64,000 nt of DNA from Halobaculum roseum (GTDB lineage: Archaea; Halobacteriota; Halobacteria; Halobacteriales; Haloferacaceae): positions 2,250,521 through 2,314,520 of the forward strand of contig NZ_CP082286.1 in NCBI RefSeq assembly GCF_019880245.1, written 5' to 3'. The translations under genes and the position numbers were made by a program. This document shows, in pieces, positions 1 through 64,000 of the stretch; within the stretch, counting starts at the first letter, position 1; the number at the start of each line of letters is the position of its first letter. The notes beneath the pieces are model-generated. The model saw nothing but the letters and a program-made list of their open reading frames with translations, searched no databases and had not been told where the DNA came from.

Positions 1-1805
1 TCCGCATCGCGCGGTCGCCGCGCAAGATACGCGAGTATGACCCGCACAAGCAGACCGGCGTCCCGGAAGTCGTCGACCGCGAATGCATCGAAGGCCTCGC
101 GGAGCGAATGGACTACGACGGGAACGTCGTCGTCTCGCTTGACCGCGACGAGGCAGAAGCAGCCGTCGACCGACTCGTAGACAAGGACGTCGACACCATC
201 GCCGTCTCGTTCCTCTGGTCATTCGAGAACGACGCCCACGAGAAGATCATCGGGGAGATCATCGAGGAGAAGTACCCCGAGATGCACTACTCGCTCTCCC
301 ATGAGATCTTCCCAGTCATCCGCGAATACGAACGCACGGTCACGACCGTGTTCAACTCCTACGCGGGCCCGAGCGTCGTCAAGTATGTCGAGAACCTCAG
401 CGAGCGCCTCGAGAACCACGGGCTCGACTCCAAACCGCTCATCATGCACTCTGAGGGCGGCTACAGTACGCCTGAGGAAGCCAAGGAAAACCCGGTGACG
501 CTCGTCAACTCCGGGCCCGCCGCGGGCGTGACCGGCGCGAACGAACTCGGGAAGCAACTCGGCGTCAAGAACATCCTCACCGCCGACATGGGGGGCACAA
601 GCTTCGACACCTCCATGATCTACGACAATGAGATCCAGATGCGGAATCGCGCGAAGATCGGTGACTTCGACACCGGTCTGGACATCGTCGACGTCGAAGC
701 CATTGGGAGCGGTGGCGGCTCCATCGGCTGGATCGACGATCGTGGCCAACCACAGGTCGGGCCCGAATCCGCCGGCGCCGACCCTGGGCCGGCCTGCTAT
801 GGCAAGGGTGGTACTGAACCGACGATCACGGACGCCGCGCTCACGCTCGGCTACCTGAATCCCGACTACTTCCTCGCCGGCCGCGACTCGCTCGACGAGG
901 ACGCAGCCCTCGAAGCCATCGAAACGCACCTCGCAGACCCCCTCGGGTACGACACCACCGAAGCGGCGTCGGCAATGATGAACCTCGCCATCGCGAAGAT
1001 GAGCAACGCCGCACGCGCTGTCTCCGTGGAGCGAGGGTACGATCCCCGCGAGTTCGCCATGCTCGCGTACGGCGGAACGAGCCCGCTGTTCGCACCGATG
1101 ATCTGTGGCGACATGAACATCGACCACATCATTATCCCCGACGAAGCCGCGAGCTTCTCCGCACGTGGCCTGCTGTCGGCGGATCATAAGCGGAGCTACT
1201 TCCGCACCCACCACACCGTTCTCGACGAAGACTCCGTCGTCGATATCTCGGGGATCTACGAGGACATGGAGGCCAAGGCGCGTAAGGACTTCGAGGACGA
1301 GGGCGTAGAGACCGAGAATCTCATCATGAACCGCCGGCTCGACCTCCGGTTCTCCGGACAGGCCGAAGAGTACCCCCTGAACGTCGAACAGCGCGGGTTC
1401 GAACCCGAGGACGCGAGCCGCATCGAGGAGCGGTTCATCGAGGATTACGAACGCCGGTACGGGTCCGGGACCGCCTGGATCGAATCCGACGTCGAGATCC
1501 AGAATCTCCGGGTCGAAGCGACGGCGCCGGTCCCGACACTCGAGACCTCTGGCGACGACGGCGTTCGCGCCGACGGCGGCGCCGACCCGGCGGACGCACT
1601 CAAACACCACCGCGAGGTCTACGTCCTGGAGGAAGACGGGTACCGTGAGCTCCCGATCTACGACGGGCGAGCGCTCTCGGCGGGCTTCGAACTCGACGAG
1701 CCCGCGATCATCGAACGTCCGTACACGACCGTGTACGTGCCGCCGGGCGCGTCTCTCTCGGTCGACGAGCACGAACACACGCACGTCCATCTCGGAGCGA
1801 ACTGA
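1..1805 (+). CDS. Hydantoinase A / acetone carboxylase beta-like subunit (5' end outside window)
   Basis: This is the 3' part of a HyuA/AcxA-type subunit, the ATP-dependent ring-opening or carboxylating enzyme of the ASKHA fold. The reading frame is open from base 3, and residues before the first Met at 108 (REYDPHKQTGVPEVV) fit the family, so the N-terminal domain is simply cut off by the window edge. Visible family motifs are the Gly-rich NSGPAAGV and the phosphate-binding TADMGGTSFD near residues 145-170 of the visible part, then GGGSIGW and GPESAGADPGPACYG. It lies 22 bases upstream of a HyuB-like gene and a gamma-like zinc protein, which matches the alpha/beta/gamma layout of acetone and acetophenone carboxylases as well as 5-oxoprolinase/hydantoinase pairs. 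Substrate cannot be assigned from sequence alone. Confidence 0.88.
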   Translation, partial: RIARSPRKIREYDPHKQTGVPEVVDRECIEGLAERMDYDGNVVVSLDRDEAEAAVDRLVDKDVDTIAVSFLWSFENDAHEKIIGEIIEEKYPEMHYSLSHEIFPVIREYERTVTTVFNSYAGPSVVKYVENLSERLENHGLDSKPLIMHSEGGYSTPEEAKENPVTLVNSGPAAGVTGANELGKQLGVKNILTADMGGTSFDTSMIYDNEIQMRNRAKIGDFDTGLDIVDVEAIGSGGGSIGWIDDRGQPQVGPESAGADPGPACYGKGGTEPTITDAALTLGYLNPDYFLAGRDSLDEDAALEAIETHLADPLGYDTTEAASAMMNLAIAKMSNAARAVSVERGYDPREFAMLAYGGTSPLFAPMICGDMNIDHIIIPDEAASFSARGLLSADHKRSYFRTHHTVLDEDSVVDISGIYEDMEAKARKDFEDEGVETENLIMNRRLDLRFSGQAEEYPLNVEQRGFEPEDASRIEERFIEDYERRYGSGTAWIESDVEIQNLRVEATAPVPTLETSGDDGVRADGGADPADALKHHREVYVLEEDGYRELPIYDGRALSAGFELDEPAIIERPYTTVYVPPGASLSVDEHEHTHVHLGAN

Positions 1806-1827
1806 AATCGAACACTGATACCAACAC

Positions 1828-3780
1828 ATGAGCCTCAAATCCACAGATGAACCGTCCGTCGAGGACGTCATGAACAACGACGAGCGGAAACGACTAGCCA
1901 GAGCGTGGGTCGACAGCGGCGACTTCGACCAGGTGACCGCGGAAGTCACCCAGATGCGCAACACGAACATTACGCACGAGATGGGTGAGACCCTCAAGCA
2001 GACGTCCGGGTCGCCGATCATTACCGAAGCGCAGGACTTCAGCACGTGCATCCTTGACACCGACGGCGGCATCGTCGCGACCGGGGCGTACCTCGTGTTC
2101 CACTGGGGTGCGGCGAAGAAGTGCCTGGAAGCGATCCTCGAGGAGTACGACGAGGAGGACCTGAACCCCGGTGACGGCATCATCATCAACCACACGAACT
2201 TGGGGATGCCCCACAAGCAGGACAACGGCATCGTCATGCCGGTGTTCTGGGAGGACGAGATCGTCAACTGGGTGTGGAGCGCCTCGCACATCGCCGACAT
2301 CGGCGGCGTGTCGCCGGGTTCCTTCTCGCCGCAGGTGACGGATACATTCGGCGAGGGCATCACGCTCCCGCCGACGAAGCTCGTCAAGGAAGGCGTCGTC
2401 GACGAGGAGCTAAAGAAGGTCATCCAGGCCCAGAGTCGGGTGCCGGTGATGGCGTTCAACGACATCCGGTGTTTCATCGGCGCGAACAACGTCGCCCGCG
2501 ACCGCATCCACGAGACGCTAGAGGAGAACGGGCTCGTCCAGCAGAAGATGTACGGCGAGGTCTCGAACGTCCTCACGGAGCGCGCGATGCGAAAGCGCAT
2601 CGAGAAGCTCCCCGACGGCACGTACACGTCCGTCGGCTGGTGTGAGAACGACGGGGACCGGAACAAGACGTACCGGATCGAGTGCCAGGTCATCGTCGAG
2701 GGCGACGAGATGACGATCGACCTCACGAACAGCGACCCGCAGGCTCCCGGCCCAATCAACACCGGACCGGGGGCGGCGCTCGGGTGTTCGTTCACGCCGA
2801 TCATGCTCCAGCTCGGGTACGACCTCACGCTGAACTCGGGGTTGACCGAGCCCGTGAACGTGGAGACACGCGAGGGCACGGTCCCGCACGTCGACGAGCA
2901 CGGCGCGAGTGGGTTCGGGCACCTTGACGCCGGCCACGAGCTCTGCCGGCTCGTCACGGAGTCGCTCTCGGAGGCGATCCAGATGAGCGAACACGAGGAC
3001 ATCCACGACCGGGCGCAGGCGCCGTATGCGGACGACTGGTCGTGTGAGACGTACGCGGGCGTCAACCAGTACGGCGACCCGTTCGCGTGGCTGGACATGG
3101 ACGGCGGCGGGATGGGCAACGGCGCCCAGACGGTTGTCGACGGCCTGGAGGCGGGTGGTCTGAGTACGCAGGTCGGGAATCGCGTGTCCGACATCGAGTG
3201 GAAGGAGCAGTCTTACCCCGTAATCCACCTGTGGCGTCGACTCAAGGAGAACGGCGGCGGTCCCGGGAAGTTCCGGGGTGGGAGCGGTCTGGATAAGGCG
3301 ATGACGCTCTGGGACGCCGGGAGCGACGAGCTCGTCGGCGCGTTCCTCGCGGCTCGCTTCAACCTACCCCCGCGCGGGTACGGTGGCGGCGTCGCCGGGT
3401 CGGCGACGAAGCTCATCGACTACGAGGATACGGACATCAAGGAGCGCTGGGAGCGCGGCGAGTTGCCGTCGGCGCCCGACGAGTTCACGCCGGGGTCCGA
3501 GCACCTCACGGAGTCTAAGGAGGCCCCGCACGTCATGACCGATGGGAAAGTCGTCCGGCACGTCATCGCGTCCGGTGGCGGGCTCGGCGACCCGTTGACG
3601 CGCGAGCCGCGTCGCGTCGCGAAGGACGTGAGCGACGGTCTGGTATCGGTGAAAGCTGCGAAGAACGCGTACGGTGTGATACTCGACGACGACGGGAACG
3701 TCGACCAAGACGCGACGGACGCCCGACGGGACGACATCCGCGAACAGCGCCTCGAAGAGGCAGAGTACCCCAGTAACTAA
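1828..3780 (+). CDS. Hydantoinase B / acetone carboxylase alpha-like subunit
   Basis: This 650-residue protein is the HyuB/AcxB-family partner of the upstream HyuA-like subunit. Family features include the N-terminal MRNTNITHEMGET segment, TCILDTDGGIVATG, the NHTNLGMPHKQDN metal-site region, and the C-terminal Gly-rich RRLKENGGGPGKFRGGSG and ASGGGLGDP blocks. The start at 1828 lies 22 bases after the HyuA-like stop. The next gene starts 8 bases after this stop, so the three genes are almost certainly one operon. In the family the A and B subunits form one enzyme that activates its substrate with ATP. Whether this one is a hydantoinase, oxoprolinase or ketone carboxylase is open; the third gene favours a carboxylase. 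Confidence 0.88.
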   Translation: MSLKSTDEPSVEDVMNNDERKRLARAWVDSGDFDQVTAEVTQMRNTNITHEMGETLKQTSGSPIITEAQDFSTCILDTDGGIVATGAYLVFHWGAAKKCLEAILEEYDEEDLNPGDGIIINHTNLGMPHKQDNGIVMPVFWEDEIVNWVWSASHIADIGGVSPGSFSPQVTDTFGEGITLPPTKLVKEGVVDEELKKVIQAQSRVPVMAFNDIRCFIGANNVARDRIHETLEENGLVQQKMYGEVSNVLTERAMRKRIEKLPDGTYTSVGWCENDGDRNKTYRIECQVIVEGDEMTIDLTNSDPQAPGPINTGPGAALGCSFTPIMLQLGYDLTLNSGLTEPVNVETREGTVPHVDEHGASGFGHLDAGHELCRLVTESLSEAIQMSEHEDIHDRAQAPYADDWSCETYAGVNQYGDPFAWLDMDGGGMGNGAQTVVDGLEAGGLSTQVGNRVSDIEWKEQSYPVIHLWRRLKENGGGPGKFRGGSGLDKAMTLWDAGSDELVGAFLAARFNLPPRGYGGGVAGSATKLIDYEDTDIKERWERGELPSAPDEFTPGSEHLTESKEAPHVMTDGKVVRHVIASGGGLGDPLTREPRRVAKDVSDGLVSVKAAKNAYGVILDDDGNVDQDATDARRDDIREQRLEEAEYPSN

Positions 3781-3788
3781 CGAGACCA

Positions 3789-4124
3789 ATGGCTACTAAC
3801 ACGCAATCGACGCGGCGATTCGGCATGTACCTCGAGCTGGTCGAGGACGACGGCGACCGGTTCCTCCGGTGCCGGGAGTGCGAGGAACAGATCTGTGCGG
3901 TGGACGACGACTACGAGGACTGGCGCGACCACGTGCCGGTCCGCGAATCCGAGGTCGCGGACCGCATGGTCGACGACTTCGACATGTGGGTCAAGCGCCG
4001 CGAGGAGGAGGACAAGGCGGTGATGCTGGAGTACTACTGTCCAGGGTGTGCGGTCCAGTTGCACTCCCAGACGACGCTCGACACCGAGAAACGCCCCCTG
4101 CAGGTCGACCCCGACTTCCTCTAG
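3789..4124 (+). CDS. Acetone carboxylase gamma-like zinc protein
   Basis: This 111-residue acidic protein has two CxxC knuckles, CREC near residue 28 and CPGC near residue 84, which would bind one zinc. It closes the HyuA/HyuB-like operon with an 8-base gap. Small proteins of this size with two such knuckles that sit after the large subunits are the gamma subunits of acetone and acetophenone carboxylases. The YLELVEDDGDRFLRC opening also fits that family. Its presence is the best reason to think the operon encodes a carboxylase rather than a simple hydantoinase. Assignment rests on motif and context. Confidence 0.72.
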   Translation: MATNTQSTRRFGMYLELVEDDGDRFLRCRECEEQICAVDDDYEDWRDHVPVRESEVADRMVDDFDMWVKRREEEDKAVMLEYYCPGCAVQLHSQTTLDTEKRPLQVDPDFL

Positions 4125-4287
4125 GTCGGGGCCGACTGTTCAAAACAAGTAGCGACGCCAGCCCGCCGGGACGCCCTGGCGTGCCCATCTCGAGCCACGC
4201 GACCAAGAGAGGAATAACTCCATTTCGATTCGAGCCACGCAACGCTCCAGTCCTGTTCGGTCATGATTCTAGCCGGCGAGTTCGGCG

Positions 4288-5403
4288 TTAGGCGTCGGTC
4301 CCGAAACGGTCGGTGAGTAGTTCACGGGTCTCTTCGAGCGACAGAGGGCCGTCGGCGCGTGCTGCGCGGTCGTGAATCTCTTCGAGCGCGACGGCCACTG
4401 ATTCATCGGTCGCGTCAACGTCGAGTGATTCGAGGAGTGCGCGGACGGCCCCGCGGCCGGTCTCTTCGCCGAAGAGGAGTTGATTCGACGCGCCGTACGT
4501 CGACGGGTCGAACGGCATGTACGTCCATGGTTCTCGGAGCATCGCGGCCGTGTGGAGGCCGCTCTCGTGTTTGTACGCGCGGTCGCCGATAACCGGTTTG
4601 TCGGGCGAAACGTCGACGTCCAGTGTCTGGTGGACGCTTTGTGCGGCGGGGACGAGTTCGTCGACGTCGAGGTGGAGATCGTCGCCGCGTTCGGTGAGGT
4701 AGACGGCGACCTCCTCAAGCGGGGCGTTACCGGCGCGTTCGCCGATGCCACCGATGGTGGCGTCGACGCGGGTGGCGCCGGCAGTGACGCCGGTCGTGGC
4801 GTTCGCGGTCGCTACGCCCATGTCGTCGTGGGTGTGGATGGCGACGGCCGCGTCGTCACCGATGGCGTCCCCAACGGCGGCGACGACGGTGTGGACGCGG
4901 TCGGTCGTCCCGGCGCCGGTCGTGTCGGCGAGCGTGACGTGGGCAGCGCCGGCGTCGACAGCGGCCCGGGCGCACTCGACGAGGAAGTCGACATCGGCGC
5001 GCATAGCGTCCATCAGCGTTGCGCCCGCGGTCGTCCCGGCTCCGGTCACGCGACGGACGTTCTCCACGAGGAGCGCTCTGGCCTCGTCGCGGGACTTCCC
5101 GAGGGCGTGCTCGAGTTGTACGTCGGAACTGGTGATGATGATCTCGACCTCGTCGGGGTCGACGGCGAGCGCGGCGTCAACGTCGCCGGGCGTTGCGCGC
5201 GCCAGGGCGGCAGTCCGGAGGCCGAGATCGTCGGCGTGGCGGTACCATCCGGCGCGTTCTTGGGCACGTGGGAAGGAGAGTTCGACACAAGATACGTCGA
5301 GGCGCGCGAGGGACTCGATGACGCGGCGGCCCTGTTCGTCGGAGATGCGAAGGTCTGGAACCTGTGACCCCTCCCTAAGGGTGAGGTCCTTGAACTCGAC
5401 CAT
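4288..5403 (-). CDS. Homocitrate/isopropylmalate synthase-like enzyme (HMGL-like TIM barrel)
   Basis: This 371-residue member of the DRE-TIM metallolyase family carries the N-terminal DLTLREGSQ motif, the metal-binding IHTHDDMG near residue 195, GGIGERAGNAPLEEV, and the HESGLH segment typical of homocitrate and isopropylmalate synthases. It has no C-terminal leucine-type regulatory domain, so it resembles homocitrate or citramalate synthases more than full-length LeuA. It is divergent from the CoA-transferase gene, with which it shares a 191-bp intergenic region, and it sits inside a catabolic cluster rather than an amino-acid operon. It may make or cleave a branched hydroxy acid for that pathway. 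The exact acyl-CoA substrate is unknown. Confidence 0.8.
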   Translation of the reverse strand: MVEFKDLTLREGSQVPDLRISDEQGRRVIESLARLDVSCVELSFPRAQERAGWYRHADDLGLRTAALARATPGDVDAALAVDPDEVEIIITSSDVQLEHALGKSRDEARALLVENVRRVTGAGTTAGATLMDAMRADVDFLVECARAAVDAGAAHVTLADTTGAGTTDRVHTVVAAVGDAIGDDAAVAIHTHDDMGVATANATTGVTAGATRVDATIGGIGERAGNAPLEEVAVYLTERGDDLHLDVDELVPAAQSVHQTLDVDVSPDKPVIGDRAYKHESGLHTAAMLREPWTYMPFDPSTYGASNQLLFGEETGRGAVRALLESLDVDATDESVAVALEEIHDRAARADGPLSLEETRELLTDRFGTDA

Positions 5404-5424
5404 GCGTAAATTCGAGCGATGATG

Positions 5425-5432
5425 GTCTTAAC
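5425..5432 (-). promoter_or_regulatory. TATA-like box of the homocitrate-synthase-like gene
   Basis: On the minus strand this reads GTTAAGAC and its centre lies about 26 bases before the ATG at 5403. That spacing fits a leaderless haloarchaeal transcript. Confidence 0.5.
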
Positions 5433-5563
5433 TCTAGTCCCCGGGTGGTCGCCGCGTGGCCGTCGTATGGATGGTCGGAACGTGGAGCGTCTTTGGTTGT
5501 GGAGTGGGTGCAGTCCGGTGGTTTTGCGTTAAAATGTGTGGGCAGTGGCGTCCGTATCCGATA

Positions 5564-5572
5564 CACTTAACG
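5564..5572 (+). promoter_or_regulatory. TATA-like box of the CoA-transferase gene
   Basis: CACTTAACG is centred about 27 bases before the ATG at 5595, as expected for leaderless transcription. The CTTAAC core matches the boxes before the divergent synthase and the aldehyde dehydrogenase. Confidence 0.55.
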
Positions 5573-5594
5573 TGGTTGTTATTCGTTACCATGT

Positions 5595-6794
5595 ATGCCG
5601 AGCCAGCAATCAGCGGAGAGTGCTACCAGTGCGCCTCCGCTATCCGACCTTAGGGTCCTCGAACTCGGAAACATCGTCGCGGGCCCCTTCGCCAGCTCCA
5701 TCCTCGCGGACCTCGGTGCAGAAGTTGTGAAAGTCGAACGCCCCGGAACGGGTGACGTCATCCGGTCGTCGGGCGAGGAGGGGCAGGCCATCTTCGCAGC
5801 ACTGAATCGGAACAAGCGTTCGGTCGCCCTTGACCTGAAAAGCGAGGATGGCCTCGAATCGTTCTACTCTCTGATTGAGAAAGCGGACGTGTTCATCGAG
5901 AACCTCGGCCGCGGCACACCAGAACGCCTCGGCATCGGCTACGAGGACCTCCGAGAGCTCAACTCCGAACTCGTCTACCTCTCCATCAAGGGCTTCCAGA
6001 CGGGCCCGTACGGCGACCGCGCGGGCATGGATGTGGTCGCGGAGGCGATGTCCGGGCTGATGAGCGTCACCGGCGAACCGGGCCGCCCACCCGTCCGCGT
6101 CGGCACGTCCATCGCTGATATGGGCGCCGCCCTCTATGGCGTTATGGGCGTGTTCCTAGCGTTGCGCGACCGAGACCGCACCGGAGAGGGCCAGCGCGTC
6201 GACGGCACGCTCTTCGAGTCCGCGGCGCACTGGATGAGCTACTGGATCACGTATGCCGACCTTTCCGGGCACGCCCCGGAACCGCTCGGTGCGTCCCACC
6301 CGAGTTGGGGACTATACGACGTCTTCGAGACCGCAGACGGTTGGTTCTTTGTCGGCGTGACCACGGACAGACACTGGCCAGCGTTCTGCGAGGCAACCGG
6401 ACTCACGGATCTCGAGGACGACCCGCGGTTCGCGACCGCCGCAGACCGACGTGACAACCAAGACGCGCTCTACGAGGTCGTCCAGCAGGAGTTCAGATCG
6501 CGGAGCCGCGACGCGCTTCTGGACGCGCTGAATGACGCGAACGTGCCTGCGGCGCCCGTCAACGACGCGACGGACCTCCTCGACGACCCCGGATTGGAGG
6601 CGGCGAACCTGCTGGCGCGGTTCACTCCACCGGGCGAGGACGCGACCGAGACCCAGACCGTGCTCGCACCAGTCATTGGGGAGCGATTCGGGCCATCGCA
6701 GTACCGTAGCCCACCGGGCGTCGGCGAGCACACTGACGAGGTGCTGGCGGAGTACGGCGATTCGACCGAGCAGCCGCCGGGCCCGCAGGACTGA
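5595..6794 (+). CDS. CaiB/BaiF (family III) CoA-transferase
   Basis: The 399-residue protein has the family III opening LRVLELGNIVAGPFASS, then GAEVVKVERPGTGD, NRNKRSVALDLK, and GMDVVAEAMSG. The Asp in the last motif is the expected catalytic aspartate that forms the aspartyl-CoA thioester. GEGQRVDGTLFESA and the C-terminal NVPAAPVND segment complete the fold. It should move CoA between carboxylic acids (for example succinyl-CoA to an organic acid). With the divergent synthase-like enzyme and the aldehyde dehydrogenase it suggests that a branched or hydroxy acid is activated here. Two ATG codons overlap at 5591 and 5595; only 5595 is in frame. Confidence 0.88.
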   Translation: MPSQQSAESATSAPPLSDLRVLELGNIVAGPFASSILADLGAEVVKVERPGTGDVIRSSGEEGQAIFAALNRNKRSVALDLKSEDGLESFYSLIEKADVFIENLGRGTPERLGIGYEDLRELNSELVYLSIKGFQTGPYGDRAGMDVVAEAMSGLMSVTGEPGRPPVRVGTSIADMGAALYGVMGVFLALRDRDRTGEGQRVDGTLFESAAHWMSYWITYADLSGHAPEPLGASHPSWGLYDVFETADGWFFVGVTTDRHWPAFCEATGLTDLEDDPRFATAADRRDNQDALYEVVQQEFRSRSRDALLDALNDANVPAAPVNDATDLLDDPGLEAANLLARFTPPGEDATETQTVLAPVIGERFGPSQYRSPPGVGEHTDEVLAEYGDSTEQPPGPQD

Positions 6795-6859
6795 CCCAAC
6801 TGGAGAGCTGGCCCGTCGAACGGCACCGTTTTCATCAGTTTTCCATCACGAGGGCGAAG

Positions 6860-6867
6860 ACTTAACT
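6860..6867 (+). promoter_or_regulatory. TATA-like box of the aldehyde dehydrogenase gene
   Basis: ACTTAACT lies about 35 bases before the ATG at 6899, a little farther than usual. It repeats the CTTAAC core seen at 5427 and 5566. Confidence 0.4.
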
Positions 6868-6898
6868 CGCGGTGTGTTGCCATTACTCACGAACTAGG

Positions 6899-8410
6899 AT
6901 GTCAGCAGACCTTCCCGGAGAGGTCCAGGAGTACGACCTCTTCATCGACGGCGAGTTCCGACAGTCGAACGGCGACGACCGCATCGAAGTCGACTTCCCA
7001 TACGATGGCAGCATCTGGGCGAGCGTCCCGAACGGGACCGCCACGGACGTCGACGATGCCGTCCAGGCGGCCCGCCACGCGTTCGATCACGACGACTGGC
7101 GCAATACACAACCGAGTGGCCGGCGCACCGTGCTCAACCAGATCGCGGACGTCATCGACGAGTACAGCACCGAACTCGCCGAACTCGAGACCCTCCAGAA
7201 CGGGAAGCTCCTCCGGGAGATGGAACCTCAGATGAACGTCATGGGCGACTGGTTTCGCTACTACGGTCGCCTCTGCGAGGACGTGGGCGAAGGCCGCACC
7301 ATCCCCGTCGAGAACAAGGACGGCCAGATGTTCAACTACGTCCGGAAGGAACCTTACGGCGTCGTCGGAGCCATCACGCCGTGGAACTCGCCGCTCCTGC
7401 TGACGACGTGGAAGCTTGCTCCCGCGCTCGCCGCCGGGAACACGTTCGTCCACAAGCCCAGCGAGGAGACGCCGGTGAGCGCACTCCGGTTCGCCGAACT
7501 TGTGAACGAACACACCGACCTCCCCGACGGCGTCTACAACGTCGTCCCCGGAGAAGGACAGACCGGCGCCGCACTCGCCGAACACGACGGTCTCGACAAG
7601 GTTGCATTCACCGGGAGCACCGCCGTCGGCCGCGAGGTCGCGAAGACCGCCGGAGAGAACCTCACGAAGGTGTCGCTCGAACTCGGCGGGAAGAGCCCTA
7701 ACGTGCTGTTCGAGGACGCCGACCTCGACAACGCTGTCAACGGCGTGATGAAGGGTATCTTCGCGGCGACCGGGCAGACGTGCATGGCTGGATCGCGCGT
7801 CCTCGTTCACGAAGACATCCACGACGAGTTCGTCGACCGCCTCACAGAGCGCGCCGGCGAGATCAAGCTGGGTGATCCGCGCGACCCCGAGACGGAGATG
7901 GGGCCGGTCGCGTTCCGCGGCCAGTGGGAGAAGGTCAAGGAGTACGTCGATAAGGGCCTCGAGGAGGGCGCACAGCTCGGTTTCGGTGGCGAGATGCCGG
8001 ACTCCACGCCCGGCGAGTGCTTCATCCAGCCGACGGTGCTTGTCGACGTCGACAACGGCATGACCGTCGCCCAAGAGGAGATATTCGGGCCGGTCGCGAG
8101 CGTCATCCCATTCAGCACCGAGGAGGAGGCGATCGAGCTGGCGAACGATGTCGATTACGGACTCGCCGCCGCAATATGGACGCAGAACATGGGGCGCGCG
8201 AATCGGTTCGTCGAATCGGTGCGCGCAGGCACCGTCTGGGTGAACGAGTATCGCGTCGTCGCACCGAACTCGCCGTTCGGCGGCTACAAGGACAGCGGGC
8301 TCGGGCGCGAATGCGGCCGTGAGGGTCTCGAGGAGTACTATCAGACCAAGAGCGTCTGGTACGACCACGCCGGCGAGGTAGGCGACCCGTTCTCCCTCGA
8401 CGTCGAGTAA
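6899..8410 (+). CDS. NAD(P)-dependent aldehyde dehydrogenase
   Basis: This is a full-length ALDH-superfamily enzyme of 503 residues. Landmarks are GAITPWNSPLLLTTWKLAPA, the nucleotide-binding FTGSTAVGR, the ELGGKSPNV motif with the general-base Glu, and GQTCMAGSR with the catalytic Cys. The C-terminal NSPFGGYKDSGLGRE is also present. An in-frame start exists at 6872, but the ATG at 6899 gives the normal family N-terminus (MSADLPGEVQEYDLF). It should oxidise an aldehyde to the carboxylic acid in the same catabolic cluster as the alcohol dehydrogenase at 9857, so the two may act in sequence on one alcohol-aldehyde-acid route. Substrate is not visible. Confidence 0.9.
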   Translation: MSADLPGEVQEYDLFIDGEFRQSNGDDRIEVDFPYDGSIWASVPNGTATDVDDAVQAARHAFDHDDWRNTQPSGRRTVLNQIADVIDEYSTELAELETLQNGKLLREMEPQMNVMGDWFRYYGRLCEDVGEGRTIPVENKDGQMFNYVRKEPYGVVGAITPWNSPLLLTTWKLAPALAAGNTFVHKPSEETPVSALRFAELVNEHTDLPDGVYNVVPGEGQTGAALAEHDGLDKVAFTGSTAVGREVAKTAGENLTKVSLELGGKSPNVLFEDADLDNAVNGVMKGIFAATGQTCMAGSRVLVHEDIHDEFVDRLTERAGEIKLGDPRDPETEMGPVAFRGQWEKVKEYVDKGLEEGAQLGFGGEMPDSTPGECFIQPTVLVDVDNGMTVAQEEIFGPVASVIPFSTEEEAIELANDVDYGLAAAIWTQNMGRANRFVESVRAGTVWVNEYRVVAPNSPFGGYKDSGLGRECGREGLEEYYQTKSVWYDHAGEVGDPFSLDVE

Positions 8411-8561
8411 CCACGACCACTCGGCCTCACCCACGGCACGCTTTCGACTACGAACCCTGCGTCGACCGCGTGCATCAGACGCACTGAGCGGTTGCGTCGG
8501 AGCGACTCCGGAACTCTCAGGACGTAATCTATTTGCTGTTGGTTCACATACCCCAATACGC

Positions 8562-9074
8562 ATGGCAGAGTTCGAGGTCCGAGAAGACGACACACCGCTA
8601 GGGAAGTTCGTGTACGACGGGTTCGCGGAGAAGTTTCAGCCACGTTTCGACGAGATCGCCGACGCGACGGGACTGGATTCCGTGCTGTTCATCCGGTCGA
8701 CGCCGACGCACACCCGCATCGTCTGCACCGCCGGCCCGTACGCCGAGACCTATGTGAAGGGCGCGAAGGGTACGAAGAGCGTCAACGAGGGTGAGCACGA
8801 GGCGTATTGCGAGCGCGTACACAATACGGGTGAGGAACTGTACATCCCCGACGCCGAGGTCGACGAAGAATGGGTTGGGGCCGACGAGTTCGACGCCTTC
8901 GGACTCCGGTCGTACTACGGCGTCCCCGTCCGCTACGGGGACGATGTCGTCGGGACGGTGTGCGCGCTCGATGAAGACGTGTACGACTTCGAGGAAGGCG
9001 ACCCAAGCGCCCTCGACATGCTCCGCGCCGTCCGCGACGACATCGAAGCCGACATCGAATCACACTTCGAGTAA
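8562..9074 (+). CDS. GAF-domain protein
   Basis: A single GAF domain of 170 residues fills the protein, with the sequence SYYGVPVRYGDDVVGTVCALD near residue 110 as the core signature. There is no attached kinase, HTH or output domain, so it probably acts as a stand-alone small-molecule or redox sensor, or in trans with a partner. It has its own upstream region with a weak AT-rich box near 8525-8534. Its place between the aldehyde dehydrogenase and the cupin makes a role in sensing the pathway substrate plausible, but that is inference. Confidence 0.75.
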   Translation: MAEFEVREDDTPLGKFVYDGFAEKFQPRFDEIADATGLDSVLFIRSTPTHTRIVCTAGPYAETYVKGAKGTKSVNEGEHEAYCERVHNTGEELYIPDAEVDEEWVGADEFDAFGLRSYYGVPVRYGDDVVGTVCALDEDVYDFEEGDPSALDMLRAVRDDIEADIESHFE

Positions 9075-9196
9075 AGAACGAGTTCAATCAAGTCCCGTGA
9101 AAATCCGGTCCGGCCTGCGGCACCGGGTGGACGTGTATAGTCTCATCCACGGCGATATCTTCGGATGACCTGGTAGTAGCGGCGGGATCGAGCCGG

Positions 9197-9715
9197 TCAG
9201 AGTTGGTTGCCGCAGTCCCGGCATTCGATCAGCATGTGCTCGGGGGCTGGCATCCGTCGGTCCTCGGCGTCGTCAGTGGGGCGGAACGTATGGACGGTCT
9301 CCGCGCCGCACTCCGGGCAGTCGACGAGGCCAAGCGCTTGCTCCCACTCGTGGCGGGCACCCGGCGAGCCGATTGAGATGGCGCGGACCACATCATCGCT
9401 GTCGTTCGTGCCCTGCTGGTAGATGTCGTCTTCGTGGAAGTGGATGAGTTCGTTCGGGCCGATAGTAACCGTCTCCGCCTCAGTTCCGGGACCCTCTTTG
9501 AGCGTCCAGGTGGCGGTGCCTTCGGATACGTAGAACAGCTCCTCCTGATTCAGGTGCTTGTGCGGGGCGCCGGAGAACGCCTCCCCAGGCTGGAGTTCGA
9601 AGAACACCATCGCGAAATCCATTCCCTCGACGGCCCGAGAGATGGGACGGCGGTTGGAGTTCGCACCCATGAGGTGCGGGACGGTCTCGACGGCGTCGAC
9701 TGACAGTCGCTGCAT
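9197..9715 (-). CDS. Cupin-domain protein with C-terminal zinc ribbon
   Basis: The ATG at 9715 gives a 172-residue protein. A longer in-frame start at 9766 adds an unlikely hydrophobic tail and overlaps the TATA box. The middle carries a cupin barrel with FFELQPGEAFSGAPHKHLNQ and the second motif near IHFHEDDIYQQ, so His and Glu residues for a metal are present. The C-terminus has CPEC and CRDC knuckles about 35 residues apart, a zinc ribbon. The pairing of a cupin with a rubredoxin-like ribbon suggests a metal-dependent sensor or an oxygenase-like enzyme. It is divergent from the alcohol dehydrogenase gene. Confidence 0.75.
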   Translation of the reverse strand: MQRLSVDAVETVPHLMGANSNRRPISRAVEGMDFAMVFFELQPGEAFSGAPHKHLNQEELFYVSEGTATWTLKEGPGTEAETVTIGPNELIHFHEDDIYQQGTNDSDDVVRAISIGSPGARHEWEQALGLVDCPECGAETVHTFRPTDDAEDRRMPAPEHMLIECRDCGNQL

Positions 9716-9737
9716 GACTTTGCTAACTCGTATCACA

Positions 9738-9745
9738 CAATATAG
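9738..9745 (-). promoter_or_regulatory. TATA-like box of the cupin gene
   Basis: CTATATTG on the minus strand is centred about 26 bases before the ATG at 9715. It supports that start over the longer one. Confidence 0.55.
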
Positions 9746-9826
9746 CTTCGGGTCACACCAAAACATGGGAAATCAGAGCGTCGATGGATTTCTTTCAGCG
9801 GCCGGGCCGGGGAGGCGGAGAGAATG

Positions 9827-9834
9827 ATTTATAC
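9827..9834 (+). promoter_or_regulatory. TATA box of the alcohol dehydrogenase gene
   Basis: TTTATA within GATTTATACT is centred about 26 bases before the ATG at 9857, a good match to a leaderless haloarchaeal promoter. Confidence 0.6.
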
Positions 9835-9856
9835 TCTCCTTGGCAGAGGATAGCAT

Positions 9857-10987
9857 ATGCCAGTAGAGTCGCGGGCAGCGGTACTCGAAGAGCCGATCGA
9901 CGACCACGAATTCAGCGAACAGCGGCCGGTGTCGATACAGACCGTCGAGGTCCCGGACCCCGAAGGCGAGGAAGTGCTCGTCGAGATCGAGGCCACGAGC
10001 CTCTGTCACACTGACGTTGGGTTCGCGCTGGGCCACTTCGACGTCCCGTATCCGATCGTGCTCGGGCACGAGGGCGCCGGCGTCGTGCGCGCGGTTGGCG
10101 ACCGTGTCGAGGGACTCGCGGAGGGAGACCACGTCGTGCTCGGGCGCATCGCGTGCGGGCGCTGTCAACACTGTCGCGGCGGGCACTCGAACCTCTGCGC
10201 CGAGCGCGTCCCCGCCAACGAGCGCGGCACGCTCCGCAACGGTCGAGTCCCGTTCTCGCGCGACGGCGAACCCGTCCATCACTGCCTTGGCGTGTCGTCC
10301 TTCACGGAGTACACGCTCGTCACCGAGGACGTCGCCATCCCCGTACCCGACGAACTCCCGATGGACCGCGCGTGCCTCCTCGGGTGTGGCGTCTTCACTG
10401 GATTCGGCGCGGTCGAGCGCACGGCTGGGGTCGAGCTCGGCGAGTCGACCGCGATCTTCGGCGTCGGCGGCGTCGGCCTCAACGGCGTGCAGGCCGCGGA
10501 CATCTGTGACGCCAGTCACGTCATCGCAGTGGACATGGTCGAGGAGAAGCTCGAGATGGCGCGCGACCTGGGCGCCACCCACACCGTGAACGCGAGCGAG
10601 GAGGACCCCGTGGATGCGATTCGCGAGATCTGTCCGGACGGCGTCGATTACGCGTTCGAGATGACGGGCCACAGTTCGGTCATCACGCAGGGCCTGGACG
10701 CGGTCGGGTCGCGCGGCGAAGTAATCGTCGTCGGCGTCCCGCCCTTCGGGAAGGAGGAAGTCGACCTCGACGTGTACGGAATGCTGTTCGGGGAGAAGGT
10801 CATCCGCGGGTCGCTATCCGGTTCGTACAACCTCCCGCTTGCCATCCCGAAACTCGCCGACCTCGTCGTCGACGGCACGCTCTCGCTGGACGGGCTGATA
10901 ACCGATACCCGACCGATGACCGAGGTGAACGAAGCGATGGACGCCCTGGAGGGAGGCGGCCAGATACGCCAGCTCCTCGAGTTTTGA
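9857..10987 (+). CDS. Zinc-dependent alcohol dehydrogenase (MDR, class III-like)
   Basis: This 376-residue medium-chain dehydrogenase has the catalytic zinc ligands in SLCHTDVG and VLGHEGAGVV, and the structural zinc loop with four Cys (CGRCQHCRGGHSNLC). The third catalytic Cys is in LLGCGVFTGFG, and the Rossmann Gly motif is FGVGGVGLNG. The layout is that of class III or S-(hydroxymethyl)-type alcohol dehydrogenases, so formaldehyde/thiol adducts or aromatic and aliphatic alcohols are possible substrates. It closes the catabolic cluster and would supply the aldehyde dehydrogenase at 6899. Downstream lies decayed DNA. Confidence 0.88.
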   Translation: MPVESRAAVLEEPIDDHEFSEQRPVSIQTVEVPDPEGEEVLVEIEATSLCHTDVGFALGHFDVPYPIVLGHEGAGVVRAVGDRVEGLAEGDHVVLGRIACGRCQHCRGGHSNLCAERVPANERGTLRNGRVPFSRDGEPVHHCLGVSSFTEYTLVTEDVAIPVPDELPMDRACLLGCGVFTGFGAVERTAGVELGESTAIFGVGGVGLNGVQAADICDASHVIAVDMVEEKLEMARDLGATHTVNASEEDPVDAIREICPDGVDYAFEMTGHSSVITQGLDAVGSRGEVIVVGVPPFGKEEVDLDVYGMLFGEKVIRGSLSGSYNLPLAIPKLADLVVDGTLSLDGLITDTRPMTEVNEAMDALEGGGQIRQLLEF

Positions 10988-11308
10988 CTGAGCCGGTTCT
11001 CTCGTGCTCGCGGAGCAGCGCCCACACGGAATCCTTCACGGGCTCGGCGTCGACGCCATTTGCCTCGCGGACCACGTTTTACAGCCACGGGAGGTGAGCG
11101 AACGAGAACACCGGCCAGTACTCGCTCGGTGGACCCTGTCGGCGACGATGCGCTCGTAACCGCTCGATACCCGGTTCAGCAGCGGCGGTCGCTGCCACTC
11201 TTGGCTCCTCCGGTAGACTCGGAGGACGCCTTCCTCGAGATCTACGTCGGGTGGCGCGATCTGCTTCGGCCACCCGTGGTCGAGGACATCCTCGGTGCGA
11301 CAGTCCAT
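10985..11308 (-). pseudogene. Broken unknown gene (nonsense and frameshift)
   Basis: Two minus-strand frames give protein-like sequence that joins poorly. From 11308 one frame reads DCRTEDVLDHGWPKQIAPPD and VDLEEGVLRVYRRSQEW. A second frame then reads EYWPVFSFAHLPWL, meets a stop near 11079, and continues in the same frame as VVREANGVDAEPVKDSVWALL. This pattern (coherent, acidic, amphipathic segments split by one frame change and one stop) looks like a decayed gene. I do not recognise the family. The last part could be a winged-helix segment. Confidence 0.4.
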
Positions 11309-11353
11309 CCAGCGGACGCGACTGCGTTGAGTCTACGGATCGTCAGAAGATAG

Positions 11354-11891
11354 GATAGTATGTGCAGAGTTGAGATCAGCCGCTGGGTGTGCGAGTGTCC
11401 CACTGAAGATACAAACGAGTCCACTCACGGTTCTACCGTCGTGCAAGACACAACGCGCCGATCTCGCATACCATATTATTTCGACCCCGCCAATAGCGTT
11501 CCCGCCGCAAATGTTCCGTCGAAGGGAGATCCCTATCAACGGGGTGATATATTTGACTCGGCTATATTGAGGTTTGCCTTCAGGCCGGGCATTTGCAACG
11601 TACCTTGGCCATTACCGTACTTGTGGGACCCTGTCTTACTGTCTTTAACCAAGATGACGTATTGCTTTCTGTGGGCTTGACCCCTATGCTTGGAGTGAAG
11701 ATCCTGCTTAATTATCTCACTCTTTTTAGGTCTCAAATCGGGGATTGGTTTCACGTAACACGAATGTCTACGGGTCGTTGAATATCATAGTGTTGGACGA
11801 GCAACGCAAGCACCAGGCGGACCTTTAGCTGACTGCACGTCGGTGTTCAAAAGTAGATAGAGAGTGAAGCGGAGCGATTCTCTACGGATCG
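11354..11891 (+). other. AT-rich intergenic scar, no gene seen
   Basis: This stretch is clearly lower in G+C than the flanks and holds only short, unconvincing open frames. It separates the broken gene at 10985-11308 from a decayed transposase and is probably insertion-sequence debris. Confidence 0.4.
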
Positions 11892-12420
11892 ATGCCACAA
11901 ATCGCTCGTCTCAACGATCGATGGAGCGAGATCGAGTTAGCGTTTGAGGAGCAATAAGAAACACAAGTTCAGTTGTAAAACTGATACTCGTTCGATCCTG
12001 CCTAAAATACCAATTTCAATTACTATATTTGTTCTCGATAGGTTCGTCAAAATTTGGCTCTATCTCCGATCCACAACTGGGTTCACAATGGTGATCTCCA
12101 GCCGAGGAACGGTCGAGATCCGGAGTACGTTCCGATTGGGGAGACCGTGATCCGACTCAACGATGTGTGGTAGGGGTTGTACGCTGTCGTCGATCCACCA
12201 GCAGAGAATTTGCCGTATACAACGATTGAAACCGTCCGACCCAACGCTTTTGCTCAGGAATTATGTACTAACTGCTTGAGAAACACGACGTCGAAAACGT
12301 GTGTTTCTCGTCGACTGAGCCGCACCACACCCAAGACGCGTGATCTCGACACGGCTTCGGTTATTGACACAAGAAAATTGGTGAACGGAACGGAAGAAAA
12401 TATATTTTTCCTGATGTAAT
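11892..12420 (+). pseudogene. Decayed IS6-family transposase
   Basis: Pieces in different frames line up in order with the haloarchaeal IS6-type transposase. They are the start MPQIARLNDRWSEIELAFEE, then HNWVHNGDLQP, then DPEYVPIGETVIRLNDVW, then GLYAVVDPPAENLPYTT, and last LLEKHDVENV. Stops and frameshifts separate these blocks, and the first catalytic Asp region has changed to GETVI where an active enzyme would have DETVI. The C-terminal catalytic part is missing or unrecognisable. The element is therefore inactive. Its ends could not be placed. Confidence 0.7.
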
Positions 12421-12614
12421 ATAGGAATTATCTTTCTCCGTATTGTTCTAAGAATACAATTAATAAAACTGTTGGCGAGTGTATAGACGTTCCGCTTCGC
12501 TTGAACTCAGCGTATCTGAACATTATCCACTTTAACGAGCCCAATTTCTCCAACAATCGGACCACGTCTAATCTAGCGAGTCTGGGTCTGCTACGTCCAG
12601 ATCGGATTGTGAAA

Positions 12615-13994
12615 GACTGCTCTGGGACTCAGTGTACTCGAGCGGTTCGATTGGAACAACCTGTGGCCTGTATCCCGGCTCGATTCCTATTGCCTCAATG
12701 CCGAATACGTCCGCGAGAAGCTGTTTCGCGATCACTTCCTGGGGTGGTCCGCGGGCGGATATCGACCTCGACGCCGGCGGGCACGTCCGAACGAACACGC
12801 TCGCGACGCTGGCCCCCCACCCGCGTTATCTCGACCGTATCACCGTCGCCCGCGGGTTCACGCCGTATCAACACGCCGCGCTGCTGGACCGGCTCCCACG
12901 GGTCGTCTCGAACTGTGTGGTCGAGCGGGTCGAGTCCGCCGTCATCGTGGTCCCAGCGATGGACTGCTCTACCGAACCGACGAGATCGTGCGGTCGGCGG
13001 CCGAGGACCTGCTCGTCCGCGGCTGGCGACGCTGGCCGGGATCGCTCGCGAGCGTGATATCCCCGACGAGATCGAGACGCTTGAGTCGCGGTCGGCGGCG
13101 ATCAAATGGATCCTCGTGTCGTGTTTCGGCTACCAGGGGTTCTCGAACGCGAAGTTCGGCCGGATCGAGTGCCACGAGTCGATCAACGCGTTCGCCCGCG
13201 AGATCCTCCTGGACGCGAAAGCCGCACTCGAAGACGGGGGGTGGCGTGTGCTCCACGGGATCGTGGATTCGATCGGGGTGACGCCCGCACCGGACGTACC
13301 CGAACCCGAGCGACGGCCGCTCGACGCCATCGCCGCGGCGGTGTCCGAGGCGGCCCGGATCGAACTGGAGTACGAGGACGCCTTCGACTGGGTCGCGTTC
13401 TGTCCGCGCCGCGACGGCGACGGCGGGGCGCTGACGCGGTACTTCGGGCGCCGCCGCGATGTCGCGTATCCGGCCTCGGGGCTCGGTGACGCGGTCAAAG
13501 TTCGCGGGATCGAGGCGCGACAGGACGACACGCCGCCGTGGATCGCACGGCTGCAGGCGGCGCTGATCCGAACGCTCGACGAGACGCACGACGCCGCGGC
13601 CGTCGTCGGGACGCTTCGCCGGTGGCTCGGCCGGGTCGCTGACGGGGCGGTCGACCCGGAGGCGCTGATCGTCGAGCAGCGGGTGTCGAAGCACGTCGAA
13701 CAGTACCGTCACGAGACGGTGACCGTCGCCGCGCTGAAGCGGGCGACGTGGAAGGACTGTGCGCTCGCCCCCGGCCAGCAGGTACGGTACGTGGTCGTCG
13801 ACGACGACGCGACGGGGCTCGGTCGAGTGCGGTTGGCACACGAGTCGCTGTCGGGGTACGATGGCGACTGGTATCGAGCGGAGGCGATCCGTGCGGCCGA
13901 GAGTGTGTTGTCGCCGTTGGGGATGGATCGGGGAGAGATCCGGGAGCGACTCTCGGGAACGACCGCCGCGACGCTCGATAGCTACCAGTCGTAA
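12615..13994 (+). pseudogene. Family B DNA polymerase (haloarchaeal, PolB2-like), multiply frameshifted
   Basis: The protein can be followed across at least three frame changes. Frame 1 gives FDWNNLWPVSRLDSY (about 12646-12757). Frame 2 then gives DLDAGGHVRTNTLATLAPHP to VVERVESAVIVVP (to about 12957). Frame 1 returns with LLYRTDEIVRSAAEDLL (12961-13020), and frame 3 then runs open to the stop at 13994. The last part holds the polymerase motif-B-like SCFGYQGFSNAKFGR and the motif-C-like GIVDSI. The N-terminal exonuclease region is absent. Haloarchaeal mobile elements often carry such a polymerase next to a ssDNA-binding gene, as here. The frame-3 part alone could still make a truncated protein of about 320 residues. 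Confidence 0.75.
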
Positions 13995-14134
13995 TCCGGG
14001 GACTGGCGTTCAGATCGTACCAGATGCCTACGGGTGGAGTTTTGATGTCTACCACGACCGGCCGAAATTCAGGGCGACAGTACGGTAGGAAACGCAGGCG
14101 AAGGTGGATTCCAACCACCCGGACGGTATCGTCT

Positions 14135-14810
14135 ATGGCTTCTCACACCTACCGCACGCTCAGAAGAGAAGATTCGCGACCGGGACGCCGAGCTGGAGCA
14201 CATCAGTGCCCAGACGGAACTCAGCACTCAAGACGGGCGGGCGAAGCGGACCCCCGAGGTCGTCACCGAACGTCGGCAGCGCAAACGGGCGGAACGCACT
14301 CTGGACGGGACGGATCCGAGCGAGCGCCTCTCTCGGATGGAGCTGGCGACGGAGAACGAGGAAGCAGACCGGATCGCACAGCGGCTTCGGACAGACCACA
14401 GTCGAGCGGCCGTCTCCCGGGTGCTCGCGAGGCGGGTCGCACGGGGCCAGGACATCACCGAAGCGGTGTTCGCGACGATGGACGAATTGAAGGCGGCCCC
14501 CGGGCCCATCTGCCCCATCGAGGATGTCCCGGACGTGCCGACCGACGAGGTGAGCATCGAAGGTGAGGTGATCACGCTCTGGGATGCCAGCAATTCGAAG
14601 ATCGCCCAAGTGGGCCTGATCGCAGACGACACCGGAAAAATCAAGTTCATCTCGCGGCGCAGATCGGAGCCAGCCTGCGTCCAGGAAGGTGACACCGTGC
14701 GGATGCGGGCCGACAAGAAGAACTGGTACGAGGGACGGTGCTCACTCGCCGTGACCTACGACAGTATGATCGTCTTCCCAGAGCGCGACCGCCGCTGGTG
14801 GGAAGCGTAG
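14135..14810 (+). pseudogene. ssDNA-binding OB-fold protein with a one-base frameshift
   Basis: From the ATG at 14135 the reading is MASHTYRTL. A single extra A at about 14162 shifts the frame; skipping it gives EEKIRDRDAELEHISAQTEL and an open frame to the stop at 14810. The C-terminal part has an OB fold: VSIEGEVITLWDASNSKIAQ, then GLIADDTGKIKF, then EGDTVRMRADKKNWYEGR. This is the replication-protein-A/SOSS-B-like family common on haloarchaeal elements. It follows a family B polymerase pseudogene, so the two formed a replication or repair module. An internal ATG at 14337 might allow a shorter protein that keeps the OB fold. A sequencing error is possible and would restore the gene. Confidence 0.65.
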
Positions 14811-14823
14811 GGGACTAAATGCC

Positions 14824-14832
14824 CTCTTTTTC
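14824..14832 (+). terminator. T-rich terminator after the OB-fold gene
   Basis: A run of Ts (CCTCTTTTTCT) starts about 14 bases after the stop at 14810. Oligo-T tracts end transcription in archaea. A second T run lies at 14932-14938. Confidence 0.35.
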
Positions 14833-15052
14833 TGGTGAGTGCCCGACCGGCCCAACCCCCGCCGCCCCGCCCACCGCTCCGTGCTCGCTCCCTCCGGTCG
14901 CTGCGCGCGCATCCACGACCCTTCGAATAGGTTTTTTTGTTGCACTGCGAATGGTGTCGGTGCAAGCAGACCGACGAGTGACACAGTGAAAGTCACCATA
15001 GATCTCCAGTAACCAGTACTAGACTAGATTTTCTCTTGATGATGATTTTTCG

Positions 15053-16459
15053 TCATTTCCCGTCTATATCGTACTCTGAGAGATTGACGTTTCGGTGTAC
15101 CCAGATCTCCATCGCTGTGTCAATCAAGTCTCGGAAAGAGTCGAACTCAGAGTGTTCTCTGACAACTTCGTCAACGTCGGCATCAACTGTGTCGCCGACT
15201 TTCACGTTATCAAGGCTAGTTGGTAGTGAGTTCTCGAACTCTTCTAGCGAGTCGAAGTCTGTGTATTCCTCGAAGAAAGCCTCTGAAAATAGGTCCGACC
15301 GGTCAAGGTAATTCAACGCGATATCTACAATGTCCTGGTTTGCCCATTCCTCGGAAGCTTCTCGGTCGTCCTGTTCAAGCGCTTCTGAGGCATCAGCGAA
15401 CTCTTGCTCGATATCGTCGACAAGCTTCTGCATCCCCATCATATCGGCCACAGACCGGGAATTTACACTCATCATTAACAGATCGGTTGTGACCTGTGCA
15501 AGAGAGATTGCCGTGAGTTGACCTGGAAGATTCAGTCCGGCGTTCGAGGGACCTGCAAGCAATACACCTGGCTGTTCGATGTCCTCGTGGCGAATGATCC
15601 CTAATCGGTCAAGCGTTCCCTTTGACCCTGCGTGGACGGATTCGCAGGCCAGTCTATAGTACGGATAGAGATGCTCCAAATCAACCTCTTTTCTCATACT
15701 CTGGCCGCTGTGCGCTTCAGCTGCCCAGCCAGATCCACGCCCACCATCGTCGATAGATTCACCGAGCTGGTCAACGAGTTCGTCTTTTATTTCTTCTAAC
15801 TCTTCAAGCACTTCGGATTCAAGGGGCTCGACGTTGAGGGCATCTTGGTGTTCTTGGTAAGTCTCAGCGAAGTAGTATTCCCAGACGTTGCGGTATTTGA
15901 GGAAGCGTTCTGCAGTGTCTTCACCGTACTTAGAGATGAATGAGGTGGTGGTAGAGAGTTCGTAAAGTGATCGCCAGCGTGCGAATGCTCCGTCGGCGAA
16001 CCCTCCTTTCAGCAAGTGGTGGATTTCTAAAGCGACTTGGACAGATCGGGAGTGAAGGTGTAGAAGAGCTTCAAGCTGGTAATTGTCTTCCTGCCGGGCT
16101 TGGAATCCGTGATCCTGGTTGATTGCCCTACCGCACTCCATTGACCAGATGACGAGGCGTTCGAGAAGTTCTAGGGGTTCACCCCATCGTTCCTCGAGTC
16201 CCTCCTGGAAGCCTTCGATAGTTTGGTGGTACCGTTCCAGACCTTCGTCATTGTTGAGGATCCGTTCGTAGGTGTCCGTAGCGAGCTCCTCAATGGATCC
16301 CTCCACGGATTCTTCTACGACGTTCTGGATGTCTTCCGGGCTGACATCGTCTAGTTCGTCTTCTTCGAGGTCCTCGAGTTGTTCGCTTAGTACGTCTCGG
16401 ATCGCGTCAATAAGTGGGTCATCTGAGAGATCGATATCGTCTGTGAAGTCCTCGCCCAT
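15053..16459 (-). CDS. DUF5677-like protein of unknown function
   Basis: The ATG at 16459 gives a very acidic 468-residue protein. The longer in-frame start at 16558 adds a Cys-containing, basic tail and is less likely. The centre (about residues 140-190) has an all-helical block with LLHLHSRSVQVALEIHHLL and GAFARWRSLYELSTTTSFI. The phrase in which Arg-Trp-Arg is followed by LYE is the DUF5677 signature. A second helical block near residue 275 has YRLACESVHAG. Such helical domains recall HEPN and abortive-infection proteins, but I see no RX4-6H motif. It opens a lower-G+C island of unknown genes and lies in the opposite direction to the next genes. Function unknown. Confidence 0.65.
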   Translation of the reverse strand: MGEDFTDDIDLSDDPLIDAIRDVLSEQLEDLEEDELDDVSPEDIQNVVEESVEGSIEELATDTYERILNNDEGLERYHQTIEGFQEGLEERWGEPLELLERLVIWSMECGRAINQDHGFQARQEDNYQLEALLHLHSRSVQVALEIHHLLKGGFADGAFARWRSLYELSTTTSFISKYGEDTAERFLKYRNVWEYYFAETYQEHQDALNVEPLESEVLEELEEIKDELVDQLGESIDDGGRGSGWAAEAHSGQSMRKEVDLEHLYPYYRLACESVHAGSKGTLDRLGIIRHEDIEQPGVLLAGPSNAGLNLPGQLTAISLAQVTTDLLMMSVNSRSVADMMGMQKLVDDIEQEFADASEALEQDDREASEEWANQDIVDIALNYLDRSDLFSEAFFEEYTDFDSLEEFENSLPTSLDNVKVGDTVDADVDEVVREHSEFDSFRDLIDTAMEIWVHRNVNLSEYDIDGK

Positions 16460-16546
16460 ACTTAGATTGAGTATGGCTCGATTGATTGATTTAGTCCTAC
16501 CCTCTAGTTGACCGGCTACAGCACACTCTTCGAGGGGACAGGTAAA

Positions 16547-16702
16547 ATGTCGAGCCACGACGCTTCAGTAGTCGACACGATGCAGAACATCAACGGGATT
16601 CTCCCGGTCAGCCAAATCGAGGAGGAAGTCGCCTACGTGGATTTCGACGCAGTCTACAAGGATACCTTTGACTCATTCAACCAGTTCTCTGAGTACCAGT
16701 GA
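16547..16702 (+). CDS. Small hypothetical protein, possibly a truncated gene start
   Basis: This 51-residue acidic frame reads MSSHDASVVDTMQNINGIL and ends FDSFNQFSEYQ. Its composition is protein-like, but it stops abruptly before 150 bases of non-coding DNA, so it may be the 5' remnant of a larger gene. No family recognised. Confidence 0.3.
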   Translation: MSSHDASVVDTMQNINGILPVSQIEEEVAYVDFDAVYKDTFDSFNQFSEYQ

Positions 16703-16986
16703 AGATTTAGCTACGGACTGGACAGCGATACAGGCCGGAACTTGGTAGACTACACGAACAGGAGTGGCGGCATCGACAACATCACGGTAACGATGTACTC
16801 CCTGAGTTGGCGGAGAAACTGTTTTGATGGTTCGGTAGCCAGTACTCGGGAAATGAGTATTAGCGATCAGAAGATCCATCGAGAAATTCTGAGCTTCATC
16901 TATGAGAAGATGAAAGATGATCTACGACGTGATGCCAATCTCCGTGAAATGGTTGAGGAGTTCGAGGATCTGGATGTGGACGAACT

Positions 16987-16995
16987 CCGGTACTA
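16987..16995 (+). repeat. Left target-site duplication of the IS1595-type element
   Basis: CCGGTACTA, identical to the copy at 17997-18005. IS1595 elements usually make 8-bp duplications, so one of the nine bases may be chance. Confidence 0.85.
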
Positions 16996-17020
16996 CGCTC
17001 TTGTGTAGCACTTTGTTGAT
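16996..17020 (+). repeat. Terminal inverted repeat, left
   Basis: It begins CGCTCTTGTGTAG and pairs with 17972-17996 with four mismatches. The transposase stop codon (17022-17024) lies directly inside it. Confidence 0.8.
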
Positions 17021-17021
17021 C

Positions 17022-17906
17022 TCACAGCGTAGCTTTGATAGCGTGTTTGAGCGCTTCTCTTCCCGGTTTCCGCAGTAGTTTTCGTCGAAGCTGGAACGCT
17101 CGGAGATACTGTGTGAGCTTATCTTTTGAGACGCCTCGATGAGGCGAGAGCCACGGTCGCAGCAACGATCCGTGGCTCTCGCAGGTATTGACGTGGACGT
17201 CTTCATTCGCGTATTCGCCGTCGCCGTGGACGACGTATTCGCGGTCGAATGCGTCGTCCTCGTCGAGTGGGTCGTAGGTACGAAATCCGTCAGTGTAGAC
17301 GGTCAGTGGCTCCTTCTCGCGGTTTGCGAGAAGGAGCCGAACCGTCGATTCATCGGCGGATTTCGCGGGGATCACATACCGATTGCCGGTGCCGCGATCG
17401 ACGATCGTGAACACCGGCGGTTTGTCCTGCTCGTACGATCCTCGTCCACGCGTGGACAGGCCACGCGAGCGCGACCGACCGTCGCGCTCGCGGCCTTTCA
17501 GCCCTGCAGAAACGTAGACTTCGTCGATTTCGACGGGACCGACGAGGTCGAGCGAAGGCGCGTCGAGCGCCTTCGTGAAGCGCTCGACGCGCTGGTAGAT
17601 CGTTTTGTACTGAACGTCGATTTCGAGCTGAAGTTGGCGAAGACTCGTGTTAAACCGGAGAAACGCGTAAATCGAGAACAGCCACTTCCTGAGCGCGACT
17701 TTCGAATGGGCGAAAATCGTGCCGGTCTTGTCGTTGAATGTGCGGTCGCAATTCTTACAGAGATAGCGCTGAAAGTGCCCATAGCTGCCGTTCTTGACCG
17801 TTCGGTCAGAACGGCAGCGAGGGCAAGTAACACCGTTACGCCAGCGAACCTGCTGCAACAGGTCCGCTGCGACCGATTCCGACCCAAACACATCTAGCGG
17901 AATCAT
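17022..17906 (-). CDS. IS1595-family transposase
   Basis: This 294-residue protein is full length for the family. It starts with a zinc ribbon (CPRCRSDRTVKNG and YLCKNCDRTF), followed by an HTH region. A DDE-type catalytic core follows, with the first Asp in VEIDEVYVSAG, the second in VYTDGFRTYDP, and the His/Asn-rich end NTCESHGSLLRPWLSPHRG with KLTQYLRAF. It should cut and paste the 1001-bp element that carries it. The start at 17906 follows a strong leader hairpin. Confidence 0.92.
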   Translation of the reverse strand: MIPLDVFGSESVAADLLQQVRWRNGVTCPRCRSDRTVKNGSYGHFQRYLCKNCDRTFNDKTGTIFAHSKVALRKWLFSIYAFLRFNTSLRQLQLEIDVQYKTIYQRVERFTKALDAPSLDLVGPVEIDEVYVSAGLKGRERDGRSRSRGLSTRGRGSYEQDKPPVFTIVDRGTGNRYVIPAKSADESTVRLLLANREKEPLTVYTDGFRTYDPLDEDDAFDREYVVHGDGEYANEDVHVNTCESHGSLLRPWLSPHRGVSKDKLTQYLRAFQLRRKLLRKPGREALKHAIKATL

Positions 17907-17913
17907 GCCTAAC

Positions 17914-17935
17914 GGACACCGCTGACGCGGTGTCC
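17914..17935 (-). promoter_or_regulatory. Perfect hairpin in the transposase leader
   Basis: A 9-bp perfect stem (GGACACCGC with GCGGTGTCC) and a 4-base loop lie 8 bases before the transposase ATG. It could block read-through transcription or translation of the transposase. Confidence 0.6.
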
Positions 17936-17971
17936 TTGCTCTCTTCGATTCTACGGCGACAGCTAAGCGCC

Positions 17972-17996
17972 ATCAACAATCTCCTACAGAAGAGCG
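17972..17996 (-). repeat. Terminal inverted repeat, right
   Basis: Reverse-complement partner of 16996-17020, with 21 of 25 positions identical. Confidence 0.8.
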
Positions 17997-18005
17997 CCGG
18001 TACTA
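17997..18005 (+). repeat. Right target-site duplication of the IS1595-type element
   Basis: CCGGTACTA, identical to 16987-16995. Confidence 0.85.
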
Positions 18006-18836
18006 TATTGAACGGCTTCAAGACAACCGCCAAGTCGAGTACCGAGGGAAAAACCACGTTCAGATAACGGTAGAAGGTGTCGAGAAGCTTGACAGGGAGG
18101 GATATGAAACCCTTCTGGATACCGATCTCCGGTATGAAATCCTTCGGAAAGCGTACGAGGAGGATCGGGGGAATACATTCGTCTATATTGATGGGGACTC
18201 ACTGTTTGACGAGTTGAGTGCGTCTGCACAAGAGATCAAACGGAATCTCTGGTATCTCTCAGGAAAGGGATTGATTGACCGGTCGGGGATGTCCAACGAT
18301 TTTCAATTAGAAGGCGAAGGCCGCGATCGGTATGAGCAGTACCGTGACGAAGGGGTCCCGATTCCAAGGACTCACCCGCTTCAAAGGTATACTCAGCACA
18401 CCATAGAGCAGGGCAACCGTGAGAAGGCAGAGAACGTATTCCGGGATATTGTGGAAGTTGCGAGGGAAGAGGTGATTGTTGTGGATATGTATGCGAAGGG
18501 GCGTCTCTACGATTTGTTGGAAAGTCATGTTCCCTCCGTCGTCGACGTGAAAATCCTGGGATCTCATAAGGAGATCGGTGAGGAGAATATCGAACTCTAT
18601 CGAGAGTTCGCGGAAGGGAAAGATGGGGATGTGGAACTTCGGTACTTGGATTACTGGGAGGACTATCCATTCCATTCACGGGAAGTTGTCCGTGATCGGG
18701 AAGCTGGATGGGTCTGGGACCACACGTTTGCGGATGCAGGTGGACGACATCACACGATTAGCCAGCTTCGTCCAGTGAATCTTGAGAACGATCTCGAGGT
18801 TTTCGATGAAGCTTGGGAGGAGGCCGAAACTGTAGA

Positions 18837-19289
18837 ATGACTCAGGTCAGAAGACGGTCTCTTGAGATTCCGGTTGACGAGGATGGGATGCTGGGCCGGG
18901 GATGCCCTCGGTGTCGTTCCCAGTTCAAAATTGATCTGGAGAGGTACGAAGAACGTGGATTTATGAATATTCGATGCCCGGACTGCAGGTTCATCTCGGA
19001 ACTGGACAACTTCACTACCGGGGAACAACGAGACTACCTCTACTCAGTCTCTCGAAACTTCGCGTTGTCGACGATGGAGGACTTGATTGAAGACGTGTTT
19101 AATGGGTCCTCGAGTTCGTCGAGCGGTGAGGTTGAGATCGAAGTTAATGCGGGTGATGTCGACTTTGGACGGGTTGAAACTGAGCCGCCGACGATCTCTA
19201 TCGAGTTAGAAGAGGAGGTTTGTGATGAGTGTGGGTTCTCGTTCCAGGTAGAAATAGAGAGTAACGGTGTTTGTCCGGTGTGTCGGTGA
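18837..19289 (+). CDS. Double zinc-ribbon protein
   Basis: The start ATG at 18837 overlaps the stop of the HTH-PLD gene (ATGA), which marks translational coupling. The 150-residue protein has two zinc ribbons. The N-terminal one pairs CPRC (about residue 24) with CPDC (about residue 47), and the C-terminal one pairs CDEC with CPVC at the very end. They are joined by an acidic, Ser-rich linker. It is likely the partner of the HTH-PLD protein, perhaps as a nucleic-acid-binding or adaptor subunit. No named family recognised. Confidence 0.7.
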   Translation: MTQVRRRSLEIPVDEDGMLGRGCPRCRSQFKIDLERYEERGFMNIRCPDCRFISELDNFTTGEQRDYLYSVSRNFALSTMEDLIEDVFNGSSSSSSGEVEIEVNAGDVDFGRVETEPPTISIELEEEVCDECGFSFQVEIESNGVCPVCR

Positions 19290-19300
19290 GGCCCTGATTT

Positions 19301-19520
19301 TTACTGGCGGGGTTTGGTGGAGATCAGATACTCGTAGTCGTGTTCCTCAAGCACTTCGACATCGATTTCTTCCAAGTTTTGGACCGTCCTCCAGCCGGTC
19401 AGTCGGTACTTAGGTTGTGACGATGTCGTGGCTGCTGTAATGGATATCGTCCCGCATCACGTAGTCAGGGTCAGCCAGTTTCTCCACGATTTTGTCAGTG
19501 CCTGATGTAGACGGAGTCAT
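19301..19520 (-). pseudogene. Small frameshifted ORF
   Basis: From the ATG at 19520 the minus strand reads MTPSTSGTDKIVEKLADPDY then VMRDDIHYSSHDIVTT and meets a stop. One frame over, the reading continues PKYRLTGWRTVQNLEEIDVE and EVLEEHDYEYLIS to a stop at 19301. One base change near 19420 would join them into a protein of about 72 residues. No family recognised. Confidence 0.35.
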
Positions 19521-19590
19521 TCTCTTGCCGTACTGGTGTCCAGCCGGGCGAACCCGCTTTGAGTCCGGAATGGAGGAGGAGTGGTTTCTA

Positions 19591-19965
19591 CTACTGGTTG
19601 CGGATGGCTTTGAAGTAGTTCACAACCGGGCCGCCAAGTCCGAAGACTGCAAGCCCGGTCAGCAAGTTTCTCAATCCGGCAAAGCCGAAAATATCCCCGA
19701 TCAGGAGGTCAAGGAGGATGGAGAAGTCTAGTATCAGGGCGAGGTCGACTGCTCCGATCAAGGCAGTGATGCCGAGTACTCGGAGAACATCAGCTGCTGG
19801 GACGAATCCGTAGTAGTGCCCGACGGTTAGAGCTGCTACGAGAAGTAACAGGAGTGGCGATATTTCGTCGATACCTCGTGAGATGAGGGTCCTTTTGTCC
19901 CCTCGGTAATATCCGACGGCGAACTTCCCTGTTTGCCAGAGATCGCCAAGCAGACTCCCCGACAT
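19591..19965 (-). CDS. Small integral membrane protein
   Basis: This 124-residue protein has three likely membrane segments. They are LLLLLVAALTVGHYYGF (about 36-52), VLRVLGITALIGAVDLALIL (about 60-80) and an amphipathic stretch with GLRNLLTGLAVFGLGGPV near the end. The first 30 residues are basic and hydrophilic (GYYRGDKRTLISRG). No enzymatic motif is seen. In a suspected defence island a small membrane protein could be an effector, but this is speculation. Confidence 0.55.
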   Translation of the reverse strand: MSGSLLGDLWQTGKFAVGYYRGDKRTLISRGIDEISPLLLLLVAALTVGHYYGFVPAADVLRVLGITALIGAVDLALILDFSILLDLLIGDIFGFAGLRNLLTGLAVFGLGGPVVNYFKAIRNQ

Positions 19966-20096
19966 CCCTTCTTATCTTACCCGTGGCATTTCACGTATTC
20001 CTTCATAACCTTTGGGCTGAAAATGGTCGGAGTCCTTCGGTTCTAACGCTGTTTACTGGGCGTTTATGACACTGGCTGAGTGAGTACGATTCAACA

Positions 20097-21497
20097 ATGC
20101 CGTACATCGAGGATCTCGACGACCTACAGTGGTACCGGGAACACTTCGGTGATATCTGGCAGTCAGCCACTCTCACGTTCTCAAGTGTCGAAGTCGACGG
20201 AGTGGAAATCCCGAATGGAGAACTCGAGTTTTCCCGTGAACCTGGCGAGGAGAGTACGGAAGTCCTGTACCGTGAGGGCGCTCTTTCGATCTACAAGGTT
20301 AACTCCAACTCTCCCTTCGATCTACTGGAGCAGATAATCAACGGGGAGATACCCACGGGTGAGGGAACAGCTGAGATTGAAAGCGAGCTCCGCCGACATA
20401 ACCCCAGCAATTATTTCCAAGATGGTGTGCGGGAGGGCCGTGTCCGAGAAACCCGTCCCCGGATGGAGGTCAACGCCGCTGTCAGTATCGACATCCCAGA
20501 GGACATTGAGGACGAATACTCCGAGGTAATCGACGTGTTAGACGACCAGTTGATGCGTACCGAAGAACCGTACTACGATCTTGGACGCTGCGAAGGCTAC
20601 TACTTCGACTACATCTTCCGGTCGGATCGTGAGAGCCCAGCCCTCCTATTATTCGCTGATTCAGGGATGGAGTTCAGCATCGACGACTCCGATACGCTTG
20701 AGGTGGTTTCCCCTACAAGCCTGTTCGAGGATTTATTCGCCAGTGTGCTTCCCCAGAAGCCGTACGACGAACACAAGGGTTGGCAGATTGAGTTCGATGA
20801 GGAACAGTTGGAGTCGATGGAGAATGGCCGGTCACGGTACACCGAGGAGCTGGACTTAGAGGATATCGATGAGCTCTACGCGGTCCTGTATCTTGAGGAT
20901 GAGATGGTGAATATGGTCGAACACAACACGGGTGATAGAGTCCCAGAGAACCCTCGCTACGAAATTATGCAGGCGTTCGATCAAGACAACAACTTAGAGG
21001 GATATCTGGAGGGACACAACGCTGATTACTTCGAGGTAGCGGTGGTGAACGCCTTGAGTACGGCCGGCTGGCTTGTCCAGTGGTACGGGGATGATTCGTT
21101 CGTTATCCCCAGTTTCTCCGAAGATGTTCCAAGAGCTCAGTACAAGGAGATCGACGTTATAGCGTATCACCCGGAGAATACACAGATCCTCTTTATAGAG
21201 TGTACTAACCAGGATATCTCTGAGAAGGAGCAGATTCTGGACCGGACAGAGGCAATCAGTTCGGTGATTGACGATTATCATATCCCGACGGATATTGGGT
21301 TAATCCAACCTCTGCAAACGGTTCCGTGTGTGGCTACTCCTCAGAAGCCGGAGGAGCTGAATGACGATGTGGTAAGTGAGTTTGAGGAGAAGGGTATCGA
21401 GATCCTGCACAGTGAACGGTTGCGGGCAATCTATGCAGCGAGTCTGGATACGTCGGATACGGTGGACGCAGACACCCAGTTCATAGAGGTCATTTAA
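20097..21497 (+). CDS. Putative PD-(D/E)XK-type nuclease of unknown family
   Basis: The 466-residue protein has a unique N-terminal 300 residues and a C-terminal restriction-endonuclease-like core. The core starts with the helix YFEVAVVNALSTAGWLVQW. It then has KEIDVIAY (catalytic Asp at about residue 352) and ILFIECTNQ (Glu at about residue 368). The usual Lys of ExK is Thr here, a variant seen in some restriction-like families. A Mg-dependent DNA or RNA cleavage role is therefore plausible but not certain. An AT-rich box (CGTTTATGAC, about 20059-20066) lies about 33 bases before the start. It is separated from its neighbours and has no visible methyltransferase partner. Confidence 0.6.
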   Translation: MPYIEDLDDLQWYREHFGDIWQSATLTFSSVEVDGVEIPNGELEFSREPGEESTEVLYREGALSIYKVNSNSPFDLLEQIINGEIPTGEGTAEIESELRRHNPSNYFQDGVREGRVRETRPRMEVNAAVSIDIPEDIEDEYSEVIDVLDDQLMRTEEPYYDLGRCEGYYFDYIFRSDRESPALLLFADSGMEFSIDDSDTLEVVSPTSLFEDLFASVLPQKPYDEHKGWQIEFDEEQLESMENGRSRYTEELDLEDIDELYAVLYLEDEMVNMVEHNTGDRVPENPRYEIMQAFDQDNNLEGYLEGHNADYFEVAVVNALSTAGWLVQWYGDDSFVIPSFSEDVPRAQYKEIDVIAYHPENTQILFIECTNQDISEKEQILDRTEAISSVIDDYHIPTDIGLIQPLQTVPCVATPQKPEELNDDVVSEFEEKGIEILHSERLRAIYAASLDTSDTVDADTQFIEVI

Positions 21498-21596
21498 TTA
21501 TCTCTCCAGTGTTCTGCGACGCGTAGGTCTGGTTATTTCACTTTCACTTTGGTGACGGAGGGCTAATAGGTCTCGATATGGAACTGGTAAGTATAG

Positions 21597-22586
21597 ATGA
21601 CAACCCGAAGATCTGTCCTGAAAGGTCTCGGCTGCGCGGCTACTCTATCTCTTACCGGTGCTGGATCTGCGGTTGCCTCAACACAGTCCGGTAGTTTGGG
21701 GCAGTCCGTCAGTAGTTTCGAGGAGGAGCTGGAGGACCGAGGGTTCACGGAGTATGAGTCGTTGCAAGATTCGGGGAGTTCCCCTGACGAGGAAGGTGAG
21801 TACACTACCCGTGTTTACCACAAAGAGGAGGTTACAGAGGATATCAGGGAGGAGTCTGAAGGAGAGGTGGAACGACCGGGAGCTGTTTTCTTTGAACAGG
21901 AACTGACCGGTGACTGGGAAGGTTCCTGGACGATCGATGCATCACTGGGGAAGGTATCGAGTGAAACGGATTACGAGCTGAGCAACACGAACAACATCGA
22001 TATGAGTTTGTTCAAAATCAACGTTCCTATTCTCAGTCCTAGAGTGGACGCGGACTATACTAAGAAGAACACTACAATAGAGAACCAGACAGTGGAAGGA
22101 GGTAGTAGTGAGTCAGAAAGTTTGGTCCCGGCTCACGCAACCGGCCATATCGTAAGTTCGTATAAGAGTTTGCTGCTGAATTTCGGGTGTAACGATCTTC
22201 GTTACTCAGGTGGACTATGGCAGGATATGAGAGCGGGAAAGAAGTGGGGGAAGACGTTCGTTGCTCACGATAACGAAATTGACTACTCAAAAAGTGGAGT
22301 AGCTATGGCTCACCGCACCTATAACGCGGAATGGGACGGTGCAGAGAAGTCTTTAACAGAGGGAGTTGACGGGGACGTGTTCAACAGTCATACTGATATC
22401 CGTGGGTACCTCTCGATAGAGAGTCAAGGTGGAGATCAGCACTTGGCTGTCGGCGGGTTCTACATTAATGAGGACGAAGTCGATTTCAGTACTAGTCCCC
22501 TGTCGTCACCTGAGGTTGAAGTTACCGGAAAATCGCTTCACAAAGATATAATCTATTTAATGCGTTCCCGAGAACTCAGTGATTGA
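21597..22586 (+). CDS. Tat-exported protein of unknown function
   Basis: The 329-residue protein starts with a twin-arginine signal (TTRRSVLKG followed by a hydrophobic stretch ending AVAST). The absence of a Cys after it suggests free secretion or weak membrane attachment. The mature part is acidic with many Ser, Thr and Asn residues and short hydrophobic strands (SLFKINVPILSP, YKSLLLNFG), likely all-beta. No catalytic motif or known domain recognised. It lies in the lower-G+C island and may be element cargo. Confidence 0.65.
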   Translation: MTTRRSVLKGLGCAATLSLTGAGSAVASTQSGSLGQSVSSFEEELEDRGFTEYESLQDSGSSPDEEGEYTTRVYHKEEVTEDIREESEGEVERPGAVFFEQELTGDWEGSWTIDASLGKVSSETDYELSNTNNIDMSLFKINVPILSPRVDADYTKKNTTIENQTVEGGSSESESLVPAHATGHIVSSYKSLLLNFGCNDLRYSGGLWQDMRAGKKWGKTFVAHDNEIDYSKSGVAMAHRTYNAEWDGAEKSLTEGVDGDVFNSHTDIRGYLSIESQGGDQHLAVGGFYINEDEVDFSTSPLSSPEVEVTGKSLHKDIIYLMRSRELSD

Positions 22587-22587
22587 G

Positions 22588-22776
22588 TTAGTGTTTCTTA
22601 AGGGGGTCGGCTATCTCGGCCTGAACTATCGTATGAAAGAATGCTTTCTGTGCATTCCCATCGATAACCCTAGTGTGTCTCTTATCAGTAACTGGATTTT
22701 CAGAGAATTGCATCGGCGATATTCTTAGTGTCTTGGTTCGTAGAAGTTTTCGAAAGCCATCGATATTCTTCGTCAC
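22588..22776 (-). CDS. Fragment of an unknown gene
   Basis: A 62-residue frame (IDGFRKLLRTKTLRISP) with a GTG start is open upstream to about 22830 (FGILLNQYSGFATDQ) but has no ATG before a stop. It is probably the 3' remnant of a longer gene. The rest of 22587-22941 shows nothing else. Confidence 0.3.
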   Translation of the reverse strand: MTKNIDGFRKLLRTKTLRISPMQFSENPVTDKRHTRVIDGNAQKAFFHTIVQAEIADPLKKH

Positions 22777-22941
22777 GATTTGATCGGTGGCAAATCCAGA
22801 GTACTGGTTTAGTAAGATACCAAATCGGCTAAGGTGGATTTACCCTCCAGGTATTGGTCTTAGCTCCGTATTGAGTTTATTTTCCCCTCAATGGGTGAGG
22901 GGCTCGCTGTACTGGCGAGTTCCCGAAACACGGTGAGAACG

Positions 22942-23492
22942 ATGGCAACCAGAGACATCTACGAAACTTGCTTCGATGAAGACGTCCAAACGGAGTCGGG
23001 CGCAAACCAGTGCCCCGAGTGCGACGGCAACGTCACCACGAAGGTAAAGGAAACTGTCTGCGAGAACTGTGGCCTCGTCATCGATGAACATTGTATCGAT
23101 CACGGGCAGGAGTGGCGGGCGTACGATGCAGACGAGCGCGAGCGAACAGGCGCACCACTGACTGCGCCCCCACAATTGTGGTTTCTCAAAGAAGATAGCC
23201 CACGGAATCGATGCACACAGGAACGAACTCTCAGGCCAGAAACGGCGACGGCTGGCCCGGATGCAACGTGAGCAGACCCGTGGCCGCTGGCGGTCCAAAG
23301 CGGAACGGAATCTCGCACACGGGTTGGGCAAGGTGCGCCGGCTGGCGAGTGCGCTCGAGCTCTCCGAGTTGATCCGTGACCAAGCCTGTCAGCTCTTCCG
23401 GAGCGCTCATAAAGGAAGATCTGCTTCGTGGCAGATCCATCGAGGAAATCGTCGCAGCCAGCATCTACGGTGTCTGCCGGTATAACGACTAG
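22942..23492 (+). pseudogene. Transcription factor B (TFB) pseudogene
   Basis: The first part ([16 protein letters not shown]) has the intact TFB zinc ribbon (CPECDGNV and CENCGLVID) and the B-finger-like [15 protein letters not shown]. The frame then breaks near 23165. The core resumes in another frame with [20 protein letters not shown] and LASALELSELIRDQACQLF. It breaks again and ends LLRGRSIEEIVAASIYGVC in a third frame. The second cyclin repeat is missing. It is a decayed paralogue of the intact TFB at 25190. Confidence 0.75.
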
Positions 23493-23611
23493 TCGCAACA
23501 CGTCTTTCATCAGGTCATCGAACTCGAACCCCGAGAGGCCGTCCAACAGGGGCATCGCTGTTTAAACATCGTGTAGTCATGTGTGTCTGCTCTGTTCGAT
23601 ACTTACGGGGT

Positions 23612-23641
23612 GGTTTCTGGGCGCCACGACAGGCGAGGCGC
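23612..23641 (+). repeat. Intergenic hairpin repeat, copy 1
   Basis: GGTTTCTGG is followed by a GCGCC/GGCGC stem around an 11-base loop with CGACAGG. GCGTGCCTCG follows at 23660-23668, before the ATG at 23678. Same element as at 24612, 25131 and 40921. Confidence 0.65.
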
Positions 23642-23677
23642 GGCCGGCGAGCGGGTCGGCGTGCCTCGGAGTCGATT

Positions 23678-24601
23678 ATGGCTAGGAGCGATACAGCGGT
23701 CTCGTTCTCCGGGACCGACGGCCGACGCGACGAGATGCACAGTGCGATCGACCAGTGGCTCGACGACCTCGTGGAGGCGACCGAGTCGGCGCGAGCGAGC
23801 GAGGCGTTCCAGGAATGGCTCGATGTCCAGAGTCGCTTCCACGACTACTCGGCACGGAACACGATGCTCATCCAACAGCAGTGTCCCGAGGCACGGAAGG
23901 TCGCGGGGTACCGGACGTGGCAAGAGGAGTTCGACCGGCACGTGAAAGAGGGTGAATCGGCGATCTGGATCTGGGCACCGATCGTCACGACGCGGTGTCC
24001 CGAGTGTGAGAACGCGCCGTCGTACCACGCCGACAGTGATTGCGAGTACGACGAGACCCCGCCCGAGGAGTGGGACGAGGGTCTGGTCGGGTTCCGTCCG
24101 GTCCCCGTGTTCGATGTCTCCCAGACCGAAGGCGAGCCGTTGCCGGAACTGGAGTATGCAGCGACGGGCGACGCCGGCGATCTCGTGGAACGGTTGACCG
24201 ACGCCGCTCATCAGCTCGGCGCGTCGGTCGAGATCGTGCCCGAGGCTGCCTGGGAGCACGGCGACGCGAACGGGATCTGCTCGGAGCCGAGGCAGGCCGG
24301 CGAGAAGCCCGTGATCGAGGTTCGGGATCGCGAGAACCGTGCCGACCTCGCCCGGACGATCGTCCACGAGTACGCTCACGCCCAGCTACACGTCGGCGTC
24401 GATGACGAGACCGAGCGGGCGAAACGCGAGGTGGAGGCCGAGGCGGTCGCGTACGTGGTCACACGGTACGTCGGCTTGGACCCGAGCGGGTCGGCGTTCT
24501 ACCTCGCGTCGTGGGCGGGCGACGACGCCGGCGTGATCCGGGAGCGGCTCGACAGAATTAGCCGGACGGCAGAGACGATCATCGAACCGCTGGGCACGTA
24601 A
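23678..24601 (+). CDS. ArdC-like antirestriction / ImmA-type metallopeptidase protein
   Basis: The ATG at 23678 gives 307 residues; the frame is open upstream to 23579, but that part is the hairpin repeat. The N-terminal half resembles the ArdC ssDNA-binding domain, with RFHDYSARNTMLIQQQCP and VAGYRTWQEEFDRHVKEGE. Next comes a Cys pair segment (CPECENAPSYHADSDC). The C-terminal half holds the zinc metallopeptidase motif HEYAH (24364-24378) with a downstream EVEAEAVAYVV helix. ArdC-type proteins protect incoming conjugative DNA from host restriction, which fits the nearby secretion genes. It is followed by SWIM and TFB genes, each preceded by the same hairpin. Confidence 0.8.
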   Translation: MARSDTAVSFSGTDGRRDEMHSAIDQWLDDLVEATESARASEAFQEWLDVQSRFHDYSARNTMLIQQQCPEARKVAGYRTWQEEFDRHVKEGESAIWIWAPIVTTRCPECENAPSYHADSDCEYDETPPEEWDEGLVGFRPVPVFDVSQTEGEPLPELEYAATGDAGDLVERLTDAAHQLGASVEIVPEAAWEHGDANGICSEPRQAGEKPVIEVRDRENRADLARTIVHEYAHAQLHVGVDDETERAKREVEAEAVAYVVTRYVGLDPSGSAFYLASWAGDDAGVIRERLDRISRTAETIIEPLGT

Positions 24602-24611
24602 CAGCCCACGA

Positions 24612-24641
24612 GGTTTCTGGGCGCCGCCACGGGTGGCGCGC
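24612..24641 (+). repeat. Intergenic hairpin repeat, copy 2
   Basis: GGTTTCTGG then a GCGCC/GGCGC stem with loop GCCACGGGT. It begins 10 bases after the stop of the ArdC-like gene, and GCGTGCCTGCC follows before the ATG at 24661. Confidence 0.65.
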
Positions 24642-24660
24642 ACTCGCGTGCCTGCCAGCC

Positions 24661-25119
24661 ATGGATTCGAGCCACGTTCTCGACCGACTCGACGTCTCGA
24701 CCGGCGCTCGCCGTCGCGCCGAAACGGAACCGTTCGACTTCTCGCTCACGCGGGACGGCGTTCGCGTGACGAACCGCGGCTACGCGGAGCCGAGCGACCA
24801 CAGCTACGTCGTCACGATGGACGGCGCCCTCCCGGTCGCGTGTGAGTGTCCCGCCGACGAGCACTACGATCCCGCGTGCAAACACCGGCTCGCGGTCGCC
24901 ATCCACACGCCGGTCCGTGACGCAGCGGCGGCACGGCCCGTCGCCGACGGCGGCGTGCAGGAGCCTCCCGAGTCGGAGGCCGACAGAACGAACGACTCGG
25001 TGCCTGACCCCGATGAGTCGCCGGACGACCCCGAATGGTGCGACTGCGCTACCCTCGGGGAGCTCCCCTGTTTCGAGTGCGTTCGTCGCGGTCGCAAGCG
25101 ACTGCCTACCGAGGAGTGA
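24661..25119 (+). CDS. SWIM zinc-finger protein
   Basis: This 152-residue protein carries a SWIM motif, CECPADEHYDPACKH (about residues 61-75), which is CxC followed by CxH. The flanking sequence SYVVTMDGALPVACEC fits the family. The C-terminal half is acidic with a second Cys group (WCDCATLGELPCFEC). SWIM domains bind DNA or proteins and are common on haloarchaeal plasmids and integrated elements. It stands between the ArdC-like and TFB genes, and hairpin repeats lie on both sides. Confidence 0.8.
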   Translation: MDSSHVLDRLDVSTGARRRAETEPFDFSLTRDGVRVTNRGYAEPSDHSYVVTMDGALPVACECPADEHYDPACKHRLAVAIHTPVRDAAAARPVADGGVQEPPESEADRTNDSVPDPDESPDDPEWCDCATLGELPCFECVRRGRKRLPTEE

Positions 25120-25130
25120 GAGCACCGCGG

Positions 25131-25164
25131 GGTGTTTCTGGGCCCCGCGACGGGCGAGGGGCGC
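25131..25164 (+). repeat. Intergenic hairpin repeat, copy 3
   Basis: TGTTTCTGG then a GCCCC/GGGGC stem around an 11-base loop with CGACGGG, so the middle pair changed from G-C to C-G relative to copies 1 and 2. It begins 11 bases after the SWIM gene stop, and GCGTGCCTCG follows before the GTG at 25190. Confidence 0.65.
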
Positions 25165-25189
25165 TGAACGGCGTGCCTCGTGATCGCCT

Positions 25190-26107
25190 GTGATCGGCAC
25201 TGCTGTGTACGAACGACGGTACGACGAATCGACCCAGCAAACGGACGCGAACACCTGCCCGGACTGCGGCGGGCGGGTGACGATGACCGGCGCGGAGGCA
25301 GTCTGCGACGACTGCGGACTCGTGCTCGCAGACGAGGAAGTAGATCTCGGCCCAGAGTGGCGGTTCGCGGGAGAAGACGGCGCCCGCAAGCGGACGGGCG
25401 CCCCACGCACGCCCGCTCGGCACGACCGCGGGCTCTCGACGCGGATCGGTCGGACCCGTGACGGCAAGGGGAACGCGCTCGACGGCGACACGCGCCGTCG
25501 ATTCGCCCGGCTGCGGCGCGAGCAGCGCCGATCGAAGACGGAATCGAAGGCCGACCGCAACCGCCGACACGGGTTCACGCAGATCCGACGCATGGCGAGT
25601 GCGCTCGGCCTCGGCGACTCCCTGCGGGATCAGGCGTGTCGGCTGTTCGAGACCGCCCAGGACGACGGCCTTCTCGTGGGCCGATCGATCGAGGCGATGA
25701 GCGCCGCGGCGGTGTACGCGGCATGTCGGTGTACCGGTCGCCCCGAGACGCGGGGCGATGTGAGCCGTGTCGCGCAGGTGAGCAGGGCACGGGTGGACAA
25801 CGCCTACACGTCACTGAATCGCGAGCTGGGCCTGCCCGTGCCGCCGCGTGAGCCGGCGACGTTCCTCCCGAAACTCGTGTCGGCCCTGGAGCTTCCACGC
25901 GCGGTCGAACGGCGAGCCCGGGACGTTCTCGATGCGTCACCGTCGGTGGTCGGGACTGCCGGGCACCCTCAGGGAATTGCCGGCGGGGCGATCCTCGTCG
26001 CCGCGCGGGAGTTGAATGTCCGCGATCGGTTCAGCCAAGCGGAATTGGCGACCGCCGCGGACGTGACGCCGGTGACGCTTCGCAAGCACCGGAACGCACT
26101 CGAGTAG
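25190..26107 (+). CDS. Transcription initiation factor IIB (TFB)
   Basis: With a GTG start this is a 305-residue complete TFB. It has the N-terminal zinc ribbon (CPDCGG and CDDCGLVL), the B-finger region WRFAGEDGARKRTGAP with STRIGRT, and two cyclin-like repeats (ASALGLGDSLRDQACRLF and a second one ending VTLRKHRNALE). It recruits RNA polymerase to TBP-bound promoters. A TFB on an accessory element may direct the element's own promoters. A broken paralogue lies at 22942-23492. Confidence 0.9.
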   Translation: MIGTAVYERRYDESTQQTDANTCPDCGGRVTMTGAEAVCDDCGLVLADEEVDLGPEWRFAGEDGARKRTGAPRTPARHDRGLSTRIGRTRDGKGNALDGDTRRRFARLRREQRRSKTESKADRNRRHGFTQIRRMASALGLGDSLRDQACRLFETAQDDGLLVGRSIEAMSAAAVYAACRCTGRPETRGDVSRVAQVSRARVDNAYTSLNRELGLPVPPREPATFLPKLVSALELPRAVERRARDVLDASPSVVGTAGHPQGIAGGAILVAARELNVRDRFSQAELATAADVTPVTLRKHRNALE

Positions 26108-26127
26108 ACAGTTTCGCTGTTCTGGTG

Positions 26128-26138
26128 AGGTCTTTTTA
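26128..26138 (+). terminator. T-rich terminator after TFB
   Basis: TCTTTTTATA lies about 25 bases after the TFB stop, as expected for an archaeal oligo-T terminator. Confidence 0.4.
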
Positions 26139-26295
26139 TACCGGAGAACAAGCTGAATCAGCCGTTAGGTGGCTGGTGCAAAATGAGCGCGCAAAACTGA
26201 CCCCGAGATTCGAAACTTGACGAAGACGGCGGAGAACTCCCCGACGAGCCGGAAGCCTCCATTGACGACGAGAATGTGCGATTAACTTGGAACCG

Positions 26296-27588
26296 CTACG
26301 ACAGGTCCGATAGCAATGTTGTGACGAACTGTATCTTCTCTTGATATTCGACGCCGTGTTTGAGGAACGAGCCCATATCATCGATATCCCACGGTCCATA
26401 TTTGTCGGTGTATAGTAGTAACAACCCGTCCAGCAGTAATTTCGCCCCATTTCGGTGACCTTGATGAATCTCGGTCTTCAGTCCTTCATGAACAAGTTCG
26501 TGGCGTTTTTCCTCTATCTCTTCGATAGCGCGTTCCAACTCTGGACGAAGAGAGCTATCTCCATCATGGTGATAAGTCAACGCGTATTCACCACGGTCAA
26601 CCATTTTGTCGAAGTCGCTGGTATTCGAGAGGATCTCGATGCCCCTCCAGAAACTGAAGAAGGATTGCCGAACAGACCGTTCGGTTATCCCGTCTTGGTA
26701 CGCGAGTAGGGCACTGACAATATATCCCTCATAGGTTCCCTTGTCAGCGTCGTAGTCAAACGTCGGAATGTCGCTGATTTCGTTGATGTCGTCTGCGTGG
26801 TTGAAATGGAACCGACCTATCGACCGTCGATAGTCAAAATCCATCGGGCGATACGTAACAAAATCTCCGTCTTGGAATATAAGGTAGAACGGTGGTTCTT
26901 GATGCCTGGTCCATTTTTCGTAAGGAGCTCGGTCTGAGCTCCCTGGTTGCGGCATACCTGCTGCCCAGAGTTTGTCGAAGAAGTTTATTTCAGCGAAGCG
27001 TGTTTCGACGAGTTCAGGAACCCTTTGTAGGGCATAGAATTCGTCTCGGGCTTCTATTTCGACCTTCAAATAGGTCCACTCACGACGTTCCAACGGATCG
27101 TCGGAATAGTCGTTCGGGAGTTCATCTAGAACGGAATCGAAGTTCGAATCATCGTCATTTTTCACCGCCGCGAGATGATTTGCCCACTGGCTATTGTCGA
27201 TTTTCTCCGCTTTCGACTCATAGAGTTTGACTTCATCTGGGAAATGCTTGCTCCGTATCATTATCGGAAAGACAAGCATGTACGTATCCGGTGGTGCGCC
27301 TAACCAATTCGAGAAAATCTCGTCTTTCTTAGTCTGAAAATGAACGCTCAACTCGTCTTCGGTGAGGTCTACCCCTTGCGTTTCGGCTATCTCAATGAAC
27401 CCTTCGTGAAATTTCCGGGATAGACCTCTATTCGTGATTCGGTGGAGGTCTCTGTCGAGACCGAGATCTCGGATGGCGTTGTAGAGGTTTGTTTTGAATG
27501 CAGATTCCTGACCCATTTGGACACGTACTTCGTCGGTCCCGGGTGGCTCCCAGATCCGCTGATATGCGTCATAGAATCGCTCGTCCAT
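26296..27588 (-). CDS. HEPN (Apea-like) protein of unknown function
   Basis: This 430-residue acidic protein is unknown in its N-terminal 290 residues. Near its C-terminus it has SFFSFWRGIEILSNTS and, about 60 residues on, EEKRHELVHEG. The Arg-X4-His (about residues 362-367) is the catalytic RX4-6H signature of HEPN ribonucleases, and the FWRGIE helix matches the Apea-like HEPN family. Many such proteins are toxins or abortive-infection effectors that cleave RNA. It stands alone on the minus strand in a lower-G+C patch between two GC-rich element segments, which suggests separate acquisition. No adjacent antitoxin of the MNT type is seen. Confidence 0.6.
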   Translation of the reverse strand: MDERFYDAYQRIWEPPGTDEVRVQMGQESAFKTNLYNAIRDLGLDRDLHRITNRGLSRKFHEGFIEIAETQGVDLTEDELSVHFQTKKDEIFSNWLGAPPDTYMLVFPIMIRSKHFPDEVKLYESKAEKIDNSQWANHLAAVKNDDDSNFDSVLDELPNDYSDDPLERREWTYLKVEIEARDEFYALQRVPELVETRFAEINFFDKLWAAGMPQPGSSDRAPYEKWTRHQEPPFYLIFQDGDFVTYRPMDFDYRRSIGRFHFNHADDINEISDIPTFDYDADKGTYEGYIVSALLAYQDGITERSVRQSFFSFWRGIEILSNTSDFDKMVDRGEYALTYHHDGDSSLRPELERAIEEIEEKRHELVHEGLKTEIHQGHRNGAKLLLDGLLLLYTDKYGPWDIDDMGSFLKHGVEYQEKIQFVTTLLSDLS

Positions 27589-27612
27589 GATGTAGGTCTT
27601 GTTCGGTTGCCA

Positions 27613-27619
27613 TGTTAAG
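27613..27619 (-). promoter_or_regulatory. TATA-like box of the HEPN gene
   Basis: CCTTAACA on the minus strand is centred about 27 bases before the ATG at 27588. Confidence 0.45.
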
Positions 27620-27865
27620 GTGGCTCCCTGTATTCAGCGACCGTTTCCCAATAGTGGGTCGTATCCATAGATCCATTCCTGCTGTCCTGTCACTTGTTCT
27701 CTCGCCTAACATTGGTTGGATCATGATCTGATTGGCGACTCACACGCCTCCGTGAGCAGTTCGCACCGCGCTTCTGTCGGAGCCGCCGTTTCACTTCCGC
27801 CGAAACGGCCACTTTCACCGCGCCCTTGGCTCGCTCCTATTACCCTCTCGGTCCCTCCATAGTCA

Positions 27866-28237
27866 ATGGCACAAACGAGCGACGGGACGTTCACCCACGT
27901 CCGCGGCGAGCTGGCGTGGACGATCGCCGAGCACCGATCCCCAACCGACGCGATCGCGATGGTCGAGCACCTGGACGCCGCCGACGAGGGGCGGTTCGAG
28001 CTCCTCGGATTGACCGACGGCTGCGAAACAGCACTGTTCTGGGATCACGTCTTCCGCCGCGTCGTCGAGACAGGCTTCGACGCCGACGGCGTCGATGACC
28101 TCCGCGACCTCGGCGACGAGGAGATCGAGCAGTACGCCGGCCGGCGCGAGGCGCTCAACGCCGCCGACCTCGAGGCGTGGGACCTCGTGCATCCGCGCAA
28201 TCAGTGGCTACTCAAACGGCGCCGGCTCGAGGGGTGA
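27866..28237 (+). CDS. Hypothetical element-borne protein
   Basis: This 123-residue acidic protein (FTHVRGELAWTIAEHRSPTD) has no recognisable catalytic motif. It ends EAWDLVHPRNQWLLKRRRLEG with a basic tail. The next gene starts 2 bases after its stop, so the two form an operon. An AT-rich box (CCTATTACC, 27836-27844) lies about 26 bases upstream. Proteins like this are typical small conserved genes of haloarchaeal plasmids; function unknown. Confidence 0.6.
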   Translation: MAQTSDGTFTHVRGELAWTIAEHRSPTDAIAMVEHLDAADEGRFELLGLTDGCETALFWDHVFRRVVETGFDADGVDDLRDLGDEEIEQYAGRREALNAADLEAWDLVHPRNQWLLKRRRLEG

Positions 28238-28239
28238 GG

Positions 28240-28510
28240 ATGGGGACGACACGCCCGACCTACCGACAGATGCTCTCGGAGTGGATCGACGACTGGCGAC
28301 CGTTTCGCGAGTGGCTCCGGCGACCGCAGCAGCAGGCGTTCGACCGAGTCGGCGAACACGCCCAATACTGTGCGGCGGCCGCCCGTCAGCACAACGAGCG
28401 GGTCATCGCGATGCCGATCCTCGTGTCGATTCGCGTCGAGCAGCAGCGAGAGACCGACGAGCTCCGTGACCGGCTGGCCGACCTCGAGGAGTTACGACGG
28501 GATCTATCCG
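28240..28510 (+). pseudogene. Hypothetical gene that has lost its own stop codon
   Basis: The ATG at 28240 follows the previous stop by 2 bases. About 90 residues look native (PTYRQMLSEWIDDWRPFREW, then helical RETDELRDRLADLEELRRDL). After about residue 92 the frame continues to 29295, but only as antisense of the SRAP gene. The natural C-terminus was therefore probably replaced when the two genes were joined. The end given here marks where native sequence stops, not a stop codon. Confidence 0.45.
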
Positions 28511-29193
28511 GAGCCGAATTCCCCGAGTCCCGACTGCTCGTGGTCCAGCGGCTCGATGACCTGGGGGTCGTCGTTGCCGGGGTTGTTGACGCGCGTGGAG
28601 ATCTCGTAGGCGGCCAGGTCATCCTCCGGATACGGCCGGCAGTGTTCTTGGCGGGCGTCCGGCCCTGCGGTCAGCCACTCGGACTCGGCGTCCTGCGGGA
28701 GGACGACCGGCATCCGGTCGTGGATAGGGTCCATCAGGTCGTTCGGCTCCGTCGTCAGGATCGTCACGCACGAGATCGTCTCATCGTCTCCTTCCCAGAC
28801 GTCCCAGAGGCCGGCCATCGCGAACGCCGACTCGCCGTCGCGGTAGATCCGGTAGGGCTGCTTCGCCCCACCGGTCGATGCTCGCCATTCGTAGAACCCC
28901 GACGAGATGACGAGACAGGGACGGGATTCCCACGCCTCTTGGAAGACGCGCTTTTCCGCAGCCGTCTCCGAGCGGGCGTTGATGAGGCCCTCCTCTGGTT
29001 CGTCCGCCCAGAACGGGATGAGGCCCCAGTGGGAGGCGTCGATCTCGTCGGGGGCCTTGTTCGTGATGATGTGCAGGTCGTCGCCGGGCGCGATATTGTA
29101 GCGCGGCGTATAGCCGCCGTCCGCGACGACCTCCGCGTCGAAACGGGCTTCGAGATCGGCTTGTGGATGGAAGAGGGAGTTGCGCCCACACAT
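28504..29193 (-). CDS. SRAP-domain protein (HMCES/YedK family)
   Basis: The ATG at 29193 gives 229 residues and places Cys at position 2 (MCGRNSLF), the residue that forms a covalent thiazolidine bond with abasic sites in single-stranded DNA. A longer in-frame start at 29223 would bury it. Other SRAP motifs are YNIAPGDDL, WGLIPFWADEP, INARSETAAEK, SSGFYEW (catalytic Glu) and IHDRMPVVLP (catalytic His). The protein should shield abasic sites in ssDNA, useful for conjugating DNA. It is convergent with the truncated gene at 28240. Confidence 0.9.
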   Translation of the reverse strand: MCGRNSLFHPQADLEARFDAEVVADGGYTPRYNIAPGDDLHIITNKAPDEIDASHWGLIPFWADEPEEGLINARSETAAEKRVFQEAWESRPCLVISSGFYEWRASTGGAKQPYRIYRDGESAFAMAGLWDVWEGDDETISCVTILTTEPNDLMDPIHDRMPVVLPQDAESEWLTAGPDARQEHCRPYPEDDLAAYEISTRVNNPGNDDPQVIEPLDHEQSGLGEFGSG

Positions 29194-29469
29194 GCCGTCG
29201 AGTACGTGCGGGGGCGTCTTCAACGTAGGCGCGTAGCGGTGTCGCCGAAGTCGTCGATGGCGTTTGTTTCAGGCAGTGAGAAGGGAACTACCTGATAGAA
29301 AGTAACTGCAGACTCATCGTTCGGGTCGAGACGACACTCACAAATTCGGCGCTCAAGAATATGCCTTCAGACATTCAAAAGACCCCCCAACTGGCAGTGA
29401 ACACGTCGACACGCGCAAGGTTTATCTACGATGTTTTAGGTTATTGGCAATATCACATGAGTTAGAATT

Positions 29470-29934
29470 ATGGCCACGCTCCCGCCAGACCAGGCTGCGA
29501 TCATGAATGCTGCTCTTGGGGAATTTGAAGCAGGCGTTGCAGCGAGTGCTGTTGTCTTACTCATTCTTGCTCTATCTCACGTGATTCCAGCCATTGCGAA
29601 TTCCGACCGTGTCTACTCACGTTTCACGTTCGGTAAAACTCGCAATATCGTAATAGAGGACGTTGTAGAACCGATACAGCAGAACTGCATAAACTGCGGG
29701 CAACGTAGCTACAACGGTAAGAAAATAACCTACAGAACCGATTACGCGCTGTTCGGTTATCCGGTATGGAATCTTGAGAAAGGAGCGAATCTCGAATGTT
29801 CGACCTGCCATGAGGTAGACTGGCAAGAGTACGCGGAGCGATCGGAATTGCACAACGAACCAGCAGAGTTGGATAAGAGCCAGATCGAACGAATCGAGAA
29901 CGACTTGGTGGAACACCAGCAGGACACGAAATGA
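29470..29934 (+). CDS. Membrane-anchored zinc-ribbon protein
   Basis: This 154-residue protein has one membrane segment (ASAVVLLILALSHVIPAIA, about residues 24-42). A soluble domain follows with two Cys pairs, CINC (about 75) and CSTC (about 113), likely to bind zinc. The end is acidic and helical (IERIENDLVEHQQ). No family recognised. Confidence 0.55.
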   Translation: MATLPPDQAAIMNAALGEFEAGVAASAVVLLILALSHVIPAIANSDRVYSRFTFGKTRNIVIEDVVEPIQQNCINCGQRSYNGKKITYRTDYALFGYPVWNLEKGANLECSTCHEVDWQEYAERSELHNEPAELDKSQIERIENDLVEHQQDTK

Positions 29935-30072
29935 AAACCGTTCTGCGTATCTATCCTCTGACTCAGCCGCGGAGAACATTATCTCGACGCTACTCGACAG
30001 TGCGGAAATCGTGACCGGAATCGGCGAGGAGTATTCTTCTAAGCCTTAAGAGTTGTCATATTGAATAGCCAA

Positions 30073-30930
30073 TTAAACAATCTCGTACGTCCAAGTTTCC
30101 CCAATATCGTCTATTCTGTACGTATAGACTCCCTTATCGCTGGGCGCTGTTGCTGTTTCTGATTCCCAAGTACGCTGTTCATTAGACGGAATCGTGAGTC
30201 GAAACATACTGTCGGGGTAGGTGTACCAGTCGCTGTCTCCGCGTTTCACAGATAATGGTGAAATGATGCTACTGTCTCGGTTGGAGTTATTCTGGAGATC
30301 GAGTGAGTAACTATACTCTTCACCAGATTGGAGAGTGTCAGGCCCATCATAGCTCACAAGAGAGGCATCATTCCCAGTTAGGGGAGAATTGAGGCTGAAC
30401 TCGCCCGATTTGCTTTTAGAAACATCTCCGGTAACGTTGTCGCGGACGATTACTTCCGCCTCGTAATTGCCTATTTCCCAATCCGTAGTGTCGAAATAGA
30501 ATGTCCCCTCCCATTCCTGATACCCGGATGAATCGACTAATTGGCGGTCCTCGCTGGAAGCCTGGGTGATACGAGTATCGCTTGAGTCGTAGATTCGTGC
30601 TTGTTTTGTTATATCGTGGACCCCGTCGTGTATTTGAATATTATATCTGTATCCAACGACGATATTGGTACCTGGTGCCGCTCCCTCAATCTGTTTATCT
30701 AGAACGTCTCCAAACTTCTCCCATTCCGTGATTAGACTAACCTCGTTAACCTTCGGGGGTTGACGTTCTGGGGTTGGAGTCTCCGTTGCAGTTGGCGTTT
30801 CCGTGGGGGCAGGTGTACTGGTGCTGGTTACTGTATCTGTTGTGCCAGAATCACGCCCACCTGTTGTACCTTCACTACAACCCGCCAGAAGGAGCGGTAT
30901 CGTCGAACCGAGAAGTGTTCGCCGTTTCAT
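30073..30930 (-). CDS. Tat-type lipoprotein, unknown function
   Basis: With the ATG at 30930 the 285-residue protein starts MKRRTLLGSTIPLLLAGCSE, a twin-arginine signal with the lipobox LAGC, so it is exported and lipid-anchored. A Thr/Pro/Glu-rich linker follows. The mature part is all-beta with repeated Ig-like strands (YQEWEGTFYFDTTDWEIGNY and YSYSLDLQNNS). Related lipoproteins often carry a CARDB-like domain. An upstream in-frame start at 30945 is possible. Confidence 0.65.
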   Translation of the reverse strand: MKRRTLLGSTIPLLLAGCSEGTTGGRDSGTTDTVTSTSTPAPTETPTATETPTPERQPPKVNEVSLITEWEKFGDVLDKQIEGAAPGTNIVVGYRYNIQIHDGVHDITKQARIYDSSDTRITQASSEDRQLVDSSGYQEWEGTFYFDTTDWEIGNYEAEVIVRDNVTGDVSKSKSGEFSLNSPLTGNDASLVSYDGPDTLQSGEEYSYSLDLQNNSNRDSSIISPLSVKRGDSDWYTYPDSMFRLTIPSNEQRTWESETATAPSDKGVYTYRIDDIGETWTYEIV

Positions 30931-31157
30931 ACAGTTCCCTGTCACCTTTGACGATTTAAAACTTCACCAATAGGATACCAACAAATCCAGAGGCCATCAA
31001 TTGCTAAGTTCACCCGCTGTATTCAACACCAAGCGAACGCTAGACCCTAGATCTCTCGATTCGAACACCGCATGCGCTACTACCAGTTCAGGTCACCTCC
31101 CAGCCGACCGCATTGGCGACACTCACTCCACCGAGCTACACGTCTGGTACCGCCGCG

Positions 31158-32255
31158 CTACCCCAGCGGGGAGGGGCCTGCCCGATCAAGCCACTCGCGC
31201 ACCCGCCCGCTGGGCAGGTGACTCTCCGCCCACAGGTCATCGAACGTCGTCTCCGCCCAGCGGCGGAGCGCGTCGGGCTCCCCGACGACCGCCGCGTTCC
31301 GCTCGTGGCGTGTCGATCCGCCCACCATCACCGTCTCCCGATTGAAGATCGTGAGCCCGGTGTACAGTGGCTCCGGGTGGACCCGCACGTCGACATTCGA
31401 GGACAGCACCGCGTCCGCGAGGTACTGCAGCCGATCCGGGTGTGTGAGGTCGCGGTACGCCCGTCGATCGAAGATGACTTGCTGCCGTGCGGTCCCGTCG
31501 GTCGTTCTGCCGAACAGATCGAACAGCACCGGAATGCACACGGGGATGATCGTCCGTGCGTGATGGAATTCGCCGTCGCGGATCCCGGCGGCCTCCACTG
31601 CAGCATCGAGCATCGCGTGGGGGGCGTCGGGCGTCTCCACGACGAGGTCGGCGCCGTCGAGCGCCTGCAACGGCGGGTCGGCCCAGTAGCTCATCGTCCG
31701 GAGCGCCGGCGCCTTCGCGATCGTCTGTTCGATCGCATCGACGAGCCAGTCGATCCGTTCCAGATCGACGGCGCCGCGCTGTGTCGCGGTGAACCGGCCG
31801 TCGGCCGTTCGCTCCACCCAGCCGAGCTCGTCGAGTCGGGCGACTGCCCGGTGGACGGTCGCTCGCGAGGGAAGCTGGTCGTCCGCGGCCAGCGTCGCCT
31901 TGTCGGCCGCCCCGCCCACGAGCGCTCGCAGGAGTGCGCGTCTGGAGTCGGATTTCGCGAGATAGGCGATCGCAGTCGGGTCCGTCTGTGTCGCGACGCG
32001 CCGATACGCGGCAATGGCTTTCACGCCGGCCCGTGTCGTTCGGTACCCGGTGTCCGCGTCGTCGACGACGAACCCGATCGCTTGGAACTCGTCGAGGCGA
32101 CGGTAGATCGTCTTCCGGCACGCGTCACACTCGGTCGCCACCTCGGTCGGCGATGCGCCGCCACCCATACACTCGAGGACCGACAGTAAATCGACTCGAT
32201 CCGGATCCGTGTGGGAGACGGACAGCTCTCGAACGACCCCCCAGGGTCCGTTCAT
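31158..32255 (-). CDS. HTH transcriptional regulator with FilR1-type domain
   Basis: The 365-residue protein has two winged-helix segments. The first holds SPTEVATECDACRKTIYRRL (about residues 36-55), and the second RATVHRAVARLDELGWVER (about residues 130-148). They are followed by the FilR1-type ligand or effector domain (QVIFDRRAYRDL, TGLTIFNRETVMVGG, ALRRWAETTFDDLW). It is divergent from the secretion-like operon and shares its upstream region, so it is the obvious candidate regulator of that operon. Confidence 0.78.
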   Translation of the reverse strand: MNGPWGVVRELSVSHTDPDRVDLLSVLECMGGGASPTEVATECDACRKTIYRRLDEFQAIGFVVDDADTGYRTTRAGVKAIAAYRRVATQTDPTAIAYLAKSDSRRALLRALVGGAADKATLAADDQLPSRATVHRAVARLDELGWVERTADGRFTATQRGAVDLERIDWLVDAIEQTIAKAPALRTMSYWADPPLQALDGADLVVETPDAPHAMLDAAVEAAGIRDGEFHHARTIIPVCIPVLFDLFGRTTDGTARQQVIFDRRAYRDLTHPDRLQYLADAVLSSNVDVRVHPEPLYTGLTIFNRETVMVGGSTRHERNAAVVGEPDALRRWAETTFDDLWAESHLPSGRVREWLDRAGPSPLG

Positions 32256-32283
32256 TGCTCAATTGATTACACCACAAGGCTGG

Positions 32284-32291
32284 TTAAATAT
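32284..32291 (-). promoter_or_regulatory. Shared TATA-like box between the regulator and the secretion operon
   Basis: The nearly symmetric GGTTAAATATCC lies about 33 bases before the regulator start. On the plus strand it is also about 36 bases before the GTG at 32324. It may serve either direction. Confidence 0.4.
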
Positions 32292-32479
32292 CCTCTGCCG
32301 AACCGTTCAGAGATCCTCACACTGTGGGACGCCGTGAGTACTTCGCCGTCGGTGGCAGAATTCGACCGATGGCATCAGGCTGTGACGGTCGCCCGCTCGA
32401 CGACGACCCCTCCACCGGACACCCGCTGGCGGGGGACGGGCGATCCTCGACGGACTGCGAACGCTCGGATCGACGGACA

Positions 32480-32866
32480 GTGCTCCCCGATCGGACCGCG
32501 GTGGTGCGAGTGAGCGTCTGTCTCGTGCTCCTCGTGGTGGCCGCCAGCGGGACGGTCGCCGCGCAGGACGAGGAGCCGACGAACCCCGTCTGTACTGACG
32601 AGTCGGACACGCTCGCCAACATGATCGAGGGCTTCGTGCAGATCACCACCGGGCTGGGGATCATGGGCCTGCTCGTGGTCTGGCAGGCGGACGCCCTCAT
32701 GGAGATGTTCACGCTCGGTCGCGAGCAGAAGGCAAAGATCAAACAGCACAAGCGCGGCGCCGGCCGGTCGGCGCTCACGCTGGTCGTGCTCGGACCGCTG
32801 TTCACCGTCGGCGGCACCGCGATGGACCTCCCGATCGCCGAGTGTGTCGATCTCATCCCCTTCTGA
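32480..32866 (+). CDS. VirB2/TrbC-like pilin candidate
   Basis: From the GTG at 32480 the protein has a secretion signal (SVCLVLLVVAASGTVAAQ). Two hydrophobic segments follow, TTGLGIMGLLVVWQADALM and SALTLVVLGPLFTVGGTAM, split by a basic loop (KAKIKQHKRGAG). This layout is that of conjugative pilins of the VirB2/TrbC type. The open frame reaches back to 32324, but the extra residues are Arg/Asp-rich and precede the signal, so an internal GTG is preferred. It is the first gene of the operon. Confidence 0.6.
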   Translation: MLPDRTAVVRVSVCLVLLVVAASGTVAAQDEEPTNPVCTDESDTLANMIEGFVQITTGLGIMGLLVVWQADALMEMFTLGREQKAKIKQHKRGAGRSALTLVVLGPLFTVGGTAMDLPIAECVDLIPF

Positions 32867-32869
32867 CCG

Positions 32870-34603
32870 ATGCGCCGAGGATCCTCGCTGTCGGCTGCGG
32901 CCCTCATCGTCATGCTCGTCGGGAGTCTGGTCGCCGTCGCCGCCGGGCGCCCGCCGTCACCCCAGCAGGAAACCCACGGGCTGACCGAGGCGGAGGCGGC
33001 GTCGCTGTGGAGCCGGGACAACGACTCAGGCTACGTCACGAACAGTGAGTACGAACGGCGCTACAACGAGTTGCGCTCGGCCGGCGAACAGCTCGCCAAC
33101 GCCAGCGATATCACGTTCCGGCGGCCGCCCGACACCGCGGCACGCTGGACGCGGGCGGACCATCGCGATGCCACGCCGGGCGACGCGAACGTCTCAGTAC
33201 ATCCGCCCCACGCGACCCTCACCGACGGCCGGTATATCCGGGACGCCCATGCGACGCTGTTCGCGATCACCCCGTCCACGACTGTCCACCGGACCCGGGC
33301 CGAGACGACCGAATACGTCGCCCCGAACGGGACGGTTCGGGGGCTGGTGGACTACCGGGTCGCCGTCCCCGGCGCGGAGTCGGACAACAACACGACGGCC
33401 GACTACACGCTCGCGAGCAGTCGGATCGAGTCGGTTCGCCTGGAGACGGGTGACGGAACCACGCTCGCGCGAACGAACGGGACCGCGCTGCCAGCGATCA
33501 ACTACACGTTGACTGACGATGTCGACTCGCTCGTCCTCGTCGCCACGATCCGTGCCGAGCTTCGCCTCGACCGACCGCAGCTTCCGAACGGGACGGCCGC
33601 GAATACGACGCCGCGAACCGTGTCGGAGACGGTGACGGTCCGGGACCGTCGGGCGATCGAGCCGTACACGCCGACGATCGCGCTCGCCCGCGGGCGAACG
33701 CCCGAGGGGGACCGCCTCCTCGCGGCGTTCCACTCGGCGCCGTGGCTCGGCCTCCGGTTCGGCGCCGAGGGCGACCGACAGGTGCGGGGTGTCTGGCGCT
33801 TCTACACTGCCCGCGACGTTCGATGGGACACGCTCGAACGGTCGAGCCGGACCGGCACCCGGGAGATCGAGTCCCCGGCCCTGCCGGTCGCGGTCCACGC
33901 GTATCCCTCCCGGCTCGGCCCCCGGAGCGAGCCGACCGGCCGCGACCCCCGGATCACCGATGTCTGGGGGCGCGATCGCCGGTCGCCGGCGGCATCGCTT
34001 CCCGATACCGTCTCCGTCGACGTGGTCGAACGCGAGTACACGGCGTCGTACGGGCTGGCCGTCCGCACCGCGCCAGCCCACGCCGAGGGTGTCGAGGCGG
34101 TCGGGATCGTTCGCGGCGTCGACGTGCCGATCGACGAGACCGGGCAGACGCGACAGCTCCGGCGCAGCGATCTGACCGTGGAGATCGTCGACCAGGACGA
34201 TGACGGGGCGACACTGCGCATCGTGTTGACCGATGCCGTCACCGGCGAGCCGATCGCCCTCCGCCGGCCCGAGGCGCCGTTCGAGATCCCGTCGACCGCC
34301 ACCCGCGAGGGATATGTCGCCGTCGCGGGCGAGCGGGTGCGGACGAACGTCTCGGGCGTCGCCATGGTGACCGTCTCCGAGCCCGGCGTGTACACGGTGG
34401 AGTATGTGCCCGGCTCGTGGGTGGCACACCACCCGGCGTACGTCGGGACGAGTGCGACCGCCCGCTGGCACCCGCTGGCGACGCCGGCGGGGTGGCTACG
34501 CCTGCTCGGGCGGACGCTCCAGTGGGCGCTCCCGTTCGCGCTCGCGCTGTATGCGGGGCGCCGACTCGGACGGCTGGTCCGGTTCGGGGAGGTGGAGCCA
34601 TGA
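32870..34603 (+). CDS. Large exported protein with N- and C-terminal membrane anchors
   Basis: The 577-residue protein has an N-terminal signal/anchor (SAAALIVMLVGSLVAVAAG) and a single C-terminal membrane helix (LQWALPFALALYAG) with a short basic tail. In between is about 500 residues of extracellular, Asn-X-Ser/Thr-rich sequence (many likely N-glycosylation sites) with beta-type strands and a domain with PGVYTVEYVPGSWVAHH. It starts 3 bases after the pilin-like stop and overlaps the next gene. In the operon it would be a surface or channel component. No family recognised. Confidence 0.65.
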   Translation: MRRGSSLSAAALIVMLVGSLVAVAAGRPPSPQQETHGLTEAEAASLWSRDNDSGYVTNSEYERRYNELRSAGEQLANASDITFRRPPDTAARWTRADHRDATPGDANVSVHPPHATLTDGRYIRDAHATLFAITPSTTVHRTRAETTEYVAPNGTVRGLVDYRVAVPGAESDNNTTADYTLASSRIESVRLETGDGTTLARTNGTALPAINYTLTDDVDSLVLVATIRAELRLDRPQLPNGTAANTTPRTVSETVTVRDRRAIEPYTPTIALARGRTPEGDRLLAAFHSAPWLGLRFGAEGDRQVRGVWRFYTARDVRWDTLERSSRTGTREIESPALPVAVHAYPSRLGPRSEPTGRDPRITDVWGRDRRSPAASLPDTVSVDVVEREYTASYGLAVRTAPAHAEGVEAVGIVRGVDVPIDETGQTRQLRRSDLTVEIVDQDDDGATLRIVLTDAVTGEPIALRRPEAPFEIPSTATREGYVAVAGERVRTNVSGVAMVTVSEPGVYTVEYVPGSWVAHHPAYVGTSATARWHPLATPAGWLRLLGRTLQWALPFALALYAGRRLGRLVRFGEVEP

Positions 34604-35433
34604 CCGACCGAATGCCCCGCCGGCGCCTGCTCGCCGTCGCCGGGAGCACGCTTGTCGGCCTCGCAGGATGTAGTCAGCGTGACGGTGGCTCGCCCTCGGA
34701 GACGGGGTCGGATTCGCCGGGCGGGTCGACGGATCCGGACGGCCCGTTCGAACGCCTCGCGATGCGCGGCACGAATCTCGTGATCGAACTCCGGGAAGAC
34801 AGTCAGGTCGAGCAAGTAAACGTAATCGCGCCGAACGGCTCCCGCGTACGGTCGCTGTCGGTCGTCACGGGGGAGACGCGACTCACCGTCGACCTGGGCG
34901 TCCGGTACGTGCCCGGGACCTACGAGGTGACCACCGAGGCCGGCGCGACCGCGTCGATCACGTTGGAGCCGGACCTCGTCATCGAGGAGCTGGGCGTCGG
35001 CGCGAACAATCCCGACGTGATGCCTGATTCCTTAGACAATTTCGAGCCATATGCGGGTACGGTCGTAGTACGAAACGAAGGGACTGGACCGACTGCTGTT
35101 CAGAATCTCATCTTCACTGGCGACGTTCCGAATGTCACCGAAGACGTCCGCGATTCATCCCGTAAGAGTGGGATATTCGATGCGGACGAAGGAGTTGGTG
35201 AACGGGACTACGTGCTAATTCCTGTCGAGGAATCCGTGCGGCTATTTTCGAGTACAATACCGTTCTCGTTCGCAGGGCAGGAGCGAACCTGTTCCTCAAT
35301 GCCGGAGGAGAGTACCGTGATTGTCCAAGTGGAGGACACGGTACGGTCTGAAATAACTGAGGCAGCGTTCGATGCGAGCTACCGCCCTACATCGGACAAC
35401 TGTGACATCGCGATCAACAGACGGGAGGAGTGA
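34600..35433 (+). CDS. Tat lipoprotein of the secretion-like operon
   Basis: The ATG at 34600 overlaps the previous stop. The signal is twin-arginine type (MPRRRLLAVAGSTLVGLAGC) with a lipobox Cys. The 277-residue protein has beta-rich repeats (VNVIAPNGSRVRSLSVVTGE and YVPGTYEVTTEAGATASI). From about residue 140 (base 35020) the G+C content falls clearly and codons become more AT-rich, and this continues into the next gene. The C-terminal half and the next gene's first half therefore probably came by recombination from a related element. Confidence 0.7.
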   Translation: MTDRMPRRRLLAVAGSTLVGLAGCSQRDGGSPSETGSDSPGGSTDPDGPFERLAMRGTNLVIELREDSQVEQVNVIAPNGSRVRSLSVVTGETRLTVDLGVRYVPGTYEVTTEAGATASITLEPDLVIEELGVGANNPDVMPDSLDNFEPYAGTVVVRNEGTGPTAVQNLIFTGDVPNVTEDVRDSSRKSGIFDADEGVGERDYVLIPVEESVRLFSSTIPFSFAGQERTCSSMPEESTVIVQVEDTVRSEITEAAFDASYRPTSDNCDIAINRREE

Positions 35434-35436
35434 CTG

Positions 35437-36564
35437 ATGGTGCAGATTCCACTCTCCGATTACGGTGTTGAGTGGTTCAAAGACATCCTCGGTCAGATAA
35501 CTGCATGGTTCAGAGAACAGCTCGTTGAGGGATATCAGAAACTTACTACGGAGCTGTTTGAAACACCGCTCCCCGACGGGACTGGGTTGGAGGTCGTATT
35601 CGATTCTCCGGAGCCAGGTACTACCCCGTGGTACGATGTCTATCAGACCGTCGTCGGCGGGGAAGTGATGATTCTAGCGCTCATCATTCTATTCCTCTCC
35701 GTTCAGGGACGCCATTTCGTCCGGGTATTCCATTTTGGATCTCCACAACGCGACCGGCGAACACGCCGTAATGCGTGGACTGGTGGCTGTCTTATCGTTG
35801 CGTGGTACTGGATCGCCGTACTCACACTGTACTTCGTCAATGGATTGATCATCGGGATAATCCCGAACGTCACACAAATCGGCGCGGGTGTTCTGGAATT
35901 ACTCCCTACGTCCGCAGTGAACCCCGTAATGACGTTCGGACTCACGAGCGTTGGTGCTGTCGCACTTTCGACTCTCCAAGCGATCTTCTTCCTGCGGGAA
36001 GTCCTCCTGTACGTCTATCTGTACGGGATGCCGATCGGCCTCGCGTTCGCGTTCGGCAACCTCCCCGTGGTCTCGCGGATCGCCGCCCGCTTTTGCAGAC
36101 AGTTCATCCCACTCGCGGTCCTGCCGATCCCGGCTGCCGTGCTGTTCCGTGGCTACGGGTTGTTGTTCGGCGGCGATCCCGTCGTCTCCCCGACCCGACC
36201 GCTGTTCGGCTACGTCGTCGCGATCTCGTTGCCCGTGGTGGGGCTGTACGTCACGTGGAAGACGTTCCGGTACGCCGCGCCGCTGGTTACGGGCGCGCTC
36301 GCACGGACCGGGCGGACCGCCGCGACGCTCGGGCTCGTCGCCGGGGTGGGTGCGACCGTCGGGGGCGGGGCCGCGGCGACGACCGCCCGCTTCGGCCCGC
36401 GTACCGGCATGACTTACGCGGCCGTACAGCGCGTCACTGACGGCGGGTCGTCACAACGCGGCGCATCGACGACGACGACCCAGGACAACGTCGCGACCGA
36501 CCGGTCCGGCGACGGGGGGATCCCGGCCTACCGTCGTCCAGAGAACGACCCGGGGCGCACCTAA
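35437..36564 (+). CDS. Polytopic membrane protein, VirB6/TrbL-like
   Basis: This 375-residue protein has about seven hydrophobic segments (for example GGEVMILALIILFLSVQG, CLIVAWYWIAVLTLYFVNGL and LFGYVVAISLPVVGLYV). A periplasm-type N-terminal domain of about 70 residues precedes them, and an unstructured Gly/Thr-rich tail follows. VirB6/TrbL proteins have this layout and form the inner-membrane channel of type IV secretion systems. The first 550 bases are of lower G+C content than the rest, matching the switch in the upstream gene. It lies 3 bases after the lipoprotein gene. Confidence 0.6.
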   Translation: MVQIPLSDYGVEWFKDILGQITAWFREQLVEGYQKLTTELFETPLPDGTGLEVVFDSPEPGTTPWYDVYQTVVGGEVMILALIILFLSVQGRHFVRVFHFGSPQRDRRTRRNAWTGGCLIVAWYWIAVLTLYFVNGLIIGIIPNVTQIGAGVLELLPTSAVNPVMTFGLTSVGAVALSTLQAIFFLREVLLYVYLYGMPIGLAFAFGNLPVVSRIAARFCRQFIPLAVLPIPAAVLFRGYGLLFGGDPVVSPTRPLFGYVVAISLPVVGLYVTWKTFRYAAPLVTGALARTGRTAATLGLVAGVGATVGGGAAATTARFGPRTGMTYAAVQRVTDGGSSQRGASTTTTQDNVATDRSGDGGIPAYRRPENDPGRT

Positions 36565-36567
36565 TCG

Positions 36568-37656
36568 ATGAGTTCCGACTCCACCGCAGCCGACCGTCGT
36601 ATCATGACCCAACTGGGGGAAGCACACCGGATCCCGCTGGTGAACCTTCGCGAGGGTGACTTCGGCGTTCTCGTCGGGTTTCCCGTCGCGGGACTACTGG
36701 CGGGGAGCGTGCTGTTCGACCCGCTCGTCGTTCCGCTCGCTCTGCTCGGCCTCGTGGTCGGTGTCGCGGCGGTGTACGCCGCTCCGCGTCACCTGACCGC
36801 CTCGAGGTGGCTCCGGGACGTGGGTCGGTATCTCCTGTGTCGCCCGCGGTACACGCTCTCGCAGCCGGCCGGGGCCGACCACTCCGGTACGGACGGCGAA
36901 TCGGTGCCCTACACCCCGTTCATCCCCGACGAGCGGACGCAGGACCTCACGAACGTCGCACGAGCGTGGCCCGGGACGGGCGTCATCGAACGGGAGGACG
37001 GCGCGCTCGAAGCGTTCATCACCGTTCGGCCGGGCAACATGGACTTCGCGATGTCGGGCGACTGGGAACAGCTCCAGGCGACCGGCGCGCGGTTCGCGAA
37101 CAACGACCTCGAGTTCCCGCTGACGGTCCATACGACGACCCGCGCGTTCCCGGCGGACCGCCTCGTCGACCGCCTCGCCGACCGGCAGGCGGACCCCGAC
37201 GTGGCGAGCAACGACGCCTTCGCCGCGCTCCTGAAGGAGTACCGCGACCGGCGACCGGCGGAGTTGGCGGACACCACCCGGCACCGCTACTACCTCGGCG
37301 TCACCGTCACCCCGTCGGACGTTGCGAGTCGCCGCCACGGCGAATCCTCCGTCCGCGACCGGCTCACCGCCATCCCGGTCGTCGGGGTGGTCGTCGCGGC
37401 CCTCCTCTCCCGGCCGACTGGGGGTGGACCGGCCGCCCGTCGGCAGGCGATGTACGACCGCCTCTGTGACCGCCTGCACACGCTGGAGCACGACCTCGTC
37501 GAGCCGATGGCCGACTGGGAGCATCGCCGGCTCTCGACGCTGGAGTTGTTCGTCCTCGCGGCGGAGTTCTGGAACGGGCCCGAGTACGACGACGCCGAGC
37601 GGCTGCTCGCGACGGCGCCGGCGCCGGGCCGCGCCCGCCGGCGGGAGGACGACTGA
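36568..37656 (+). CDS. VirB3/PrgI plus VirB4-N-like membrane protein
   Basis: The 362-residue protein begins with two membrane segments (FGVLVGFPVAGLLAGSVLF and VVPLALLGLVVGVAAVYA) and a basic loop, as in PrgI or VirB3. It continues with the N-terminal domain typical of VirB4 (PGTGVIEREDGALEAFITVR, then RPGNMDFAMSGDWEQLQATG). The segment YLGVTVTPSDVASRRHGESS has the strand pattern of that domain. The next gene begins inside its stop (TGATG). It should link the membrane complex to the ATPase. Confidence 0.65.
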   Translation: MSSDSTAADRRIMTQLGEAHRIPLVNLREGDFGVLVGFPVAGLLAGSVLFDPLVVPLALLGLVVGVAAVYAAPRHLTASRWLRDVGRYLLCRPRYTLSQPAGADHSGTDGESVPYTPFIPDERTQDLTNVARAWPGTGVIEREDGALEAFITVRPGNMDFAMSGDWEQLQATGARFANNDLEFPLTVHTTTRAFPADRLVDRLADRQADPDVASNDAFAALLKEYRDRRPAELADTTRHRYYLGVTVTPSDVASRRHGESSVRDRLTAIPVVGVVVAALLSRPTGGGPAARRQAMYDRLCDRLHTLEHDLVEPMADWEHRRLSTLELFVLAAEFWNGPEYDDAERLLATAPAPGRARRREDD

Positions 37657-39728
37657 TGCAGGCGGCGATCGCCGACCTCGTGGCGGCGCTACAAACGCTG
37701 CCACGGCCGCTCTCACCTGAGGGACTGTTCGTCTACGGCGTCGGAGGTGTTACCCTCCTCGTCGTCTTTGCCCGGCTCCGACAGTGGCTGGCCGGCCGGG
37801 GCGATACACAGACGTTCGGCGATCTTCTCGCGGAAGAGACCGTCGACGCAGGTCGTGAGGAGGCAGTTGCGTTCGACACGCTGGCGGACCGGCACCGAAC
37901 GGCGCTCGCGCCCGAAGCCGTCGAGTGGGAGCCGCGTGCGGCACGGGTCGGCGACCAGTGGACGACCACGCTCACCGTCGCGGCGTACCCCGACCATCCG
38001 ACCGACGGCTACCTCAGCGGCCTGTTCGAGCTGACCGACATCGAGTTCGATCTGACGGTCCACGTGGACCCGCTGCCCCAGGAGCGGGCCCGCGACCGCC
38101 TTCAAGCGGCCGCCGACGACCTGCAGGCCGACGCGGATCTGGAGCGCAGCGTGCGGGAGTCGTACCTGCAGGACCGCGCGGCGGCGGCGACGGCCACGTA
38201 CAAGGCGGTCGAGAACGGTCAGCGTGTGTTCTCCCAGTCGCTGTTCATCACCGTCCGGGCGGACTCCCGCGAGGACCTCACGGACGCCGTCGCCGCCGTC
38301 CGCACCGCGGTGCGCGACCCGCCGGCACGGCTGGAGCCGGCGACGGCGGTGTGTCTCCAAGACCGGGCGCTGCAGGCGGCCGCACCCATCGGCGGCGACC
38401 CGCTCGATCGCGGCTCCATCGCCCTCGGCGGCGCCGTCGGCGCCCTCCTCGCGTCGCCACACTCGCCGACGATCCTCGAGGAGGGCGGCGTCGAGTTCGG
38501 CGTGCACAAGGACACGCGGAGTCCGCTCGTGGTCGACCCGTTCGCCCGCGAGGACGGCTACGCGATGTTTACGGTCGGCGACCCCGGCTCGGGGAAGTCC
38601 TACAGCGCGAAACAGAACTTCATCCGGAGTCTGTCGCAGTCCGACGACCGGATCGGGATCGTCCTCGAACCGCTCACCAACTGGGCCGGCGTCTGTGAGG
38701 CACTCGGCGGCCGGCGGATCACCGTCGGCGGCACGCTCGGTCTCAACCCCCTGGAGATCAAGCCGACGCCCGAGCACGTGCTGGAGGCTCGCGGCGACGA
38801 CGCGAGCCCGCTGAAGGAGCGTCAAGAGCGGGCGCTGGCGTTCTTCACCAACGTGTTCGCCACGCGGGGCGTCGAGTTGGGTGACCGCCGCACGACGCTG
38901 GAGACGGCGCTCACGGCGGCGTACGAGCGGAAGGGCATCACCGAGGACGTCTCCACCCACGACCGGGAGAGTCCGACCGTCCGCGACATGCTCGATATTC
39001 TCGCGGAGATGGCCGACGCTCCCGGCGAATACGTGATCCGGACCGACGACGAGGCGAAGAAGATCGCCGACGACGCGGTGTGGCTGCTCGACCAACTGCG
39101 GCCCTTCGCCGAAGACGGGCAGTTCGAACAGCTCGGTCGCCACAGCGAGTTCGACATCCGCGACGAGTCGCTGGTGTATCTCGATCTGGCCGAGCAGGGC
39201 GGGCAGGTCGGCGGGCATACGAGTCTCCTGATGGAACTGCTCATCTCGCTGGTGTACGAGCGAGCCAAGGAGACGGACCAGGAGGTCGTCTTTGTCATCG
39301 ACGAGGCGCGGTACCTCATGAAGGACGCGGCGACGCTGTCGTATCTGGAGACGATCTTCCGGCACCACCGCCACCACGACCTGTCGATCCGACTGGTGAC
39401 CCAGACCGTCGACGAGTTCTTCGAGCACGACACCGCGGAGATGATCCTCGACCAGTGTGCGATCAAGCAGTTCCACAAGCTCGACGGGATGGACAGTGAG
39501 TGGGCCGACGAGTTCGGCTTGAACCACCCGCAGATGCGGTTCGTCCAGACGGCGACGCCCGGCGACGAGGAGGCCGGCTACTCGCAGGCGTTGCTCGGTG
39601 TGGACGGCGAGTGGCGCGGGATGGAGGTCCGGGCCTTGCCGCGGGAACACGAGGTGATCACCCACGACCCGCAGCAGGCGGACGGCCCGCTCGCCGACGA
39701 CCCCGGGGAGGTGGCCGCCGATGACTGA
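37656..39728 (+). CDS. VirB4-family conjugation ATPase
   Basis: The 690-residue protein has a membrane-proximal N-terminal region (VYGVGGVTLLVVFARLRQW), then a VirB4-like domain, then an ATPase core. The Walker A GDPGSGKS (about residues 308-315) is preceded by GYAMFTV, and Walker B is VVFVIDEARYLM (about 545). The arginine-finger-like segment FRHHRHHDLSIRLVTQTVD follows. Such HerA/FtsK-type ATPases drive pilus assembly and DNA transfer in type IV secretion. It overlaps both neighbours. Confidence 0.85.
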   Translation: MQAAIADLVAALQTLPRPLSPEGLFVYGVGGVTLLVVFARLRQWLAGRGDTQTFGDLLAEETVDAGREEAVAFDTLADRHRTALAPEAVEWEPRAARVGDQWTTTLTVAAYPDHPTDGYLSGLFELTDIEFDLTVHVDPLPQERARDRLQAAADDLQADADLERSVRESYLQDRAAAATATYKAVENGQRVFSQSLFITVRADSREDLTDAVAAVRTAVRDPPARLEPATAVCLQDRALQAAAPIGGDPLDRGSIALGGAVGALLASPHSPTILEEGGVEFGVHKDTRSPLVVDPFAREDGYAMFTVGDPGSGKSYSAKQNFIRSLSQSDDRIGIVLEPLTNWAGVCEALGGRRITVGGTLGLNPLEIKPTPEHVLEARGDDASPLKERQERALAFFTNVFATRGVELGDRRTTLETALTAAYERKGITEDVSTHDRESPTVRDMLDILAEMADAPGEYVIRTDDEAKKIADDAVWLLDQLRPFAEDGQFEQLGRHSEFDIRDESLVYLDLAEQGGQVGGHTSLLMELLISLVYERAKETDQEVVFVIDEARYLMKDAATLSYLETIFRHHRHHDLSIRLVTQTVDEFFEHDTAEMILDQCAIKQFHKLDGMDSEWADEFGLNHPQMRFVQTATPGDEEAGYSQALLGVDGEWRGMEVRALPREHEVITHDPQQADGPLADDPGEVAADD

Positions 39729-40908
39729 CCCGCCGGTTCCGACCGCCGACCGCCTGCCGGAGACGCTGACAGACCGCGACCAGTGGGTGTGTTGGCGCAG
39801 CGAACAGCGGGACGACAAGTCGACGAAAGTCCCGATCGAGCCGGGCGGCGGGTACGCCTCCGCGACGGATCCGGACACGTGGCGGTCGTTGTCCGTGGCG
39901 AGAGACCACGCCGTCGATACGGGCGACGCAGGGGTCGGCTTCGTCTTCACCGACGACGATCCGCTCGTCGGTGTCGACCTCGACGATTGCCGGGATCCGG
40001 ACACGGGTGCCCTTTCCGAATCGGCCGACGATATCGTCGAGCAGCTGAACTCATATACCGAGGTGAGTCCCTCGGGGACCGGCATCCACGTCATCGTCGC
40101 CGGCGACCTGCCCCGGGGCCGGAACCGACGTGGCGACGTGGAGCTGTACGACTCGGCACGATACTTCACCGTCACCGGCGACCGCGTCGACGGCACGCCC
40201 GATCACGTTGCCGAGCGACCCGAAGCGCTCGCCGCCGTCCACTCGGCGTACGTGGCACCGGACACGAGCGCCGCGAGCACGTCGGGATCCGACGCCGCCG
40301 CTTCGTCGGCCTCCCGATCGGGGAAGCAGGGGCCGGGGAACAGACTCTCGGACGCGGACCTCATTGACCGTGCGAGCGACGCCGCCAACGGCCCGAAGTT
40401 CCGGCGCCTCTGGCGTGGGTCCACTGCGGGCTATCCGAGCCACTCGGAGGCCGACATGGCGCTGTGTTCGCTGCTGGCGTTCTGGACGGGCGGCGACCCC
40501 GACCAGATGGATCGCCTGTTCCGGGAGTCGGGGTTGTATCGCGAGAAGTGGGACGAGGTCCACTTCAGCGACGGCGCGACGTACGGTGAGCGGACGATCG
40601 AACGCGCGATCGCGAGAACGGACGAGTACTACGATGAGAGTTCCAGTGAAGGCTGGACGCCTCTTGCGGTCACGAGCGCTGAGGATCGGGCATCGGAGCA
40701 AGCAGCCGGCAGCGGCGACGAGGGGTCGGTCGCGGACACGACCGGAGACGCGCTCGCGGATCTTCGAGCCGAACTGGCCAAGCTCGAGCAGGAGACGGAA
40801 CGGCTCCGGGAGGAACTCGCCGTCGAGCGGACGCGCCGAAAGGAACTCGAACGCGAACTCGCACAGCAGGAATCGTCCCGACTCTCGCGATATCTCCCCT
40901 GGCGGTGA
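39721..40908 (+). CDS. PrimPol-type (NrS-1-like) primase with coiled-coil tail
   Basis: The start lies 8 bases inside the VirB4 gene. The 395-residue protein has an archaeo-eukaryotic-primase fold: LVGVDLDDCRD holds the catalytic Asp pair (about residues 86-89), SPSGTGIHVIV is motif II (about 116-126), and ELYDSARYFTVTG is motif III (about 140-152). A helical domain (SEADMALCSLLAFWTGGD and RTDEYYDESSSEGW) follows, as in NrS-1-type polymerases, then a coiled coil (AELAKLEQETERLREEL). No helicase domain is attached. It likely primes element replication or second-strand synthesis after transfer. Confidence 0.75.
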   Translation: MTDPPVPTADRLPETLTDRDQWVCWRSEQRDDKSTKVPIEPGGGYASATDPDTWRSLSVARDHAVDTGDAGVGFVFTDDDPLVGVDLDDCRDPDTGALSESADDIVEQLNSYTEVSPSGTGIHVIVAGDLPRGRNRRGDVELYDSARYFTVTGDRVDGTPDHVAERPEALAAVHSAYVAPDTSAASTSGSDAAASSASRSGKQGPGNRLSDADLIDRASDAANGPKFRRLWRGSTAGYPSHSEADMALCSLLAFWTGGDPDQMDRLFRESGLYREKWDEVHFSDGATYGERTIERAIARTDEYYDESSSEGWTPLAVTSAEDRASEQAAGSGDEGSVADTTGDALADLRAELAKLEQETERLREELAVERTRRKELERELAQQESSRLSRYLPWR

Positions 40909-40920
40909 TGACCGCGCGGT

Positions 40921-40946
40921 CGGTTTTTGGGCACCCCGACGGGTGC
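40921..40946 (+). repeat. Intergenic hairpin repeat, copy 4
   Basis: CGGTTTTTGG then a GCACC/GGTGC stem around loop CCGACG (inner C-G pair possible). It begins 12 bases after the primase stop. The middle stem pair is A-T, the third variant of that position. The next start (GTG 40948) follows directly. Confidence 0.6.
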
Positions 40947-40947
40947 A

Positions 40948-41157
40948 GTGCGCGTACATTCACTGGTCGCTCGACTCAGGCGTATCGCTGCAGGAACCGA
41001 ACCGGACTGGGATCCGCTCGGAGTCGGCCGCGTCAGAACCTGCGAGCATCCTCGCGAGGCGATCCGCCGTAGCGACGAACCGGCACACGATTCCCGTATC
41101 GAGCAGTGTCAGGCGTGTGGGACGATCCTGCGCCGGTATCCGCTCGGAGATCTGTGA
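40948..41157 (+). CDS. Small Cys-containing protein
   Basis: From the GTG at 40948 this 69-residue protein reads VRVHSLVARLRRIAAG and ends IEQCQACGTILRRYPLGDL. It has one CxxC at the end plus a Cys-His pair (TCEHP), so a small zinc site is plausible. Its stop overlaps the next ATG (TGATG). A TTG at 40927 would place the start inside the hairpin. Family not recognised. Confidence 0.5.
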   Translation: MRVHSLVARLRRIAAGTEPDWDPLGVGRVRTCEHPREAIRRSDEPAHDSRIEQCQACGTILRRYPLGDL

Positions 41158-41375
41158 TGACCGCCCACGAGATCGAACTCAAATTCGAACACGAATCGGG
41201 TGATCAACGGAAGGTGGTGTTCGCGCCGAACCCGGAGCGCGGCTGTTGGAGCCGAAGCGAGTTCCGTCGGGACGAAGCCGATCAGCCGTGGCAGACGGTC
41301 GGTGTCGAACTGGTCGAGACTGTCGCCGTCAGCTGTACACCGGTTGAACTCACGGAGTCGGTTCGAGGGCCGTAA
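41157..41375 (+). CDS. Small hypothetical protein
   Basis: This 72-residue acidic protein (IELKFEHESGDQRKVVFAPN) overlaps the previous stop by one base and is likely the last gene of the secretion-like operon. It has two Cys residues and predicted beta strands (VGVELVETVAVSC). Function unknown. Confidence 0.55.
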   Translation: MTAHEIELKFEHESGDQRKVVFAPNPERGCWSRSEFRRDEADQPWQTVGVELVETVAVSCTPVELTESVRGP

Positions 41376-41449
41376 CCCGCTTGCGGGAGACCCGGAACCA
41401 TCACACCGGGTCGGATTCTCCGAGGCGAATTCGGGTGGATGCGCGTGCC

Positions 41450-42667
41450 CTATTCGACGCCGGCCGCGGCGAGCCATTGGAACGTGCCGCTCCGTCCGGC
41501 GAGCACGAGCGGGTAATCCTCGACGACGATCCGGTAGTAGGGACGCGTCGCATCGACCCACGAACAGTGCGTCGGCTCCTCAAACCCGCTCGGCACGTGG
41601 CGACAGTACACCCGCCAGTCGTCGCGGCGATGGTACGCCGGCGTGACGCCCGTTTCAACACACAGTCGGAGCACGTGGCCCGCGAGCCGGTCACTGACCG
41701 TGTAGTAGGTGCGCTTCTCGTTCCCGTCGCCGGCGAGCAACGTTTCCAGCAGCAGGCGCTTCTGTGCGGGTGAACAGTCCCACACGAGCGACGGGAGCCG
41801 CTTCGAGCGACTGTCCGATCCACACAGCCGCGAGAAGATCCGGCCGTAGCAGTTCGAGCCGATTCTGAACGACCGATCGTCCTCCCGATAGGCGATTCCG
41901 AGCCGATCGAGGAGGCGTCTGATCGTGTCGCGGTACCGCGGTGTCTCCTGAGCGATCTTGACCGAGGCACTGTTCCGGTCCGATCCGGTGTAGATCGACC
42001 CTTCCGTCACGAGCCAGCCGAGCAGTTGAATGAAGTCATCGCCCGCAAACCGGTACGGTCGTGGGCGCTCCTTTGCTCCCGTTCGGATCCCGAGCGCGGT
42101 CGACTCCGCGTCGATGGCCTCCCGGTAGGTGTCGAAGGTCGCGGGATCGAACGCGTAGCCGACCTGTTTGTGTCGCCGTTTCGGTTCACACCCCGCTGGG
42201 AGTGCCGCTCGGAACGAATGCCCGTGCGACCCGTCGTACTGCGCGACGATCTCGTACTCCGTCGCGTGGTCCGTGAGGTCGACGACCTCCGTTCGGGACC
42301 TCCCGAGAGGGGTCCACTCGGAGATGAACCGATAGCGATGCCGCTCGTCCAGTCGATCCGCTCGCTGGTAGCGAACCAGGTCGATGTCGTCGGTCACGAA
42401 CGGCACGTACTGGCCGGGTGCCAGCCGGAGCCGCGCTCGTTGCGCGTCGATGTCGACCGCCGCCGCAGGTTCGATACGGTCCACGTCGACGACTCGCTTC
42501 AGTTTCATCGTCCGACTCAGGGGTTCCATCGTGTAGATACGGTCCCCACGCACGAGTTGGTCGACCGGGCAACTCCCGTCGGCGCCGAGCACGTTCGTTC
42601 CGGCGGCTAGTCCGCCGGACCGACCGCTTTCAGTCGGTGTGACGCCGTGTTCGGTGATGGTATCCAT
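41450..42667 (-). CDS. Free-standing Hint-domain LAGLIDADG homing endonuclease
   Basis: This 405-residue protein has an intein-like Hint start (GLAAGTNVLGADGSCPVDQL, about residues 19-38) where the usual nucleophilic Cys is replaced by Leu/Gly. It then has two LAGLIDADG helices, LLGWLVTEG (215-223) and LLLETLLAGDG (305-315), each with the acidic residue that binds metal. The C-terminus (RIVVEDYPLVLAGRSG) looks like intein block F but lacks the terminal His-Asn. No exteins are attached, so splicing is not possible, while DNA cleavage could be. It probably spreads the element by cutting at a target site. Confidence 0.75.
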   Translation of the reverse strand: MDTITEHGVTPTESGRSGGLAAGTNVLGADGSCPVDQLVRGDRIYTMEPLSRTMKLKRVVDVDRIEPAAAVDIDAQRARLRLAPGQYVPFVTDDIDLVRYQRADRLDERHRYRFISEWTPLGRSRTEVVDLTDHATEYEIVAQYDGSHGHSFRAALPAGCEPKRRHKQVGYAFDPATFDTYREAIDAESTALGIRTGAKERPRPYRFAGDDFIQLLGWLVTEGSIYTGSDRNSASVKIAQETPRYRDTIRRLLDRLGIAYREDDRSFRIGSNCYGRIFSRLCGSDSRSKRLPSLVWDCSPAQKRLLLETLLAGDGNEKRTYYTVSDRLAGHVLRLCVETGVTPAYHRRDDWRVYCRHVPSGFEEPTHCSWVDATRPYYRIVVEDYPLVLAGRSGTFQWLAAAGVE

Positions 42668-42744
42668 CTCACCGCCGGTTGGTCCGGTGTTCGTATTTGA
42701 ATCTCAGCCGCTGGGCCTCTCTGATCACCGCTTCACAACTTGGT

Positions 42745-42929
42745 GGCGAGTCCAGCAGAACGTGAACGGAGAACTGGTGAAGTACATACACGGAGATTCG
42801 GTGGAGATGGGCTCGATGAAGGAGCCGATTCACGCGTACCTTCACACCTACTACGAGGACATCGAAGACCTCTACCGAAACAACATCTACCGACGCGGTA
42901 TCTGTGTTTTTAATCGGTTTATTATGTAG
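42745..42929 (+). pseudogene. Remnant resembling the C-terminal tail of a tyrosine recombinase
   Basis: The frame carries FTTWWRVQQNVNGELVKYI followed by GDSVEMGSMKEPIHAYLHTY and DIEDLYRNNIYRRGI. This is like the tail after the catalytic Tyr of haloarchaeal element integrases. Nothing upstream encodes the rest. It would mark an element edge where an integrase was lost. Identification is from memory of the tail pattern only. Confidence 0.35.
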
Positions 42930-42976
42930 TTGATGCCTTCCAGAGTTCTAACCATAGGTGTATGTAATCTCAACAA

Positions 42977-42985
42977 ACTATTTAT
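42977..42985 (+). promoter_or_regulatory. TATA box of the PD-(D/E)XK gene at 43009
   Basis: ACTATTTAT is centred about 28 bases before the ATG at 43009, which argues for that start over 42958. Confidence 0.6.
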
Positions 42986-43008
42986 CGCCAATTTCGTTAA
43001 GTACGCCA

Positions 43009-44553
43009 ATGACTGACCAGAGTGAACTGTTCGACCTTTTGGAGCTTCAGCAAGACGAGGACATGTCGTGCAGCGAGAGGCTCGCCAAAATTCGCCAGAA
43101 TGCAAGTTCTATCCCACGCACAGGCCTCTATTACGTCTCTGAAATAATTGGGGACTGTGTTGAGAGCAATCAGAGAGACTGCCTCGAAACTGTGTATGTT
43201 CTGGCAAAGGAAAATGTGGGGCCTGATTCTGACCTCCGTCATGGCCTCATGGCGATCTCAAACGCAGATATGGCAGTCGTCAATGATTTCATACAGTCGA
43301 TAATCGAGGAAGAGGAAGTAACCGAGTCGCATTATCTCTCACGGATTGTTCCCTATCTGTACCGTGGGCATGAATCAGAACTCGTTGAACAACTTGAGGA
43401 ATGGAAAGAGACGCATGAGTATTTCTTTTGGCAAGCTATTGATTTGATTCTCAAACAGTATAACCGAGATAGTGAGAAACCGAACGAAGAGTTTGCTGAT
43501 GAAATTCAGCTGTTGAAATCGACACTCCAGAGAATCGCTAAATCGAATGGTGTAGAACCGAACGACAGTGGCCTTGGGAACTCCGAAATTGCAAAGGTCC
43601 ATAATTTGACCAAGGACATCTATTACGAGGGACGCGGGATCAGCAAAGAGCGAATCCAGAAAAACCTCGAATTATATCCGAATCTGAAAAAGTTCTTAAC
43701 GGCCCAAGAGACGTGGCTTGATACCTTACTGGAGCAGAATCAGCATCCGTTAGCGTACCGGCTTTCCTACGAACACACCGAGGAGGAGTGTAGGCAAATC
43801 GTGAATTCTGATGATGCGGAGCAGTCTGACAAACGAAATGCTAAATTCTGTCTTGACAAGATAGCCCTTCTCAGGTATTATGACGAGTGTTTCGCCGCGC
43901 TAGATATGGAATCAGATAGTGACCTTACCTCGAACCTTCGGCACGGTATATTAGACCGCTCGAATTTCGAGAGTGCAATCGCTGAGATTGAGGTGCTGCG
44001 AGCTTTACGCAGCGAATTCGGCCCTGATAATGTTGAGTTCGAACCGGAGGTACCAGAGTCCTCAAAAGTCACTGATTACCGTGTTTCTATCGCGGGAGAG
44101 AACATCTGGATTGAGCTAAAACATCCGGACCCCTCCGAACCAGCGGCTATCGGGGACATTTACTCTCTTGATATGGACCCTGAATCAAGCCCGGTTCGTT
44201 CAGCGGTGACCGAAAAGATGGAGCAGTTGAACCCGGCCAAGGAAGCAACCGATGACCTAACGATGGTACTACTGAAGACTCAACCATCGAAAATTGATGA
44301 AGTGGCAGTTAGAAGTTATGTCGCAGGCCCAGAGATGGCAGTAATTCCTGAAGATGGTGATACTGACGACTTAGATGTGGTGCGTGGAAAATCGGGATTA
44401 TCGTATAACGAGCGGACTGAAAATCTCGATATTCTTGCTCACTACAAGACTACCGGAGACGCAACTGAGGAACCGTATATTCGTTGCCGTGGATACCTCT
44501 TATCCGATATTGATGAAGATGTTGTTCAGCGACTAAGCGGCTTCCTGACGTGA
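43009..44553 (+). CDS. Putative PD-(D/E)XK nuclease protein
   Basis: The ATG at 43009 gives 514 residues; a longer frame from 42958 includes the TATA box. The first 320 residues are helical and unlike anything I recognise. The C-terminal core has FESAIAEIEVLRALRSEFG, then VTDYRVSI (Asp at about residue 356) and NIWIELKHPD (Glu 369, Lys 371), a classic D-ExK nuclease site. The G+C content is low relative to the flanks. It lies at the right edge of the element, a usual place for defence cargo. Substrate unknown. Confidence 0.65.
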   Translation: MTDQSELFDLLELQQDEDMSCSERLAKIRQNASSIPRTGLYYVSEIIGDCVESNQRDCLETVYVLAKENVGPDSDLRHGLMAISNADMAVVNDFIQSIIEEEEVTESHYLSRIVPYLYRGHESELVEQLEEWKETHEYFFWQAIDLILKQYNRDSEKPNEEFADEIQLLKSTLQRIAKSNGVEPNDSGLGNSEIAKVHNLTKDIYYEGRGISKERIQKNLELYPNLKKFLTAQETWLDTLLEQNQHPLAYRLSYEHTEEECRQIVNSDDAEQSDKRNAKFCLDKIALLRYYDECFAALDMESDSDLTSNLRHGILDRSNFESAIAEIEVLRALRSEFGPDNVEFEPEVPESSKVTDYRVSIAGENIWIELKHPDPSEPAAIGDIYSLDMDPESSPVRSAVTEKMEQLNPAKEATDDLTMVLLKTQPSKIDEVAVRSYVAGPEMAVIPEDGDTDDLDVVRGKSGLSYNERTENLDILAHYKTTGDATEEPYIRCRGYLLSDIDEDVVQRLSGFLT

Positions 44554-44609
44554 GGTAGAAACCTCGCGCCAGTTCGATTGTCGAGCGATGAGAGCTATTA
44601 GTAGATGGT

Positions 44610-44780
44610 GACTGTCATAGTTCAGCAGCGTCGTCTTCCCGACGCCCATCGATCCGGAGAACAGGACGACGCCGCGGTGCTCGTACAGCATTCAAAGGAG
44701 CGTGACCAGCTCCGTCGGGAGCGGCCCCGAGTTCACCAGATCGACCGGCGTATCGGGTGGCTCCGAGCACGCGTCGTTCA
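44610..44780 (-). pseudogene. P-loop ATPase remnant
   Basis: On the minus strand TPVDLVNSGPLPTELVTLL is followed by an in-frame stop, then MLYEHRGVVLFSGSMGVGKT, an intact Walker A motif, and then the frame ends within 30 residues. It overlaps the 3' end of the EamA gene. It is the debris of a larger ATPase gene at the junction between the element and chromosome-like DNA. Confidence 0.5.
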
Positions 44781-45722
44781 AGCCGGGTCGTCGTCCGCGA
44801 CCCGCCTCGGGGCCACACGACGGAGCACCCGTGACGGAGTCGCCCCGCGCCCGCTGACGAGGAGGAACCCGGCGAAGATGACGCCGAAGCCGACGACCGA
44901 CAGCGCCGAGAGCGTCTCCCCGAGCAGCGCCCAGCCGCCCACCGCCGAGACGACCGGGACGAAGTAAAACAGCAGGTTCGCCCGCGTCGCGTCGGTCTCG
45001 TCGATCAGCGCGAAGTACGCGAGATACGCGACCGCACCGGAGAACACTCCGACGTACAGCAGGGCCGCCATCGCGGCGGGCGGCACCGTCAGCCCGGTCG
45101 CGGACTCGCCGGCGGCGACACTCAGCCCGTGTGAGAGCGCGGCCGCCAGCGGCACACCCCAGATCGTGCGGGCCGTACTCGACAGCGTCGTGTCCGCGCG
45201 GCGGATCACCACGGCACCGAAGGCGCTGACCGCGGCGGCGCCGAACAGCAGCGGCACGCCGGGGCCGTTCGCGAGCAGCGCCGACGGATCGGGGTCGGCG
45301 ACGAGGACGACGCCGACGAGTCCCAGTCCCATTCCCGCGACACCCCGGCCGGAGAGCCGCTCGCTGCCGAGCAGGAGCGTGGCGAACACCGGCGTCAGGA
45401 TCGGGTTGAGGCTGAATACGACGGCCGCCACGCCGCTGCTCACGTACTGCTGTCCGAGGAACAACAGCGCGTTCGTGAGCCCGACGACGAGCCCGCCGGT
45501 CGCCACGATGCCGACGATGTCGCCGGTCGTCCGCGGACGCAACTGCGCCCGGGAGCGATGCGTCGCCGCGAACGCCGCCAGGACGACCGCGCCGATGTCG
45601 AACCGGAGGGCCACGAACAACAGCGGCGGGAGATGCGCCAGTCCGGCTTTCGCCGCAACGAAGGTCCCGCCGAAGAGCCCCGCCGCGACGACGAAGCACG
45701 CCCCGGTCCGTCGCGTGAACAC
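44778..45722 (-). CDS. EamA/DMT-family membrane exporter
   Basis: This 314-residue protein has ten likely membrane segments in two EamA repeats. The first repeat has CFVVAAGLFGGTFVAAKAGL and GLTNALLFLGQQYVSSGVAA, and the second has IWGVPLAAALSHGLS and FVPVVSAVGGWALLGET. The family exports or exchanges small metabolites and amino acids. It stands at the start of the GC-rich chromosome-like region. Substrate cannot be predicted. Confidence 0.85.
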   Translation of the reverse strand: MFTRRTGACFVVAAGLFGGTFVAAKAGLAHLPPLLFVALRFDIGAVVLAAFAATHRSRAQLRPRTTGDIVGIVATGGLVVGLTNALLFLGQQYVSSGVAAVVFSLNPILTPVFATLLLGSERLSGRGVAGMGLGLVGVVLVADPDPSALLANGPGVPLLFGAAAVSAFGAVVIRRADTTLSSTARTIWGVPLAAALSHGLSVAAGESATGLTVPPAAMAALLYVGVFSGAVAYLAYFALIDETDATRANLLFYFVPVVSAVGGWALLGETLSALSVVGFGVIFAGFLLVSGRGATPSRVLRRVAPRRVADDDPA

Positions 45723-45932
45723 GCTACCCGCTCACCCCGATAGCGAAGGCGGACAAACGGGCACTAACTCGCGGCACTTCTGTCACGATACACGGTACGT
45801 GACGGAGATATATAACGAAACTCAGAAAATGTTCCACGACGGGAAACGATCCGCAGCCCGCGACAGCGTTGCACGGCGTGAAACGTCGCCGCGGAGCGAA
45901 GCTGGTTTACTCCGGTGGCCGCTGGATCGCGT

Positions 45933-46727
45933 ATGGAGCGCCCGCTCGAGGAGATCGAGTTCCTCGCCCGCTCGACCAACCGCGTCGAGGTGTTGCAGTT
46001 GTTGGCGACGGAGCCGCACACGCGGCGAGCGCTCGCGACGGCGACGGGGGCGTCCCAGGCGACGCTCGGCCGGATCCTCGAGGACTTCACCGAGCGCTCG
46101 TGGGTCGAGCAGACGGGACGCGAGTACGTCGCGACCGCCACCGGATCGCTGGTCGCCGACGGGATCGACGAACTGGTGAGGGTCCTCGAAACGGAGGGGA
46201 AGCTCCGGGACGTGGTGGCGTATCTCCCGGCGGCGGAACTCGGCTTCGACCTGCGTCGGCTCCACGACGCGACGGTGACCGTTCCGAGCCGCACACGTCC
46301 GAGCGCACCGCTCCAGCGCGTGCTCGAGGGAATGGAGGGTGCCGAGACGCTGCGCGCGTTCTCGCACACGCTCAACGAACAGAGCCTCGCGACGACGCAC
46401 GACCGCGTCACCGCGGGCGAACAGACGTTCGAGGCCGTGCTCTCCCCGGGCGCGATCGAGGCGCTCGCGGCCGACGACCGCCTCTGGGCGACGCTGCGGG
46501 CGTTGGTCGACCACGAGGACGCGGCGATCAGGGTCTCCCGCGACGAGATGCCGGTCGCGGTCACCATCGCGGACGGGACGGTGTACCTGCTCGTGCGGGA
46601 CGACGGCGGGATCCTCCGGGCCTCCATCCACACCGACGACGCGGCGGTCCACGAGTGGGCCGAGGACACGTTCGCGGAGTACTGGGCGGAAGCGAACCCG
46701 TTGGACCCGACGGCGTTCGGCGGGTGA
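45933..46727 (+). CDS. HTH regulator with FilR1-type domain
   Basis: The ATG at 45933 gives 264 residues. The N-terminus is a winged helix (EIEFLARSTNRVEVLQLL, then RALATATGASQATLGRILED). The rest has the FilR1 pattern found also at 31158, with QTFEAVLSPGAIEALAADD, AVTIADGTVYLLVRDDG and VHEWAEDTFAEYW. It is divergent from the EamA exporter gene and may control it. A TATA-like GATATATAAC lies at about 45809-45818, more than 100 bases upstream, so a leader or an earlier start is possible. Confidence 0.78.
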   Translation: MERPLEEIEFLARSTNRVEVLQLLATEPHTRRALATATGASQATLGRILEDFTERSWVEQTGREYVATATGSLVADGIDELVRVLETEGKLRDVVAYLPAAELGFDLRRLHDATVTVPSRTRPSAPLQRVLEGMEGAETLRAFSHTLNEQSLATTHDRVTAGEQTFEAVLSPGAIEALAADDRLWATLRALVDHEDAAIRVSRDEMPVAVTIADGTVYLLVRDDGGILRASIHTDDAAVHEWAEDTFAEYWAEANPLDPTAFGG

Positions 46728-46871
46728 CCGCCGTCCCGTACCTCGCGGACGTGACCCCGACCGACCGCCCGCGGGTCACCGACGGAGCCCTGCAGGGGTC
46801 ACTCCCCGGGACCGGTCGGGAAACCGCCCCGGATCCCGTCGACGATCCCGTCTCCCCTGCACGCCCCGCGG

Positions 46872-47297
46872 TCACACCGCGACGGCGCCGGTGTCGTCGA
46901 CGAGCCGGAACCGGACGGCGTCGCGGCCGCGCCCGAGCTGGTGGACCGACCGCTCGACGCTCCCGTCGACCCCTCTGACGGTCTCCACGCCGGTGACGCG
47001 CCAGGGATAGCCGAGGCAATCGCTCCCGGTCAGCGGCACCCGCGTCGTCGCGTCCGGACGCTCGGCTCTCTCCGAACCGTGCCCGTCCCCGTCGCGTCGC
47101 CGAGTTCGGCGACCGCGACGGATCGCACCCGCCTGAGCCGGATCGCGCGGTACCCCTCCCGGAGGCCGGCGGCGACGAGGAACTGTCCGATCCCGCCCGC
47201 GATCAGGACGGGGGCGGGCGCGTCGCCGTGACGCTGGCGGCCACCGTCGGCGACGCGGACCCGGGCCGTACGTGTGGGTGCCGTCGGATTGCGACAC
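46872..47297 (-). pseudogene. GIDE-domain (E3-ligase-like) protein with frameshifts
   Basis: The minus strand reads a membrane segment (APVLIAGGIGQFLVAAGLRE) and RVRSVAVAELGDATGTG in one frame. It then continues ERAERPDATTRVPLTGSDCL, GYPWRVTGVETVRG and AVRFRLVDDTGAVAV in another. The second part has the GIDE signature with a conserved SDCLGYPW core and DDTGAV. At least one base change near 47080 breaks the frame, and the start segment MSQSDGTHTYGP is in the same frame as the second part. A sequencing error is possible. Confidence 0.5.
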
Positions 47298-47312
47298 CCC
47301 CGGGGCGGCCGG

Positions 47313-48374
47313 TCAGAACTCGTCGATCACCGGGATCCCCTCGGTCCCGAAGTCGGTCATCGCGGACAGCTTGTCGTTCACGTCGTCTAGCGAGACCGTC
47401 TCGCTGACGACGGCGCTGGGATCGAGCTTGTCGCGGGCGACCATCCGGAAGATCTCGTCGTAGCGCGTCGGCGGCAGCCCCAGCGAGCCGACGAACTCGA
47501 TCTCCTTCATCACCATCGCGTCCGTCGGGAGGCCGACCATCCCCTCCTCCTCGGAAGTAGTGAGCCCGATCTGGACGTGCGTCCCCCGCGTCCCGAGGCT
47601 GAGCACCGAGTTGCGACACGTCTCGGCGATGCCGAGCGCGTCGACGGAGACGTGACAGCCGCCGCCCGCGAGCGCCTGCACCGCCCCCGGGACGTTGTCG
47701 GCGTCGCCGGCGTTGAGGGTCTCGGCGGCGCCCAGCTCCTCGGCCGTCGAGAGCTTGTCGTCGTCGAGGTCGACGGCGACGACGTTGGCGCCGAGGGCGT
47801 CGGCGACGTGGACCGCCGAGAGCCCGACGCCGCCGCAGCCGTGGACGGCGACCCAGTCGCCCGCCTCGACGGGCGCCCGGTGGGCCAGCCCGTGGAAGGC
47901 GGTCATGAACCGGCAGCCCAGCCCCGCCATGTCGACGGAGCCGACGCCGTCGGGGAGGTGGACGAGGTTGTGGTCGGCCGCTGGCACGTGGACGAACTCG
48001 GCGAAGGCGCCGGGGACCGGCTCGACGAACCCCAGCGGCATCGGGTTCTCGCAGGTGTTCCCGTGGCCGGTCCGACACTGCATGCACGTGCCGTCGCCGA
48101 GGTTGAACGGCACGGCCACGTGGTCGCCCTCGGCGAAGTTCGTCACGTCCTCGCCGACGGCGGCGACGCGGCCCGCCGGCTCGTGGCCGAGGATCTGGCC
48201 CGGCTGGGGCTGGATGCCCAGCCAGTCCCAGTCGCCCTGCCAGCCGTGCCAGTCCGACCGACAGATCCCGCACGCCTCGACCTCGACGACCACGCCCTTG
48301 GGCTCGGGCTCCGGATCGGCGACCTCGGTTACGTCGAGCGGTTCCCCGTGCTCGCGCAGGACTGCTGCTCGCAT
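47313..48374 (-). CDS. Zinc-dependent alcohol dehydrogenase (MDR family)
   Basis: This 353-residue enzyme has the zinc ligands in EACGICRSDWHGW and ILGHEPAGRV, and a second CMQCRTGHGNTC structural loop. The third catalytic Cys region is AGLGCRFMTAFHG, and the Rossmann motif is AVHGCGGVGLSAV. It belongs to the NAD(P)-linked alcohol dehydrogenase group. It stands alone, downstream of the sensor kinase on the same strand. Substrate unknown. Confidence 0.88.
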   Translation of the reverse strand: MRAAVLREHGEPLDVTEVADPEPEPKGVVVEVEACGICRSDWHGWQGDWDWLGIQPQPGQILGHEPAGRVAAVGEDVTNFAEGDHVAVPFNLGDGTCMQCRTGHGNTCENPMPLGFVEPVPGAFAEFVHVPAADHNLVHLPDGVGSVDMAGLGCRFMTAFHGLAHRAPVEAGDWVAVHGCGGVGLSAVHVADALGANVVAVDLDDDKLSTAEELGAAETLNAGDADNVPGAVQALAGGGCHVSVDALGIAETCRNSVLSLGTRGTHVQIGLTTSEEEGMVGLPTDAMVMKEIEFVGSLGLPPTRYDEIFRMVARDKLDPSAVVSETVSLDDVNDKLSAMTDFGTEGIPVIDEF

Positions 48375-48465
48375 GACACGTGATCGTTGGTGACAAATAC
48401 CATAGTTGTTCCTGTCGGTTCCGGATCCGGAGATAGATCGAGCGACTGTCGGGCCCTGACGCGTC

Positions 48466-49608
48466 TCAGGTGACCTGTGAGATCTCGAATCTGGCGCCCC
48501 CCTCGTCGCTCTCGGTCACCGTCACCTCCCAGCCGTGGGCGTCGGCGATCTGGGTGACGATCGTGAGGCCGAACCCGGTCCCGTCCTCCGCCGTCGAGTA
48601 ACCGTGATCGAGGATCTGGTCGCGGTCGGCCGGCGCGATCCCCGGGCCGTCGTCCGCGACGAAGAAGCCCGACCCGTCGGCCAACTCGCCGACGCGGATG
48701 GCGACGTCGTCGCGGCCGTGCTCGATCGCGTTGCGAAAGAGGTTCTCGAACAGCTGCTGGAGCCGGCTGCCGTCGGCGGTGATCCGCCGGTCGATCTCCA
48801 CGCTCAGCGTCGCGTCCTCGGTCGCGACGAACGACCAGCAGTCGCGCGCCACCTCGCCCACGTCGACGGTCTCCGTCTCGGCGATCGACTCCCCCTCCCG
48901 CGCCAACACCAGCAGGTCCTCGATCAGCGTCTCCATCCGGTCGAGCGCGTTCCGACACCGGTCGTAGTGCTCGGGGTCCCCGGTCTCCTCCGCGAGGTCC
49001 AGGTATCCCTGGACGACGCTGAGCGGGTTCCGGAGGTCGTGTGAGACGACCTTGGCGAACTCCTCCAACTGGTCGCGCTGGCGTTGGATGCGTTCGGTCG
49101 CCTGCTTCTGGAAGAGCTCGTAGCTCACCCACTCGGCCATCAGCTCCACGAACGTCGACTCCGGCTCGCTGAACGGCTGTTCCCGCGGCTCGGTGTCGGC
49201 GAAACAGAACGTGCCGTAGGTGTCGCCGTCGACGACGACCTTGGCCCCGATGTACGACTCGAGCCCGAACTGCTCGTAGGCGGAGTCCCCCTCCCACCCC
49301 TCGACCTCGGCGTGCTGGACGGTGAGCGAGTCGTCGTGCGACAGCGTCCGTCGGCAGTACGTCTTGTCGAGGGGACACGACTCGCCCGGCTGTAACAGCG
49401 GGTGGTCGCCGCTGGCGTTGACGATCAGCTGTTCGTCGTCGGCGATCTCCGTGAGAAAGCCGACCCGAACCCCCAGATACGCCCGCCCGAGATCCAGCAG
49501 GTCGGACACCTTCGTGTCGAACGACCGCTCGTAGTCGGCGGTGATGCGGTACATTCGCCGGATGGCGCCCAGGTCGGTGATGTCTTCTCGGTCGGAGGTC
49601 CTGTTCAC
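48466..49608 (-). CDS. Sensor histidine kinase with GAF domain
   Basis: The 380-residue protein has an N-terminal GAF domain (SYIGAKVVVDGDTYGTFCFA at about 120-140). The HisKA segment follows with VSHDLRNPL (about residue 190), where the His is phosphorylated. The HATPase core has the N box FENLFRNAIEHG, DDGPGI and GTGFGLTIV. There is no membrane segment, so it is soluble. It phosphorylates itself and probably a response regulator elsewhere. Confidence 0.9.
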   Translation of the reverse strand: MNRTSDREDITDLGAIRRMYRITADYERSFDTKVSDLLDLGRAYLGVRVGFLTEIADDEQLIVNASGDHPLLQPGESCPLDKTYCRRTLSHDDSLTVQHAEVEGWEGDSAYEQFGLESYIGAKVVVDGDTYGTFCFADTEPREQPFSEPESTFVELMAEWVSYELFQKQATERIQRQRDQLEEFAKVVSHDLRNPLSVVQGYLDLAEETGDPEHYDRCRNALDRMETLIEDLLVLAREGESIAETETVDVGEVARDCWSFVATEDATLSVEIDRRITADGSRLQQLFENLFRNAIEHGRDDVAIRVGELADGSGFFVADDGPGIAPADRDQILDHGYSTAEDGTGFGLTIVTQIADAHGWEVTVTESDEGGARFEISQVT

Positions 49609-49793
49609 TGCCCACTGCTAGCGCCACTGGATGGATAACTGTTGGCGGTGATCGCTCCGGTATCGTCGACCGGGTTCGGACCTCGGATGACGATCGGGGG
49701 CCTCGGATACCGACCCGCCGATCCGGCCACGGACACGGGGCCGGACGCCCGGAGGCGGCCCAAACGGGGCGAGCCCGGCCCCAGTCTCGTGGG

Positions 49794-50798
49794 CTATTCG
49801 CCGGCGGTTCCGTCGACGGTCCCGTCGGCCGAAGCGCGGTCGACTCCGTCGCCGCCGAGCGCCAACCGCACCGCGACGGCGACGCCGACGAGCAGGAACA
49901 CGTCGCCCAGCGACGCCAGTGCCGGGCCCGAGGGCGCCCACGGATCGAGCGGACGGCCGGGGGCGACGAGTGCGGGCACGAGCACCGTCGCGAACCGCAC
50001 GCCGAGGATGACGGCGATCCCCTTGCCGAGATCGCGGACGGAGGTGCGCCGCCCGGTGACGAACAGCACCGCGAGCAGGAACGACGCCTCCGACAGCCAC
50101 TCGATCGGGAACTGCGACGCCGGGATCCCCACGTTCCAGACCCACGCCCCCGAGACGGTGACCGAAATCGAGGACCCGGCGCCCGCGCGCGTCGCCGTCC
50201 GGAGCAGTTCCACGATCCCGTCGGCCGCCACCAGACCGCTGGCGCCGACGAGCGCCCCCAGCCCGGCCGCGACGAGCCCCCGCTTGACGGGCAGTTCCGG
50301 GCCGAGCCGCGTCTCGGGGAGGGCGGCGAACAGCGGGTGCCGGTCGGCGCCCTCGGCGGCCGCGGCGAGCCGGTCGTAGCCGCCGTGGTAGGTGAGCCAC
50401 ACCGCGACCGCGATCGCGAGGAGGCTCGCCACCGTCGACAGCGGGACGGCGAGGACCGCGGGGCCGACCGATCCCGGGAACCCGGTCGCCAGCGCCCCCC
50501 CGAGGGTAGCCAGCAGGTCGACCCCGTAGACGAGGGCGACCCCGCCGGCGACGACGCGGGGAGTCGGGCGAGCGACGACGCCGACGACGGCCAACAGGAA
50601 CGGGGCGAACGTCACGGTGGCCACGACCCATTGAACCACGACGGCGCCGAGGACCGCGACTGGATCGCTCGGGGCTCTGCCGGCCATCGACAGCCGGAGC
50701 CACCCGAACGCGACGAACGCGAACGCGACCAGCGCTCCCGAACCGAGCGCGGCACCGAGGGCTCTGCGGCCGTCGAGGTCGTCGTGGAGGGGCATCGC
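49794..50798 (-). CDS. Polytopic membrane protein of unknown function
   Basis: The 334-residue protein has about eight hydrophobic segments (for example ALVAFAFVAFGWLRLSMAG, VVATVTFAPFLLAVVGVVA and VFLLVGVAVAVRLALGG). An amphipathic loop of about 80 residues lies around position 170. No transporter signature is recognised. The start at 50798 is preferred to 50804. It ends just beyond the histidine kinase gene and is divergent from the ABC exporter. Confidence 0.65.
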   Translation of the reverse strand, partial: AMPLHDDLDGRRALGAALGSGALVAFAFVAFGWLRLSMAGRAPSDPVAVLGAVVVQWVVATVTFAPFLLAVVGVVARPTPRVVAGGVALVYGVDLLATLGGALATGFPGSVGPAVLAVPLSTVASLLAIAVAVWLTYHGGYDRLAAAAEGADRHPLFAALPETRLGPELPVKRGLVAAGLGALVGASGLVAADGIVELLRTATRAGAGSSISVTVSGAWVWNVGIPASQFPIEWLSEASFLLAVLFVTGRRTSVRDLGKGIAVILGVRFATVLVPALVAPGRPLDPWAPSGPALASLGDVFLLVGVAVAVRLALGGDGVDRASADGTVDGTAGE

Positions 50799-50900
50799 TC
50801 GCACGTCAAACAGGACCCGGATAAGCCTTCGGTGGGACCCTACGTCGTCGCCGCCGCGGTCGCCGCACCCCTTATGCGCGACGCGCGACTATCCCGGTCG

Positions 50901-51980
50901 ATGGCATCGACGACGCGGGACGGCCGAGATCCCGACCCGGACGCGACGCCCGCGTTCTCCGTCGAGGGGCTCTCCAAGCGCTTCGGCTCCGGCGCGGACG
51001 CGGTCCACGCGGTCGAGGACGTCTCCCTCTCGGTCGAGCGGGGCTCGATCGTCGGGCTGCTCGGCCCCAACGGCGCGGGGAAGACGACGCTGATCAAGTC
51101 GATTCTCGGGACCGTCATCCCGGACGAGGGCACCGTCCGCGTGCTCGGCCGCGACGCCGCCGACGGACGACGGGGCGCGTACGCGAACGTGGACGCGATG
51201 CTGGAGGGTGCCCGCAACGACTACTGGCGCCTGACCGTCCGGGAGAACCTCCGCTACTTCGCGACCATCGGCGGCGTCGCCCCCGACTCGGTCGCCGACC
51301 GCCACGACCGCCTGCTCGACCGGCTCGAACTGACCGAGAGGGCCGACACCCCGGTCCGGGAGCTGTCGCGGGGGATGAAACAGAAGGTGTCGCTGGCGAG
51401 CGTGCTCGCGGGCGGGGCGGAGCTGGTGTTCCTCGACGAGCCGACGCTCGGGCTCGACGTCGAGGGGTCGCGGACGCTGCGCCGGGAGATCCGCCGGCTC
51501 GCCGAGGAGGAGGAGGTCACGGTCGTCGTGAGCAGCCACGACATGCAGGTCGTCGAGGACGTCTGCGATCGGGTGGTCGTCATGTCCGAGGGATCGATCG
51601 TCGCCGACGACGCGGTCGAGCGACTGCTCGGCGCCGTCGACGACTACCGCGTGCGTATCGCGAGCGACGACCTCTCGCCGGCGACGATCGCCGACCTGCG
51701 CGACCGCTTCGCCGTCGCCGACGCGGACGCGAGCGCTGACCCGCCGACGCTGGCGGTCAGCACCGACGGCGACGCGGCGTACGACCTGTTCGAGGCGTTG
51801 CACGCGGCCGACGTGACGCTCGACCGCGTCGACACCGTCGAGCCCAGCTTGGAGGACGTGTTCGTCCGGCTGACCGGCGCGGCGCCGGACGCCTCGTCGG
51901 CGTCCGAACCGGACGACGGAGCCGCACGCGCCGGGCGACCGCGAGCGGCCACAGCCGGCGACGACGGGGGTGTGCAGTGA
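50901..51980 (+). CDS. ABC-2-type exporter ATPase
   Basis: The ATG at 50901 gives 359 residues. It has Walker A GPNGAGKTT (about residue 60), the signature LSRGMKQKVSLASVLAGG, Walker B LVFLDEPTLGLD and the H-loop SSHDMQVVEDV. The C-terminal 110 residues are an accessory domain with a disordered acidic tail. It pairs with the overlapping permease gene and would export a drug, lipid or polysaccharide. Confidence 0.9.
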   Translation: MASTTRDGRDPDPDATPAFSVEGLSKRFGSGADAVHAVEDVSLSVERGSIVGLLGPNGAGKTTLIKSILGTVIPDEGTVRVLGRDAADGRRGAYANVDAMLEGARNDYWRLTVRENLRYFATIGGVAPDSVADRHDRLLDRLELTERADTPVRELSRGMKQKVSLASVLAGGAELVFLDEPTLGLDVEGSRTLRREIRRLAEEEEVTVVVSSHDMQVVEDVCDRVVVMSEGSIVADDAVERLLGAVDDYRVRIASDDLSPATIADLRDRFAVADADASADPPTLAVSTDGDAAYDLFEALHAADVTLDRVDTVEPSLEDVFVRLTGAAPDASSASEPDDGAARAGRPRAATAGDDGGVQ

Positions 51981-52846
51981 CGGCCGCGGACCCGGCCGAC
52001 GGGCCCGCCGGCGAGGGTCCGGTCGACGCGGCCGTCGCCCGGGACGGTGCCTCGGCCGGCGACGACCCGCGACCGGCGACGCACCTCGATCTCGCCCGCG
52101 CGGTCCTCCACCGGGAGTTCCTCATCTTCGTCCGCTATCCGGCGAACGCGATCGGCGGGATCGTCATCTCGCTCGTGTTCTTCGGGCTGTTGTTCTTCGG
52201 CGGGCGGCTCCTGGCGGGGCGGGCGCTCGCCGACTCGTTGTCGGGGATCGTCGTCGGCTACTTCCTGTGGACGCTGGCGGTGGGCGCGTACTCGTCGGTG
52301 TCCAACGACATCGCCAGCGAGGTCCAGTGGGGGACCCTGGAGCGGCACGTCACCACGCCGTTCGGGTTCGCCCCCGTCGCCCTGCTCAAGGGCGTCGCGA
52401 AGGTGGTTCGGACCTTCCTCACCTCCGGGGTCGTGTTGGCCGTGATGCTCGTCATGACGGGCACGTCCCTGCAGATCGCGCCGCTGACGGTCCTCGTCGT
52501 CGCGGGGCTGGCGATCGTCTCGGTGCTCGGGCTGGGCTTCGCCGCCGGCGGCGTCACCGTCCTGTACAAGCGGGTCGGCAACTGGCTGAATCTCCTGCAG
52601 TTCGGCTTCGTCGTGCTCGTCTCCGCGCCGGTGTTCGACCAGCCGTGGTTGCGGGCGCTGCCGCTGGCGCACGGGAGCGCGATGCTCCAGCGGGCGATGG
52701 TCGACGGCGTCCGCCTGTGGGAGTTCCCGCTCGCGGACCTCGCGCTGTTGGTCGCCGTCGCCGTCGGCTACCTCGCCGGCGGCTACGTCGTCTTTCAGGT
52801 CGCGACCCGGCGAGCGCGGCGGCTCGGCGTGCTCGGCGACTACTGA
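51977..52846 (+). CDS. ABC-2-type permease
   Basis: The GTG start overlaps the ATPase stop (GTGA), so the genes are coupled. The 289-residue protein has six likely membrane segments (AIGGIVISLVFFGLLFFGG, SGIVVGYFLWTLAVGAYSS, LLVAVAVGYLAGGYVVFQV and others) after a 40-residue cytoplasmic N-terminus. It forms the channel of the exporter. Confidence 0.85.
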   Translation: MTAADPADGPAGEGPVDAAVARDGASAGDDPRPATHLDLARAVLHREFLIFVRYPANAIGGIVISLVFFGLLFFGGRLLAGRALADSLSGIVVGYFLWTLAVGAYSSVSNDIASEVQWGTLERHVTTPFGFAPVALLKGVAKVVRTFLTSGVVLAVMLVMTGTSLQIAPLTVLVVAGLAIVSVLGLGFAAGGVTVLYKRVGNWLNLLQFGFVVLVSAPVFDQPWLRALPLAHGSAMLQRAMVDGVRLWEFPLADLALLVAVAVGYLAGGYVVFQVATRRARRLGVLGDY

Positions 52847-53003
52847 TCGGGCACAACGTTCGGGCCCGTTCGGCCACTTCCATCGACGACCCGTGGCGCT
52901 CGACCCCGACGGCGACGGGGATCGCTCCGGCGACATCGACGACGAGGACGACGAGTTCCCTCGGCGCAATCCCTAACCCCGTCGCCCCGGTACGGACGGT
53001 ACC

Positions 53004-53429
53004 ATGACGTTCGATCCGACGAACCAGGGAATCGACGCCGAGGAGGCGCACGAGCGAGTGACCGACGCGATAGCGGACAACGAGGTGGTGCTGTTCATGA
53101 AGGGCGACGCGCGAATGCCACAGTGCGGCTACTCGAAGCGCGCGATCGGACTGATCGGCCAGTACCGCGACGACGTGGCGACGGTGAACACGCTCGAGAA
53201 CCTCGACGCCTTCCGCGAGGCGTTGGAGGCCGAGAGCGGCTGGGAGACGATCCCGCAGACGTTCGTCGACGGCGAGTTCGTCGGCGGCAGCGACATCCTC
53301 GCGGAGTTGGAGGAGCGCGGCGAGCTCGCCGAGACGCTCAACGCCGACGGTGCGGCCGCGGGCGACGCCGACGCGGGCAACGCCGGCGCCGCGGCCGACG
53401 TGTCCGACGGACCGGACGCGCCGTTCTAA
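53004..53429 (+). CDS. Monothiol glutaredoxin-like protein
   Basis: The 141-residue protein has a glutaredoxin fold with VVLFMKGD, the active-site CGYS (CGFS in most monothiol glutaredoxins), SGWETIPQTFVDGEFVGG and SDILAEL. A monothiol glutaredoxin usually carries or delivers iron-sulfur clusters. The last 30 residues are an Ala/Gly/Asp-rich tail that looks disordered. Confidence 0.85.
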   Translation: MTFDPTNQGIDAEEAHERVTDAIADNEVVLFMKGDARMPQCGYSKRAIGLIGQYRDDVATVNTLENLDAFREALEAESGWETIPQTFVDGEFVGGSDILAELEERGELAETLNADGAAAGDADAGNAGAAADVSDGPDAPF

Positions 53430-53676
53430 CTGGGGTACGTTCGGGACTCGGGCTCTCTGATCTCTCGCGAAGGGGGCTGTCCAGTCCGGACCTGTCACGC
53501 GCTCCCGAGAGCCACTAAGCTCGCTGATCGCGTCGCGGTTCGCCCGCGAGTTCGACGGGACGCCGAGGGTATGCATCACGTTTCGACGGCCAGTGATCGG
53601 CGTGCGAAAAACTATCAGAAATCTAGTTATCTCGTTCTATTATACGTATACAGACATACTACTGGCGGATCGAGTA

Positions 53677-53919
53677 TCACGGCGCCCCGACCGAGATCGG
53701 AGCCCTGATCGACCGGATGCCGTCGCAAAATATCATGCGTGATCGATCCGGGTCACAGCGTATCGGGCGATCGTGTTTCTCGTGAAGCTCTGTAGACGCT
53801 GTGGCGTCTCTGCTGTACCGCTCGTAGCAGGCTTCGTACTCAAGATATCGGTCGTTTCGGATCGACAGTGGCACGCTGTCAGGACCGTCGTCGCCTGATC
53901 CGGATCGCGGGTTAGTCAT
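53677..53919 (-). CDS. Small hypothetical protein
   Basis: This 80-residue frame (SIRNDRYLEYEACYERYSRD) is acidic with Tyr/Arg-rich helices and is the only plausible gene between 53430 and 54512. No family or promoter recognised, so it may be spurious. Confidence 0.3.
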   Translation of the reverse strand: MTNPRSGSGDDGPDSVPLSIRNDRYLEYEACYERYSRDATASTELHEKHDRPIRCDPDRSRMIFCDGIRSIRAPISVGAP

Positions 53920-54512
53920 GCAAACCGAGAGCGGGACCGCGTTGCGAACGGACTGTCGGTCGGTCGTCTACTCCAGTACCCAACAATGTTCGGTGAACGA
54001 CAGCGAAAACTCATAACGTTCTAATGTATTATCAAAAAATGATAGTTCCTCGGGTTGAGCCGGCTACTGAACGGCTCCGGTTCGCCCCATTCCGAGCTCC
54101 TCCACATCACCGAGTCGATCCGATCGGTGCCGTGTGACCGCTCGTGGCCTCCAGTGCACTCCGACTCGTCACACAGCCTATGGCTGTTTGAGGATCCGTG
54201 TCCGTGTGAAGCGAGTGCCGGCGAAGGACCCTCGCTTCGGATCGAGCGGCTCGGGAGCCGTCCCTCGATTCGCTCGCGGTGGGCTCGACCACGAGGGCAG
54301 GTGCCGCTGTCTCGGGACGTGGCTGGCACGATATCGGCCTCCGTCTCGGGGGGTCGCGTCGGGCGAAGGTCAACTCATATATGCCTCTACTCCGTTGCAG
54401 CAACGCGTGCGCAGTAGTGACATAACGTATCGGAAGCCAGTACCCTCCGACGGTGCCGCTTTGGACACCACCGGGAGCGACCGAATCCGATCCGTTCGGG
54501 AGGGACGGCCGC
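53920..54512. other. Intergenic region upstream of rdfA, no gene seen
   Basis: Mixed composition with an AT-rich patch at about 54014-54050 (TATTATCAAAAAATGATAG) and a TATA-like CATATATG at 54376-54383. The last could be a promoter for RdfA with a long leader. Confidence 0.35.
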
Positions 54513-55181
54513 ATGACTGAGTCCGATCTGAGCGGCCATCAGAAGGAGCGGAAGATCGTTCGTGTCATGCGAACGTACGATCTGGACCACTTGGAGGTCC
54601 AACTCGTCAATCGGTGGACCGGTACGGGCGAGGAGCAGTTCACGATCCGGGAGCTCGCTCGGTGGTTCAACGTGCGGGTGGTCGAGCGCGCGATGGAGGA
54701 ACACGGCGTCAGCTTCGACGGGTTGGTGCCGGACCCGGAGACGGTGTACGACGCGATCGACGCCGACGACCCGGACGAACACCAGGAGCGCGTGCTCGAG
54801 GCGCTCAGGGACAGTGGCTTTCCCGTCGACGACCTCGCCGAGGACCTCCCCCACTGGCGGTCCGTCTACGCCTGGCTCACCGAGGACAAGGAGGTCGAGG
54901 GCGGGAACACGCGCGAGCCGCTGACTCCCCAGCGCGGGCAAGAACGGATCGACAAGCTCCTCTCTCGCGTCGAACGGGTGAGCGACTCGACGCTCTCCCA
55001 GCTCGCTCGGAACCGGGACGGGGAGGTTCCGGACGCGGAGGTATCCGTTCGGCTCCGTGTGAAGTGCTCCGAGTGCGAGCACACGTGTGTTCACCGTGAG
55101 TGGATCCAGGCCGGCGGCTGTCCCAGCTGTACGGATTCAACGTGGGACTCGTCGTCCGGAGACTCGAATCCCGATTCGTAA
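54513..55181 (+). CDS. rdfA: Rod-determining factor RdfA
   Basis: The ATG at 54513 gives a 222-residue protein that starts MTESDLSGHQKERKIVRVM. It has the family's central helical region (IRELARWFNVRVVERAMEEH, then RDSGFPVDDLAEDLPHWRS) and a C-terminal zinc site (CSECEHTC and GGCPSC). RdfA is a haloarchaeal cell-shape regulator required for rod formation. It is convergent with an archaea-specific SMC-related gene, its usual neighbour. A GTG at 54453 could add 20 residues. Confidence 0.78.
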   Translation: MTESDLSGHQKERKIVRVMRTYDLDHLEVQLVNRWTGTGEEQFTIRELARWFNVRVVERAMEEHGVSFDGLVPDPETVYDAIDADDPDEHQERVLEALRDSGFPVDDLAEDLPHWRSVYAWLTEDKEVEGGNTREPLTPQRGQERIDKLLSRVERVSDSTLSQLARNRDGEVPDAEVSVRLRVKCSECEHTCVHREWIQAGGCPSCTDSTWDSSSGDSNPDS

Positions 55182-55242
55182 CGGTTCGCCCGCGACCCAC
55201 GCGGTCGGACGGTTCTGACTCCCCAGTCCGGGCGGGAGCGCG

Positions 55243-57252
55243 CTACGTTCTCGGGTACTCGACCGTGTTGACCGTTCCCTTGACGGAGTCGAGGTGCCGC
55301 GAGTGGGCCGGAAGGAGGGCCGCGACGAGGTAGTCGGTCCGCTCCTCGACGTAGTCCAGGAGCCGGGCGATCCGGGCGGAGTCGATCATCTCCACGGAGT
55401 CCAGGACGATCACCGGCGAGATGTCGCCGATGTCGTGGACGAGATAGCCGGTGAGGGCCGTGACCATCCCGACGACCTCGCGCTCCGATTCCGAGAGGGT
55501 GTCGACGGTGTCGCGCACCGTCTTCCCGCGATCCGTCTCTCGGCTGACCCGGAGTCTGAACTCCTCGTCCAGCCGCTCGAGCCGGATCCCGTCGACGTTC
55601 TCGTATTCGAGGAGGGCGAGGACCTCGTCGACTCGGTCGTTGAACTTCGCCTCCAGCTCCCGCTCCAGGTTCTCGATCTGGTTCTTGACCTCGTCCAGCT
55701 CCGTCGTCACCTCGTCGAGGGTTTCCTCGACCTCCGCCTGCGCGTCCACCGTCTCGGCGTTCGTCTCGATCCTGTCGGTAACCGCGTCGAGTTCCTCCCG
55801 CTTGTCACCGAGCGTGGACCGTGTTTCCCGGAGGTCGGCTTTGGCGTCGGTCAGCTCCTCGACCTCGTCACCCCCGCGTTCGGCCATCTCCTCCTCTATC
55901 TCCGCCAACGCCTCCTTCTTCTCCTCGACGGTGCCCCTCGCCTCCTCGACCTCCTCGCGCTTGGATTCGAGCCGTCGCTGGTCGGTTTCGATCTCAGCCT
56001 CCAACGTCTCCCTCCGTGCGCGCTTCGACTCGTACCTGCCGATCTGGTCGACGACGACGCTGCGTCGGGACTCCACGCGCTCGATCTCCTCGTCCAGCTC
56101 GTCCCGCTTCCCTTCGAGCTGGGTTCTGAGCGAGGAGAGCTGGACCCTGAGGCGTTCCAACCGGTCGAGGCCGACCGTGCTCCCGCAGACGCTGCACTGC
56201 GTGCGTTCGTCCGTCTCGTCGCCGGCCAACGACGACTCGATATCGATCCCCTCCCCCGGGGAGGGACCGTTCGCGAGCGGGCCGTCCGGGATCTCGTCGG
56301 CGTCGAGTCCGAGCGACCCGACGATCGCCTCACCGGCGAGGTCTCCCGAGCGGAGTTCGTCGTGGGCATCGATAACGGCGTCCAGTTTGTCGATGTTCGT
56401 CCTGACCCGCGACCGCCGGTTCCGGAGCTCGCGGAGTTCGCCGGCGAGGTCGTCCCGTTCGGCTCGCGTCTCATCGATGTCGATGTCGGGGACGGCCAGC
56501 TCGTCCAGGGACGCCCGGGCGGCGGACAGACTGTTCTCGATGGATCGGAGCGTTCGCTTGCGACTTCGAAGGGTGCTCTCGGCCTCCGTCAGCTCCTCCT
56601 CGAGCTCGGCCACGACGTCGGACTCCTCCCCGGGATCCGAAACCCGCTTCTCGAGCTCGTCGACCCGCTCCGCGAGCCGATCGCGTTCGGCGGTCAGATC
56701 CTCGATCTCCGTTTCCAGCCGATTGCGGTCCTCCTCGAGCCCGACGAGCGTGCGTTTGGCCTCCTGGATCGTGTCGAGCTCGTCCCGGAGGGCGTCGCGC
56801 CGCTCCCTGAGCTCGGCCTCACGATCGGCGAGCGCGTCACGGTCGACCGGCTGCAACAGGAGGTCGTAGAGGTCGCCGCCCCGCTCGACGGTCCGCCGGA
56901 TCTCGTTGTCCTCCAGGAGGAACGCGAACAGTTCCGCGGATCGAACGCGCTCCGTGTCGGTGAGGACTCCCGATCCGCTCCAAACGTCCCGTTCCTCGTC
57001 CCTGGTGACGGTCCGCGTGTACGTCTCCCCGTCCATTTCGATCGTGACCTGACCCTCGGCTGCCCCTCGACGGACCGTTCCCACCGACGAGCCCATCCCG
57101 GAGATGAGCGCCCGCAGGAAGGAACTCCTGTTCGTCGCGTTCTCGCCGACCAGCGCGTTCACGCCGTTCGTCAGGTCGACGGTCGTCTCACGGATCCCGC
57201 CGACGTCCGTCACCTCGACGGTGATCTGATCCGGAACGACTTGCGTTGACAT
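55243..57252 (-). CDS. Archaea-specific SMC-related protein (Sph-like)
   Basis: The ATG at 57252 gives 669 residues; 57279 adds 9 residues and duplicates the start context. The N-terminal ATP-binding region reads VNALVGENATNRSSFLRAL, where the Walker A Gly-Lys is replaced by Asn-Arg, a known trait of this family. Long coiled coils flank a zinc-hook-like CSVC (ERTQCSVCGSTVG). The C-terminal part has SESEREVVGMVTALTGYL and the Walker-B-like PVIVLDSVEMI. It likely acts in chromosome organisation or cell shape and lies end-to-end with rdfA. Confidence 0.82.
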   Translation of the reverse strand: MSTQVVPDQITVEVTDVGGIRETTVDLTNGVNALVGENATNRSSFLRALISGMGSSVGTVRRGAAEGQVTIEMDGETYTRTVTRDEERDVWSGSGVLTDTERVRSAELFAFLLEDNEIRRTVERGGDLYDLLLQPVDRDALADREAELRERRDALRDELDTIQEAKRTLVGLEEDRNRLETEIEDLTAERDRLAERVDELEKRVSDPGEESDVVAELEEELTEAESTLRSRKRTLRSIENSLSAARASLDELAVPDIDIDETRAERDDLAGELRELRNRRSRVRTNIDKLDAVIDAHDELRSGDLAGEAIVGSLGLDADEIPDGPLANGPSPGEGIDIESSLAGDETDERTQCSVCGSTVGLDRLERLRVQLSSLRTQLEGKRDELDEEIERVESRRSVVVDQIGRYESKRARRETLEAEIETDQRRLESKREEVEEARGTVEEKKEALAEIEEEMAERGGDEVEELTDAKADLRETRSTLGDKREELDAVTDRIETNAETVDAQAEVEETLDEVTTELDEVKNQIENLERELEAKFNDRVDEVLALLEYENVDGIRLERLDEEFRLRVSRETDRGKTVRDTVDTLSESEREVVGMVTALTGYLVHDIGDISPVIVLDSVEMIDSARIARLLDYVEERTDYLVAALLPAHSRHLDSVKGTVNTVEYPRT

Positions 57253-57305
57253 ACGTGTCCGCAACCGAGGGATCGACATACGTGTTTCTCACACGAGCGT
57301 ATGTC
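57248..57305. repeat. Repeated GACATACGTGT at the SMC-related start
   Basis: GACATACGTGT occurs at 57248-57258 and 57275-57285, with an inverted partial copy (CGTATGTC) at 57298-57305. Each direct copy contains a possible ATG start on the minus strand, so the start region looks duplicated. It may instead be an operator. Confidence 0.5.
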
Positions 57306-57384
57306 TGTGTTACCTTCCCGTTCGTGAACGCTCCAAGAAGACGGGAGCGGGATGAACGGGTTCGCTTCGAACACTCGGGAGCGC

Positions 57385-58200
57385 TCAACTGAACGTCGGG
57401 AAGTCGTCCTCCGTCTCGCCCATGTTCACGTTGACCTCGATGATGTTGGCCGTGTTGACCACTTGTTCGACGATCTCGTCGTGGTACTCGGGGTTCTGCA
57501 TCCGCTGAACGGGCCCAGAGACGCTCACCGAGCCGAGGACGCGACCGTGTCGGTTGCGGATCGGGGCGCCGATCGCCTGCAACCCCTTGATCTCCTCCTG
57601 GTCGTTGAGCGCGTATCCTCGCTCGCGCACGGTCTCCAACTCCTCGAACAGCTCCTCGGGGTCGGTGATCGTCTCGTCGGTCTTCGCCGGGAGCCCGTAC
57701 CGGTCGACGATCCACTCCACGCGTTCCCGCGGGAGATGGGCGAGTATCGCCTTCCCCGTGGCCGAGAAGTGGAGGTAGTCGGCCCGCTGGAGTTTGTTCA
57801 CCTGGTAGCTGGTTCCCACCGCCTTCTCGCCGCTCACCTTGTAGAGGTTCACGCTCAGCCCGTGCTGTTCGGTCGCCAGGTGGGCGAACTCCCCGGTCTC
57901 CTCGGCGAGGGTGTCCAGATGCGACTTGCCGATCCGATACAGCGTGTTCTGATTTCGCACGTACTCCCCGACGAGCAGGAACTGCAGCGACAGCCGGTAC
58001 GTGTCGTCCTCCTTCACGACGAACTTCTCCTCCCGGAGCGTACACAGGTAGTTGTAGGCGACGCTCTTGGAGATGTCCAGGTGGTCCGCGAGTTCGGTGA
58101 CGCCGGCGCCGTCCAGTTCCTTCAGCGCCCGCACGATCCCGAACGCACGCGACACCGTCTCCAGGGTCCGCGGCGACCCGGACGACGTGTCCTTGCTCAT
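57385..58200 (-). CDS. IclR-family transcriptional regulator
   Basis: The 271-residue protein has an N-terminal winged helix (FGIVRALKELDGAGVTELAD, then HLDISKSVAYNYLCTL) and a C-terminal effector domain with SATGKAILAHLP, RGYALNDQEEIKGLQAIGAP and VSVSGPVQR. IclR proteins control catabolic operons in response to a small-molecule effector. It lies next to the amidohydrolase and peptide-type ABC genes that it probably regulates. A palindrome at 58232-58246 lies over its promoter. Confidence 0.9.
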   Translation of the reverse strand: MSKDTSSGSPRTLETVSRAFGIVRALKELDGAGVTELADHLDISKSVAYNYLCTLREEKFVVKEDDTYRLSLQFLLVGEYVRNQNTLYRIGKSHLDTLAEETGEFAHLATEQHGLSVNLYKVSGEKAVGTSYQVNKLQRADYLHFSATGKAILAHLPRERVEWIVDRYGLPAKTDETITDPEELFEELETVRERGYALNDQEEIKGLQAIGAPIRNRHGRVLGSVSVSGPVQRMQNPEYHDEIVEQVVNTANIIEVNVNMGETEDDFPTFS

Positions 58201-58231
58201 GGGTACCGATCAGGTCGGGACCACATAGTCG

Positions 58232-58246
58232 TTTGTATTTCACAAA
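58232..58246. promoter_or_regulatory. Candidate IclR operator (palindrome)
   Basis: TTTGT-ATTTC-ACAAA, two perfect 5-base arms around a 5-base spacer, starts 32 bases before the IclR start. It overlaps the AT-rich box, as expected for autoregulation. Confidence 0.45.
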
Positions 58247-58501
58247 TCACTGGCTCCCGAGTGGACCGCGGGAGTATCCGCCCCCCGTCGCTCGTCCGTT
58301 CCCGTCGCGTGCTGTCTCCGTCGCTTGTCTGCCCCCGTCGCTTCGCTCCGTGGATCGCCAGTCGCTCGATGTTCGCTCGACGTTCGTCGACGCTCGGCTC
58401 GTCCGGTACGCCGTACACACGGACCTCCGTCCCGCTCGCTCGGCTCTCCGTGTCGGTTCGTACAGCGAGAACGCCAGTGGTCGCGAGGAACGACGTTCGG
58501 G
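58247..58501. other. Intergenic, no gene seen
   Basis: Low-complexity CGTCGCT-like sequence between the IclR and amidohydrolase genes. No convincing frame on either strand. Confidence 0.4.
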
Positions 58502-59749
58502 CTACTCGGTCGAGAGGGATGCCACCGCGTGAGCCATGACGCGTGTCACCGTCGCACAGTCCTCCCACTCGGTCCACTCGCGCGGGTTGTGCGAGACGCC
58601 GTCGACGGACGGCGCGAACAGTAGCGCCGCGTCGGTGACGGTGCCGATGTGCATCGTGTCGTGGCCCGCCCCGGAGTGGAGATCCATCGTCTCGACGTTC
58701 GCGGCGTCGCCGGCCTCCCGGAGCGTTCGTCTGAGTCGGGGGCTCATCTCGACGGGCCTGCGGTCCCACGCGTGGTCGAAGGTCGTCGTGACGGGCCGTT
58801 CTCGTTTCAACCGGGACAGGCTCTCGCGGGCCGCGGTCGTGATCGACTCGATCGAGTCGTAGCTCACGTCGCGGACGTCGATCGTCAGGTCGACCGACCC
58901 GGGGATGACGTTCGGCGCGTTGGGCGAGACGTCCAGCTTGCCGACGGTCGCGACCGCCGTGTCACGGACGCCGGGACGGTCGTCCGTCGCCGCCTCGACG
59001 TCGAGCACGAGTTCGCTGGCCGCCGCCAACGCGTCCGAGCGTTCCGCCATCGAGGTCGACCCCGCGTGGTTCGCCTCGCCGACGATCTCGACGTGACACC
59101 GAGTGAGTCCGACGATACTCGAAACGATCCCGACGGGAACGCCGGCGTCGACGAGCCGTTCGGACTGCTCGATGTGGATCTCGATCCACGCGTCCCACTC
59201 CGTCGCGTCGACGCGCCCCTCGCCCCGAAAGCCGATGTCCGCGAGCGCATCGCCGAGCGGGACCTCGTTCCCGTCGCGGATCGCGAGCGCGTCCTCGACG
59301 GTGAGTTCGCCGACGGCGACCCCCGACCCGATGAGCCCGCCGCCGAACCGCTGCCCCTCCTCCTCGGTGAACGAGACGACCTCGATCGGGCGAGCCGGCT
59401 CGACGCCCTCCTCCTGAAGCGTCCGAACCGCTTCGAGCGCGGCGTACACGCCGAGGGGACCGTCGAAGATGCCACCTTCGGGGACCGAATCGAGGTGGCT
59501 TCCCATCGCGATCGCGTCGGCGTCGGGGTCGGCGCTCTCCGGGCACCAGCGACCGACGACGTTCCCGACTCCGTCGATCCGGACGGTCAAGCCCGCGTCC
59601 CGTAGGCGCTCGCACAGGAACTCGCGAGCGCGACGGTCCGCCGTCGTCCCCGTGAGCACCGTCCGCCCGTGCCCCTCCTCGGACGGTACAGCCCCGAACT
59701 CGGCCGTCGCCTCGAGGTCGCTCCGCAGGCGCTTGCGATTGACTTCCAT
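58502..59749 (-). CDS. M20-family carbamoylase / allantoate amidohydrolase-like enzyme
   Basis: The 415-residue protein has the metal site motifs GSHLDSVPEGGIFDGPLG (about residues 82-99), EEEGQRFGGGLIGSG with the catalytic Glu pair, and HIEQSERLVDAG (the metal-binding His). The dimer-domain VEIVGEANHAGSTSM follows. This is the hydantoinase/carbamoylase-family amidase group (N-carbamoyl-L-amino acid hydrolase, allantoate amidohydrolase, ureidoglycolate hydrolase). It should cleave a ureido or amide substrate taken up by the adjacent ABC importer. The exact substrate is unknown. Confidence 0.85.
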   Translation of the reverse strand: MEVNRKRLRSDLEATAEFGAVPSEEGHGRTVLTGTTADRRAREFLCERLRDAGLTVRIDGVGNVVGRWCPESADPDADAIAMGSHLDSVPEGGIFDGPLGVYAALEAVRTLQEEGVEPARPIEVVSFTEEEGQRFGGGLIGSGVAVGELTVEDALAIRDGNEVPLGDALADIGFRGEGRVDATEWDAWIEIHIEQSERLVDAGVPVGIVSSIVGLTRCHVEIVGEANHAGSTSMAERSDALAAASELVLDVEAATDDRPGVRDTAVATVGKLDVSPNAPNVIPGSVDLTIDVRDVSYDSIESITTAARESLSRLKRERPVTTTFDHAWDRRPVEMSPRLRRTLREAGDAANVETMDLHSGAGHDTMHIGTVTDAALLFAPSVDGVSHNPREWTEWEDCATVTRVMAHAVASLSTE

Positions 59750-59776
59750 GAGGTACTCTCTGAGTCTTGGGGCCCG

Positions 59777-59785
59777 CTATATTAC
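59777..59785 (-). promoter_or_regulatory. TATA-like box of the amidohydrolase gene
   Basis: GTAATATAG on the minus strand lies about 31 bases before the ATG at 59749. Confidence 0.5.
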
Positions 59786-59979
59786 TCTACGGTACCCGTC
59801 GGGACGACTGACACCGCTTCGTTACCGTCCTCGCGTGCGCCTCGACGAACCGACCCCCTCTCGTCAGTCGGCGGACTCCCGGACGGTCGGTCGCCGTCCG
59901 CGGACACCGGCCGGCGCACAGTCGGAATTCGGTCGTGTCTCCGCACACCTGTCGAACGGCTGATCGCACTGTGAACCGA

Positions 59980-59987
59980 ATACTTAT
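59980..59987 (+). promoter_or_regulatory. TATA-like box of the peptide-type ABC operon
   Basis: ATACTTAT lies about 31 bases before the ATG at 60015. Confidence 0.45.
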
Positions 59988-60014
59988 GTAGGGTGAATCG
60001 AACGTAGCAGGTGT

Positions 60015-61676
60015 ATGCAAGACGGTAGCAAGGGGTCAGATCCCACGAATAGCCGCAGCGCCAGGCGTCGTGCGTTCCTCAGCGCGGTCGGCGCGACGGG
60101 CGTGACCGCGCTCGCCGGCTGTGCCGGAAGCGACTCGGGTTCAACCGACAGCGACAGTGACGGGGGCGGCGGCGGGGGCGGGTCCGACGGCGGCGGAGAG
60201 AGCACGCCGACGGCCGATCCCGGCGGCGCACAGGTCGGCGGCACGCTTCAGTGGGGCGGAGCCGTCCCCGTGCAGGGGCTCGATCCGCACATCGACACCT
60301 CGGCGGCGTCCAAGCGCGTCCTCGAGAACATCTACGAGGAGTTGGTGAAGCTCCAGGACGACTACTCGCTCGAGCCGCACCTGGCGAAGACCCTGGAGCA
60401 GGAAGAGGACAACACGCTGCTGTCGATGGAACTGCGCGAGGGCGTCACCTTCCACGACGGCTCGGAGATGACCTCCGAGGACGTGCTGGCGACCTACGAG
60501 CGCGTCCAGAACGGCGACTTCCTCGCGACCGGCTTCTTCGAGAACGTCGAGGAGCTCCGGGCGCCCGACGACTACACCTTCGAGATCAAGCTGAACCGGC
60601 CGTTCGCGCCGTTCATCGCCAAGATGGCGACGGCCGAACTCGCGATCATGCCGGCCGAGAACGCGGAGAAGGACCAGGTCGAGGAGCCGATCGGGACCGG
60701 TCCCTACCGGTTCGAGAGCCGGGAGGTCGAGACCTCGTTCACGATGAGTCGCTACGAGGACTACTGGGGCGCGAGCGACGAGGACGGCCCCTTCATCGAC
60801 GAGATCGTCAAAAGCGAGATCCCCGACCCCAGCGTCCGCCTGCAGTCGTTCAACGCGGGCGAGTACGACTTCATCAACGGCATCGCGCCGCGGGACGCCG
60901 AGAGCGTCCGCAACAACTCCAACGTCCGCTTCGAGACACAGTTCCCGAAGTCGCTCGTGTACCTCGGGCTGAACTGCGACCGCGAGCCCTTCGACAACAA
61001 GGACGCGCGGCTGGCGCTCGATTACGCCATCGACAAGGAGAAGGTCGCCGAGGCGGCCCTCTACGGCACCGGGCAGACGACCGCGTCGCCGGCGGCGCCC
61101 GGCAGCCCCTACGTTCACCCGGACCTCGGGCCGCGGGAACGTGACCTCGACAAGGTCCAGGAGCACCTCGACGCCGCGGGCATGTCCGACGGCTACTCGG
61201 CCACGTTCAAGATCCCGCAGTCGTACCCGACGCAGGTGCAGGGCGCGGAGGTGATCGCCGCCGACGCCGCCGAGGCCGGCATCGACCTGGAGATCCAGCA
61301 GATCACGTGGAGCACGTGGCTCTCGGACGTCTACTCGAACCGCGACTTCCAGGCGACGACGAGTTCGTACCTCGCGCTGTGGTACCCGGACGTGTCGTTC
61401 TACAAGTTCCTCCACCCGAACGGGGCGTTCTTCTTCACCGGCTGGGAGAACGAGGAGTACAACTCCCTGGTCGAGGAGGCCCGCACGATCTACGACGAGG
61501 ACGAGCGGGCGGACCTCTACCACGACGCGACCGAGATCCTTCAGGAGGAGCGCTCCGGACACCTGTTGCTGTGGTGGCAGCCGAGCATCTACGCCGCCCA
61601 GCCCGAGTACAAGGGGCCGATGGGCGCGCCGGACGGGTCCACGCTCCAGTTCCAGGACAACTGGCTCGACCGGTAA
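60015..61676 (+). CDS. Dipeptide/oligopeptide-type ABC substrate-binding lipoprotein
   Basis: The 553-residue protein has a twin-arginine signal with lipobox (RRRAFLSAVGATGVTALAGC), then an acidic Gly/Ser linker. The SBP_bac_5 fold follows, with the early block LQWGGAVPVQGLDPHID and later GVTFHDGSEMTSEDVLATYE, EEPIGTGPYRFES and KSLVYLGLNCDREPFDNKDA. It captures peptides or related amides at the cell surface and passes them to the permeases encoded downstream. It starts the importer operon. Confidence 0.9.
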   Translation: MQDGSKGSDPTNSRSARRRAFLSAVGATGVTALAGCAGSDSGSTDSDSDGGGGGGGSDGGGESTPTADPGGAQVGGTLQWGGAVPVQGLDPHIDTSAASKRVLENIYEELVKLQDDYSLEPHLAKTLEQEEDNTLLSMELREGVTFHDGSEMTSEDVLATYERVQNGDFLATGFFENVEELRAPDDYTFEIKLNRPFAPFIAKMATAELAIMPAENAEKDQVEEPIGTGPYRFESREVETSFTMSRYEDYWGASDEDGPFIDEIVKSEIPDPSVRLQSFNAGEYDFINGIAPRDAESVRNNSNVRFETQFPKSLVYLGLNCDREPFDNKDARLALDYAIDKEKVAEAALYGTGQTTASPAAPGSPYVHPDLGPRERDLDKVQEHLDAAGMSDGYSATFKIPQSYPTQVQGAEVIAADAAEAGIDLEIQQITWSTWLSDVYSNRDFQATTSSYLALWYPDVSFYKFLHPNGAFFFTGWENEEYNSLVEEARTIYDEDERADLYHDATEILQEERSGHLLLWWQPSIYAAQPEYKGPMGAPDGSTLQFQDNWLDR

Positions 61677-61697
61677 CCCCTCTCATTCTTCTCATCG

Positions 61698-62651
61698 ATG
61701 TACAACTACGTACTGCGCCGGATGGGATTCATGGCGGTGACGCTGTTTTTCGTCACGGTCATCGCGTTCGCCGTGACCAACATCCTGCCGGGAGACGTGG
61801 CCCTGCTCATCCTCGGGCCGAACGCGACGGAGGAATCGCTGGAGGCGCTCCGGACACAGATGGGACTCAACCGACCGCTGTACGTCCGGTACCTCGACTG
61901 GGTCGTCGGACTGCTGCAGGGAGACATGGGACAGTCGCTCCGGTTCAGCGAGCCGGTCGCCGCGCTCGTCGCCGAGCGACTGCCGCGCTCGCTGCTGTTG
62001 GCCGTGTCGGCCACGCTCGTCGCGGTCCTGCTGTCGATCCCGCTGGGCGTGTACGCCGCCGTGAACCAGAACGAGGCGCCGGACATCTCGGCGTCGATGT
62101 TCGCGTTCGTCGGCATCTCGATGCCCATCTTCCTGTGGGGGCTGGTGTTCATCCTGGTCTTCGCGGTGTGGATGGGCTACTTCCCGACCGGCGGGTACGT
62201 CCCGCCGAGCGAGGACCCGGTCGCGACGCTCTCACACCTCGTGTTGCCCGCCGGCGCGATGGGGTTCGCGCTCACCGCCTACATCATGCGCATGACTCGG
62301 TCGTCCATGATCGAGGTGCTCGGCGAGGAGTACATCAACCTCGCCCGGGCGAAGGGGATGAGCCAGCGCGTCATCGTGTTGCGACACGCGCTCAAGAACG
62401 CCGTCATCCCGGTGATCACGGTCATCGCGTTCCAGTTCAGCTACGCCTTCGGCGGGGTCGTCGTCCTCGAGGAGGTGTTCTTCTGGCCCGGCATCGGCCG
62501 GCTGACGCTGACCGCGATCCAGAGTCGCGACATCCCCCTGATCCAGGGGTGCATCATCGTCGTCGCACTGATATACATGTTCTCGAACTTCGCGGCCGAC
62601 CTGCTGTACGCCTACTTCGACCCGCGTATCCGCTACGGGGGTGAGGAGTGA
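61698..62651 (+). CDS. Peptide-type ABC permease (DppB-like)
   Basis: The 317-residue protein has the DppB-type N-terminal segment (YVLRRMGFMAVTLFFVTVIA). It has LGPNATEESLEALRTQMGLN and a permease core with the EAA-like loop EEYINLARAKGMSQRVIVLR. Six membrane segments are visible. It starts 21 bases after the binding protein gene, and the next gene overlaps its stop. Confidence 0.88.
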   Translation: MYNYVLRRMGFMAVTLFFVTVIAFAVTNILPGDVALLILGPNATEESLEALRTQMGLNRPLYVRYLDWVVGLLQGDMGQSLRFSEPVAALVAERLPRSLLLAVSATLVAVLLSIPLGVYAAVNQNEAPDISASMFAFVGISMPIFLWGLVFILVFAVWMGYFPTGGYVPPSEDPVATLSHLVLPAGAMGFALTAYIMRMTRSSMIEVLGEEYINLARAKGMSQRVIVLRHALKNAVIPVITVIAFQFSYAFGGVVVLEEVFFWPGIGRLTLTAIQSRDIPLIQGCIIVVALIYMFSNFAADLLYAYFDPRIRYGGEE

Positions 62652-63589
62652 TGGCGACCGAACAGAGCGACCGAGCGACCGGCCGGTTCGAACTCGACGA
62701 CGCACAGCGCGAGCGGATCCACCGGTTCGCCCGGAAGTTCCGAAACAACACGAAGGCGATGCTCGGGCTGACGATCGTCGTGTCGCTCGTGGTCGTCGCG
62801 ATCTTCGCGCGACCGATCGCCGTCCAGGGGGTCACGATCCAGCCGTTCTCGCTGGCTCCGTACCCGGTCGCGGAGACGAACATCCCCGCCCGCACGCAGC
62901 CGCCGTCCCTGGCGCACCCGTTCGGGACCGACGACCTCGGCCGCGACATCTTCAGCCGCGTCGTCGTCGGGAGCCGGATCTCGCTGTACGTCGGCTTCGG
63001 CGCCATCTCGGTCGCGCTCGCCGTCGGCGCGGTCCTCGGCGTCATCGCCGGCTACGCCGGCGGACTGACCGACGAACTGGTGATGCGACTGATGGACGCC
63101 GCCATGGCGTTCCCGCCCGTCCTGCTCGCGCTCACGCTCCTCGTCGTGTTGGGGCCGGAGCTGAGCAACGTCATCATCGCGCTGGCGTTCGTGTACACGC
63201 CGTACATCGCCCGGGTCTCCCGGAGCGCGGCGCTGGCCGAACGCAGCGAGTCGTACGTGGAGGCGGCCGTCGCGAGGGGCGAGAGCAACTCGCGGATCGT
63301 CTTCAGCGAGGTGTTCCCCAACTGTACCGCCCCGATGCTGGTGCAGGGGTCGCTGAACGTCTCGTTCGCCATCCTGGCGGAAGCGAGCCTCTCGTTCCTC
63401 GGGCTCGGGGCACAGCCGCCCCGACCCTCGTGGGGACTCATGATCAACACGGGTCGCGGCTTCATGGAGACCGCGCCGTGGATGCTGCTGTTCCCGGCGC
63501 TGGCGATCGGTATCGCCGTCGTCGGGTTCAACATGCTCGGTGACGGGCTGCGCGACGTGCTCGACCCGAAGGTGGAGGCGATAGAATGA
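62651..63589 (+). CDS. Peptide-type ABC permease (DppC-like)
   Basis: The ATG at 62651 overlaps the DppB-like stop. The 312-residue protein has [20 protein letters not shown], the DppC signature, then [19 protein letters not shown] and [18 protein letters not shown]. It pairs with the previous permease to form the channel. Its stop overlaps the next ATG (ATGA). Confidence 0.9.
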
Positions 63590-64000
63590 GCGCCGACACA
63601 CCGGACGCGACGGCGACGGACACGAAGACGACGGACGCGACGAGGGAACGCGACGCGACGGCCGCCGAGCGCGACGCCGACGCGCCGCTGCTCGACGTCC
63701 GCGACCTCCGGACGATCTTCCGGACCGAGGACGGCGAGGTCGTCGCCACCGACGAGGTGTCGTTCACCCTCGACCACGGCGAGACGATGGGGCTCGTCGG
63801 CGAGTCGGGCGCGGGCAAGTCCGTGACCGCCCGCTCGCTCATGCGCCTCATCGATTCCCCCGGCGAGATCACCGGCGGCGAAGTGCTGTTCGACGGCGAG
63901 GACCTCCTCTCGTACTCCGAGCCGGAGATGCGGGACGTTCGGGGCAACCGGATCGCGATGATCCCGCAGGACCCGATGTCCTCGCTCAACCCCGTGATGA
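63586..64000 (+). CDS. Peptide-type ABC ATPase (DppD-like), truncated by window end
   Basis: The ATG overlaps the DppC-like stop. The visible 138 residues have an acidic Asp/Thr/Ala-rich N-terminal tail, then [18 protein letters not shown], Walker [18 protein letters not shown] and the Q-loop [13 protein letters not shown]. The signature and Walker B motifs lie beyond 64000. It energises the importer. Confidence 0.88.

Follow-up and report, generated by a model that had tools for sequence, protein, structure and literature searches.

Channel and motor roles are established for the components of VirB/VirD4 systems. In the T4SS operons of pNRC200 (Halobacterium salinarum NRC-1) and like plasmids, VirB4 is followed by a VirD4-like ATP-binding protein and a DNA primase. 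The operon described here lies in a 64,000-nucleotide stretch of Halobaculum roseum DNA (the whole stretch is called the window; C1 is the chromosomal contig that contains it). Our survey finds its MPF block in the same order as in the haloarchaeal plasmid operons, but the window copy sits on the chromosome, its operon is without VirD4, and a PrimPol replaces the PriS-like primase. Unlike the window copy, that of pNRC200 is broken upstream by insertion sequences.

Archaeal conjugation systems with no recognisable relaxase are a known situation, and several papers pose DNA preparation in such systems as an open question (PMC3158045, PMC6563490, PMC9905601, PMC12857230). The Ced/Ted systems of Thermoproteota share VirB6- and VirB4-type components, and a pilin-type one that is a candidate here, with the window operon and have no relaxase (PMC9905601); the window operon differs in its linked VirD4-type gene, its primase and its patchy distribution. 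Thaumarchaeal ICEs and the Thermococcus plasmid pT33-3 contain a VirB4 and VirD4 pair, as here, and no relaxase, in a gene order unlike that of the window (PMC6563490, PMC12857230). TFB genes are found in the thaumarchaeal ICEs as in the window element; some of these ICEs also have a PrimPol, which is treated as a replication protein and has a helicase domain that the window PrimPol lacks. Haloarchaeal fusexin IMEs carry VirB4, TraG/VirD4, HerA and XerC/D (PMC9259645); these and the window element are both large chromosomal insertions with VirB4 and TraG/VirD4-type genes, but the tyrosine integrase family PF00589 was not found in the interval of the window element. The plasmid R1162 protein MobA, as cited in PMC12857230, is a relaxase-linked primase encoded with transfer functions and required for mobilization; the window primase is of the archaeo-eukaryotic type, neither of two relaxase families searched was found with it, and the resemblance would be one of analogy. 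The open-licence literature consulted on haloarchaeal and archaeal T4SS and ICEs contains no description of the recurrent primase or of the split VirD4 layout reported below, which we provisionally regard as new.

Gene content of the operon

Seven large genes (window positions 32324-40908) follow one another with gaps of +3, -4, +3, +3, -1 and -8 nt, and two small ORFs are located downstream of the PrimPol gene (Table 1). The initial annotation had described a VirB-type operon running into a PrimPol and two small proteins, and its gene coordinates hold. Its VirB6-like channel, VirB4 ATPase and PrimPol-type primase are likewise borne out. Judged by sequence, the VirB6/TrbL identity of the channel protein is secure (Pfam PF19590, TrbL_3, E 3.9e-120 in a profile search). 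VirB4 has a Walker A motif (GDPGSGKS) at residue 308 and a Walker B motif at 544, matches the VirB4 structure 4ag5 among PDB profiles (E 9e-11), and over residues 79-637 matches the NCBIfam VirB4-like CD1110 family with E 4e-38, which is under the family's own cut-off. The PrimPol (395 aa) keeps the AEP catalytic motifs and the NrS-1 helix-bundle domain (HBD, E 1.7e-32), and matches NrS-1 primase structures with E ~1e-55. Its PHROG matches reach only to about position 304 of 772, short of the helicase part that full-length phage relatives possess.

Two assignments stand in part. For the 362 aa protein read as VirB3/VirB4-N, sequence searches gave no significant match, and the score of a profile-profile link to VirB4 was not significant. 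However, its low-confidence model (pLDDT 48) has R388 TrwK/VirB4 as its ten best Foldseek matches and aligns with TrwK/VirB4 at a VIA-align Z of 8.1, and two surveyed loci (L026 and L090) encode natural fusions of this protein to VirB4. The pilin is a plausible assignment only: its size, signal-like N-terminus and two hydrophobic segments fit VirB2, but sequence searches gave no significant match, and a plasmid homologue matched TrbC weakly (E 0.034). The 577 aa surface protein is conserved in nearly all surveyed haloarchaeal MPF operons; its low-confidence model gave generic beta-sandwich matches only.

Compared with the close relative L022, five of the six genes computed have a dN/dS of ∼0.09-0.26 and the pilin gene one of 0.53; the lipoprotein value was inconsistent and is not included. 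Because these ratios are low, the operon looks maintained by purifying selection. A stand-alone LAGLIDADG/intein-like gene is found right behind the operon; the L023 copy of its product is 92% identical and in the same place, and in L061 a relative lies directly behind VirB4 on the other strand.

Table 1. Features of the operon and of the surrounding interval (window positions unless marked C1)
Feature	Position	Strand	Remarks
VirD4-like ATPase, 1158 aa	C1:2209036-2212512	-	38-41 kb left of window start, 76 kb from VirB4
Putative ComEC-like metallo-hydrolase	C1:2241387-2242984
B-family DNA polymerase-like fragment	12501..13994	+	relatives near L025 MPF and in G109 element
SSB-like OB-fold protein	14337..14810	+	family in 6 of 10 elements compared
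IS1595-type transposase	17022..17906	-	identical copies at C1:2203656-2204540 (left of VirD4) and in L021 (240 kb contig), 5289-6170
ArdC-like anti-restriction protein	23579..24601	+
Transcription factor B (TFB) homologue of element	25205..26107	+
SRAP (SOS-response-associated peptidase)	28504..29193	-	family also in G351 element
HVO_A0261/FilR1-type regulator, divergent	31158..32255	-	same place in two relatives
VirB2-like pilin candidate	32324..32866	+	GTG start perhaps too early, real one maybe downstream
Exported beta-rich surface protein, 577 aa	32870..34603	+	C-terminal anchor
Tat-type lipoprotein	34600..35433	+	twin arginine and lipobox in sequence; conserved in haloarchaeal operons
VirB6/TrbL channel protein	35437..36564	+	PF19590
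VirB3-like membrane hairpin and VirB4-N-like domain, 362 aa	36568..37656	+
VirB4 ATPase	37656..39728	+
NrS-1-type PrimPol	39721..40908	+	primase, no helicase part
Small ORF	40927..41157	+	counterparts ~50% identical in L022 and L023
Small ORF	41106..41375	+	start uncertain, possibly 41157; counterpart 45% identical in L022
LAGLIDADG/intein-like protein	41450..42667	-	stand-alone

A VirD4-like ATPase and the proposed extent of the element

That no VirD4-type coupling protein is visible, as initially annotated, is true of the window, but the suggested search outside it located a VirD4-like gene to its left (Table 1). This is one of four VirD4-like genes in the genome (one each on a 240 kb and a 162 kb contig, and chromosomal ones at 714 and 2209 kb). 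We used the 2209 kb protein as a query over 391 genomes and compared the positions of its matches with those of VirB4. Among the matches listed, a stand-alone VirD4 is at most 100 kb from the MPF in 29 of 30 same-contig cases (median 29 kb); 21 of the 30 listed pairs are divergent, and VirD4 is on the 5' side in 20. Random placement on the 21 chromosomes >1.2 Mb among the listed matches yields a combined p of 8e-13, a value that treats genomes as independent and is overstated for relatives. The 76 kb separation in the window's genome, taken by itself, does not reach significance (p 0.10). Four chromosomal operons have an internal VirD4, and no stand-alone VirD4 accompanies them among the matches listed. 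DNA processing had been expected to be either unusual or encoded elsewhere. Since the VirD4 family is linked in nearly all listed same-contig cases and is found here 76 kb upstream of VirB4, 'elsewhere' is the right alternative for VirD4; the relaxase gap stands for the two families searched. Beyond the window, where none had been seen, the relaxase families PF01076 and PF03432 have no match in the entire genome (the PF01076 control likewise matched nowhere). Rep-Arvir replication proteins occur in haloarchaeal ICEs, according to the available part of PMC13107129; Rep-Arvir (PF25227) was considered as the missing relaxase and rejected, as a single copy ∼145 kb away.

The VirD4 C-terminus contains a winged-helix-like stretch and, in two VirD4 branches, conserved H, D..G, ExE and DYDK residues. 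As a lead only, these residues are reminiscent of PD-(D/E)xK nucleases; no Pfam nuclease or relaxase domain matched up to E 5, and the nuclease reading follows from motif conservation by itself.

The congeneric Halobaculum saliterrae (G294) holds, in ∼25 kb, VirD4, a 96 aa protein, DUF429, SSB-like, ArdC-like, DUF6735, SWIM, TFB, regulator, MPF and PrimPol. The window's genome has these families too, in an almost identical order that is interrupted by ∼35 kb of genes for transport and catabolism. Because G294 holds these families within 25 kb and VirD4 is linked, we interpret the window as the right-hand portion of one integrated conjugation element, which would measure ∼85 kb (C1 roughly 2208-2293 kb). 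Gene by gene, the evidence supports the earlier reading of a VirB-type operon that leads into a PrimPol within an archaeal element. A second G294 copy, which has lost most MPF genes, has VirD4 just 1.8 kb from VirB4; the host genes next to VirD4 in that copy are found here 15 kb to its left. Four other genomes have VirD4 at or near one conserved host gene, UppP-like by sequence, which marks the left edge. The element flanks differ among relatives in the window's own genus. For the right boundary we tried the right flank of the second G294 copy, which does not map beside the operon here; direct repeats were sought within the right edge only, with nothing att-like. We withhold ICE membership because PF00589 has no match in the ∼2208-2293 kb interval and the ends and att sites are unset.

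Several other genes were noted in this interval and in related loci. Copies of the IS1595-type transposase flank both sides of the inserted genes between VirD4 and the MPF, and the element contains an SRAP gene and a fragment resembling a B-family DNA polymerase. A putative ComEC-like metallo-hydrolase with a small partner gene lies near some MPF operons, downstream of VirB4 in L086 and L093. An exonuclease VII large-subunit-like gene is found close upstream of both plasmid-type operons (L007, 13549-14601; L009, 10451-11503); these genes are 90% identical despite a VirB4 similarity of only 40%, which suggests recent exchange or strong constraint.

Distribution and the recurrent primase

Of the 391 Halobacteria genomes sampled, 230, from 71 of 86 genera, have a VirB4 relative (E 1e-60 or better), a patchy distribution with 161 genomes lacking a match. 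At E 1e-5, relatives are found in 200 plasmid records; phage records and IMG/VR contigs yielded weak partial matches or none in place of close relatives. The window's genome has three MPF copies, on the chromosome and on the 240 and 162 kb contigs, the latter two with VirB4 proteins 64% and 41% identical to the window copy, respectively. The nearest relatives of the window operon are on contigs of Halobaculum, Halorarius and Haloglomus.

We surveyed the architecture of 86 loci, taken from the best VirB4 matches and labelled with profiles; the loci are phylogenetically non-independent, and small contigs from draft assemblies are possibly chromosome fragments. On contigs <260 kb, a VirD4-like ATPase (∼1200-1500 aa) directly follows VirB4 in 45 of 48 loci, and in 43 of these 45 VirD4 is followed by a primase, which is either a PrimPol of the window family or a PriS-like protein accompanied by a 507 aa partner. 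On contigs >1.2 Mb, 25 of 29 operons have no VirD4 in the operon; PrimPol comes directly after VirB4 in 12 of the 25, as in the window, and 13 show no primase in the stretch read, with a PrimPol instead ∼2-6 kb from the stand-alone VirD4 in three of the 13. Of the first 60 PrimPols listed, at least 32 have a listed VirB4 or VirD4 no more than 12 kb away. Haloarchaeal transfer operons thus recur with a primase that is either PriS-like or a PrimPol, two unlike types, and we consider this recurrence and the nuclease-like VirD4 C-termini interesting leads.

A probable conjugation element and its rival explanations

The operon is best explained as the VirB-type T4SS MPF module of a ∼85 kb haloarchaeal integrated conjugation element, with VirD4 at the left end, facing outward, and the MPF and PrimPol at the right end; we put the probability at about two in three. 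The VirD4-like ATPase would feed DNA into an inner-membrane channel of VirB3, VirB4 and VirB6, and the pilin, the 577 aa protein and the lipoprotein may build the cell-surface part. Because primase, SSB-like and ArdC-like genes are present, we infer that DNA would reach the recipient at least partly single-stranded and that its complementary strand would be primed by PrimPol, aided by the SSB-like and ArdC-like proteins of the element. The non-significant spacing in this genome, the ∼35 kb of ordinary genes between the ends, the missing PF00589 integrase, the absence of both relaxase families searched and the 13 chromosomal operons with no primase in the stretch read count against a conjugation element.

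The many chromosomal operons with no internal VirD4 (25 of 29), the position of some among ordinary chromosomal genes and the flanking genes that four genomes have in common would also fit a domesticated, VirD4-independent DNA exchange like crenarchaeal Ced/Ted, in which the MPF swaps chromosomal DNA and VirD4, though linked, has no part. The linkage of VirD4 in 29 of 30 same-contig cases among the matches listed argues against such an exchange, as do the 161 of 391 genomes with no match and the differing flanks within the window's genus, and we consider it unlikely. Rearrangement might instead have parted the MPF from VirD4 and left a decayed remnant that transfers nothing or serves plasmids in trans. 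The absence of PF00589 from the interval, the 76 kb between VirD4 and VirB4, where inserted genes are bracketed by IS1595 copies, the loss of most MPF genes in the second copy of the relative and the two plasmid-type copies with VirD4 in the same genome are in line with this, but all operon genes are intact and dN/dS is at most 0.26 in five of the six tested, and decay seems to us improbable. We give very little credence to a T4SS for protein secretion or a surface structure, unrelated to DNA: it would accommodate the failure to detect PF01076 or PF03432 and the large surface protein with no assigned function, but the operon contains a primase, plasmids have one behind VirD4, and the element has SSB-like and ArdC-like genes.

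We tentatively propose, as one possibility that is itself doubtful, a relaxase-free haloarchaeal conjugation in which a VirD4 with a fused nuclease-like C-terminal domain would make single-stranded DNA and a dedicated archaeo-eukaryotic primase, PriS-like or PrimPol, the two having been interchanged in evolution, would restore double-stranded DNA in the recipient. The open question of DNA preparation becomes testable here, with a VirD4 bearing the C-terminal H / D..G / ExE / DYDK signature and either primase type recurring with the same operon. The recurrence spans the class Halobacteria, which contains genetically tractable strains, and the primase at the operon end hints at a way in which DNA transfer in archaea might dispense with the usual relaxase.

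Follow-up and report, generated by a model that had tools for sequence, protein, structure and literature searches.

A stand-alone LAGLIDADG protein on haloarchaeal conjugative elements, probably a polymerase intein turned free-standing homing endonuclease

What is the role of a protein that has the splicing blocks and the nuclease core of an intein, and no host protein around it? The question is raised by a gene in the window analysed here, a stretch of 64,000 nucleotides from the genome of Halobaculum roseum (G000). The first-pass annotation, made from the sequence of the window, had described a stand-alone Hint-LAGLIDADG protein without exteins, perhaps a former intein now used by a mobile element as a site-specific nuclease. 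We propose that the protein evolved from an intein of a family-B DNA polymerase (PolB) and is now a free-standing homing endonuclease. The exteins and the splicing activity would have been lost once, long ago, and the gene would since have spread on integrative conjugative elements. We consider this explanation probable.

The reading frame is real. It begins with the ATG at 42667, ends with the stop codon at 41450 on the minus strand, and is conserved in 15 other genomes; the window genome itself holds a single match of this kind, the endonuclease gene (Table 1). Pfam searches of the 405-residue protein matched LAGLIDADG_3 (4.9e-6) and, below threshold, Hint_2 at residues 20–49. The AlphaFold2 model, built from 24 aligned sequences (pLDDT 90.7, pTM 0.89), has a Hint and a LAGLIDADG fold, in agreement with the domain architecture first described. 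When the model was compared with solved structures using Foldseek, intein endonucleases ranked at the top, with PI-PkoII (3.1e-19) accompanied by TliVMA, PhoVMA, PI-PfuI and PI-SceI; WhiA was also among the matches. PI-PkoII (2cw7) is the best solved match by both sequence and fold and, unlike the window protein, is a true intein endonuclease. In the window, the gene comes after an operon with TrbL-like, VirB4 and NrS-1-type primase genes.

Table 1. Features of the candidate endonuclease gene and its surroundings (window positions).
Feature	Position	Strand	Basis or remark
Stand-alone, probably ex-intein LAGLIDADG endonuclease gene, 405 aa	41450..42667	-	ORF, Pfam, homologues, fold
Degenerate N-terminal Hint (splicing) half, residues ~17-150	42218..42619	-	Alignment with 13 PolB inteins; AlphaFold strands
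Gly19 in place of Cys1	42611-42613	-	Alignment with PolB inteins
Predicted LAGLIDADG endonuclease core, residues ~205-355	41603..42055	-	Pfam, alignment
E222	42002-42004	-	Invariant, 24/24 aligned proteins
D314	41726-41728	-	Invariant, 24/24 aligned proteins
Degenerate C-terminal Hint strands (blocks F, G), residues 376-405	41453..41542	-	His and terminal Gln lost; alignment
46-bp upstream block; bounds the 1.27-kb mobile unit on one side	42668..42713	-	Near-identical in L032 (G294)
TrbL_3/VirB6-like membrane protein	35437..36564	+	Pfam 3.9e-120
Conserved gene of the conjugation operon, after TrbL and before VirB4	36568..37656	+	Also in L033, L044
VirB4-type conjugation ATPase	37656..39728	+	NCBIfam VirB4-like 4.4e-38, under family cut-off
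Gene with NrS-1-type primase-polymerase HBD domain	39721..40908	+	Pfam 1.7e-32
Small Cys-containing ORF after primase	40927..41157	+	Adjoins endonuclease in L032 too
Remnant of chromosomal T2SSE (pilus/secretion ATPase)	44581..44766	-	Residues ~426-485 of L121 homologue

Homologues were sought in 391 genomes of the same (haloarchaeal) class at E 1e-5 or better, with at most four candidates scored per genome. Under these settings 154 of the 391 genomes gave a match, and stand-alone homologous frames occurred in 16, the window copy included. The other 15 proteins are 38–92% identical to the window protein, and the gene spans four archaeal families. None of the 16 has exteins or lies in frame inside a host protein, and none has an internal stop. 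Open frames of 413–463 residues were found for 15 of the 16 copies; the frame of 700 residues in G327 extends further upstream, and this extension contains no supported extein. The strongest matches that are not stand-alone sit within long frames of ~1300–2700 residues. The hosts examined are family-B DNA polymerases (Pfam DNA_pol_B on L019 and L018), in which the intein is inserted between KVIMN-like and SLYG sequences, a site that presumably corresponds to polB-b in the usual nomenclature.

The nearest inteins are those of family-B DNA polymerases, and they share 33–37% identity with the window protein in an alignment of 24 proteins (16 stand-alones and 8 inteins). In the tree, the 16 stand-alone proteins form one clade (support 100/100) whose sister is the PolB intein of L018 (98/92); the tree and the residue counts given below use 13 of 14 inteins, the L026 intein being left out. 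Tree and fold together indicate common descent with inteins, and the suggestion of a former intein is upheld. The annotation had also held that homologues with normal intein junctions inside a split host protein would speak against this suggestion. Such homologues do exist, namely the PolB inteins, and they constitute the ancestral group outside the stand-alone clade; since they are not members of that clade, they do not refute an ex-intein origin. The intein closest to the clade (L018/L047, contig 3 of G229) sits in an additional, divergent PolB, which is encoded on a contig of 136 kb. This polymerase is possibly encoded by an element or a virus and may have been the source of the stand-alone clade.

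Other collections were searched as well. The window protein had no match in a plasmid collection, and in a phage collection 32 records matched the nuclease part only, all at below 30% identity among the 20 matches listed. With the single sequence as query, nothing was found in IMG/VR; with the alignment as query, 38 loci were found, and all seven that were opened are in-frame inteins in long frames, inserted at a comparable site of a polymerase.

The residues required for splicing and those required for cleavage have fared differently. Position 1, the first nucleophile, is Cys in 13 of 13 inteins and Gly in 16 of 16 stand-alone proteins (Gly19 in the window protein), as the annotation had noticed. 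The block-B T..H pair is intact in all 13 inteins and reads A..Q in the window protein; across the 16 stand-alones the Thr is always lost and the His is lost in 6. The block-F His, present in 12 of 13 inteins, is missing from all 16, and the terminal Gln has become V, A or T in every one of them. The +1 Ser is still present in 13 of 16. A missing terminal His-Asn had been cited as a sign of lost splicing. These residues are indeed missing, but the nearest in-frame inteins themselves end in Gly-Gln (13/13), so that the absence of His-Asn alone would not prove a loss of splicing. The diagnostic losses are the terminal Gln, the block-B Thr and the block-F His, each found in 16 of 16. With Cys1 also gone, splicing is not expected. 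Conversely, both acidic metal residues are retained, as had been claimed: E222 and D314 are conserved in 16 of 16 stand-alones and 13 of 13 inteins, and the alignment, the model and the Pfam LAGLIDADG_3 match agree on two helices that each end in a metal-binding acid. The haloarchaeal PolB intein at KVIMN|SLYG thus resembles the window protein in fold and nuclease core, whereas its in-frame position, its exteins and its set of splicing residues have no counterpart in the window protein. Alleles of this PolB intein are listed in the accessible text of PMC4071816.

If the protein is a homing endonuclease, it would break both strands at a specific site in gene-free DNA; on repair of the break from a copy that bears the gene, the gene would be inserted along with element DNA next to it. 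The Hint remnant would probably serve in DNA binding and as a folding scaffold, as the Hint part does in PI-SceI and HO. The polB gene as a continuing target is disfavoured: the KVIMN|SLYG site is empty and uninterrupted in all 16 genomes that carry the stand-alone gene, and polB is therefore apparently no longer the target. Alternatively, the site could be intact because the protein is not expressed. The present target would probably lie near the gene's present place and, for several members, would be a chromosomal pilus-like locus. A separate observation concerns the polB intein, which occurs in none of the 16 carriers and in about 106 of the 391 genomes by hand count (P ~0.006, uncorrected for kinship and with at most four candidates scored per genome).

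In undisturbed genomes (G022, G063, G184), the pilus-like locus is a cluster of genes for a T2SSE ATPase, T2SSF, DUF7263, DUF7262 and DUF7261, with domain names checked on the proteins of G022 and G185. The whole cluster was found in none of the 16 gene-bearing genomes. Among these, a near full-length T2SSE is present only in G373 and a full DUF7261 only in G185; DUF7261 is 5′-truncated in G082, G100, G351, G373, G274, G327 and G282, and no good DUF7261 match was found in the remaining 8. A 5′-truncated DUF7261 thus adjoins the gene in several genomes and is absent in others. In the window, a T2SSE fragment is all that is left of the cluster, and it identifies the side on which the element faces the chromosome. 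In G294, the whole cluster is replaced by the element, with the same neighbours on either side. The replacing segment of G294 also contains a 357-residue frame (L032, 6031-7104, minus strand) that includes a complete ribosomal protein S17 domain (residues 34–101).

The gene-bearing end of the element lies beside the pilus-like locus or its neighbour gene in 10 of the 16 genomes. The distance from the gene to the locus or neighbour gene is ~10–13 bp in G082 and G100, 21 bp in G282, ~60–68 bp in G351, 97 bp in G327, ~0.3 kb in G185, 1.3 kb in G373, 1.9 kb in the window, 2.5 kb in G294 and 20 kb in G274. In G082 and G100, DUF7261 coding sequence begins almost directly behind the nuclease stop codon. 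The junctions of G082, G100 and G351 are all near the 'AAVIA' codons of DUF7261, and the break in G373 and G274 is a few codons further; junctions near the same codons are found in three lineages. The element of G373, ~83 kb long, is flanked by T2SSE and the DUF7261 stub and has a coupling protein and a primase at one end and VirB4 and the nuclease at the other; T2SSF, DUF7263 and DUF7262 were not found in this interval. As far as it was read, the order in G274 and G351 is that of G373, with T2SSE lacking in G351.

As a control, the start of DUF7261 was compared across the class, in which 222 of 391 genomes had a match at E 1e-9 or better. Among the 150 matches listed, 145 start at profile position 1–4 and 5 at position 10 or later, and all five late-starting ones among those listed belong to gene-bearing genomes (P 1e-8). 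When the association is collapsed to three lineages, P is 8e-6, a value that includes no wider kinship correction. In G019, DUF7261 is truncated as well, and the first ~60 residues of a decayed endonuclease copy stand at the same junction, followed by unrelated inserted DNA.

Integrases of the PF00589 family are scarce around the gene in the genomes checked. None was found on the gene's contig within 100 kb of it in G000, G100, G082 and G191, and the G294 contig of 39 kb has none either. The G373 element contains a PF00589 fragment and the G351 element a sub-threshold match, and an integrase lies 45 kb from the gene in G185. The PF00589 integrases of G274 and G240 lie between the pieces of a split T2SSE and apparently belong to another element. 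As for possible attachment sites, ARAGORN detected no tRNA in the window and, across the element stretches, a single tRNA-Ala, which lies in the region of G351; an Rfam search of the window found nothing. The foreign DNA that carries these integrases and splits T2SSE is at G240:C7:331837-354932 and G274:C1:2775986-2783103, and in both genomes residue 552 is the first residue of one T2SSE piece. Elements of more than one kind seem to target the pilus-like locus.

Position, the truncation control and the scarcity of PF00589 integrases suggest that the nuclease may direct integration of the element into the pilus-like locus. It is possible, and we put this forward tentatively, that integration of the element is determined by the endonuclease, which would cut the locus and let repair copy the element in, replacing the middle of the locus. 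The recurrent junctions and the decayed copy in G019 fit this explanation. Several genomes do not: G383 has a coupling protein beside a truncated DUF7261 and no detected copy of the gene, and in G056, G190, G267, G152 and G214 DUF7261 is truncated although no copy lies within ~1.5 kb. Moreover, no such junction was found for 6 of the 16 members, the gene of G274 is far from its junction, and the integrase of G185 and the PF00589 traces in G373 and G351 also count against it. Somewhat more doubtful is the extended form of this idea, a homing conjugative element whose nuclease would cut the locus in the recipient, so that the whole element (as large as that of G373) would be copied in and T2SSF and the pilin-like genes replaced. 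If this were true, a homing endonuclease would take the place of an integrase and would disable the pilus-like system of the host.

The probable homing endonuclease is under purifying selection. In the two close pairs, dN/dS is 0.045/0.367 (G000–G294) and 0.060/0.391 (G082–G100), i.e., 0.12–0.15, and it is low in the Hint-N and nuclease parts alike. The gene is therefore no chance reading frame. The conserved acids, the fold and this selection lend indirect support to the predicted nuclease activity of this splicing-dead former intein. A DNA-binding regulator would likewise be under purifying selection. WhiA, a bacterial regulator of the LAGLIDADG type, binds DNA without cleavage, and its fold is of the same type as that of the window protein; together with the conservation of the Hint part despite the loss of splicing, its appearance among the fold matches could point to a domesticated regulator. 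However, the window protein keeps both catalytic acids, which are invariant in all 16 proteins, and a patchily distributed, mobile gene is unlike a core regulator. We consider such a role improbable.

Linkage of the gene to conjugation functions is tight. VirB4, a coupling-protein-like ATPase (called from weak TrwB/TraG Pfam matches) or a primase lies near 13 of the 15 other copies, and the NrS-1-type primase gene recurs near the endonuclease at 5 of these 15 loci. Whole-genome searches place VirB4 or a coupling protein within ~12 kb of 15 of the 16 copies, the sole exception being G371, where the gene is on a 19.8-kb contig; the probability of this linkage by chance is ~2e-18, assuming a generous 8 such genes per genome. 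The constant association with coupling protein (T4CP), VirB4 and primase genes, and the fact that no relaxase turned up in a few general scans, would be compatible with an enzyme of conjugation itself, for example a relaxase substitute that starts DNA transfer. Of the 391 genomes, however, 222 have T4CP and 250 have VirB4, and most of these are without the endonuclease gene, which occurs in 16. A core conjugation factor is rejected on this frequency, and the far wider distribution of T4CP and VirB4 makes the nuclease an occasional passenger. The gene also moves independently of the conjugation genes, and a conjugation enzyme is very unlikely.

This independent movement is visible in the two closest copies. 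Those of the window and G294 are 89.6% identical over ~1267 bp, and the shared unit is bordered at −45 upstream of the ATG and at ~+3, about the stop codon. The 46-bp upstream block is probably a promoter. Between the two species, dS is 0.37 for the endonuclease gene and 0.33 for polB, whereas for the carrier elements it is 1.48 (VirB4) and 1.62 (primase). A second G294 element, on contig 3, is much closer to that of the window (VirB4 dS 0.27), yet lacks the gene, the single G294 match being on contig 16. The gene has therefore changed element: the same 1.27-kb unit is common to two diverged elements. No flanking homology was detected within ~120 bp of these two copies, which therefore reveal no common target, and neither inspection by eye nor blastn revealed a motif shared by the immediate flanks of all copies. 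The nuclease may be of use to its element, as the annotation supposed. Linkage in 15 of 16 genomes agrees with this, but most element-bearing genomes lack the gene and the gene moves between elements alone; it is at least partly a passenger of conjugative elements. A functionless, decaying intein remnant, to which the vanished splicing motifs and the broken copy in G019 might point, is the least likely explanation and can hardly be reconciled with the low dN/dS of both pairs, the intact catalytic acids and the lack of internal stops in 16 of 16 genes.

How does the proposed ex-intein endonuclease compare with known systems? To our knowledge, yeast HO/WHO is the known case of a splicing-dead, intein-like protein turned stand-alone nuclease. 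A search of titles and abstracts, with most subscription papers outside its reach, found no report from prokaryotes of a stand-alone intein endonuclease that is splicing-dead and carried by conjugative elements. According to the accessible text of PMC7282813, HO/WHO proteins are, like the window protein, stand-alone, intein-derived LAGLIDADG proteins without exteins or splicing. The same portion of that paper describes WHO genes that adjoin target-gene fragments beginning near one position, which resemble the DUF7261 stubs beside the archaeal copies, and WHO elements that replace part of FBA1. There are also differences: in that text, HO/WHO is closest to the yeast VDE intein, has a zinc finger, is eukaryotic and lies off conjugative elements, and its cleavage is demonstrated (PMC7282813), whereas the nuclease activity of the archaeal protein is predicted from sequence and model. 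The window protein stops 4 residues past the intein end, and a C-terminal zinc-finger domain is absent. The archaeal family thus resembles HO/WHO in organisation, as a prokaryotic analogue; with a different ancestor and no zinc finger, it would not be a member.

Free-standing homing endonucleases of T4-type phages have a different origin and, unlike the window protein, are not splicing-dead inteins with a Hint fold. They are likewise gene-sized mobile nucleases without an intron or intein, as the available part of PMC3943268 indicates. If the proposed origin is correct, a separate archaeal lineage took an HO/WHO-like step from a polymerase intein and, in association with conjugation, has persisted across four families. 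Both intein escape and the idea of endonuclease-driven integration can be tested directly with the 16 sequences, the intein that is their sister, the truncated pilus-like locus and relatives that lack the gene.

Two further features of the window were observed. Between the endonuclease gene and the chromosome side of the element, a 531-residue frame (42958-44553, plus strand) contains a string that we take to resemble a PD-(D/E)xK nuclease motif; it had no Pfam match above cut-off and no PADLOC match. A stretch of 1001 bp at 16996-17996 is repeated with 100% identity near G000:C1:2203630, ~64 kb away, and is probably an insertion sequence.
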